A stretch of DNA of 35,685 nucleotides from Phenylobacterium sp. GTDB taxonomy: Bacteria > Pseudomonadota > Alphaproteobacteria > Caulobacterales > Caulobacteraceae. Below, in pieces: positions 1 through 35,685 of this stretch. Position numbers and translations under genes: made by a program. Location: positions 1-35,685 of the forward strand of contig NZ_JAUYQL010000033.1 in the NCBI RefSeq assembly GCF_030697305.1, read 5' to 3'. Under the pieces are notes generated by a model, which searched no databases, was not told the DNA's origin, and saw only the letters and a list, made by a program, of their open reading frames with translations. Position 1 is the stretch's first letter; each line of letters opens with the position of its first letter.

Positions 1-369
1 ATGTTCTGGAGTGTCTGCGCCGACCTCGCTCAGGAAGGCCGCGTGTTGATGGCGATTCTTCTCGCCTTTAGGTCCCACGCGCGTCCGAAGGTGATCTCCC
101 TCGATGTCTGCGTGCGGCGTTGCCCAGGCGATCGCATTGAGCTCGTGGTTGCCCATGACGGCTCGAGCGGAGCCGGCATCGATCATCGCGCGGACCAGCT
201 CCAAGGTTCGAAGCTGGCCTGGCCCGCGGTCAATCAGGTCGCCGACGAAGACAGCGGTGCGCGTCGGATGGCGCCAGGCGCCGTTCCGATGGCGATAGCC
301 GAGGTTTTGTAGAAGCGCCTCCAATCGGTCCGCGTGACCGTGGATGTCGCCGATGATGTCTTGGCTCAT
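1..369 (-). CDS. Calcineurin-like metallophosphoesterase, 5' part only (runs off window start)
   Basis: The first 123 codons of a PP2A/ApaH-type metallophosphoesterase read on the minus strand from the ATG at 369; the frame is still open at base 1. The metal-binding signatures appear in family order: GDIHGH (residues 7-12), GDLIDRGP (43-50) and GNHE (73-76). These bind the dinuclear metal centre of serine/threonine phosphatases and diadenosine tetraphosphatases. A purine-rich GAGGAAAGG lies about 12 nt upstream of the start. The C-terminal half, which would separate a protein phosphatase from an ApaH/PrpE-like nucleotide hydrolase, is outside the window, so the substrate cannot be named. One copy of the 37-nt repeat (474-510) lies about 105 bp upstream. 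Confidence 0.9.
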   Translation of the reverse strand, partial: MSQDIIGDIHGHADRLEALLQNLGYRHRNGAWRHPTRTAVFVGDLIDRGPGQLRTLELVRAMIDAGSARAVMGNHELNAIAWATPHADIEGDHLRTRVGPKGEKNRHQHAAFLSEVGADTPEH

Positions 370-473
370 AGCGCAGCCAGCCTTTCCTCGACCCAGAGCA
401 TGGGTCGTCGATCTCATTGTTGTGCGAGAAGAGCCCATTGGGGCGGCGACTTTGGCGCGGCGACCCAGAGGCG

Positions 474-510
474 TGAGCTATTGATTTCTTATAACGTATG
501 CGGGGGCAAG
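474..510. repeat. 37-nt direct repeat, copy 1
   Basis: Matches 1025-1061 in the same orientation at 31 of 37 positions. The left 21 nt (TGAGCTATTGATTTCTTATAA) are identical, and the right arm keeps GCGGGCAAG-like bases around a variable centre. It sits upstream of the phosphatase gene. It may be a repeated regulatory element read on the minus strand (TATAAG would be a -10-like core) or a recombination site. I do not recognise the family. Confidence 0.7.
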
Positions 511-535
511 GGAGAATCTTGCGCGGAAGGCTTAC

Positions 536-904
536 CTACAGCCCCCAGTGCATTGGGCCGCTGCGTCGACCGGAGCTCCCGTAATAGGAACCGCCATAAA
601 GGTACCAGTCCAAGCCATCGAGATGAGCAAGAGCCGTTTCAGGGGTGATCGTCGCGGCGGCGGCTTCAGAAATCAGGCCGCGAGCCCAGCGTCCTGATTG
701 GCTGAACGCCTCATACTCGACGAAGTAACGCAGCCACAGCCGGCGGCACGTGCGACAGCGAAGGAGCCCCACGTCTGCGTAGCGGCCCTCCGTCTCATCA
801 CAGCCGCCGCCACCATAACTGTCGAACTGGGTGTATTGGGCCGCCGCCTCCTCGCAGGCGCAGCCCGTGAGGTCCGTCAGCGGCTGTGGTCGTGCATTGA
901 CCAT
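536..904 (-). CDS. Small Cys-rich hypothetical protein (122 aa)
   Basis: I do not recognise a family. The ATG at 904 is preferred over upstream in-frame starts at 931 and 1006 because a good ribosome site (TTGGAGG) lies 6 nt before it. The protein has five cysteines in a plausible metal-binding layout: C15-x-C17, C35, then C50-x2-C53. An aromatic stretch follows (WLRYFVEYEAF, about residues 57-67), then a Tyr/Gly/Ser-rich C-terminus. There is no signal peptide or membrane segment, so it is probably cytosolic. A zinc-ribbon-like fold is inference only. The gene lies between the two 37-nt repeats, which could mean a small transferred cassette or a shared promoter element. Confidence 0.65.
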   Translation of the reverse strand: MVNARPQPLTDLTGCACEEAAAQYTQFDSYGGGGCDETEGRYADVGLLRCRTCRRLWLRYFVEYEAFSQSGRWARGLISEAAAATITPETALAHLDGLDWYLYGGSYYGSSGRRSGPMHWGL

Positions 905-1024
905 GGATACCTCCAAGGGTCCGCGTGTCATCGCGCGACCCGTCCGTGTTCGCCCCGACGTGAGGCGATGTGATTTGGGGAGAGGCCGACGGGTCGCGTT
1001 GATCACGCTGCGTTCCGAAGGCCT

Positions 1025-1061
1025 TGAGCTATTGATTTCTTATAATCACTGCACGGGCAAG
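1025..1061. repeat. 37-nt direct repeat, copy 2
   Basis: Second copy of the element at 474-510, 551 bp away in the same orientation. It lies about 121 bp upstream of the minus-strand start at 904, similar to the 105 bp between copy 1 and the phosphatase start. The 21-nt core is identical; six differences fall in the variable centre. Confidence 0.7.
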
Positions 1062-1112
1062 CCGTAAATTTCCCGACCGGGGGACGCTGCTGTCGGCGGC
1101 CGGAGGGAGCAA

Positions 1113-1214
1113 GAGGTTTCCCAATCGGTTTCCCTATCGTCCTGCGATTGAGAAACCTCGCGGAAGATTGTCCTGTAGATTCAACAGCGGCTGTGTCATC
1201 GCGATTGGGAAACC
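1113..1214. repeat. Cluster of four 13-mers (GGTTTCCC[A/T]ATCG), two direct and two inverted
   Basis: GGTTTCCCAATCG occurs at 1115-1127 and GGTTTCCCTATCG immediately follows at 1127-1139. The inverted form appears at 1145-1157 (one mismatch) and 1202-1214 (perfect). Bases 1113-1127 and 1145-1159 can form a 15-bp hairpin with one mismatch. The cluster lies in the roughly 570-bp gene-free stretch 905-1473, which otherwise holds only the second 37-nt repeat and the SOS operator. The arrangement suggests binding sites for a dimeric or oligomeric protein; its identity is unknown. Confidence 0.65.
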
Positions 1215-1355
1215 ACGTGCCCAAGCCAGGAGAAACCACGCCGGTGTATGTCGTTGGTTTCGTTCCTAAGTCCGCACGTCCGTTGACAGAACCTATGCGC
1301 CGTCGGTGCCAGTTCGTATGAGCGGCGCCAACTGCACCCGGCTATTTCTGAAAAA

Positions 1356-1370
1356 GAACATCTTGCGAAC
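1356..1370 (+). promoter_or_regulatory. LexA (SOS) operator of recA
   Basis: The sequence GAAC-ATCTTGC-GAAC is an exact match to the alphaproteobacterial LexA operator, a direct repeat GTTC/GAAC with a 7-nt spacer. It ends about 103 bp before the recA start. A third GAAC at 1374-1377 is out of register. A weak promoter candidate, TTGCGA (1363) and TACGCA (1386) with a 17-nt spacer, overlaps the box, which would fit repression by occlusion; that promoter assignment is tentative. Confidence 0.85.
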
Positions 1371-1473
1371 TTGGAACAAAGCCAGTACGCATTGGTCTTC
1401 GGCGAGCGGCGCTAAGAGGCAACGCGGAATGGCCGCCGGGGTTTGCGGAATCGTGGGATAAGGAGCGCTTGGG

Positions 1474-2541
1474 ATGGGTCAGTCGGCTTTGAAACTCGTG
1501 GCGAAAGAAGACGGAGATAAGCAGCGGGCCCTCGAGGCCGCGCTGGCGCAGATCGATCGCGCCTTCGGCAAGGGCTCGGTGATGAAGCTGGGCGAGAAGG
1601 GCAAGGTCGTCGAGATCGAGTCCGTCTCCACCGGCTCGCTGGGCCTGGACCTGGCGCTGGGCATCGGCGGCTTACCGAAGGGCCGCGTGGTGGAGATCTA
1701 CGGGCCGGAAAGCTCGGGCAAGACGACGCTGGCCCTGCATGTGGTGGCCGAGATCCAGAAAGCCGGCGGCACCGCGGCCTTCGTCGACGCCGAACATGCG
1801 CTGGATCCCTCCTACGCCCACAAGCTGGGGGTCAACCTGGACGACCTGCTGGTCTCTCAGCCCGACACCGGCGAACAGGCCCTGGAGATCACCGACACCC
1901 TGGTGCGCTCGGGCGCGGTGGACATCGTGGTGATCGACTCGGTGGCCGCTCTGACGCCGCGCGCCGAAATCGAAGGCGAGATGGGCGACAGCCTGCCGGG
2001 CTTGCAGGCGCGTCTGATGAGCCAGGCGCTGCGCAAGCTCACCGGCTCGATCTCCAAGACCAACACCCTGGTGATCTTCATCAACCAGATCCGCATGAAG
2101 ATCGGGGTGATGTACGGCTCGCCGGAGACCACCACAGGCGGCAATGCGCTGAAGTTCTACGCCTCGGTGCGCCTGGACATCCGCCGCACCGGCTCGGTGA
2201 AGATCCGCGACGAGATCGTCGGCAACAACGTCCGCGTGAAGGTGGTGAAGAACAAGGTCGCCCCGCCGTTCCGCGAGGTCGAGTTCGACATCATGTATGG
2301 CGAGGGGATCTCCAAGCTGGGCGAGATCATCGACCTGGGCGTCAAGGCCGGCGTGATCGACAAGTCCGGCTCCTGGTTCTCGTTCAACAGCCAGCGGATC
2401 GGCCAGGGGCGCGACAACGTGCGCGAGTTCCTGAAGGCCAACAAGGATATCGCCGCCGAGATCGAGACCGCGGTGCGCGCCTCTTCCACCAAGATCGAGG
2501 AAGAGTTGCTGGTTGGCCGCCCGGAAACCGAAGAGGAATAG
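1474..2541 (+). CDS. recA: RecA recombinase
   Basis: RecA is the ATP-dependent strand-exchange protein of homologous recombination and the co-protease that triggers LexA self-cleavage. The 355-aa length is normal for the family. The Walker A box GPESSGKT is at residues 77-84, the Walker B segment IVVID at 151-155, and the conserved [22 protein letters not shown]-type L1/L2 region follows around 200-220. The C-terminus is acidic (ending ETEEE), as in other RecA proteins. The start has an AAGGAGCG ribosome site. The LexA operator at 1356-1370 indicates SOS control, and the strong terminator at 2663-2698 probably ends the transcript, leaving recA monocistronic. alaS follows in the same direction, as in Caulobacter relatives. 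Confidence 0.99.
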
Positions 2542-2547
2542 GGCTTA

Positions 2548-2577
2548 CCCGACGCTCAGGCTCCCCGACGCTCAGGC
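2548..2577. repeat. 14-bp tandem direct repeat after recA
   Basis: CCCGACGCTCAGGC occurs at 2548-2561 and again at 2564-2577, separated by two bases, directly after the recA stop and before its terminator. No function is evident; it may be slippage-derived. Confidence 0.6.
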
Positions 2578-2662
2578 GTCGCGCCCGAAGGCTTTCGGCG
2601 ATCCCCGCAAACCCCGCCGCCGGGGCCTTCCACTTCGCCACGCGACGCCTGTTCATCGGACA

Positions 2663-2698
2663 GGGCGCCGGAGCCAGATCGGCCCCGGCGCCCTTTTT
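2663..2698 (+). terminator. Intrinsic terminator of recA
   Basis: A 9-bp perfect stem, GGGCGCCGG (2663-2671) with CCGGCGCCC (2685-2693), and a 13-nt loop are followed directly by TTTTT. It is placed about 120 bp after the recA stop and before alaS. Confidence 0.9.
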
Positions 2699-2822
2699 CT
2701 TTGCCGCCGTCGCCAAGGCTAGTAAACGAGCCGGGTCCCTTTGGTGTGCGGCGCAACACGCGCCGACGCGCCAACGCCTTCCACGTCCCAATCTCTGCGT
2801 TCCAGACTTCGACGAAAGCGCC

Positions 2823-5471
<2,649 letters not shown>

Positions 5472-5472
5472 A

Positions 5473-6393
5473 TCAGAACGAGATCAGCCAGACGATCAGC
5501 GGCAGGGTCAGGGCGCTGGCGGCCGTACCCAGGATCACCGCCTGGGACGCGCCACGGGCGAAGACGTCCAGGCTGCGGGTCTGGATGAAGACGTTCACCG
5601 CCGTGGGACATGCGGCGAGCAGGGTGGCGGTGGCGCGCAGGTCCGGGCGCAGGCCCAGCAGGCCCAGGAGCGTCCAGGTCAGCAGCGGGGCTGCGACCAA
5701 CTTCAGCGCGAGGGTCAGCGCCAACGGCGCGAACTCGCCAGAGCGCGGGATCACCGGCTCGCGGCCCATCAACCCGCCCAGCGCGAGCAGGGCGACGGGA
5801 CTGGCTCCGACGGCGATCCACGACAGCGGCAGGTCGATGGCCCGCGGCAGTTCGATGTGGCCCAACGAGAGCCAGAGCCCCACGACGCCGCCGGCGACAG
5901 TCGGATTGAACAGCACGCGCGCGATCAGGCGCGGTATCGAGCCGCCCGGCCGCGCACTTTGCAACGTGGCGACAGCGAGCGTCAGCAGGATCACGAAGTC
6001 GGCGGTGAGCAGGGCGGTGGCGGGGCCGCGCTGAGCCTCGCCGAACAGCGACACTGCCAGAGGCACGCCGAAGAAGCCGGTGTTGCCCATGGAGGCGGCC
6101 ATCGGCATGCCGGCGCGCACCTGGGCGTCGAAGCCCATTGCCCGGGCAATCAGGATCGCCACACCGAGGATCGAGCACATGCAAACGGCGTAAGCGCCCA
6201 GGGCCATGCCCAGGCTGGGGTCGGGCGGCGCGCTATGGCCCAGCCCGTGCAGCAGCATTAGCGGAAAGCCGATCCAATAGGTGAAGGCGACCAGGCGGCG
6301 CACGCCGGTGTCGCCCAGCCAACCCAACCGTCCCAGGATCATGCCCACGACGATCGGAATCAGCAGCGGCGCCGCGGCCTGGAGCAGATTCAC
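5473..6393 (-). CDS. AEC-family (auxin efflux carrier-type) permease
   Basis: An integral inner-membrane protein of 306 aa with about ten hydrophobic segments, the standard size for AEC transporters. Recognisable features are the N-terminal segment with RLGWL, the N-x-G-F-F-G-V-P stretch (MGNTGFFGVPLA, about residues 102-113) in the first half, and a second half beginning near NPTVAGGVVGL with the family's inverted-repeat look. Members export or import small organic acids such as malate or malonate; the substrate here cannot be told. The start is a GTG at 6393 with a weak ribosome site. It lies 25 bp after the icd stop in the same direction, so it may be co-transcribed with icd, which would fit organic acid transport. 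Confidence 0.85.
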   Translation of the reverse strand: MNLLQAAAPLLIPIVVGMILGRLGWLGDTGVRRLVAFTYWIGFPLMLLHGLGHSAPPDPSLGMALGAYAVCMCSILGVAILIARAMGFDAQVRAGMPMAASMGNTGFFGVPLAVSLFGEAQRGPATALLTADFVILLTLAVATLQSARPGGSIPRLIARVLFNPTVAGGVVGLWLSLGHIELPRAIDLPLSWIAVGASPVALLALGGLMGREPVIPRSGEFAPLALTLALKLVAAPLLTWTLLGLLGLRPDLRATATLLAACPTAVNVFIQTRSLDVFARGASQAVILGTAASALTLPLIVWLISF

Positions 6394-6418
6394 CGTCCAG
6401 GCCGCCGCGCAGAAGCCA

Positions 6419-7636
6419 TCAGGCCTTGGCCAGCGCCAGCTCGAGGTTGGCGGCGACCTTGTCGATAAAGCCCTCAGTCGTCAGCCAGCCCTGTTGATCG
6501 CCCACCAGTAGCGCCAGGTCCTTGGTCATCGAACCGGCTTCGACAGTGGAGACGCAGACTTCCTCGAGTACGGTGGCGAAGCGTTCCAGTTCGGCGTTGC
6601 CGTCCAGCTTGGCGCGGTGTTGCAGGCCGCGGGTCCAGGCGAAGATCGAGGCGATCGAGTTGGTCGAAGTCGCCTCGCCGCGCTCGTGCTGACGGAAGTG
6701 GCGCGTGACGGTGCCGTGGGCGGCTTCCGCCTCCATGATCTTGCCGTCGGGAGTGAGCAGCACCGAGGTCATCAGGCCCAGCGAACCGAAGCCCTGCGCC
6801 ACGGTGTCCGACTGCACGTCGCCGTCGTAGTTCTTGCAGGCCCAGACGAAGCCGCCGGACCACTTCAGCGCCGCGGCCACCATGTCGTCGATCAGGCGGT
6901 GTTCGTAGACGATGTTCGCCGCCTTGAAGCGGCCCTCGTACTCCGCGGCGAAGACCTCGGCGAAGATGTCCTTGAAGCGCCCGTCATAGGCCTTGAGGAT
7001 GGTGTTCTTCGTCGACAGATACAGCGGGTACTTTCGCGCCAGCGCGAAGGCGAAGCAGGCGTGGGCGAAATCGCGGATCGAGTCGTCCAGGTTGAACATG
7101 CCCATGGTCACGCCGGGGCCCTTGAAGTCGAACACCTCGCGTTCGATCTTCTCGCCGTTGGCGCCGCTCCAGGTCATCGTCACCTTGCCGGCGCCGGGCA
7201 CCACGAAGTCCTGGGCGCGGTACTGGTCGCCATAGGCGTGGCGGCCGATGATGATCGGCTGGTTCCAGCCGGGCACCAGGCGGGGGACGTTCTCGCAGAT
7301 GATCGGCTCGCGAAACACCACGCCGCCCAGGATGTTGCGGATCGTCCCGTTGGGCGAGCGCCACATCGACTTCAGCTTGAATTCTTCGACGCGGGCCTCG
7401 TCGGGGGTGATGGTGGCGCACTTGACGCCGACGCCGTGGCGCTTGATCGCCTCGGCCGCATCGATCGTCACCTGGTCGTCGGTGGCGTCGCGGTGCTCGA
7501 TGCCCAGGTCGTAGTAGTCCAGCTTGATGTCCAGGTAGGGGAAGATCAGCTTGTCCTTGATCCACTTCCAGATGATGCGGGTCATTTCGTCGCCGTCGAT
7601 ATCGACGACGGGGTTGGCGACTTTGATCTTGGCCAT
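6419..7636 (-). CDS. icd: NADP-dependent isocitrate dehydrogenase
   Basis: This TCA-cycle enzyme oxidises isocitrate to 2-oxoglutarate and CO2 with NADP+. The 405-aa length and sequence match the homodimeric eukaryote-like subfamily found in alphaproteobacteria rather than the E. coli type. The isocitrate-binding segment SPNGTIRN is at residues 94-101 and RHAYGDQYR at 132-140. The C-terminal region with [12 protein letters not shown] is typical of the family. I chose the ATG at 7636 (MAKIKV...), the conserved N-terminus, over a 26-codon extension that begins with low-complexity sequence. It is divergent from trmJ, with a shared regulatory gap of about 155 bp at 7637-7791. The AEC permease gene follows downstream. 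Confidence 0.97.
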
Positions 7637-7791
7637 CTGGGGCAGCGCTCCGGAGCGGTTCGAAACAGGTTGCCGGGCCGTATACCGGGCCGCGCCAGCC
7701 GACGCAAAGGCCAAGGGGTCCGTAACGTCAGCGAGGCAGTTGCTACAGGCGGCGCTTGCGCTGCACCTGCCCGGGGGATGAAAACGCCCTG

Positions 7792-8580
7792 ATGGCCGAT
7801 ACTGATCGTTTTCCTCCCTGCGTGATCCTCAGCATGCCGCAGCTTGCCGAGAACATCGGCGCCGCCGCGCGCGTGATGGCCAACTTCGGCCTGAGCGATC
7901 TTCGGCTGGTCAATCCGCGCGACGGCTGGCCTCAGCCTCGCGCCTGGGCGTCTGCGTCCGGCGCCGACTGGCCGCTGGACGCAGCCAAAGCGCACCAGCG
8001 CCTGCAGGCGGCGATCGCCGACCTGCACGTGGTCTACGCCACCACCGCGCGGCCCAGGGAGGTGCAGCTGCCGATCCTCACGCCTCGCGAGGCGGCCGCG
8101 AAGCTGGCGGCGGCGTCGCGCCAGGGACTGCGCACCGGCCTCTTGTTCGGCGGCGAGCGCGCCGGGCTGGAGACCGCCGACATCGCGCTCTGCCAGGCGG
8201 TGATCACCATTCCGGTCGATCCGCGATTCTCGTCGCTGAACCTCGCCCAGGCCGTAGCGCTGAACGCCTACGAGTGGCGCATGACCCAGGACGCCACGGC
8301 GCCCGCCAAGTTCCGCGACGGCGCGCCGCCGGCCGAGCAGGCGGCGATGATCGGGCTCTACGAGCATCTTGAGGCCGAACTGGAGGCCGGCGGCTTCTTC
8401 CATCCGCCGGAGAAAAAGCCATCGATGGTGCAGAACCTGCGCTCGGCGCTCGCCCGCGCCCAGCTCAACGACCAGGAGGTGCGCACCTTCCGCGGCGTGG
8501 TGACGGCGTTGTCCAAGGGGCGTGGCCGGGTGCTGGAGAAACTCGCCCGCCGCGCAGCGAAACCGGAGATCGGCGAATGA
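7792..8580 (+). CDS. trmJ: tRNA (cytidine/uridine-32)-2'-O-methyltransferase, TrmJ-like
   Basis: A SPOUT-superfamily enzyme that uses SAM to methylate the ribose of tRNA anticodon-loop position 32. All three SpoU/TrmH motifs are visible: motif 1 around N21-x11-FG33 ([13 protein letters not shown]), motif 2 [10 protein letters not shown] at 117-126, and motif 3 [16 protein letters not shown] at 140-155 followed by NAYEW. The C-terminal helical extension matches TrmJ rather than RlmB. The ATG at 7792 begins just before the conserved fold; an upstream in-frame TTG at 7756 adds a poor N-terminus. The ribosome site is weak (GGGGGA about 13 nt upstream). TrmJ is the best family fit, but other TrmH-class specificity cannot be excluded. 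Confidence 0.9.
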
Positions 8581-8616
8581 ACCTGCGCGCGACCGCTTCC
8601 CGCGGGACGCCTTAGG

Positions 8617-9504
8617 GTGCGCAAGCCCGGCGTCGGTCATCATCGCCTGGACGCCCGCGACGCGGTCAACGGCGAAGCCGTGCCGGTGCGCCTGTTCTAT
8701 CCCACGTTCGCCATCGCCCGGCCCACAGACCTCGGCCCCTATCCCATGCTGCTTGCCGCCGACGCGCCGGTGGAGGGCACCGGCCTGCCTTTGGTGGCGA
8801 TCTCCCACGGCGGCGGCGGCTCGGCGGCGACCCACCGCGACCTGGCCGCCCATCTGGCCAGCGCCGGCTTCGTCGCAGCCCTGGTGGAGCATCCGGGCAA
8901 CAACCGCGACGACAACCGCCTGGCCCACACCGCACAGGTGCTGGAGAACCGGCCGCGCCATATCCGGGCTGCGATCGACGCGGCGTTCGCCGATCCGATC
9001 GTCGGCCAAAGACTGGCCGCCGCTGTCGGCGTGATCGGCCACTCCCTGGGCGGCTACACAGCGCTGGCGATGGCCGGCGGCAAGCCGACCGCCTTCGACC
9101 ACGAGACCCCGGACGGCAAGCAGGCCGTCGTGCCGGTGACGCCCGACCCGCGCGTCAAAGCGCTTGTGCTGCTGGCTCCGGCCGTCGCCTGGTTCGCCGC
9201 CGAGGGTGCGCTGGCGGAGGTTTCCATTCCGGTGCTGATGCTCACCGGCGAGAAGGACCTGAGCACCCCGCAGATCCACGGCCGCATCGTCGCGCGCGGC
9301 CTGCGGCGCGGCTTGCTCGAGCATCGCGAGGTGGCCGGCGCCGGGCATTTCGCGTTCCAGAGCCCGTTTCCCCCGGCCATGCGCCGTCCGGGCTTCCTGC
9401 CGGCGCAGGATCCGGAAGGGTTCGACCGCGCCGCATTCCACGAGCAGATGAACGCCGACATCGAGGCGTTCCTGCGCCGCACGCTGGCGCCCGGCGCTGG
9501 GTGA
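8617..9504 (+). CDS. Alpha/beta-hydrolase (dienelactone hydrolase / PAF-acetylhydrolase-like)
   Basis: A 295-aa soluble hydrolase. The nucleophile elbow GHSLGG places the catalytic serine at S143. An oxyanion-hole loop SHGGGG is at 63-68. The remaining triad residues are probably D214 (in TGEKD) and H244 (in GAGHFAF). The architecture resembles predicted dienelactone hydrolases and bacterial PAF-acetylhydrolase-like esterases; the substrate is unknown. No signal peptide is seen. The GTG at 8617 is the likely start. An ATG at 8577 overlapping the trmJ stop opens only a 12-codon frame, so the true start is a little uncertain. It follows trmJ by 36 bp and may share its transcript; rpsD downstream has its own promoter. 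Confidence 0.85.
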   Translation: MRKPGVGHHRLDARDAVNGEAVPVRLFYPTFAIARPTDLGPYPMLLAADAPVEGTGLPLVAISHGGGGSAATHRDLAAHLASAGFVAALVEHPGNNRDDNRLAHTAQVLENRPRHIRAAIDAAFADPIVGQRLAAAVGVIGHSLGGYTALAMAGGKPTAFDHETPDGKQAVVPVTPDPRVKALVLLAPAVAWFAAEGALAEVSIPVLMLTGEKDLSTPQIHGRIVARGLRRGLLEHREVAGAGHFAFQSPFPPAMRRPGFLPAQDPEGFDRAAFHEQMNADIEAFLRRTLAPGAG

Positions 9505-9509
9505 AACGC

Positions 9510-9538
9510 TTGACTTGAGGGGGAGGGGTGAGCATACA
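9510..9538 (+). promoter_or_regulatory. Probable housekeeping promoter of rpsD
   Basis: TTGACT (9510-9515) and CATACA (9533-9538) are separated by 17 nt, a good match to a sigma-70-type promoter of alphaproteobacteria. Transcription from it would give a leader of about 125 nt before the rpsD start at 9670. Whether that leader carries S4 autoregulatory structure cannot be judged by eye. Confidence 0.6.
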
Positions 9539-9669
9539 CCGCCCCTTTCCGCCGCCGGGTCTCCCGCGCGGTCGCGAAATCTATGACGGGTGATCCGAGA
9601 CCGCCGTTGAGATCGCGCCTCCAGCTTCGGAGTGCGCCGGTCCGGATCGACAGAAGAGAAGTGTAACTC

Positions 9670-10287
9670 ATGTCGAAGCGCCACTCGGCGAAATACAAAC
9701 TCGACCGGCGGATGGGCGAGAACATCTGGGGTCGCCCAAAGTCCCCGATCAACTCCCGCGCCTACGGTCCCGGCCAGCATGGCCAGCGCCGCAAGCAGAA
9801 GGTTTCCGATTTCGGCCTGCAGCTCCGCGCCAAGCAGAAGCTGAAGGGCTATTACGGCAATCTCACCGAAAAGCAGTTCAGCCGCATCTATCAGGAGGCG
9901 TCGCGCCGCAAGGGCAACACGTCCGAGAACCTGATCGCGCTGCTGGAATCGCGCCTGGACGCCATCGTCTATCGCGCCAAGTTCGTCCCCACGCCGTTCG
10001 CGGCGCGCCAATTCGTCAACCACGGCCACGTGCTCGTGAACGGCCAGCGGGTGAACATCCCGTCGTATCGCTGCAAGGCGGAGGACGTGATCACCGTGCG
10101 CGAGCGTTCGCGCAACATGGCCCTGGTGCTCGAAGCCCTGCAGTCGGGCGAGCGCGAGACGCCGGATTACATCGAAGTCGACACCAAGGGCATGACCGCC
10201 CGCTTCGTGCGTGCGCCGGAGCTGGCCGAGGTGCCCTATCCGGTGAAGATGGAGCCGAACCTGGTCATCGAATTCTACGCGTCCTAG
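9670..10287 (+). CDS. rpsD: 30S ribosomal protein S4
   Basis: S4 is a primary 16S rRNA-binding protein that nucleates assembly of the 30S body and helps decoding fidelity. The 205-aa protein begins with the basic N-terminal arm ([20 protein letters not shown]) of the zinc-free alphaproteobacterial type, without the Cys cluster of zinc-binding S4. The S4 RNA-binding domain occupies about residues 94-155, including SRLDAIVYR and [18 protein letters not shown]. The ATG at 9670 follows an AGAAGAGAAG ribosome site. As in many alphaproteobacteria, the gene stands alone instead of in the alpha operon. It has its own promoter (9510-9538) and terminator (10321-10349). Confidence 0.98.
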
Positions 10288-10320
10288 AAAACGCCGACAT
10301 CCCAAAGCGTTGTGAGACAA

Positions 10321-10349
10321 GGCCCCGGCGTCCGCGCCGGGGCCTTTTT
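10321..10349 (+). terminator. Intrinsic terminator of rpsD
   Basis: A perfect 10-bp GC stem, GGCCCCGGCG (10321-10330) with CGCCGGGGCC (10335-10344), has a TCCG tetraloop and is followed by TTTTT. It lies 33 bp after the rpsD stop and separates the housekeeping block from the polysaccharide locus. Confidence 0.95.
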
Positions 10350-10497
10350 CGTGTTCGCAGCACGGCTTCAGGCGTGATCACAGATGTGTGAGACGGCTTA
10401 AATAAATAAACCCGCGCGCCGCACCGAACCCCTCGGCTCTGGTCAAGGTTAACGCGCCCGTAGGGAACGGGCCGGCTCGCCAAGAGCCGAAAGCACA

Positions 10498-11163
10498 ATG
10501 ACCGAACTGACGTTCGCCGCCGATGTGACGCGCGCGCCGCGCTCGCGGTCGCGACGGCTGACGTCTGGGGATATGGCCAACGCCCTGCTGGCGCTGTTGG
10601 TGTTGCTGTTCGTTGCGCCGATGATGGTCGCCATCGCGCTGTCGATCCGCGCGCAGGACGGCGGACCGGCGCTATTTCGCCAACGCCGCGTCGGCCGCGA
10701 CGGGCGGGTGTTCGAATGCCTGAAGTTCCGAACCATGGTCGTCGATTCCGAGACCATGCTCGCCCACCGTCTGGCGACCGATCCGCAGGCGCGCGAGGAG
10801 TGGGCGCGCATCCGCAAGCTGCGCGACGATCCGCGCGTGACGCCCGCCGGCCGGTTTCTGCGCCGCGCCAGCCTCGACGAGCTGCCGCAACTGATCAACA
10901 TCCTGCGCGGCGACATGCGTCTGGTGGGCCCCCGGCCGATCATGGAGGAGGAGATTTCCCTCTACGGCGTGCACTTCCGCCACTACTGCGCCGTCCGCCC
11001 CGGCATGACCGGCCTTTGGCAGGTGAGCGGGCGCAACCAGCTCAGCTTCCGCCGTCGTGTGGTGATGGACGTGGCCTATGTGCGGCGCCGCCGGCTGGCG
11101 CTGGACTTGAAGATACTGGCGAGGACCCTGCCGGTGGTGTTCCTGCAGCGCGGTTCGAGCTGA
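10498..11163 (+). CDS. Monotopic phosphoglycosyl transferase (undecaprenyl-phosphate sugar-1-phosphate transferase)
   Basis: The enzyme transfers a sugar-1-phosphate from a nucleotide sugar to undecaprenyl phosphate, the first committed step of Wzx/Wzy-type glycan synthesis. The 221-aa protein is the small catalytic form without the four-helix WbaP N-terminal domain. A single re-entrant hydrophobic helix lies at residues 27-51. Conserved motifs follow: KFRTM (76-80), the catalytic Asp-Glu pair D127-E128 in SLDELPQL, VGPRP (143-147) and PGMTGLWQVSGR (168-179). Caulobacter relatives use such enzymes (HfsE/PssY type) for holdfast and exopolysaccharide. The sugar cannot be told. It is probably the initiator for the locus that follows, although small genes separate it from the glycosyltransferases. 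Confidence 0.93.
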   Translation: MTELTFAADVTRAPRSRSRRLTSGDMANALLALLVLLFVAPMMVAIALSIRAQDGGPALFRQRRVGRDGRVFECLKFRTMVVDSETMLAHRLATDPQAREEWARIRKLRDDPRVTPAGRFLRRASLDELPQLINILRGDMRLVGPRPIMEEEISLYGVHFRHYCAVRPGMTGLWQVSGRNQLSFRRRVVMDVAYVRRRRLALDLKILARTLPVVFLQRGSS

Positions 11164-11173
11164 GCGCTCCGGC

Positions 11174-11320
11174 TCAACCCTGGAAGTAGCCGCTCCAGCC
11201 CCGATCCCGCCGCCCGCCCAGCCGCCGCCACACCCGCTTGGCGCTGCGGCCCAGCCCCGGCCCGGTGATCGCGCCCAGGCCATAGACGAGCGCAAGTTCG
11301 ACGATCAGCAGGTTCAGCAA
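11174..11320 (-). CDS. Small single-pass membrane protein, TGPGL family copy 1 (48 aa)
   Basis: One hydrophobic helix (about residues 1-19, LLIVELALVYGLGAITG) is followed by TGPGL and a basic, Trp-rich tail (RVWRRLGGRRDRGWSGYF). The same pattern recurs in the protein encoded at 12939-13130, so the reading frame is likely real. I chose the TTG at 11320 because an AAGAAGAG ribosome site lies 7 nt upstream; no nearer ATG exists in frame. The positive-inside rule suggests a cytoplasmic C-terminus. It follows the 65-aa gene by 22 bp. The function is unknown. Confidence 0.5.
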   Translation of the reverse strand: MLNLLIVELALVYGLGAITGPGLGRSAKRVWRRLGGRRDRGWSGYFQG

Positions 11321-11342
11321 GGTCAGACTCTTCTTCGGCGTC

Positions 11343-11540
11343 TCAGCGAGTGCGGCGTGTGAAGAGCTCGCCGACGCCGGCCCGGGCGAGCGCGCGAAGC
11401 GAGCCGTCGATCGCCTCAACGGCGGCGGCCCTGGCCTGTTCAAGCCCGGTGGCCACTGTGTCGCCGGCCGCGTTGGTGATGCGCCATGACCATCCCGCGC
11501 CCTGACGGCGCAGCGCGTAGGCCAGGCTTGGCTGATCCAT
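11343..11540 (-). CDS. Small hypothetical protein (65 aa)
   Basis: A short soluble protein starting at the ATG at 11540 with a strong GGAGAAG ribosome site. It has a compact alpha/beta look: a WSWRITNAAGDTVATG strand-turn-strand, then an Ala-rich helix (LEQARAAAVEAIDGSLRALARAG). No family is recognised. It is the first gene of a probable two-gene minus-strand unit with the small membrane protein at 11174-11320 and converges on the phosphoglycosyl transferase gene. Confidence 0.6.
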   Translation of the reverse strand: MDQPSLAYALRRQGAGWSWRITNAAGDTVATGLEQARAAAVEAIDGSLRALARAGVGELFTRRTR

Positions 11541-11706
11541 GATCGACTTCTCCGTCGCCAGCCGACCCGGCCTTGGCGCATCTGGACCAAGGGTCCAGAT
11601 GGCCCCGCCCATGCGCCATACGCAGAAAGAAACTGGCTTCAGCATTCACGGGGCGTCATGCGCTCAGCGCAAGCACACGCACGCAACGGGAGAATACTCG
11701 AGACGT

Positions 11707-11871
11707 CTAAAGAAGGACCCGGGCGATCTGCAGGACCGCCGCCCACACAGCAACATTGAGCGCGAGCGCCAGCAGCAACCGCCAGTTCAGGCGATTGTGT
11801 TCGACCCCGTCGTCCTTACGCGTGATCATCGCGCGCGGGATTGTCGTCGCTTCGTAGCGGAGGGAGACCAT
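11707..11871 (-). CDS. Small membrane protein (54 aa)
   Basis: A 54-codon frame with an ATG at 11871 and a strong AAGGGGAAAGG ribosome site. The N-terminal 30 residues are polar and charged. The segment NRLNWRLLLALALNVAVWA (about 26-44) then forms a single transmembrane helix close to the C-terminus, with the arginines at its start. Tail-anchored or single-pass proteins of this kind are common in Caulobacterales genomes, but I know no function for this one. Confidence 0.6.
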   Translation of the reverse strand: MVSLRYEATTIPRAMITRKDDGVEHNRLNWRLLLALALNVAVWAAVLQIARVLL

Positions 11872-11995
11872 GTGAGCCTTTCCCCTTTTACAAACCCGTC
11901 GCCGGTCGCTGGTTCCGTATCGCGCCTACGGTAGGACGCCGGAAGCTAAGAGAACCTTAAGCGCGTGCTAACCACGCTATGACGCAAACCGCGCT

Positions 11996-12868
11996 TTATC
12001 GTGTCGCGCGCTCCTTCACGAAACAGGCCTGTCCCTTGGCGGACAGAACCGAGCACAGGCTCACCGCCTGGCCACGTGAGGCGAAGCCGTAGAGCAGGGC
12101 GCGATAGACGGGCTTTCCGCCCACCGTGGCCTCTTCGACGGTGTCCAGCAGGCCCGTAGTCTGCACGGCGAAGGCGCGCCGGATCTTGGTGATCGACTGT
12201 CGCGCCTGGACTGCTGAGCCGGAGGCGCTGAGCTGCACCGCGCTGGGGCTATTTCCCGTGCGTGGCTTCACAGCCACGGGGGCTGGCGGCTTGGCGGCGG
12301 GGGACTTGGCTTTTGCGCCCGGGGGGGCTGGCGCTGCGGCGACCGCCGCCGGCTTGGTCTTGGTGCGCGGCAGGCCGGCCAGCGGGCGGCGGAAATTCGG
12401 ATCGCAGACCGCCTGGATCACGCTGTGCAGCCGCGTGCCGGCCGCCGGGCTCACCCATTCGCCGGACTCGCTGCCTTCGCGCCCGGCGCCGCGGAGGTTG
12501 CGTTGAGGATAGTTGGTGATCGTCGTCGCCCGGCTGCGGCGACCGGCGCAGTCGACCTGCACGTCCGCCGACCAGGACAGATAGCCGCCCTCGGACGCGG
12601 TTTCGGCGTCGATCACCTCGGAGCGGATGTGGACGTCGAACAGCCCTGCGCCTGCCGACACTGGCAGGGCCACGGAGCGAAGGCCGATGACGCTGGTGCG
12701 CCCGATCGACACCACGGCGGCTGGCGCCAGGTCGGTATTGGCCACCAGCCAGACGGCGAGGGATTCAGCGTCCGACGCGGGCGGGAAACTTGCCGCCGGT
12801 TGGGCGAACGCGGCCTGCGCCGCGGCCAGGCCGCAGATCACCGCCGCAGCGATTGTCCGGGCTTTCAC
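11996..12868 (-). CDS. Secreted SPOR-domain protein
   Basis: The 290-aa protein starts at GTG 12868 with a GGAGAG ribosome site. A signal peptide is clear (residues 1-22, cleavage likely after AFA), so it is periplasmic. Residues 30-165 form an unassigned domain with a Cys pair and alternating strands, resembling the small adhesin-E-like domains of proteobacterial exported proteins; that likeness is weak. A Pro/Ala/Lys-rich linker (about 166-206) leads to a C-terminal SPOR domain (about 207-286) with a final Cys pair (CSVLSAKGQAC). SPOR domains bind denuded peptidoglycan, usually at division sites. A role in placing envelope functions at the cell pole or septum is inference. Confidence 0.75.
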   Translation of the reverse strand: MKARTIAAAVICGLAAAQAAFAQPAASFPPASDAESLAVWLVANTDLAPAAVVSIGRTSVIGLRSVALPVSAGAGLFDVHIRSEVIDAETASEGGYLSWSADVQVDCAGRRSRATTITNYPQRNLRGAGREGSESGEWVSPAAGTRLHSVIQAVCDPNFRRPLAGLPRTKTKPAAVAAAPAPPGAKAKSPAAKPPAPVAVKPRTGNSPSAVQLSASGSAVQARQSITKIRRAFAVQTTGLLDTVEEATVGGKPVYRALLYGFASRGQAVSLCSVLSAKGQACFVKERATR

Positions 12869-12938
12869 CGTGATGCTCTCCGCAGTTGGGTGAATGCGAC
12901 GCCGACCATGATCCGATTCGCCGCGAGAGGCGGCGGCC

Positions 12939-13130
12939 TCAGCCGCGCCGGCGCCGCGCCCGGTCCTGGTCGGGCGAGCGCGTTCCCAGGTGATGATAGG
13001 TGCTCCAGGATTCCGGACGTTCGCCGCGTATGCTGCGCCAGACCCGACGCACCGCGCGCCACAGCCCGGGGCCGGTCATGCCGCCCAACAGATAGGCGAG
13101 CGCCAGTGCGCTCAGCAGCATCATCGACAT
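12939..13130 (-). CDS. Small single-pass membrane protein, TGPGL family copy 2 (63 aa)
   Basis: Clearly paralogous to the 11174-11320 product: LALAYLLGGMTGPGLWRAVRRVWR aligns with LALVYGLGAITGPGLGRSAKRVWR, followed in both by an Arg/Gly/Trp-rich tail. I start it at ATG 13130, just before the hydrophobic helix; the ribosome site is poor, and ATGs at 13124 and 13121 are alternatives. Its C-terminus is strongly basic (RARRRRG). It lies 70 bp upstream of the SPOR gene in the same direction and might be co-transcribed. The function is unknown. Confidence 0.5.
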   Translation of the reverse strand: MSMMLLSALALAYLLGGMTGPGLWRAVRRVWRSIRGERPESWSTYHHLGTRSPDQDRARRRRG

Positions 13131-13340
13131 GGAGCGCCACGCCCAGCAGGGCCAGCGTCTGGGCGCCGGGTCGCCATCTCCATCGAAACTCCAAGGGCCG
13201 CACGCTTCGCCAACCAAAACCCGCTACGCCGCCCGAGGCCTAGAACAGGGCGTGACGCCAGGAGTTCCCGCACTGCGAAATGAAAATTGCTGCGTGTGCG
13301 TTGTGTTACACTAGCGCCGCCGATTTAGGCAGAAGTTACC

Positions 13341-14942
13341 TTACTTAGGCTTGGACCCCACGCACCGCCACACCGAAAAATAGCGGCGAGACTCGACGAT
13401 GCGATGGGTCTCCACGAAGCGTTGCTGGTCCGCCATCGGGAAAGCGGGCTTGCGCGTGAAATAGTTGATCCAGGAAAACGGTCTTCCCTGCGCAGGCAGC
13501 ACCCAATACGGAATCGTGCAATTCGAAAGCAGGGGCTCATCTTGCGGCATGACGCCAGCGGCGTTCAGGTCGGACCACCCGCCGATGTCAAAGCGAAACC
13601 GGGCGCCGGCCAACGCCGCGCCTACGCGGGCGCTCATGTCCGAAAGGTGCGCGCTGTCTGTGGGGCCGAACTCCGCCGACGGATAAGCGTGATGCAGCGA
13701 GGCTGCTTCAGCAAGCTTCGCGCGAGCCAGTTCGCGGCCGTGCCACATGTCGACAATCTCCTTACCGAGCAGAGCAGCAGGCGCCACGGCGACCGCCAGC
13801 GCGACCGGAAGCAAAAATCGCGCGCTAGCGCGTTCTGAAGTCTTGCCGGGCAGGGAGACGCACATCTGCAGCCAGACAGGAATGAACGGCGCCAGATGGT
13901 GCGGGCCTGCACCTGGTGCGGCGCCGATGAAACAAACCAACGCCACTGAGATCGCGGTGATCGTGAGTGCGCCAATCCAACCCGCGCGCCTTTCCCTCGG
14001 CAGTTCCGCTATCCGCAGGGCGAACGGGAGGGCCAGGACAATGGCGTAGGGAATATTCTCGAAGAAGAGCTGAGACGGAACGACGCCGACCGAGCCCGCC
14101 ATCAGGAAGTAGTGGAGCCAATCGGAGAACCGACCCCAGTCAAAGTGGAACGTCAGCGCCACGCCGAAGAGGAAAGTCAACAAGGCGGCCAAGATCAGCG
14201 CCGGTGCTCGGCGCCATACACCTGGCTCGACGAAGCATTGGACGGCGATCAGAGGTGCGAAATAGGCGACCGCATGTGCCTTCATCCCAAACGCCAACGC
14301 GGCGAGGAATCCAATCGCCGAGACGGCGGCGATGCCTCGAAGCTTCGCCGCGATGAGCGCGGCGGTCGCGACAAATAGGAATAGGAACGGATCGGACTTG
14401 CTGATGAAGCCGTAGAAGGCCTCAGCCGTGAAGCAGAGCAGGTAAAAGGACAGGAGACGGCCACGATCGCTGGCCACACTCGTTCGGGCGATGGCGACGA
14501 GCAGGCCCACTGCCGCAAAACAAGCCAGTCCCTGTCCGAGCTTGGCCGCGAGGACAGTTTTCGAAAACAACAACGGGATGCCCACGACATCGTTTAGGAA
14601 GGGGCCATACATCAAGCCGTATGAACCTTGAGATCGCTCCCATCTTGGGTGGGGTGGCATGCCGGAGAGATTGTTAAGCGCAGTTACGACAATTGTTGGG
14701 TCGGCTGATGGTTCATAATACTGCGGTAAAATGAGGAATACTGTCGCGTAGAACAATTGCAAGGTTAGCAGAAATATCACAGAAACATTTAAAAATATCT
14801 CAGATGATTTAGTTTCCAACGCAGTGACTGTAATTTTTCGAAAAGCTATGAATATAGTCATCATTATTAAGAATGTTGGTCCACGTAAATCAAGAAACAG
14901 ATGTCGCATATACACGGATATGGGGACATCGAACTGATCCAT
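13341..14942 (-). CDS. Polytopic membrane protein, GT-C glycosyltransferase or polymerase-like
   Basis: A 533-aa protein with about ten or more hydrophobic segments and a C-terminal soluble region of roughly 150 residues. The first extracytoplasmic loop (about residues 73-112) carries D81 and E78 ahead of a PHPRW...YGLMYGPF stretch, which resembles the acidic loop of GT-C lipid-dependent glycosyltransferases. A HHLAPF motif lies in a later loop. It could be a GT39/GT87-like transferase or the missing Wzy-type polymerase; sequence alone does not decide. The 5' 200 bp are much more AT-rich than the rest. It follows the 90-aa membrane protein gene by 12 bp and is probably translated from the same mRNA. 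Confidence 0.7.
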   Translation of the reverse strand: MDQFDVPISVYMRHLFLDLRGPTFLIMMTIFIAFRKITVTALETKSSEIFLNVSVIFLLTLQLFYATVFLILPQYYEPSADPTIVVTALNNLSGMPPHPRWERSQGSYGLMYGPFLNDVVGIPLLFSKTVLAAKLGQGLACFAAVGLLVAIARTSVASDRGRLLSFYLLCFTAEAFYGFISKSDPFLFLFVATAALIAAKLRGIAAVSAIGFLAALAFGMKAHAVAYFAPLIAVQCFVEPGVWRRAPALILAALLTFLFGVALTFHFDWGRFSDWLHYFLMAGSVGVVPSQLFFENIPYAIVLALPFALRIAELPRERRAGWIGALTITAISVALVCFIGAAPGAGPHHLAPFIPVWLQMCVSLPGKTSERASARFLLPVALAVAVAPAALLGKEIVDMWHGRELARAKLAEAASLHHAYPSAEFGPTDSAHLSDMSARVGAALAGARFRFDIGGWSDLNAAGVMPQDEPLLSNCTIPYWVLPAQGRPFSWINYFTRKPAFPMADQQRFVETHRIVESRRYFSVWRCVGSKPK

Positions 14943-14954
14943 GGTGATCCAATC

Positions 14955-15227
14955 TTAGAGGCGTTTGCTGATCGATCTTGCGATTGCAGCGGTTAATACG
15001 CCACAGCCGAGCAGGGTGAAACCTAGGGGGAGGTGGTCCATGAGCCCGAGAATTCGCGAATCGAGACGTTGAGCAAGGTGCGCTCGCTCGAGCGCGTCAA
15101 GTAGGCTCCACGAAGTCCATTCGCCTGTATATGTCAGATGAGAAATCTGATGTGCTAAGATCCCGGCTCCGAGATAGCTGAGGAAGAGTAACCCCACGGC
15201 TGCGATCAGGTGAATGAAAATCCTCAT
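14955..15227 (-). CDS. Small two-helix membrane protein (90 aa)
   Basis: Hydrophobic helices lie at about residues 3-25 and 67-85. Between them is an amphipathic loop (HLTYTGEWTSWSLLDALERAHLAQRLDSRI) that would face the periplasm if the N-terminus is cytoplasmic. No family is recognised. The ATG at 15227 is divergent from the GT-C gene starting at 15359, and the stop is 12 bp before the start of the 533-aa membrane protein, so the two are likely functional partners. The gene may supply an accessory subunit or encode a stabilising membrane anchor; that is inference. Confidence 0.6.
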   Translation of the reverse strand: MRIFIHLIAAVGLLFLSYLGAGILAHQISHLTYTGEWTSWSLLDALERAHLAQRLDSRILGLMDHLPLGFTLLGCGVLTAAIARSISKRL

Positions 15228-15358
15228 ATTCGGGACACTTCTCCATCACTGTCAGTTTGCACGGCAATCCATATACCATCAGTCCACACTGGCATTACGA
15301 TGCCTTCACGCTTTCCGGGCTAATTTTCCCCCTCGTCATTTCGTCGGCCAGGGCAGCC

Positions 15359-17065
15359 ATGAACCGTTCGCATTGTTGGGCCTTAAGCCTCGTTTTCGGG
15401 GTAGGCGGGCTAGCCGCCGTTGGCCAAGCCTTCACGCCGATCGCGGAGTTCGTGCATCGCGGGGACGATGCTTACTACTATTTCAAGGTCGCGGTTAACT
15501 ACGCCCGCCTTGGGTTCTGGTCGTTCGACGGGCTCGAGCCGACGAACGGGGTGCAGCCGCTGTGGGCGCTTCTACTCAGCGGCCTCGCTGTCGTTTCGTC
15601 CTGGGTGGGCGTGACGGACGTCGCCACCCTGGCGCGACTGTTCGTGTTGCTGGCCGCCCTGGTCCATGTCGCCGGCGCTGTCTTGTTGTATCGCCTTCTC
15701 GCCAAACAGGTCTCGTTCCTCACGGGTCTGGCGGCCGCGGGCGCGTGGCTGTTTGCGCCAAGTTTCGTCTGGGGCCGGTTGTGGGGGATGGAGTCACCGC
15801 TCCTTGCGCTGATGTTGATCGCGGCGCTGGGCTACCACCAGCTTCACGTCCGGAATGGCGGGTCGCTGAGGAACGCCGCGATCCTCGGCGTCTTACTCGG
15901 GCTCGTATGTCTCAGCCGGCTGAACGCGGGATTGTTCATTCCCGTGCTTCTGGCGGCTCATCTGCTCGACCGTCACGCGGGAAGCTTCGCGACCCGGTTT
16001 CGCCAAGCCTTCGTTGCGGGCTTGGCTGCTTCTGCGGTCGTGGCGCCGTATCTGGCGTGGAATGTGGCGACCACCGGTGCGCTGCTCCCGGTGAGCGGTG
16101 TGGTGAAGACCCTTGGGGTGCAGGCGCAACTGGCCCAGTGGGCCGGCGGCGAGCCGGCAGGGCTCGGCAAGCGTGCGTCGTTCATCTTCTACCACTGGCG
16201 AGAGGCGTTGCGGTGGTTCGTCACCTCGCGCCTGCTGGACGGCTTCTGGATCACTGGCCTGCGGCTGTTCCGCGAAGGCGCGACGTCGTGGGCTCCCGCA
16301 TTCGCTGTGGTGGCGCTCGCCCTGGGCGGTCCTGCGCTCCTGGGTCGCCCGATCGAGTGGCTGCGCTTCCTCGGCGCGCGGATCGTACGGATGGCGCCGT
16401 TCTGGCCCGTGGCGGCGTTCGCGATCATCGACGCCATGGTCTCGGTCGGCGTTTATCCGACGCAGGTCTATGCGATCACCCGCTGGTGGTTGGTGTCGGC
16501 CGAAATCTGCCTGATCGTCACGGGCGCGCTGCTCGCGGCCGCTGCGATCGAATATTCCGCCGCCCGGGTCGGCCCAAAGCTGCCGGGCGGCCTGTTGGCG
16601 CGCGGTGGTCTAGTCGCGCTGGCCCTGCTGATCGTCGCGCACGCCTGGCAGCACGCCCACTACTTTTGGACGGGCGCGCAGGTCCGCCGCGACTGGAACC
16701 TCTCCTGGAACGACGAGAGCTACAGGGCCGCGCAGTGGATCAACGCCAATCTTTCAAAGGATGCGATCGTCGGGTCGTGGAACGCGGGCGTCGTCGGCTT
16801 CTACGCCCAGCGGCGCGTGGTGAACCTGGACGGCCTGATCAATAACGCGGCGCTGGTGCCCTTCCTCAAAGACGATCGCACGGACCTCTATATCCTCGAT
16901 CGCAAGATCCAGTACCTAAGCGACCTCGATGGCCATGGGTTCATCGCGCGGAAGGTCGCGCATCGGCTGAAGCTGACGCCGGTCTACCGCCACCATTCGA
17001 CGTTCATGCACGCCGATTACGTCATCTACCGCGTCGACGGGCCGGCGGAGCCCGGACCGCGCTAG
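15359..17065 (+). CDS. GT-C-type membrane glycosyltransferase
   Basis: The 568-aa protein has about eleven hydrophobic segments. The first extracytoplasmic loop holds the paired acids D36-D37 in RGDDAYYYF and the TNGVQPLW segment (62-69), a variant of the FDG-TNG-x-PLW pattern seen in many bacterial GT39-related proteins. The C-terminal soluble part has WNAGVVGFYAQRRVVNLDGLIN, also characteristic of that group. Such enzymes use polyprenyl-phosphate sugars on the periplasmic face. The ATG at 15359 is preferred over an in-frame TTG at 15257, which adds 34 non-hydrophobic residues. The flippase gene follows after a 58-bp gap, so the two are probably co-transcribed. Confidence 0.78.
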   Translation: MNRSHCWALSLVFGVGGLAAVGQAFTPIAEFVHRGDDAYYYFKVAVNYARLGFWSFDGLEPTNGVQPLWALLLSGLAVVSSWVGVTDVATLARLFVLLAALVHVAGAVLLYRLLAKQVSFLTGLAAAGAWLFAPSFVWGRLWGMESPLLALMLIAALGYHQLHVRNGGSLRNAAILGVLLGLVCLSRLNAGLFIPVLLAAHLLDRHAGSFATRFRQAFVAGLAASAVVAPYLAWNVATTGALLPVSGVVKTLGVQAQLAQWAGGEPAGLGKRASFIFYHWREALRWFVTSRLLDGFWITGLRLFREGATSWAPAFAVVALALGGPALLGRPIEWLRFLGARIVRMAPFWPVAAFAIIDAMVSVGVYPTQVYAITRWWLVSAEICLIVTGALLAAAAIEYSAARVGPKLPGGLLARGGLVALALLIVAHAWQHAHYFWTGAQVRRDWNLSWNDESYRAAQWINANLSKDAIVGSWNAGVVGFYAQRRVVNLDGLINNAALVPFLKDDRTDLYILDRKIQYLSDLDGHGFIARKVAHRLKLTPVYRHHSTFMHADYVIYRVDGPAEPGPR

Positions 17066-17123
17066 GCGTCTGGATGGTGATCACCCTGGCGCCGTGCCGC
17101 CACGCCCTGCGACAAGGCTCCAG

Positions 17124-18617
17124 ATGAGTCGGATCCTGATCGCCATCGGCCTTCTGCAGGTGCTTCTAACGCTGGTCGGCCTCGCCCGCAGCAAGGCGCT
17201 TGCTGTGATGCTCAGTCCTTCGGGCTTCGGGATCGTCGCCACCATCGACCAGTTGGTGATGGTGCTGATGCAGCTAGGCGGCCTTGGGCTGTCGTTCGTC
17301 GCGCTCCGTTTCATGGCCAGGGCTCATGCGGAGGGTCCGGACGCCCTGCGCCTTGTCGGCGCGGGCTTCGGCCGCCTGATCGCGCTGTGCGCCAGCCTCA
17401 CCGCGCTGATCGCGATCGTGTTGGTCCAGATCTGGCCGTCCGTCATCGGCGTGGAACTCGCGCCCTACGGCCTGGCCCTGAAGCTGGCCATTGTCGGCGT
17501 GCCGGCGCTGATGTTGGGCGCCTTCGCGGTGAACATGTTGGCCGCCGTCGGTCGCCCGCTGGCCGCCGCCGGCTTGAACCTCGTCGCCGTAGGCGCAGCC
17601 GCGATCGGCGCGGTGCTCGGCGCGGCGATGGGCGGCCTCGACGCGCTTTATCTCGGCGTTGCTCTGTCCGGGGTGGTGGTGATCGCCATCGCCGCGGCCA
17701 CCCTGTCACGCACGCTGGGCGTCCACTGGCTCGCGGGCGCGGGCGGCTCGGCCCATCTGCGGGGCCTGCGCCGCGATGTGACCGCCAACGCCATGAGCGT
17801 CTACTCGGTCATGGTAGTCTACGCCGGCAGCCTGTTCGCCGTGCGCCTTGCGGTTCTCGTTAGCCTGGGCGAGGCGAGCGTCGGCGTCATGCAAGCCGGT
17901 ATGAGCCTCGCGCTGACTGTCGGCGGGGTCCTGGCCGCGCTCGGCAACCTCTACTTCGTGCCGATGCTCAATCGACAGCCGGACGTGGCGTCCATGCGCG
18001 CCACCGCCGACCGCTATGCCCTCCAGATGCTGCTGGTGCTGCTGGTCGGCGCCATGCCGATCCTGCTGGTCCCCGATCTGGTGATCGCGCTGCTCTACAC
18101 CCGCGCGTTCGCGCCGGCGGCCGCCGTGCTGTTCATCCTCATGATCTGGCAGTGCCTGGCTCAGCTCACCTACGTCTACCAGCAGTTGCTGATGGCCCTG
18201 GACGATACCGGAGCAGTAGCTGGACTAGGCTTGCTGGGCTTTGGCGGCGGCGCCGTCTTCACCGCCTTGCTGGCGCCGCGCTTCGGGCTGACCGGCGCCG
18301 CGAGTGGATTAGCGCTCGGCATGGTTGTCTATGCGGCGGCGATCGCGCTTCGGCTCGCGCTGAAGCACCGCATCACCGTAGGGACTGCGGTCGCGCTTCG
18401 TTTGGCGTGGATCCTCTCGGTGATCGCTTGCGCGGGCCTCCTCTTCCGCGGGGGGGAGCCGTTCTCCATCCAAGGAATGACTCTTCGCGTCGGATTCACC
18501 ACCGCCGTGCTGGCGATGACCGTGGTCCTGTTTCTCCGCCACGGCGCCGCTAACGCCATCAGCGCTTTCAGGCAGGGGCGTCTGCGGACGCTGCTGCGCC
18601 TTCGCCAAGATCCCTGA
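17124..18617 (+). CDS. Wzx-like oligosaccharide flippase (MOP superfamily)
   Basis: A 497-aa integral membrane protein with about 14 predicted helices, the usual size for polysaccharide flippases. The N-terminus (LTLVGLARSKALAVMLSPSGFGIVATIDQLV) is the standard Wzx opening, with the G-x-G/A-x-x-x-x-x-Q-like first repeat. The family moves undecaprenyl-pyrophosphate-linked glycans from the cytoplasmic to the periplasmic leaflet, so it links cytoplasmic assembly to periplasmic steps in this locus. The start at 17124 has AAGG about 8 nt upstream; a GTG at 17094 would add ten residues. Its last 50 bp overlap the 3' end of the convergent acyltransferase gene. Confidence 0.9.
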   Translation: MSRILIAIGLLQVLLTLVGLARSKALAVMLSPSGFGIVATIDQLVMVLMQLGGLGLSFVALRFMARAHAEGPDALRLVGAGFGRLIALCASLTALIAIVLVQIWPSVIGVELAPYGLALKLAIVGVPALMLGAFAVNMLAAVGRPLAAAGLNLVAVGAAAIGAVLGAAMGGLDALYLGVALSGVVVIAIAAATLSRTLGVHWLAGAGGSAHLRGLRRDVTANAMSVYSVMVVYAGSLFAVRLAVLVSLGEASVGVMQAGMSLALTVGGVLAALGNLYFVPMLNRQPDVASMRATADRYALQMLLVLLVGAMPILLVPDLVIALLYTRAFAPAAAVLFILMIWQCLAQLTYVYQQLLMALDDTGAVAGLGLLGFGGGAVFTALLAPRFGLTGAASGLALGMVVYAAAIALRLALKHRITVGTAVALRLAWILSVIACAGLLFRGGEPFSIQGMTLRVGFTTAVLAMTVVLFLRHGAANAISAFRQGRLRTLLRLRQDP

Positions 18618-19179
18618 TCCGGCGAGCCGGCACCCCGCCCCACAGCTCGCCAGGGGGCACGACGCCGCGAACGACGCTGCCGGCGGCAATGATCGCGTTG
18701 TCGCCGATCGAAGCCCCGGGCAGCACCACGCTGTTGGCCCCGATCCACACGTTCGCGCCGATGTCTATGCCGCAACGCTCCTCGTCCCACGGGTTGTGCA
18801 GGCGCGCAACGCCCGCGATGACCTTGTGGTTCGCGGCGACCACGACGCAGTTCTGGGTCACCGCCGATCCAGCGCCGATGCGGATCGCCCCGCCGGCGGC
18901 GCGGATGTTGGCCCCGGCGCCGATCACCGAGCCGTCCTCCAGCGTCAGCGAGCCTTCGACCGAGCTGTAGGGGCTGGTCCGATATATGACGATCTCGGCA
19001 TAAGGCCCCACGCTCACCTTCTGACCGATGCGGATCGAGTGAATGTCGCGATAACCGTAATCCCAGATGGCCGTCGGATCTGAGATCAGGGTCGGGTGTA
19101 GCGCCCGGATCCGGTGTCCCAGGATCGCCCTCGTAAGCGACCGGGCCAGGGCGCGGGCCAAGGCTGCTGAATGTCCCAT
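18568..19179 (-). CDS. Left-handed beta-helix acyltransferase (hexapeptide family)
   Basis: A 203-aa protein built from hexapeptide repeats (about residues 50-170, for example IGAGSAVTQNCVVVAANH and IGANVWIGANSVVLPGASIGDNAIIAAGSVV). It ends in the family signature GVVPPGELWGGVPARRI (172-188). H118 is the candidate catalytic residue. Enzymes of this type (WcaF, NodL, maltose acetyltransferase groups) transfer acetyl or other acyl groups from CoA to sugars, here probably a glycan precursor. The start at 19179 is chosen because the conserved part begins soon after; in-frame starts at 19281 and 19365 would add unrelated sequence without good ribosome sites. It is divergent from the GT4 gene at 19380 and overlaps the flippase gene tail to tail by 50 bp. 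Confidence 0.88.
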   Translation of the reverse strand: MGHSAALARALARSLTRAILGHRIRALHPTLISDPTAIWDYGYRDIHSIRIGQKVSVGPYAEIVIYRTSPYSSVEGSLTLEDGSVIGAGANIRAAGGAIRIGAGSAVTQNCVVVAANHKVIAGVARLHNPWDEERCGIDIGANVWIGANSVVLPGASIGDNAIIAAGSVVRGVVPPGELWGGVPARRIRDLGEGAAASADAPA

Positions 19180-19379
19180 CTCGCGATCCGTTTCGATACG
19201 AAATCCCAACAACTCGTGGGCTTTATGCTGCGCAGAAGTTGTTAAGTGGTTCGATTTGGTGAGCTGGTCATATTCGATCATCAGCGCGGCGGCCGGCACG
19301 GCTCGTGCACGGCCGTGAGTATGGTCGCGAGTGCGCCTCAAGTCGCTACGTCTCAAGCGTCGCAATCGGATGATGCGGA

Positions 19380-20480
19380 ATGATCCTAGGCGTCAATGGG
19401 TTGCGTCTGCAGGGCCGGGTCAGTGGCGTTGGCCGGGCGATCGAGGCCATCCTCGATGAGCTCGATCGCGCGCAACATCCGTTCGACGAGATTCGAGTCT
19501 ACTCACCTGAGCCCATCGACCTGAAGCCCGGCAGCAAGGCGATCAATGTCGTCCTGCCCTCCCGTCTGTCGCCGGGTTGGTGGGAGCAGCTGGTGCTGTC
19601 TCAGGCCCGGCAAGACCTGTTGTTGTGCCCCAGCTACACCGCCCCGCTGATGGCGCGATCTCCGACCCTGCTTATCCATCACGGCTCATACGAAGGCTAT
19701 CCACAGGCCTTTCCATTCCTGCCGCGGACCCGGGCGCGCATCGTATACACGCTCAGCGCTCATGCCGCGACTGCGGTGAGTACTGTCAGTGAACACAGTA
19801 AGCGCGACATCATTCGATTCTACGGAGTGGATGCGAACAAGATATCCGTGATTCCCGAAGGGGTGGACACGAAATTGTTTCGCAAACTCGCAGATGAAGA
19901 AGCGGTCAGATCGTGGCGCATCTCACTGCTTGGTGAAGATGTGCCGATGTTGTTGTACGTTGGTAAGCCAGCGAAGCGTAGAAATCTGCCGGCGTTGATC
20001 CGCGCATTCGGAGAGTTGAAGCAGCGCGATGGCATTCCACACAAGCTCGTGCTGATTGGAGCGGCTCTCGCCGGTACGCCGTTCGGCCCAGCGGTCGAGG
20101 CGCTCGGCTTGCAGGACGACGTCGTCGCCGTCCCGTACGCGTCGCATGAAGACATGGTCTTGGCGTACAACGCCGCCGAGATCCTCGTTTATCCGACGTC
20201 TTACGAGGGTTTCGGCATGCCCGTCCTCGAGGCGATGGCCTGTGGGACGCCCGCGGTGGCGCTTGACAACACCGCGTTGCCCGAATTCGCCGGGGGTGTT
20301 GCGCTTCTGCTGCCCGACGCCGAAGTCGGAACGCTGCGCGAGGCGTTGGGAGCCCTGATCGCCGACCCGGCGCGGCGCGCTGAGATGGCGATGCTCGGGC
20401 CACGCCGTGCATCGGCGTACGACTGGAAGCCGATAACCGAGCAGTACATTGGCGTGATGAACGGCATTCTCGGTTTATGA
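19380..20480 (+). CDS. GT4-family glycosyltransferase
   Basis: A cytosolic retaining glycosyltransferase with the GT-B fold (366 aa). The N-terminal domain starts with a G-R-x-S-G-V-G-R acceptor/nucleotide loop (12-19). Between the domains is STVSEHSKRDI, followed by VIPEGVD. The donor-site KPAKRRN appears near residues 196-202, and the E-x7-E motif EGFGMPVLE is at 276-284. It is closest in look to mannosyl- or rhamnosyltransferases of O-antigen and capsule loci; the sugar is unknown. It is the first gene of a plus-strand pair with the methyltransferase gene 32 bp downstream. The middle and 3' end are locally less GC-rich than neighbouring genes. Confidence 0.9.
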   Translation: MILGVNGLRLQGRVSGVGRAIEAILDELDRAQHPFDEIRVYSPEPIDLKPGSKAINVVLPSRLSPGWWEQLVLSQARQDLLLCPSYTAPLMARSPTLLIHHGSYEGYPQAFPFLPRTRARIVYTLSAHAATAVSTVSEHSKRDIIRFYGVDANKISVIPEGVDTKLFRKLADEEAVRSWRISLLGEDVPMLLYVGKPAKRRNLPALIRAFGELKQRDGIPHKLVLIGAALAGTPFGPAVEALGLQDDVVAVPYASHEDMVLAYNAAEILVYPTSYEGFGMPVLEAMACGTPAVALDNTALPEFAGGVALLLPDAEVGTLREALGALIADPARRAEMAMLGPRRASAYDWKPITEQYIGVMNGILGL

Positions 20481-20512
20481 TAATTCCAATGAAAATCAGT
20501 AGAGTCTGACAA

Positions 20513-21490
20513 ATGTCATCTCTCGTTACAGATGTAGACTCGATGAAAATCGATTGTAATTGTATTGCATGTTTTGGATCAATGAAATATTGGATGGATT
20601 GGAATAATTATTCAATCTATCGTTGTGTCGATTGCCAACTTGAGGCCACTATCCCTCTTCCGACGCATGCTGCACTTTATGAATATTATCAAGGCGCCGA
20701 CGGCCGCGACATGGCCAAGTCTGAGCGATGGTTCGAAAGAGTCGATCGCGCAGTCGTCTATTATTTCGAACGGTTCGCTGAGATTACTAGTGAAGCCGCT
20801 CCGCGGCGCATGCTCGACCTCGGCGGGGGTGTCGGATACTGGTCCGCCGTAGCGCAGGCGCGGGGCGTTGACGTATGCCTGATGGATTTCGCCGACGACG
20901 CGCTTCAATTCGCTCGCGAACGCCTTGGCGTCAAATGGACGGTCGCTGGCGATATCGGTCGCAGCAGCGACTACTTCTCCGAGGCGGAGTTCGACTTCGT
21001 CCTCGCCCGCCACACGATCGAGCACATGATCGACCCGGAAGCCTACCTGGCGCACGTGGCAAAGGTGATCCGCCCCGGCGGAGTCCTGGAGTTGGAGACC
21101 CCCAACGTTCTCGGCAGAGAGCAATTCGCCCACCCCGCCACCGTGCTCTCAAACTACCGGGTCATTCGACGGAGCAATCCGCAGATGGGCGCCGCCAAGG
21201 CGCGCGCCATCGCCTGGAACAAAGCGCTGTCGGGCGTTAATCCGCCGAAGCATCTGTGGGGCTTCACGCTGAAATCGCTCCGGTTGATGCTGGAGCGCCA
21301 GGGCTTCGACATCCGCGAGGTCCGCACCGAGCCCGCCGGCCATCCCGAGCTCGATCCGCTATACTACGACGTGCATGGCCTGAGGACACGCCGCGGCTTC
21401 GGCGTGCCGTACTACTTCTGGGAGCGGGCGGCGACGGCGATGCTGCGCGGCCGCGGCCAGAACCTCGCCCTGCTGGCCGTCCGCCGCTAG
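20513..21490 (+). CDS. SAM-dependent methyltransferase with N-terminal Cys cluster
   Basis: The 325-aa protein has a zinc-ribbon-like head (C15-x-C17-x2-C20 and C38-x2-C41) followed by a class I SAM-binding fold: motif I MLDLGGGVGYW (100-110), an acidic residue near CLMDFA, and a RHTIEHMIDPEAYL segment. This architecture occurs in methyltransferases of polysaccharide loci. The target is probably a sugar hydroxyl or terminal residue, which is inference. The first 180 bp are strikingly AT-rich and the rest is GC-rich, suggesting a mosaic gene or recent acquisition. The ATG at 20513 has no strong ribosome site. It overlaps the convergent methyltransferase gene by 4 bp at the 3' end. Confidence 0.85.
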   Translation: MSSLVTDVDSMKIDCNCIACFGSMKYWMDWNNYSIYRCVDCQLEATIPLPTHAALYEYYQGADGRDMAKSERWFERVDRAVVYYFERFAEITSEAAPRRMLDLGGGVGYWSAVAQARGVDVCLMDFADDALQFARERLGVKWTVAGDIGRSSDYFSEAEFDFVLARHTIEHMIDPEAYLAHVAKVIRPGGVLELETPNVLGREQFAHPATVLSNYRVIRRSNPQMGAAKARAIAWNKALSGVNPPKHLWGFTLKSLRLMLERQGFDIREVRTEPAGHPELDPLYYDVHGLRTRRGFGVPYYFWERAATAMLRGRGQNLALLAVRR

Positions 21491-22407
21491 GCGCGGCCGG
21501 ACTTTACAGCCGTGTAGAACATAGCGCCGTAGCGGTATACCAACCGCCCGCCTGCGGCGCGCACATGCTCGGCCTTGGCGATGAAATTCCGCTTCAGTTC
21601 AGTCACCTGATCGGCGGGAAGCTCAGCCAGGCGCATGCGCTCGGGGCTGGAATAGGTCGCCTGCACGGACCAGAAATCTTCCGGCTCGAGTTCCACCACG
21701 CGGCCCAGCCACGTGGTTTCGACGTGGCTGAAGCCGGCGTTCGCCATCATCCTGCGGACATCGATCCCATGATGATGCGCGCCGGTGTCCTGGGCCGCGC
21801 GCCAGCCTCTTGCGGCCATCAATTCCTGAAGGAAGCGGGGCGCCTCAAGCAGACGTCCGCGGGCGTGCTCTATCTTGGACCAGGCGACACGCGCGGCGGC
21901 GGCCAGTCCTTCGGGTGAGGTCGGGGACGGACCGCTGCCGATCCCGACCACCAGCCGCCCTCCCGACTTCAGCATGCGATGCATCTCCTGCGTGGCCGCC
22001 GCCGGGTTCGGCAGATGGCGCAGCACGAACAACGACACGACCGCGTCGAATGAAGCGTCCGGGAATTCCAGGGCTTCAGCGTCCATGGCGGAGAACGTCG
22101 CCGCCACGTTCAGGCGCTTCGCCTTGTCGCGCGCCTGTTGCAGCATCCCCACCGAGTGGTCGATGCCGACGGCGCGGCCTTGCGGCGTGCGGGCCGCCGC
22201 GCGCAACGCCACTAGGCCGCTGCCTGTCCCAACGTCGAGCAAGGCGTCGGCGGCGGACAGCCCAGCCAGGTCGAGCATGCGTTCGGCGAGCGGAGCGGCG
22301 AACCGCTCGGTCAGCGCATCGAAGTCGCCAGCATTGGCGTCATAGCTGGCGGCGTCCGACAGCTTGACCCGTTGGCCCTCGTCGTCACCTTCCCGGGCGC
22401 CGTCCAT
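21487..22407 (-). CDS. Class I SAM-dependent methyltransferase (UbiE/Methyltransf_11-like)
   Basis: A 306-aa protein with the canonical SAM-binding motif LLDVGTGSGL (56-65), the acidic motif II GIDHS, and the motif DASFDAVVSLFVLRHLPN typical of UbiE-like enzymes. A C-terminal part around LELEPEDFW supports a small-molecule or lipid substrate, not a nucleic acid. The ATG at 22407 has a good AGGTGAG ribosome site. A perfect 8-bp inverted repeat (22432-22456) lies 25-49 bp upstream and may regulate it. The gene is divergent from the Gfo/Idh gene at 22569. A tie to the polysaccharide locus is suggested only by position; it could equally be an unrelated metabolic enzyme. Confidence 0.85.
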   Translation of the reverse strand: MDGAREGDDEGQRVKLSDAASYDANAGDFDALTERFAAPLAERMLDLAGLSAADALLDVGTGSGLVALRAAARTPQGRAVGIDHSVGMLQQARDKAKRLNVAATFSAMDAEALEFPDASFDAVVSLFVLRHLPNPAAATQEMHRMLKSGGRLVVGIGSGPSPTSPEGLAAAARVAWSKIEHARGRLLEAPRFLQELMAARGWRAAQDTGAHHHGIDVRRMMANAGFSHVETTWLGRVVELEPEDFWSVQATYSSPERMRLAELPADQVTELKRNFIAKAEHVRAAGGRLVYRYGAMFYTAVKSGRA

Positions 22408-22431
22408 TTCTCACCTGCCTGTTTGAACCGG

Positions 22432-22456
22432 CGTTTGATCGCATGTGAATCAAACG
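22432..22456. promoter_or_regulatory. Inverted repeat in divergent promoter region (possible operator)
   Basis: CGTTTGAT (22432-22439) and ATCAAACG (22449-22456) form a perfect 8-bp dyad around a 9-nt centre in the 161-bp gap between the methyltransferase and Gfo/Idh genes. The size fits a dimeric regulator operator of TetR/MarR/GntR kind. No such regulator is encoded in the window. Confidence 0.35.
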
Positions 22457-22568
22457 GCAAACCATTAACGAAGACCGCCCCAACCGACCGGAAACCTTGA
22501 GGGTCGGGTAACGTGCAGCCGGTATTGGTCAACCCCTGTCCGGCGACATAGGACCCGAACGAAACAAA

Positions 22569-23621
22569 ATGCCCATACGCATCGCCATCGTCGGCCTTGG
22601 CCGCGCCGCGCATCGGATCCATCTGCCGGCGGTGGCCAAGCTCGCGGGCGTCGAGGTGGTCGGTGGGCATGACCTGCATCCGCCGGCCCAGGCGCCGTCC
22701 TTTCCGCTGTTCGACAGCCCGGCCGAGCTGCTGGCCCAGACGCGCCCCGACATGCTGTTCATCGTCACGCCGCCGGACTCCCATTTCGCCCTGACCAAGC
22801 TGGGGCTTGAGGCCGGCTGCCATGTGTTCTGCGAAAAGCCGCTCGCCGAGCGCATCGAGGACGCCGAGGCGCTGGCCGAGCTGGCGCGGGCCGCTGGTCG
22901 TCACGTGGTGGTCAACAGCGAATTCCCCTGGATGCCGATCCATTCGGCGGCGAAGCGCCGGATGGCCGAGCCGGGCTTCGGCAAGCTGCAGTTCATCACC
23001 CTGCAGCAGACCTTCATCGTCACGCCCGAGACCGAGGAAGGCTGGCGGGGCCTCGATCCCCAGCGCACCTTCAAGGAGTTCGGCACCCACGTGCTCGACC
23101 TCGCCCAATATTTCTTCGATGAGGCGCCGATGTCGATCCGCGCGCGCATGCCCAGGCCCGCCGGACCCGCCGCGCCCGACCACCTGAACATTGTCGAGCT
23201 GGAGTTCAGCGGCGAGCGCATGGCGTTGATCCTGCTGGATCGGCTGTCGCCCGGCCGCCACCGCTACCTGGACATCCGCCTGGACGGGACGGAGGCGATC
23301 ATCGAGACCAGCATCGGCGGGCGGCTGCAGGCTGCGGCCGGCCTGAATGCGCGCACCCGCAAGCCGTTCGTCGACGTCGAGGTCGCCATGGGCGGAACCG
23401 CGCGCCTCTACCGGGAGGAGCGCATGGAGCGGCTGGCCACGGCGCCGATCGACCTGTTCCCCGACGCCACCGCGCGCCTGCTCACCGACGTTCTGGCCGC
23501 AATCGATCGAGGCGAGACGCCGCCGTGTGCGCTGGAGCACTCCACCCGCACCCTGCGCCTGCTGGCCGCGGCCTACGAGTCGGCCGAAGACGGCGGTTCG
23601 CCGCGCGCCTTCGCGCCGTGA
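22569..23621 (+). CDS. Gfo/Idh/MocA-family oxidoreductase
   Basis: A 350-aa NAD(P)-dependent sugar oxidoreductase. The Rossmann glycine motif VGLGRAAH is at residues 8-15, the conserved E89-K90-P91 places the catalytic lysine, and F-G-T-H-V-L-D-L (about 177-184) supplies the H-x2-D segment of the substrate domain. Members oxidise, reduce or epimerise free or nucleotide-linked sugars; the substrate is not predictable here. An AGGAC ribosome site lies upstream of ATG 22569. The next gene, a divergent GT2-like protein, starts 10 bp after its stop, so the two are almost certainly co-expressed. Confidence 0.9.
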   Translation: MPIRIAIVGLGRAAHRIHLPAVAKLAGVEVVGGHDLHPPAQAPSFPLFDSPAELLAQTRPDMLFIVTPPDSHFALTKLGLEAGCHVFCEKPLAERIEDAEALAELARAAGRHVVVNSEFPWMPIHSAAKRRMAEPGFGKLQFITLQQTFIVTPETEEGWRGLDPQRTFKEFGTHVLDLAQYFFDEAPMSIRARMPRPAGPAAPDHLNIVELEFSGERMALILLDRLSPGRHRYLDIRLDGTEAIIETSIGGRLQAAAGLNARTRKPFVDVEVAMGGTARLYREERMERLATAPIDLFPDATARLLTDVLAAIDRGETPPCALEHSTRTLRLLAAAYESAEDGGSPRAFAP

Positions 23622-23631
23622 ACCTGTCGCT

Positions 23632-24498
23632 GTGATCCTGTCCCTGGTGATCGCCGCGCCAGGCCCGGCGGACGCCGCGGCGTTCGTCGACGCGCTCCGC
23701 AGCCAAGGCGGCCTCGACCACCCCGAGGTGGAGGCGATCCTGACTCGCAATCCAGACGCGCCTGCGCCGGACGCAAGCGGCCTCCTGCGCGTCGATGCGC
23801 CGACGGCGGTGTCGATCTTCGAATTGTGGGGGCAAGGGCTCGCCAGGGCGAAGGGCGACTACGCCGTGTTCCTCGACCTGCGCTGCCCGCCGCGTCCGGG
23901 CTGGCTGGTCGCCATGCTGGCGAAGGCGGGCGAGGGTGGGGCGGCCTACTTTGGGCCCGTGGCGTGCGACTGGCCGCCCAGCGACCGCAACTCTCTGGGC
24001 TATCTCGTTGAATATGTGCAGTTCGATCCACCGCTGGCGGCAGGCTTGACCGAAGTCCCGGGCGTCAACGTCGCGGTGCGTCGGGCGCTCGCACAGGACA
24101 GCGGGGTGAGCCGCGCCGACGGCTTTGTGAAGACCCGCCTCCTGTCGTTGTTGGCTCGAGAAGGCCTGCCGGCTCCGGAACCCGTAGAGGAGGCGGTGGT
24201 CGGCTACCGCAAGACTTACGGCGCGGCCGCCTACCGCCGTCACCGCTTCCGGCACGCCCGCTGCTATGCCGCAGAGCGCGCGACGGACGCAGGCGTTATG
24301 GCGCGACTGAGCTACCTCGCCGCCACGCCCCTGTTGCCGGTGGTGCGGACCTTGAGGATTGTCGCCCATGCGCAACGCGCCCGACGGGCGTTCGCTCTCC
24401 ATCTCGTCCAGATCCTCGCCGCCGAGACCGCGTGGGCTGCCGGCGAGTTCATGGGCTATGTGGCGGGCGAGAGCGGAACCCGCGCGCGTCTGGCTTAG
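23632..24498 (+). CDS. Divergent GT2-like protein with C-terminal membrane segment (copy A)
   Basis: A 288-aa member of a local family of four. The N-terminus (ILSLVIAAPGP) is the first GT-A strand. The motif region reads FLDLRCPPRPGW (80-91) where an active relative has TEDHCVPAPGW, so only D82 could replace the metal-binding acids. The PGVN motif (143-146) is kept, but the GFWE catalytic-base motif is changed to DGFVK (163-167). The C-terminus is amphipathic to hydrophobic and ends in GEFMGY (271-276). The likely start is GTG 23632, with a weak ribosome site. It may be a weak or specialised glycosyltransferase or a non-catalytic partner. It follows Gfo/Idh 22569 closely and overlaps the convergent Gfo/Idh gene by 4 bp. 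Confidence 0.72.
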   Translation: MILSLVIAAPGPADAAAFVDALRSQGGLDHPEVEAILTRNPDAPAPDASGLLRVDAPTAVSIFELWGQGLARAKGDYAVFLDLRCPPRPGWLVAMLAKAGEGGAAYFGPVACDWPPSDRNSLGYLVEYVQFDPPLAAGLTEVPGVNVAVRRALAQDSGVSRADGFVKTRLLSLLAREGLPAPEPVEEAVVGYRKTYGAAAYRRHRFRHARCYAAERATDAGVMARLSYLAATPLLPVVRTLRIVAHAQRARRAFALHLVQILAAETAWAAGEFMGYVAGESGTRARLA

Positions 24499-25541
24499 CT
24501 CAGCGGCTCCAGCATCACCGCACGACCGCTGGCGCCGCTCTCGTATACCGCCTTGGCGACCTCCACCGAACGCAGGCCGTCGACGCCGCTCGCCGCGCGG
24601 CCGCTGCCGGCCTCGCCGCGGGTGGCGGCGATGAAGTCGTCGAACTCCTCGTTGAAGGCGGCGATCACCGTGCTCTGCCAGCCCTGAAGCTTCTCGCGCA
24701 GCATCGCCTTGGGATAGAACAGCCGCTGCACGCGGCGCGCGCCGCCCGGCTTGTCCATGGTGATCACGGTGGCCTGCATCGGCGCGTAATAGGCCCGCGC
24801 CATGCCGTGCGCCCCATAGGCCTCGATGTGGAACTGGTAGCCCTTCCACTCGCTCCAGCTCGCCTGAAGGCTGCCGACCACGCCGTCGGCGTTGCGCAGC
24901 AGGGCCAGGGCGTTGTCCTCGGCGGGCAGGTTCCAGACCCTGTGCAGGGCGTGGCCGAACACCTCGGTCACGTCGCCCATCACATAGCGGACCAGGTCCA
25001 GCACGTGGATGCCGTTGTCGAACAGCGCGCCGCCGCCCATCACCTGCGGATCATACATCCACGGCGCCTTGAACTCGGCCAGTCCCATGTGGCCGGCGTA
25101 GGCGCGCACATGGCTGAGCGTGCCCAGCTCTCCGGAAGCAACCGTGTCGCGCAACAGTTTGAGCGCCTCGAAGTAGCGATGGTTGAAGCCCACGGCGAGC
25201 GTGCGTCCGGTGCGCTTCGCCGTCTCGGTCATCGCCCGGCAAGCCTCGACGCTGGCCGCCATCGGCTTTTCGACCAGCACGTGCTTGCCGGCTTCCATCG
25301 CGTCGATCGCCAGGCGCTCGTGGAACTGAGGCGGGGTGGCGATCACCACCGCGTCGATATCGGGTGACGTCAGCAGGCTCGCCACATCGGCGTGGAAAGC
25401 CGCTTGGGGCGCGGCCTGACGGGCGCGGGCCGGGTCGACGTCGTGCACGGCGACGAGCGTGCAGTTTGCGCTGCGCGTCAGGGCCTGGGCGCGCACCGCG
25501 CCGATGCCGCCTGCGCCGATCAGTCCAAATCTCAAGGTCAT
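24495..25541 (-). CDS. Gfo/Idh/MocA-family oxidoreductase
   Basis: A canonical 348-aa member: GAGGIG (9-14) binds NAD(P), E91-K92-P93 carries the catalytic lysine, and the substrate-domain signature GGGALFDNGIHVLDL (169-183) includes D175, H179 and D182. It resembles inositol- or nucleotide-sugar-acid dehydrogenases; the exact reaction is unknown. The ATG at 25541 overlaps the stop of the upstream methyltransferase gene (ATGA), which indicates translational coupling. It is the last gene of the minus-strand train, converging on GT2-like copy A. Confidence 0.92.
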   Translation of the reverse strand: MTLRFGLIGAGGIGAVRAQALTRSANCTLVAVHDVDPARARQAAPQAAFHADVASLLTSPDIDAVVIATPPQFHERLAIDAMEAGKHVLVEKPMAASVEACRAMTETAKRTGRTLAVGFNHRYFEALKLLRDTVASGELGTLSHVRAYAGHMGLAEFKAPWMYDPQVMGGGALFDNGIHVLDLVRYVMGDVTEVFGHALHRVWNLPAEDNALALLRNADGVVGSLQASWSEWKGYQFHIEAYGAHGMARAYYAPMQATVITMDKPGGARRVQRLFYPKAMLREKLQGWQSTVIAAFNEEFDDFIAATRGEAGSGRAASGVDGLRSVEVAKAVYESGASGRAVMLEPLS

Positions 25542-26545
25542 GCTCCCATAGGGCGGCCCGCTGCGGGGCGGGCGAGGATCTCAAACATCGGACCGACGGC
25601 GGCCAGCGCCTGGCTGACGCCCGGCGTTTGGCTTGCCGCGGCATAGAGGCGGGCTGCGGGTCTGGCGAGGCCGCTCGCTCCGGCGATCTGCGCGCGGTTC
25701 AGACGCTTGGCGCTCGTCGAGACCACGTCGAGCCCGGCTCCGCGGGCGGCCCGCGCCACGCGCGAGGCGTTCAGCGGCAGGACGTGGCGCAGAGGATCGA
25801 CGCCGCCCGACCCTTTGCGGGCGCGCGACGCCGCGGACCGCGCATGCGCGGCCCACAGTCCGGTCGACGGATGGGGTCCGATCCAGTGGCTGTTGGCCGC
25901 CGACAACCACAGGCGACCTTGCGGCGTGAGCTGGTCGGCGAGGCCCTCCAGGGCCGGGGTCAACGCGCGGACATGCTCGAGCAGGTCGGCGGCCAGCACG
26001 GCGTCGAACTGGTGGTCTGCGAAGGGTGCGGCCTCGACCTCGGCGCAGACCAGCAGCGCCTCGACGCCGGACTCTTCCAGCCGCTTGGCGCAGATCACCA
26101 GCCACCGCAGCGCCACGTCCAGTCCGACCAGACCGTTCCAGCGGTCGGCCGCCGCGACGAGCGCTCCGCCGGAGCCGCAGCCGGCGTCGAGAAATATCCC
26201 TGTAGCCGGTTCCAAAGCGACGAGAGCCGCCTGCGCGCGCGCCGGCGCGTCCAGCAGCGCGCGCACATAGCCCTCCGCCTGGCGGGGGGTGATGTCGTCG
26301 GTGATCTCGTAATAGCGGCGCACCAGGCCGGCGAAGTCCGTACCGGCGGCGAAGGCGTGCAGACGTCCAGCCTTCTCGCGTTCCGCTTCCAGCGTCAGGT
26401 AGCGGTCGCCGCGCAGGCGGAAGTCGGCGATCCCGAACAGCACCGGATAGCTGCGGCCGCAGGCCGCGCAGTCGTAGGCGTTGGCGGCGCGCCGCACGGG
26501 AGACCGGCACGCGGGGCAAACCAAGTCCGGCGTGCCGCCGCTCAT
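25538..26545 (-). CDS. Methyltransferase with N-terminal Trm112-like zinc ribbon (copy 1)
   Basis: The 335-aa protein begins with a four-Cys ribbon (C10-x2-C13, C26-x2-C29) followed by SYPVLFGIADFRL, the CPxC...CxxC...YP...GI layout of Trm112/UPF0434 proteins. A class I SAM fold follows with FLDAGCGSGG (118-127) and GLDVALRWLV. The C-terminus has a hydrophobic tail. The same architecture, including the G-[LV]-D-V-x3-W-L strand, is seen in the protein at 27567-28589, so the two are paralogues. The ATG at 26545 overlaps the stop of the GT2-like gene upstream; a 50-codon N-terminal extension in the same frame has no support. The substrate is unknown; a glycan methyl group is plausible. Confidence 0.87.
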   Translation of the reverse strand: MSGGTPDLVCPACRSPVRRAANAYDCAACGRSYPVLFGIADFRLRGDRYLTLEAEREKAGRLHAFAAGTDFAGLVRRYYEITDDITPRQAEGYVRALLDAPARAQAALVALEPATGIFLDAGCGSGGALVAAADRWNGLVGLDVALRWLVICAKRLEESGVEALLVCAEVEAAPFADHQFDAVLAADLLEHVRALTPALEGLADQLTPQGRLWLSAANSHWIGPHPSTGLWAAHARSAASRARKGSGGVDPLRHVLPLNASRVARAARGAGLDVVSTSAKRLNRAQIAGASGLARPAARLYAAASQTPGVSQALAAVGPMFEILARPAAGRPMGA

Positions 26546-27459
26546 TCGATGCGGGCGAGCGCGTCGCCCGGTCCGGCGATGTAGCCAACCATCTCGCCGA
26601 ACGCCCACACCACCACCAGCATGGCGAGGGCGGGCAGGGCGCGGCCGAATTCCTTGTTCAGGCCTTTGGCGGAGGCGGCCTTGGTCATCCGCCACAGGAG
26701 CAGCGGCGGCAGGGCGACGGAAGCCGCGGTGGCGACCAGCCGCTTGGCCACGTCGCCGCGCCCGAAACGGATGCCGGCGAAGTAGCGCGAGTAGACGAAG
26801 CGCTGGGCGGTGAACAGCGACACCGAGAACTTCTTGCAGTGGAACATCTTAATCGCGTTGCGCGACACGAACCGCCCGCCCGCCGCCAGCAGCAGGGGGT
26901 GCACGGTGGTCTCCCAGAACCCCTCGACCAGCCGCGCGCGCGGCACGGCGTCCAGGGCGCTGCGGCGATAGGCGACGTTCATGCCGGGCAGGATCTGCGT
27001 CTCACCCTCGGCAACCGGCGGCGAGAAGAAGCTGTATTCGCAAAGGAAAGTCGCCCAATCGAAGCCGGTCTCATAGACTCCGTTTTCGACGCAGCCGCCT
27101 ACCGCCACCACGTCGGAGCGGCCCTCGAAGGCGGCGAGGATCTGGCCGATCCAGCCGGGAGCCGGCACGCAATGATCCTCCGTCACCGCGACGATCGCGG
27201 CGGTTGAAGCCTCCAGCGCGATGGTGCGCATCTCGGGCAACGCCATGCCGGGGTCGCAGGGGATGATCTTCACCTGCGGATAGCGGCGCGCGATCTCTGC
27301 GCTCATCGCTCCGCCAAGCCGGTCAGCCAGCACGACTTCGCAGATACGCTCACCCTGCTGCTCGTCGAGTGAAGCGAGGGTCTCCAGAATCCGGTCGCCA
27401 TCCTCAGTGCTGACACGGCCGATGACGACGGACAGCTCCGCTTCTGAATTTTCGATCAT
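26542..27459 (-). CDS. GT2-family glycosyltransferase with C-terminal membrane segment (copy B)
   Basis: A 305-aa protein and the best-preserved of the local four-member family. The N-terminal GT-A strand is ELSVVIGRV. The metal-site region is TEDHCVPAPGW (93-103), with E94 and D95. PGMN lies at 158-161, and GFWE (180-183) supplies the likely catalytic base. Hydrophobic helices occur at about 242-260 and 274-295, the last containing GEMVGY (288-293). The protein probably transfers a sugar at the inner face of the membrane. The ATG at 27459 lies 107 bp from the upstream methyltransferase gene, the largest gap in the minus-strand train, and the stop overlaps the next ATG (ATGA). Confidence 0.82.
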   Translation of the reverse strand: MIENSEAELSVVIGRVSTEDGDRILETLASLDEQQGERICEVVLADRLGGAMSAEIARRYPQVKIIPCDPGMALPEMRTIALEASTAAIVAVTEDHCVPAPGWIGQILAAFEGRSDVVAVGGCVENGVYETGFDWATFLCEYSFFSPPVAEGETQILPGMNVAYRRSALDAVPRARLVEGFWETTVHPLLLAAGGRFVSRNAIKMFHCKKFSVSLFTAQRFVYSRYFAGIRFGRGDVAKRLVATAASVALPPLLLWRMTKAASAKGLNKEFGRALPALAMLVVVWAFGEMVGYIAGPGDALARIE

Positions 27460-27490
27460 CTCAACCTACTCAGGACGCGGCGGCTCGGTT

Positions 27491-27515
27491 GGAAGCACAC
27501 GCGCCTGTGTGTTCC
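27491..27515. other. Imperfect hairpin in the one wide gap of the minus-strand gene train
   Basis: GGAAGCACAC and GTGTGTTCC form a 9-bp stem with one bulged G and a 6-nt loop, between the stop at 27567 and the start at 27459 on the minus strand. There is no U-run after it, so it is not a classical terminator. It could be an attenuation, processing or operator site. Confidence 0.3.
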
Positions 27516-27566
27516 TATGCGGGTTGCTCGAAGCCGCGCGACGCTCAGCGCCGCCGTCGGACCCTG

Positions 27567-28589
27567 TCACGGAAATCCTAATCCACCGCCAACAACGGAG
27601 ATGATCCAGGCCTTCAGGCCCTCGGCACGGAAGAACGGTGCGATGACAAGGAAAATAGGCCGGAGCGGAGGATAGAGGCGGATGATATTGTACAACCTCG
27701 CAAATCCGGCTTTCAGCGGCGAGAAGCGCGCGATCTCTTCTGGCGGGGTCTCAGGAATCGCCAGGCGGAACTGCATGGTCGTGCTGCGTCGCAACAAACG
27801 CCTTAGGCCGAAACTGCTCAACAAACGGGTGTTGGTATATGTGAGTCCGCTGCGCCAGCGGACGAAGGGCGCTTGCCAAGGGCGCGGCAACAGTCCCACG
27901 CCCCAAACCCCAACATGGGGTTCGGCGGTAAGGCTGAAGCGGTTCGGCGTCGAGATGATGGCAGCTCCGCCGGGCGCGGTCACCCGGTCGATCTCTGCGG
28001 CCAAACCGGGCATGTCGTTGACGTGCTCGATCACGTCGAGGGATACGACGGTCGTCACCGCACCGTCACGCAAAGGCAACGCTTCGCCGGCCGCGGCCGC
28101 GAACGTCGACGTGCCGCCGTGGGCGCGCACCATGCGCTGGGCGATGATCAGCCAGGTCATCGACACGTCGACGCCCAGTCCTTGATGACCCCTGTGTACC
28201 GCGGCGCACAACAGAGCGCCCGGGCCGCATCCCACGTCGAGAAACGGCTGGCCCGCCTTGAGCTTTGGTTCCAGCCACTCTTGAACGTCTCGGTCGAGAC
28301 GCTTGGGCGCATCCAGCACCTGTTGCGTTCGCAGCGAAACGCGCTCGGAATTCCACTCGGCGCGCCTGGAGAACACCTCGTGCAGCAACTCCGCCGCAGA
28401 TGCGTCTTTGCGCGCCGCCAGGGAGCGTGCGAGCTGCAGGTCGTCTTCGAAGTCGATCCAGGAGGGGACCTCGACCCTCAGGTCGGGAATGCCCTCAATG
28501 CAACCGTACTCACGCCCGCAGTTTTCGCACGTCACCGCCTCGTCGTGCGACGCGAGCGAGCCATGGCACCTGGGACAGCACCATATCAT
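27567..28589 (-). CDS. Methyltransferase with N-terminal Trm112-like zinc ribbon (copy 2)
   Basis: A 340-aa protein with the ribbon C5-x2-C8, C21-x2-C24 followed by EYGCIEGIPDLRV, a clear Trm112-type head, then a SAM fold with FLDVGCGPGA (116-125), GVDVSMTWL, and VVSLDVIEHVND. It is paralogous to the protein at 25538-26545; both also end in a hydrophobic C-terminal stretch that could attach to the membrane. The ATG at 28589 overlaps the stop of the upstream GT2 gene (ATGA), and the conserved ribbon begins right there, so a 63-codon upstream extension is rejected. It is likely a glycan methyltransferase working after the adjacent glycosyltransferase; the site of methylation is unknown. Confidence 0.88.
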   Translation of the reverse strand: MIWCCPRCHGSLASHDEAVTCENCGREYGCIEGIPDLRVEVPSWIDFEDDLQLARSLAARKDASAAELLHEVFSRRAEWNSERVSLRTQQVLDAPKRLDRDVQEWLEPKLKAGQPFLDVGCGPGALLCAAVHRGHQGLGVDVSMTWLIIAQRMVRAHGGTSTFAAAAGEALPLRDGAVTTVVSLDVIEHVNDMPGLAAEIDRVTAPGGAAIISTPNRFSLTAEPHVGVWGVGLLPRPWQAPFVRWRSGLTYTNTRLLSSFGLRRLLRRSTTMQFRLAIPETPPEEIARFSPLKAGFARLYNIIRLYPPLRPIFLVIAPFFRAEGLKAWIISVVGGGLGFP

Positions 28590-29638
28590 GCACGCACGGT
28601 GCGCCCGATCCGGACCTCTAACCAGCACCAGACGAAGGCCACGGTACTGTAGAGGTAGTAGAGCTGGTGGAACAGCAGCGCCGATACCGCGAACGGCGCG
28701 CCGCGCACTTCGCGGAAGGTGCTGAACAGCTTCCAGTTGGCGGCTAGCACCATCGCGAAAGCGGCGAGCGGCGTCCACAAGGGCACGAGGCCGCCCAGGG
28801 TCGCCAGCACCAGCATAAGGGCCAGGCCCGCCAGGCCGGCGCGTAGGCGCTCGATCATGCCGACATTGAGGTCGTCGGTGACTTCGGAGCGGTTGAGCAT
28901 CAACCGAGCCCAGGGCATGGCGCGACGCAGGATGTCGACCCGCACCAGCTCCGGCACCGACCAGTACTTCAGGTGCGTGCTCAGCAGCGCCGGATCCAGG
29001 CGGATCTTGCCACCGGCGTCGCCCATCCGATAGCCGAGCTCGATGTCCTCGATCGAAGGGAACCGGTAGCGCTTCGCGTCGAAGCCGCCGATCTTCTGAT
29101 AGGTCGTGCGCAGCACCGCGCCGCAGCCTGCCCAGAAGGTCGAGGCGTCGCGCTTGCCGATCTGGTGGTGATGATGGTGCAGCAGGTTCTTGTACTGCGA
29201 GCCGAAGTTCGGCGCGTCTGGGCGGTCGTCGTAGGAGCCGAACACCGCCACGACGTCAGTCTCGTTCAGCGCTGCGCGGATGCGCGCCGGACTGCCGTCG
29301 CGCGCCACGACGTCGGAGTCGACGAACCACAGGATGTCACCCACGGCCTGGGCGGCGGCGACGTTGCGGGCCCCGGCCGGTCCCAACCGGCCGCCGGACG
29401 AGATCACCCGCGCGCCCAGTTCGGCGGCCACGGCGGCGGAGCCATCGGTGGCGCCGTCGTCGACGACGATGACTTCGAGGATTTCGCCGCGCCGCAGCAT
29501 CTTCACCAGCGGCGGCAGGGTGCGCAGCAGGAAGTGGGCGGCGTTGAAGACAGGCATGATGACGCTGATGGTCGCCTCGGCCCCAATCGGAGCATCGAGA
29601 TGGGCGACGGTTTCGGGCAACTCCCGTTGCATCAACAT
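28586..29638 (-). CDS. GT2-family glycosyltransferase (canonical)
   Basis: A 350-aa inverting GT-A enzyme with all the motifs in place: ISVIMPVFN (24-32), VVDDGATDGS (58-67), RLGPAGARN (84-92), the metal-binding DSD (107-109), and ED (198-199) as candidate base. A run of five histidines (154-158) lies in the middle. The C-terminal 90 residues hold two to three membrane helices (about 264-300 and 318-342). It thus probably sits at the inner membrane and extends the lipid-linked glycan. The ATG at 29638 has only a weak ribosome site; AGGAAAGG lies about 20 nt upstream. Its stop overlaps the start of the Trm112-type methyltransferase gene. Confidence 0.93.
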   Translation of the reverse strand: MLMQRELPETVAHLDAPIGAEATISVIMPVFNAAHFLLRTLPPLVKMLRRGEILEVIVVDDGATDGSAAVAAELGARVISSGGRLGPAGARNVAAAQAVGDILWFVDSDVVARDGSPARIRAALNETDVVAVFGSYDDRPDAPNFGSQYKNLLHHHHHQIGKRDASTFWAGCGAVLRTTYQKIGGFDAKRYRFPSIEDIELGYRMGDAGGKIRLDPALLSTHLKYWSVPELVRVDILRRAMPWARLMLNRSEVTDDLNVGMIERLRAGLAGLALMLVLATLGGLVPLWTPLAAFAMVLAANWKLFSTFREVRGAPFAVSALLFHQLYYLYSTVAFVWCWLEVRIGRTVRA

Positions 29639-29650
29639 GGTTGGGTAACT

Positions 29651-30550
29651 CTAGCCTTTCCTCGGTCGCCTCAACAGCGCGTCGACGTAGCCGTGGAACT
29701 CCCCAGCGCCCCAGCCCAAGGTAAACCAGAGGAGCCAGGGCAAAGTTCGGAGACCGTCGCGCCCAATTTGGGACTTCGATCGCATCCGTCGCAGGATGCG
29801 GGCCAACAGCACCGCCGGGACCGCCAGACCCAGCACAGGAAACAGCATTCTTTTGACCGGGGAAGCGATGCTCGCGCGGTCGAATCCGTAAGCTCGCCCG
29901 TGCGCAAATCTTTGGCGCACAAAGTCTGCAGGACGTTCGCAACCGCGGTAGACGACAGCGATGCGCGGATCGAGCCGCAGCCGTTCGCCGGCCGCGCGGA
30001 AGCGCCGATGGAACGACGGCTCCCAGAACCCTTCGGCCAGCAGATCGGGGTGATCGAGGATGTCGGCGCGCCGATAGACAGCGTTGTCCGCGGCGATTTC
30101 CTCCACGTCGCCAGCCGCTTGCGGGGGTGAGACGTCCATATACCTTAAGGCGTAAATCGCCCGGTGGACGGGTGAGCAGGCAGGGTCCAGGTCGATCGTC
30201 CCGCCGACGCCCGCATAGGTTTCCAGGTCCGCGGAGAGCAGGGCTGTGACCCAGTCGGAAGCCGGAATCGCATGCGCTGTGGTCATCGCCACGGCCTTGC
30301 CGCACGCTGCCTCAACGCCGTCCCGCCATAGGTGGGGTATGAGTGCGGCGCGATCTGCAGTGACGACCTGCCAAGGCGCATCTGCCGGGGTCAGAATGGG
30401 CGCCGGGGCGCCTGCAACGACGAATATCACTTCCACGTTATCGCTCGCGACGGGACCCAGGAGCGCCACGATCGCGGGCAGGTTGGCGTCCGCATCCTTA
30501 ACCGCCACGATGATGCTGAGCGTCGGCGCGAGCGCTGGGGCCGAGCTCAC
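29651..30550 (-). CDS. Divergent GT2-like protein with C-terminal membrane segment (copy C)
   Basis: A 299-aa protein with the GT-A opening strand TLSIIVAVKD (10-19). The segment aligned with the metal site reads TTAHAIPASDW (90-100), lacking both acids found in copy B (E94-D95), and the PG-x-N motif is reduced to ADNAVY (154-159). The GFWE motif is intact (174-177). The C-terminal part has hydrophobic helices and ends in GEFHGY (283-288). Loss of the metal site suggests a non-catalytic or metal-independent role, though I could not model the fold. The GTG at 30550 overlaps the deacetylase stop (GTGA). The canonical GT2 gene follows after a 12-bp gap. Confidence 0.75.
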   Translation of the reverse strand: MSSAPALAPTLSIIVAVKDADANLPAIVALLGPVASDNVEVIFVVAGAPAPILTPADAPWQVVTADRAALIPHLWRDGVEAACGKAVAMTTAHAIPASDWVTALLSADLETYAGVGGTIDLDPACSPVHRAIYALRYMDVSPPQAAGDVEEIAADNAVYRRADILDHPDLLAEGFWEPSFHRRFRAAGERLRLDPRIAVVYRGCERPADFVRQRFAHGRAYGFDRASIASPVKRMLFPVLGLAVPAVLLARILRRMRSKSQIGRDGLRTLPWLLWFTLGWGAGEFHGYVDALLRRPRKG

Positions 30551-31266
30551 CCGCGACCGCGCAGGCGTCGCATCAGCCTTCGCACCTCCAGATAGGCCCG
30601 CGCCGCCGGCCCAGCGAGATCGCCGGTCAGTTCTGTGTGACGCAGGTAGTGGCTGTCGAGGCGTGGTATCGCATCGGCTCGCGCATTCTCGTCCACATAG
30701 CGCAGCTCGGTGGTGACGCAGGCCTTGTAGCGACGTCCGGCGAGCTTGCGGATCCGCGCATCATGGTAGCCGTACGGATAGGCGAAGAAGCGGGGCGCAC
30801 GGCCAAGCCGCGCCGAGATGGTCAGGTCGGCGTCCTCCATCTCGGCCTCCACCTGGCCGTCGCTGAGCTTGCGGAGGTCAGGGTGGGTGGCGGTGTGCGC
30901 CTCGATCATCACGCCGGCGGCCGGGAGCGCCTCGATCTGCGGCCAGGACATCATCTGATACAGCGGCGCGGACGCGGGCTGGCCGGGCCAGCGGTTGTCG
31001 CCGCCCGCCGTCGCTGTGGTTAGGAACAGGTGCGCGGGCGCGTCGAAGTCCTTCAGCACCGGCGCCGCGTTCTGGGCGAGCGAGGTCATGCCGTCATCGA
31101 ACGTCAGGGCGACGCCTCGCGCGCCAGGCTGCAGCAATTCGTCCAGGCCCAGGATCGGGATGTCGTTCGCGCGCAACGCCGCCACCAGGCGCCTGAACAA
31201 CTGCGGCGGGAACGACAGCGGCGGCGGCCCGTCGTCGATCGCATGGAAGGTGATCACTGCGCGCAT
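30547..31266 (-). CDS. Polysaccharide deacetylase (NodB/CE4 family)
   Basis: A 239-aa member with the family's metal and catalytic motifs: TFDDG (55-59), in which D57 is the catalytic base and D58 binds metal; HTATH (124-128), with the two metal-binding histidines; and FAYPYG (161-166). CE4 enzymes remove N- or O-acetyl groups from amino sugars. No signal peptide is visible, so it may act in the cytoplasm on a lipid-linked or nucleotide-linked precursor, unlike many exported deacetylases. The start is ATG 31266, which shares one base with the upstream stop (TGATG); an in-frame TTG lies immediately before it. The position between glycosyltransferases supports a role in glycan tailoring. Confidence 0.92.
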   Translation of the reverse strand: MRAVITFHAIDDGPPPLSFPPQLFRRLVAALRANDIPILGLDELLQPGARGVALTFDDGMTSLAQNAAPVLKDFDAPAHLFLTTATAGGDNRWPGQPASAPLYQMMSWPQIEALPAAGVMIEAHTATHPDLRKLSDGQVEAEMEDADLTISARLGRAPRFFAYPYGYHDARIRKLAGRRYKACVTTELRYVDENARADAIPRLDSHYLRHTELTGDLAGPAARAYLEVRRLMRRLRGRG

Positions 31267-32492
31267 CAAGTGGTCCGTATCGCAGCTTCGGCCTTCGATG
31301 CGCGGATCGCTTCGATCATGCGGAGATAACCTTCCAGGTGGCGCTCACGGGTATAGCGTTTCATGTAGGCGCCACGCGCCGCTTCGCCCATCGACTGGGC
31401 AAGATCGGGATCGGCGATCAGCGCGCGCGCCTGAGCGATCAAGTCCGTCTCATTCTGGTACAGTCGACCGCACTGTCCGTCTGCGACCAGCTCCTCGGCG
31501 CCGCCCGCGCCGGACCGCACCAGGGCAGGAGTGGAGAAAGCCGCAGCCTCGATCACCGCGAGGCCGAAGGTCTCCGGGGCCAGCGAAGGGAACACCAGCG
31601 CCGTCGCCCCTGCGTACAGCGCGCCGAGCTCCGCCTGCGGCAGACCTCCGGTGAAGCGGACGCGCTCGCCGCCGTAACGCGTCTCCAGCGCCTCGTGGGC
31701 GTCGCCGGCGCCGACGACCACCAGGTCCAGATCGCCGGCCTGCGCGAATGCGCGCACCGCGGCCTCAACGCCTTTCGAGGCGGTCACCCGGCCGACGAAC
31801 AGGAAGTAGGGCCGGGCCGGCGTCGACGCGGTGAGGCGCTCGTCGGGCTCCAGCGCTGAGAACAACGGCAGCACTTCAATCGGTGCGACGACCCCGCCCT
31901 CGCGGTGCCGCCGCGCGGTGTATTCGCTGGGCGAGATCAGCCGGTCCACATGCTGCAGCATCAGGTCGCGCAGCGGCGTGTATCGCCAGAGCTGCGGCGG
32001 TATGCCCGAGCGGATCGAGCAACTGATGCAGGTCCGGCGGTCGCAGGCGTGACTGCGGTTCTTCCAGAAGATGTGCGTCGCGCAGAGCAACCAGTGCTCA
32101 TGCAGCGTGTAGAGCGTCACCGGCGCACGGCTCAGCGCCAGTACGCCCGGCCCGCCAACCAGCGAGATGTTGTGAAAGTGGACGACGTCGAAATCGCGGT
32201 CGAGCAGGCGCCGCAGTTCGCCGCTCTTCAGGCCCGGCATGCCGGTCTGCTGGGTGACCAGCGGCGACAGCGCCCCCAGCGGGTGATGCAGGGTGTGAAC
32301 CACCACCCCCGCGTCGTCGGTCTCCGGGGTCGGGCTCGCGCCGTGCGCGCCCAGCGCGTAGGCGTCACGGCAGTGGATCACCTCCACCTCGTGCCCGAGC
32401 GCGGCCAGCGCGCGCGCAAGTCCGCGCACATAGGTTGCGTCGCCGCCGAAGGCGTAGGGCGGATAGAAGGTGGTGACCATGGCGAAGCGCAT
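31266..32492 (-). CDS. GT4-family glycosyltransferase with Cys cluster
   Basis: A 408-aa GT-B enzyme. The N-terminal loop YPPYAFGGDATYVRGLA (10-26) is typical of GT4 glycosyltransferases, LISPSEYTARR (185-195) and FLFVGRVTASKGVEAAV mark the linker and donor domain, and ETFGLAVIE is the E-x7-E motif. The middle of the N-domain has a H131-x-H133 pair and four cysteines, C137, C150, C155 and C158, which probably bind a structural metal. The sugar and acceptor are unknown. It is coupled to the upstream GT4 gene (TGATG at 32492) and to the deacetylase gene downstream. Confidence 0.93.
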   Translation of the reverse strand: MRFAMVTTFYPPYAFGGDATYVRGLARALAALGHEVEVIHCRDAYALGAHGASPTPETDDAGVVVHTLHHPLGALSPLVTQQTGMPGLKSGELRRLLDRDFDVVHFHNISLVGGPGVLALSRAPVTLYTLHEHWLLCATHIFWKNRSHACDRRTCISCSIRSGIPPQLWRYTPLRDLMLQHVDRLISPSEYTARRHREGGVVAPIEVLPLFSALEPDERLTASTPARPYFLFVGRVTASKGVEAAVRAFAQAGDLDLVVVGAGDAHEALETRYGGERVRFTGGLPQAELGALYAGATALVFPSLAPETFGLAVIEAAAFSTPALVRSGAGGAEELVADGQCGRLYQNETDLIAQARALIADPDLAQSMGEAARGAYMKRYTRERHLEGYLRMIEAIRASKAEAAIRTT

Positions 32493-33673
32493 CAGCGCCG
32501 CGCCCCGATGCTTTCCAGCAGTTCGATCAGGCCCTGTGCGCTGCGCGGCCAGCTCAGTTCGGCCGCGCGGGGAAGGGCTGCGGCGCGCAAACCGCCCATC
32601 AACGCTTCGTCCGACACACAGCGCACGATCACACGCGCCATGTCGGCGACGTCGAGCGGATCGAAGAACAAGCCCGCGCCGGCCACCACTTCCTGCACGG
32701 CGCCGCCGGCCGTTGCGATCACCGGCGTCCCGCAGGCGATCGCTTCCGCCGCCGGTAAGCCGAACCCCTCGGACAGCGCCGGCATGGCGACCATCAGCGC
32801 GTCCGAATAAAGCGCCGGCAGGTCTTCGTCGGGAACATAGCCGGTGAACCGCACGCGGGCCGCCAGGCGCGGATCGGAGTCCACCAGCGCCAGCAGCGCC
32901 TCGTAGTTGGAGTGGAACCCGTCGCCCTTGGGGTCGCCGGCCAGGACCAGGTGCAGGTCGGCTGCTGCGGGATCGTCGAGCGCCACGGCGTAGGCTTCGA
33001 CAAGCCTCAGCAGGTTCTTGTGCGGCGCGAGTCCGCCCACGTAGAGCAGCAGCCGAGCGTCAGCATCGAGCCCCAGGCGTTCGCGCATCGTGCGCCTCGC
33101 CGGCAAATCAGCGACGGGTTGGAAACGGGGATCGGCAGCCTCAAGAAACACCGCGATCCGCGACTTGGCGATGCCCATGTGGGTGGCGATCTCTTCACGC
33201 GCAGCCTGCGAAACTGTGGTGATGCGCCGCGCTGTGGTCTTGGCCAGCCACACCTTCGCGCCCCACATCGTCCGGCCGCGCCAGGAGGGGAACACCAGCG
33301 AGGAGAAGTGCTCGGCGATCGCGTCGTGAAAGGTAACCACGGTGGGCGTGCGCGGCCCCGCCGGATACCAGGAATAGACCGCCGGATAGTACATCACGTC
33401 CAGCCGCTCGGCCGCGACCGCTCGGCGGAAGGCCAGCAGGTCGCCGACGCTGCGCGAACCGTCGGCGACGGCGGCTTCGGTGACGGTGCGGCGGGTGTCG
33501 ACGCGCACGATCTTGACGCCAGGACGCAGCATTTCCGGTTCGGGCGGGCGATCGACGAACAGGACGAATTCGTGGCCGCGCGGTGCATCCAGCATCGCCC
33601 CCAGCAACAGCCGCGTGAAGCGGCCGAAGCCGCGCCGGTTCCACCAGGTGGTCGCGTCAACGCCGATCCGCAT
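32492..33673 (-). CDS. GT4-family glycosyltransferase
   Basis: A 393-aa GT-B enzyme beginning MRIGVDATTWWNRRGFGRFTR, the GT4 acceptor-loop opening. VVTFHDA and ITTVSQAAREEI are followed by the donor-site segment LLYVGGLAPHKNLLRLVEA and the E-x7-E motif EGFGLPAAE (302-310). The overall look is that of mannosyl/rhamnosyltransferases; the specific sugar is unknown. I chose the ATG at 33673, 2 bp after the upstream stop; the frame runs 242 codons further upstream, but that part is the complement of the GT2-like gene D. The stop overlaps the start of the next GT4 gene by one base. Confidence 0.93.
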   Translation of the reverse strand: MRIGVDATTWWNRRGFGRFTRLLLGAMLDAPRGHEFVLFVDRPPEPEMLRPGVKIVRVDTRRTVTEAAVADGSRSVGDLLAFRRAVAAERLDVMYYPAVYSWYPAGPRTPTVVTFHDAIAEHFSSLVFPSWRGRTMWGAKVWLAKTTARRITTVSQAAREEIATHMGIAKSRIAVFLEAADPRFQPVADLPARRTMRERLGLDADARLLLYVGGLAPHKNLLRLVEAYAVALDDPAAADLHLVLAGDPKGDGFHSNYEALLALVDSDPRLAARVRFTGYVPDEDLPALYSDALMVAMPALSEGFGLPAAEAIACGTPVIATAGGAVQEVVAGAGLFFDPLDVADMARVIVRCVSDEALMGGLRAAALPRAAELSWPRSAQGLIELLESIGARR

Positions 33674-33675
33674 GC

Positions 33676-34527
33676 TCAGACCCACCGCCCGCGACTGGAG
33701 CCCGGGTCGCCTGCGGCCTTGCCCAGCACCTCTCCGACGCCCCAGGCGAGGTGCATCCCCGCCGCCCAGGCGAGGGTCGCCGGCGAGGCGCGCAAAGCGG
33801 GGGGCGCGACGGCCAGCGTGCGTGCGCTCAACACGGCGGGGGCGAGCGTGGCGAGGCAGGCGTGGATCAGGCGTTGGGCGAGGCCCAGCCCCGCCGTCTG
33901 TCCAGCCCCATAGATGCGGCCGTGGTGGAAGCGGGTCGAGAGCGCGGCGCCGTCCGCATGCGCGGCGCGGTACTCCACCCCCATCGCCGGCTCCATGACC
34001 AGCCGCCCAGCGGCGCACGGGGTCGCGAAGAGCGCGTTGTCGACCAGGTCGGCGTCGCTCCAGCCGGCGGTGTCGATCGCCGAAAGATCGAGGGCGAAGT
34101 TCGCGCCGGGCAGGACGCCGACGCTGCGGCGCTCGGCGACCTCGCCGAAGCGGCCGTACTCGCACAGCCCCAGCGCGCGCAGCTGCGGCGGCAAGTCCAT
34201 TGAGATGGCGATCGGGCCGCCTGCTGCGACCACGCCGTCCTCGCTCAGCGCGCTCAAGCAGGCCTGCGCCCAGCTCGCCCTGGGTCCGCAGGTGTCCTCG
34301 ACCATGGCGACGAAGCGCGTTTGGGCCGCCCGCAGCCCGATCAGTCGGCGGGCCGGCACAGCCATGTCCGCTGCCGCTATGAACTGGGCAGGGGCGCAAC
34401 TGGCATCCCGCGCCGCGTCACCAACGACGATCACCTTCACGCCTTGCGCCTGGAAGTCGCCGACACAGCGGGTCAGCGTCGCGCCGCCCACCAGCGGTAC
34501 GATGACGACGGTCAGGTCCATGCTCAC
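33676..34527 (-). CDS. Divergent GT2-like protein with C-terminal membrane segment (copy D)
   Basis: A 283-aa protein of the same local family as those at 23632, 26542 and 29651. The first strand is DLTVVIVPLV; the metal-site region MVEDTCGPRASW (75-86) keeps E77-D78, and PGAN (140-143) is kept. The region where B and C have GFWE has become VDNALFA, so the catalytic base is not evident. Conserved RFHHGRIYG (199-207) precedes hydrophobic segments ending in GEVLGK (265-270). The GTG at 34527 overlaps the Gfo/Idh stop (GTGA) and is favoured over an ATG at 34521. It may be a non-canonical glycosyltransferase or a partner protein of its neighbours. Confidence 0.72.
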   Translation of the reverse strand: MSMDLTVVIVPLVGGATLTRCVGDFQAQGVKVIVVGDAARDASCAPAQFIAAADMAVPARRLIGLRAAQTRFVAMVEDTCGPRASWAQACLSALSEDGVVAAGGPIAISMDLPPQLRALGLCEYGRFGEVAERRSVGVLPGANFALDLSAIDTAGWSDADLVDNALFATPCAAGRLVMEPAMGVEYRAAHADGAALSTRFHHGRIYGAGQTAGLGLAQRLIHACLATLAPAVLSARTLAVAPPALRASPATLAWAAGMHLAWGVGEVLGKAAGDPGSSRGRWV

Positions 34528-35519
34528 GGTGTGGATCCTGTAAGGATCGTCTCTCGCGCCGCGGCGCCGTCGACCATGGTGTCTAGGCTGATCGGCTGGG
34601 CGGTCGGATCGGACGTGCTTACCGCCGCATAGAAGGCGCGCGTCAGGTCGCGCAAGCCGACGTAGGCTCCCTCGCGACGTGCCGCACGACCGAGCAGGTT
34701 CGCCGACGCCGCAGCCAAGGTCCGACCAGCGGTGGTGAAGGGCCCGGTGATCTTGGCGACGCGCGACACCTGGCCATCCAGCTCGACTGAAAATCCGTGG
34801 AAGCCGTCGATAGCGATGGTCCCGCCCCGCGTCTGGAGTTGCAGCGCGAACCGCGTCGGCCGGGCGTCCAGGCTGATGAAGATGCTGATCAACACACCTT
34901 GCGCGTCAGCGGTAGCCAGCAATTCGCCGGGGGTCGCGCGAACGGTGCGCCAATCCAGCGCGTCGAGCGCCACGTTGGGCATTACGCGCTGCATAATGGA
35001 GAGGGGATGGGGCAGGATCTCGCCCAGCACTTCGGTCTGTCGCGCCACCGGGCCGCCTTCGGCTCCCGCGGAGCATATGTCCAGGTCGATACGCCTCAGG
35101 GCGCCCAGCGCCGGCAAACGCCGGATCGCGCGGCTGAGGGCCGGCTGGAAGGCGTATTGGTGAACCGGGCAAATCTGCACGCCAGCGGCGAGCGCGGCCT
35201 GCGCCAGCTGTTTGGCCTCGTCGCGGGTCTCGACCACCGGCTTCTCAATCAGTGCATGTACGCCCGCGCCGATCAGCTCGAGCGCGATGGGCAGGTGTGT
35301 CGTCGCGGGCGTGCAGACGTGGGCAGCCACGATGCCGCCCGCCGACAACATGGCCTGAGTGGTGGGATAGGTGAGCGCGCCGGGAGCGTTTCTGGCCAGG
35401 GCCGTGGCGGCCGCACCGTCCGGATCGACGACCGCGACGATCCTGGCGCCCAGGCTGCGCGCCGTCGCCAAGTGCCAGCGGCCCATCAGGCCTGCCCCGA
35501 TGATAGCGACATCAAGCAT
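34524..35519 (-). CDS. Gfo/Idh/MocA-family oxidoreductase, divergent substrate domain
   Basis: A 331-aa protein with an intact Rossmann motif GAGLMG (8-13), an acidic D32 at the end of strand 2 (favouring NAD+), and E92-K93-P94. The usual GGG-x-D-x-G-x-H-x2-D signature is replaced by GEILPHPLSIM, keeping only one histidine, so the substrate and perhaps the reaction differ from the other two Gfo/Idh proteins in the window. The ATG at 35519 is the first start of the visible minus-strand train. Its stop overlaps the start of GT2-like copy D, coupling the two. Confidence 0.87.
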   Translation of the reverse strand: MLDVAIIGAGLMGRWHLATARSLGARIVAVVDPDGAAATALARNAPGALTYPTTQAMLSAGGIVAAHVCTPATTHLPIALELIGAGVHALIEKPVVETRDEAKQLAQAALAAGVQICPVHQYAFQPALSRAIRRLPALGALRRIDLDICSAGAEGGPVARQTEVLGEILPHPLSIMQRVMPNVALDALDWRTVRATPGELLATADAQGVLISIFISLDARPTRFALQLQTRGGTIAIDGFHGFSVELDGQVSRVAKITGPFTTAGRTLAAASANLLGRAARREGAYVGLRDLTRAFYAAVSTSDPTAQPISLDTMVDGAAARETILTGSTP

Positions 35520-35638
35520 TTCAGGCGCGCAGGCCAGGCCCGAGCCGCGGGCAGGCGGGTCGGCTCGACATCGGCTCGAGGGTCATCGGGTCCATTCCGC
35601 GCGAGCACGGCCGGCGGCGCAAGGCCCCGGCGCAGCTG

Positions 35639-35685
35639 TCAGGCTGCAACGAGCATGCCATGATCGAAGTTCGTGCGCCCGGCCG
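35639..35685 (-). CDS. Possible C-terminal end of a further minus-strand gene (partial)
   Basis: Reading the minus strand inward from the right edge, one frame gives AGRTNFDHGMLVAA and a stop at 35639. This looks protein-like and would be the tail of a gene that starts outside the window. Another frame stays open to 35521, but its translation is Arg/Pro/Cys-rich and implausible. With only about 15 codons, no family can be given. Bases 35520-35638 would then be a 119-bp promoter gap for the train below. Confidence 0.25.
   Translation of the reverse strand, partial: AGRTNFDHGMLVAA

Follow-up and report, generated by a model that had tools for sequence, protein, structure and literature searches.

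A recurrent set of GT2-like paralogues with class-specific active-site replacements in a putative surface-glycan gene cassette

Results

The window, by which we mean the whole 35,685-nucleotide stretch of Phenylobacterium sp. DNA that was analysed, carries the four GT2-like open reading frames named in a preliminary description of it. A (23632..24498) is the only one on the forward strand; B (26542..27459), C (29651..30550) and D (33676..34527) lie on the reverse strand. The proposal that the four are specifically related was borne out: a whole-genome search with B returned C (E = 7e-22), A (4e-15) and D (7e-13), with the fifth match at E = 0.011, making A to D mutual closest relatives within their own genome, and with a profile of the four proteins the next own-genome match scored 37.7 bits, comparable to other GT2s. 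The quoted sequence blocks and the GE-x-x-G tail were likewise recovered in a four-protein alignment. This tail is almost constant across the family; it was also the search pattern of one scan, and its presence in the loci found in that way is by construction.

The neighboring genes include several that recur with the family elsewhere. Between C and D lie two GT4-like glycosyltransferase genes, GT4_32492 (32492..33679, sub-cut-off GT4 family matches) and GT4_31266 (31266..32492, sub-cut-off matches), and a gene for a polysaccharide-deacetylase-like protein (30547..31269, sub-cut-off matches), and an ordinary GT2 outside the A to D family is encoded at 28586..29638 (PF00535, E = 6.7e-25); all four are on the reverse strand and are conserved cassette members. 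Also on the reverse strand are two methyltransferase genes, at 27567..28778 (methyltransferase domain confirmed) and 25538..26545, for both of which "Trm112 type" is the label of the preliminary description. Two Gfo/Idh oxidoreductase genes, Gfo22569 (22569..23621, forward strand) and Gfo34524 (34524..35519, reverse strand), are also nearby. A third, Gfo/Idh-like gene (24495..25541, reverse strand) was recognized by similarity to scanned relatives; these are neighbors of the GT family, one of them sharing a single frame with a family member.

AF2 models of B and C, the two proteins modeled, have a GT-A fold with C-terminal helices (pLDDT 93.1 and 93.5; pTM 0.90 and 0.89, respectively). Their PDB matches are GT2/GT-A enzymes, with maximum Z scores of 21.3 (B) and 17.7 (C), and inverting enzymes with a fold like that predicted include K4CP (2z87), TarP, RmlT, WrtF and hyaluronan synthase. 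The last of these aligns with the C-terminal helices of B and C beyond the catalytic part, and the helices of B are probably membrane embedded. On 2z87, E94/H96 of B map to the DxD, G159 to the G-loop glycine, E183 to the xED aspartic acid and H207 to the C-His, and K4CP and the family have in common the landmark order of DxD-like motif, G-loop, xED and C-His. The excerpted text of PMC7185993 names G335 and H386 as chondroitin polymerase landmarks.

A metal-site block had been reported in each of the four proteins; the blocks are there, but alignment to chondroitin polymerase corrects the motif to E-x-H in the place of DxD, the equivalent pair being E94/H96 in B, D82/R84 in A, T91/H93 in C and E77/T79 in D. 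The same alignment places the glutamic acid of GFWE at the xED, or catalytic base, position, which is occupied by E183 in B, E177 in C, K167 in A and D163 in D. Thus, GFWE is kept in B and C and lost in A, as described, whereas D shows a Glu-to-Asp exchange and no loss. The third metal ligand, the C-His, is a histidine in B only (H207) and a tyrosine in A (Y192), C (Y201) and D (Y186). The PG-x-N residues are G144/N146 in A, G159/N161 in B and G141/N143 in D, and C has A154-D155-N156, with Asp155 at the x position; the distinguishing residues of the individual copies also include C211 in A, W75 and R136 in C, and R61 in D. Among the four, only B is complete, with a full GT-A active site (E94/H96, G159/N161, E183 and H207). 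It combines a DxD-type metal motif with a C-His (E94/H96/H207); A, C and D each lack one residue of the pair as well as the histidine. The acid at xED expected of a canonical inverting GT2 is present in B, C and D and replaced in A, from which base, metal His and C-His are all absent, and D keeps an acid at both key positions (E77 and D163). These data support the earlier view of A to D as a non-canonical set.

Against Pfam PF00535 (Glycos_transf_2; gathering cut-off 23.3 bits), B scored 39.1 bits and A 15.3 bits, and no Pfam match at E ≤1 was listed for C and D. A, C and D fall short of the PF00535 cut-off, yet are tied to B by sequence similarity, and routine annotation may well miss C and D, for which no such match was listed. 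Scores to the AglG equivalog NF041394 (B 31.3 and C 10.9 bits; cut-off 440 bits) and the mycofactocin MftF model TIGR03965 (B 29.6 and D 25.2 bits; cut-off 280 bits) fell below the thresholds for these families. The haloarchaeal AglJ/AglG/AglI/AglE proteins, to which the weak AglG match of B points, are encoded in a cluster unlike that of A to D.

Acidobacteriota, Gemmatimonadota, Planctomycetota and Chloroflexota, as well as two further genomes of Caulobacterales, contain relatives of the family, often within a conserved operon. Of 68 carriers examined, 42 have several copies. We rejected the idea of a set characteristic of Caulobacterales: none of 35 genomes of the same genus gave a family match exceeding 50 bits, and G043, from another taxonomic family, has three copies. 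Among 385 alphaproteobacterial genomes, 16 besides our own matched at E 1e-20, 13 of them with the best match in a frame of 642-1213 aa and ending by model position 219. Nine weaker positives (G462, G497, G510, G522, G673, G696, G756, G758 and G948) were left out of one pass; additional matches of G448 and G454 on other contigs were also excluded. Among the papers listed by literature searches there was no description of the family and its operon, which is weak evidence of absence.

Two residue classes were drawn up from the motifs post hoc: class C, defined by loss of the metal-site acid together with an Asp in the G-loop (15 copies), and class A, defined by Lys at the catalytic-base position (7 copies). 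Class D, eight rows chosen by eye, is tentative. Counts exclude the copies of L035, a near-duplicate of the window, and copies scoring below 90 bits or stopping short of model position 240 (270 in one pass). In family numbering, W78, which is outside the class C definition, is present in 15/15 class C copies, 1/7 class A copies and 0/119 others, and R141, also outside that definition, in 15/15, 0/7 and 4/119; the 15 copies span five phyla. This fixed Trp and Arg replace a conserved Arg and Glu, and the base E183 is kept in all 15 copies. Among the 145 copies, which include the central genes of L284-L286, Asp160 was found in 16 of the 19 that lack the metal acid and in 1 of the 126 that have it. 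Outside the class A definition, C226 is present in 7/7 class A copies, 0/15 class C copies and 5/119 others. Column 46, which we take to be the nucleotide-binding Asp, is D in just 8 of the 15 class C copies. Judged by these residues, classes C and A are cross-phylum. What had been read as scattered loss in local copies does not hold for A and C, whose replacements are class specific, common to several phyla and accompanied by other fixed changes, and such fixed replacements are evidence against decay.

Variation in the active site is common in the family: the DxD-type pair, base acid and C-His occur together in 57 of 141 copies, or 91 of 141 if the C-His is not required. This frequency, and the statement in the excerpt of PMC7185993 that GT-A enzymes tolerate loss of DxD, xED or C-His, would fit A to D being ordinary GT2 paralogues with harmless motif drift and one enzyme per sugar. 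However, drift would not readily couple W78 to R141 in every class C copy over five phyla, nor place C226 alongside K183 throughout class A, and we consider it quite improbable.

In a first tree of 35 rows, built with the motif columns, B and C each grouped with other-phylum relatives and not together, by which a recent local duplication was rejected; for A and D of the window, the L035 twins were the only starred partners. In a 106-row quick tree built without motif columns, 2 of 14 class C rows were separated from the remaining 12, class A split over two places (three and four of its seven rows), and A, C and D of the window lay on long branches. Deep tree nodes were weakly supported. With motif columns removed, a single clade was not rejected for class A (7 rows, p-AU 0.779) or for class C (14 of 15 rows, p-AU 0.933; the fifteenth, L246, is absent from the quick tree and the clade test). 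The class-constrained trees had log-likelihoods 23.5 and 47.5 above the quick tree, indicating that the quick search was poor and leaving the clades thereby unproven.

For the one genome pair compared, the window and L035, dN/dS was 0.21 for A, 0.11 for B, 0.15 for C and 0.36 for D, and 0.06-0.13 for four neighbor genes. In this pair A to D are under purifying selection, the values of A and D above the neighbors being compatible with relaxed constraint. The long branches of A, C and D and the highest dN/dS values, in D and A, could suggest decay of A, C and D into pseudogenes, or their origin as recent, degraded duplicates of B. Yet their frames are intact, dN/dS is far below 1 and the classes are common to several phyla; decay is thus disfavored, already largely refuted, and in our estimation extremely unlikely.

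At least two of the four core cassette genes were found in 27 of 50 family loci vs. 0 of 21 control loci, four of which had one core gene each. The 50 loci represent 45 genomes, 27 of them with a two-core-gene locus, and seven control loci (L280-L286) hold distant family members (E <1e-30), without which the control is 0/14. B, GT4_32492 and GT4_31266 are consecutive in L045, L202, L204, L205, L206, L208, L209, L211 and L222. Relatives of Gfo22569 and Gfo34524 are paired near class C in other phyla, and precede C in this order in L036, L045, L204 and L209. The suggested co-occurrence with Gfo/Idh, methyltransferase and GT4 genes therefore stands for part of the loci across phyla and not across Caulobacterales, given the same-genus result above.

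Family genes are adjacent or have overlapping frames in many loci, and one reading frame in L211 holds two family copies. Six of the 7 class A genomes also carry class C (hypergeometric p = 2.8e-4, kinship ignored), and class C genomes have a B-type copy in 14 of 15 cases when loosely defined and in 12 of 15 when strictly complete. Together with the absence of base, metal His and C-His from A, these associations are what would be expected if A and/or C were catalytically inactive and assisted B (and D) as GT-A scaffolds, stabilizing or positioning the active enzyme. The precedent, from the excerpt of PMC7185993, is COSMC (C1GALT1C1), a GT-A paralogue without catalytic motifs that serves an active sister, T-synthase; by analogy, such a role is possible chiefly for A. 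However, the E183 of all 15 class C copies, with the fixed Trp and Arg and the Asp, exceeds what a scaffold needs, and D has acids at both positions. COSMC has lost both DxD and xED, whereas C and D keep the xED acid. Moreover, the L211 frame pairs two copies with both E-x-H and the base Glu intact (Gln occupies the C-His position in the first), rather than a degenerate copy with B. Finally, among 28 genomes with a complete B-type copy, 15 have neither class A nor class C, and nine loci with a complete B-type copy in genomes without A or C have at least three of the four core genes, which implies that A and C are dispensable for B in these cases. The proposed dependence of B on A or C is thereby weakened, and we regard the partner arrangement as somewhat unlikely.

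Discussion

Taking these data together, we lean, by a modest degree, toward A to D being GT2-type, membrane-anchored GT-A glycosyltransferases in a conserved lipid-linked surface-glycan cassette, with B an ordinary member and with C and A representing two ancient classes, each conserved on its own, in which the donor or catalytic site would have been rebuilt. The predicted folds of B and C, the class residues, the co-occurrence and pieces of operon order are the observed basis, from which we infer membrane anchoring, activity, metal use, order of addition and product. B would be an ordinary metal-dependent, inverting-type enzyme. C would have lost the metal-site acid, kept the base Glu and acquired Asp, Trp and Arg at fixed positions, and most likely would work metal-light or metal-free. 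A, with Lys at the base position, may be a transferase that is retaining or needs no base, or else a helper without catalytic activity, and D would be nearer to canonical. Most likely, each of the four would add a different glycan residue, in a sequential or branching manner. From their residues, A and C probably either do different chemistry or support a normal enzyme.

A more specific form of this favored reading, which we think unlikely and advance only tentatively, is that the cross-phylum recurrent paralogue set forms a membrane complex, in which B would be the metal enzyme, C would be metal free, its carboxylate moved from DxD to the G-loop with a Glu-to-Arg charge swap, and A, with its base-position Lys, would perform retaining or phosphate-type acceptor chemistry. 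The excerpt of PMC3961637 describes metal-independent GT-A enzymes, bacterial GT6 with NXN and GT14, that lost DxD and kept activity. These are a model for class C by analogy; they belong to other families and no homology is claimed.

On the favored reading, apparently degenerate copies become defined enzyme classes that can be recognized by diagnostic residues and put to the test, and that belong to a conserved surface-glycan operon of five phyla. An active C would be a natural experiment in carboxylate relocation within a GT-A site, and an inactive A or C would be a bacterial COSMC-type case. Compared with the GT2/GT-A inverting enzymes, which have DxD, the family differs by its E-x-H and its own GE-x-x-G tail, and further by the missing base of A and by the lack of a metal acid and the G-loop Asp of C. 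The ppGalNAc-transferases (GT27), which have DxH and C-His according to the excerpt of PMC7185993, contain a D-x-H-C block followed by W that aligns with the E-D-H-C of the family, although they are human multidomain enzymes with ~13-17% identity to B.

Four Related GT2-Like Proteins, One with a Complete Set of GT-A Landmarks

The four ORFs of the preliminary description proved to be real, with A (23632-24498) on the + strand and B (26542-27459), C (29651-30550) and D (33676-34527) on the − strand, and they are, as proposed, specifically related, aligning over their full length and sharing a common GE-x-x-G tail. In a whole-genome search with B, the nearest proteins in its own genome were C (7e-22), A (4e-15) and D (7e-13), with the next match at only 0.011. 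B is recognized by Pfam as a GT2 (39.1 bits; cut-off 23.3), A falls under this cut-off (15.3 bits) and, for C and D, the Pfam search lists no match up to E 1; D shows a sub-cut-off match to the NCBIfam family MftF (25.2 bits). AlphaFold modeled B and C with high confidence (pLDDT 93.1 and 93.5). The structures most similar to these models are those of GT-A enzymes: WrtF (Z 21.3), chondroitin polymerase (20.2) and hyaluronan synthase (20.2) for B, and 6p61 and TarP (both 17.7) for C. In both models the catalytic domain is followed by long C-terminal helices; since these are hydrophobic and hyaluronan synthase is among the structural matches, they probably lie in the membrane.

Active-site landmarks were placed by aligning a profile of 28 relatives with chondroitin polymerase, the second half of this alignment scoring only −1.2 bits. 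On that enzyme, B residues E94-x-H96 map to the DxD, G159 to a G-loop glycine, E183 to the xED aspartate and H207 to a histidine. With a single offset of 58, the counterparts of G159 and H207 would be G335 and H386 of 2z87, named as the G-loop glycine and C-His in a passage of PMC7185993. All four landmarks are present in B alone, which bears out the earlier impression that only B is complete. The corresponding residues are D82-x-R84, G144/N146, K167 and Y192 in A; T91-x-H93, A154-D155-N156, E177 and Y201 in C, where an acid is present at a new position; and E77-x-T79, G141/N143, D163 and Y186 in D, with Asp in place of the B Glu.

Altered Copies Recur as Classes in Distant Genomes

A pattern scan using the GE-x-x-G tail matched MAGs of Phenylobacterium (L035), Acidobacteria, Gemmatimonadetes, Phycisphaerales, Anaerolineae and one gammaproteobacterium. 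L035 carries the same cluster as the window, most genes being 91-98% identical. Counting the central genome of each sample, the family is found in at least 22/297 and 27/200 genomes of the phyla of loci L036 and L045 (E 1e-30) and at least 15/294 and 5/301 of those of L037 and L038 (E 1e-40); at least 17/385 Alphaproteobacteria match (E 1e-20), mostly partially and inside long frames, and all these counts may be low, as just 6-11 candidates were scored per genome. Apart from the centers and genome G451, 64 genomes were positive. A second pass with at most 42 candidates each, over 55 of these 64 (nine weaker ones left out), left the number of matches unaltered in every genome, at least two being found in 31/55. 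Thirteen alphaproteobacterial frames (L053-L065; 642-1213 aa) match the family profile in its catalytic part only (about positions 4-219), and by sequence belong to a related multidomain GT2 group. The final alignment holds 145 copies from 69 genomes, or 141 from 68 without the near-duplicate L035; 42 of these 68 are multicopy.

Copies that have lost the column-94 acid and carry Asp at column 160 were defined as class C; there are 15, in 15 genomes. The two changes are coupled, with Asp160 in 16/19 copies lacking the column-94 acid (L035 counted) vs. 1/126 copies with it. Residues outside the definition also mark the class: W78 (class C 15/15, class A 1/7, others 0/119; Arg in 29/29 complete B-type copies), R141 (15/15, 0/7, 4/119; Glu in 28/29 B-type copies) and H223 (15/15, 5/7, 22/119). 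E183 is present in all 15. Class A, defined by Lys at column 183, has seven copies in seven genomes and five phyla, each sampled genome taking the phylum of its sample's named center. Outside the definition, it carries C226 (class A 7/7, class C 0/15, others 5/119) and F145 (7/7, 5/15, 26/119), and just 1/7 copies retains the metal His. The window's A has both C226 and F145, together with Trp at column 78, as in class C. Class D is tentatively a class of its own. Monophyly was rejected for neither class A nor class C when the motif columns were left out of the tree; this is consistency rather than proof, because motifs had served to name the sets and a free quick tree split both.

Class C also occurs in 6/7 class A genomes (p 2.8e-4, kinship ignored); in the seventh, L038, a 3.5 kb contig, none was found. 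Class C genomes hold a loosely defined B-type copy in 14/15 cases and a strictly complete one in 12/15, and of the 28 genomes in which a B-type copy is strictly complete, 15 hold neither class A nor C.

Further variants were observed. In five loci from Gemmatimonadota samples (L043, L045, L204, L205 and L211), a class E (EDN or EDH; D-R-Y-x-H-G) separates C from B, the position of A in L036; in L212 and L213, it is present with no C in the stretch. A tandem pair, an EEH/YWE copy then an EDH/SDSN-type/FHE copy, recurs in L037, L044, L194, L197, L216, L217 and L218, from Acidobacteriota and Planctomycetota samples. In L199 (G549), the metal blocks of some copies read ESS and KDT; these copies, possibly further degenerate or divergent classes, lie in the same stretch as relatives of both GT4 genes and of the Gfo/Idh genes Gfo22569 and Gfo34524.

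Possible Functions of the Altered Sites

Between the window and L035, a single pair, dN/dS is 0.11-0.36 for A-D and 0.06-0.13 for four neighbors. Together with the replacement of specific residues and their conservation across such distances, the A-D values argue that the altered sites are used. There are precedents: AglJ, AglG, AglI and AglE build a lipid-linked glycan stepwise (PMC3871713); bacterial GT6 enzymes have lost the DxD and show metal-free activity (PMC3961637); and in several families xED Asp loss accompanies chemistry of the retaining or phosphate-acceptor type (PMC7185993). Because of these precedents and the apparent use of the sites, we favor the view that the members are distinct transferases. 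Altered donor chemistry would be most likely in C; A may have either altered chemistry or a COSMC-like role.

Gene Neighborhood

Core genes were counted as the two GT4-like genes, the deacetylase-like gene (30547-31269) and the ordinary GT2 gene GT2_28586, in family loci of at least 8 kb. At least two occur in 27/50 family loci (27/45 genomes) and at least three in 19/50, vs. 0/21 in both cases for control loci around other GT2 genes; 4/21 controls each have a single core gene. The controls, 14 of them Caulobacterales loci and the other seven taken from samples of Acidobacteriota and Gemmatimonadota, differ in phylum mix from the family loci, and these seven contain distant family members, hence are no clean negative. 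Gene order is conserved piecewise: Gfo22569-Gfo34524-C-A-B-D in L036, with no GT4 relative in the stretch; Gfo-Gfo-C-E-B-GT4-GT4-deacetylase-GT2-methyltransferase in L045 and L204; and C-B-GT4-GT4-deacetylase-A-D, without Gfo, in L222. Gfo34524 relatives occur in 6/11 class-C loci vs. 2/39 others (Fisher p 7e-4, kinship ignored) and Gfo22569 relatives in 6/11 vs. 4/39, five class-C loci lacking each. Of the proposed Trm112-methyltransferase, a domain scan confirmed the methyltransferase domains; the Trm112 type is solely the preliminary label. The window also encodes an initiating sugar transferase (PF02397). A Pfam search at E 0.001 matched none of its proteins at 13344, 15257 and 17094, hence no flippase or polymerase was recognized there.

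Two loci contain joint reading frames. L211:8360-11140 (+) holds an E-class and a B-type copy in a single 927 aa open frame with no linker, the second copy starting straight after the tail of the first and both keeping E-x-H and the base. L231:9179-11560 (−) joins a relative of the Gfo/Idh oxidoreductase Gfo24495 to a family GT in 794 aa. Since each lies on a single MAG or contig, assembly or sequencing error is possible.

A radical SAM/SPASM protein (L037:11124-12617; relatives in L040, L042, L044 and L047) recurs in stretches that carry the family. An amine-oxidase-fold FAD oxidoreductase with weak similarity to UDP-galactopyranose mutase recurs in cassette stretches (L045:8528-10036 and L037:3951-5468); that of L045 is of the PRK07208 type (702 bits). 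A patchwork region is suggested by GC content, which is 0.61-0.65 at window positions 12501-22500 and 0.66-0.71 in the remainder, apart from the initial 2.5 kb (0.63).
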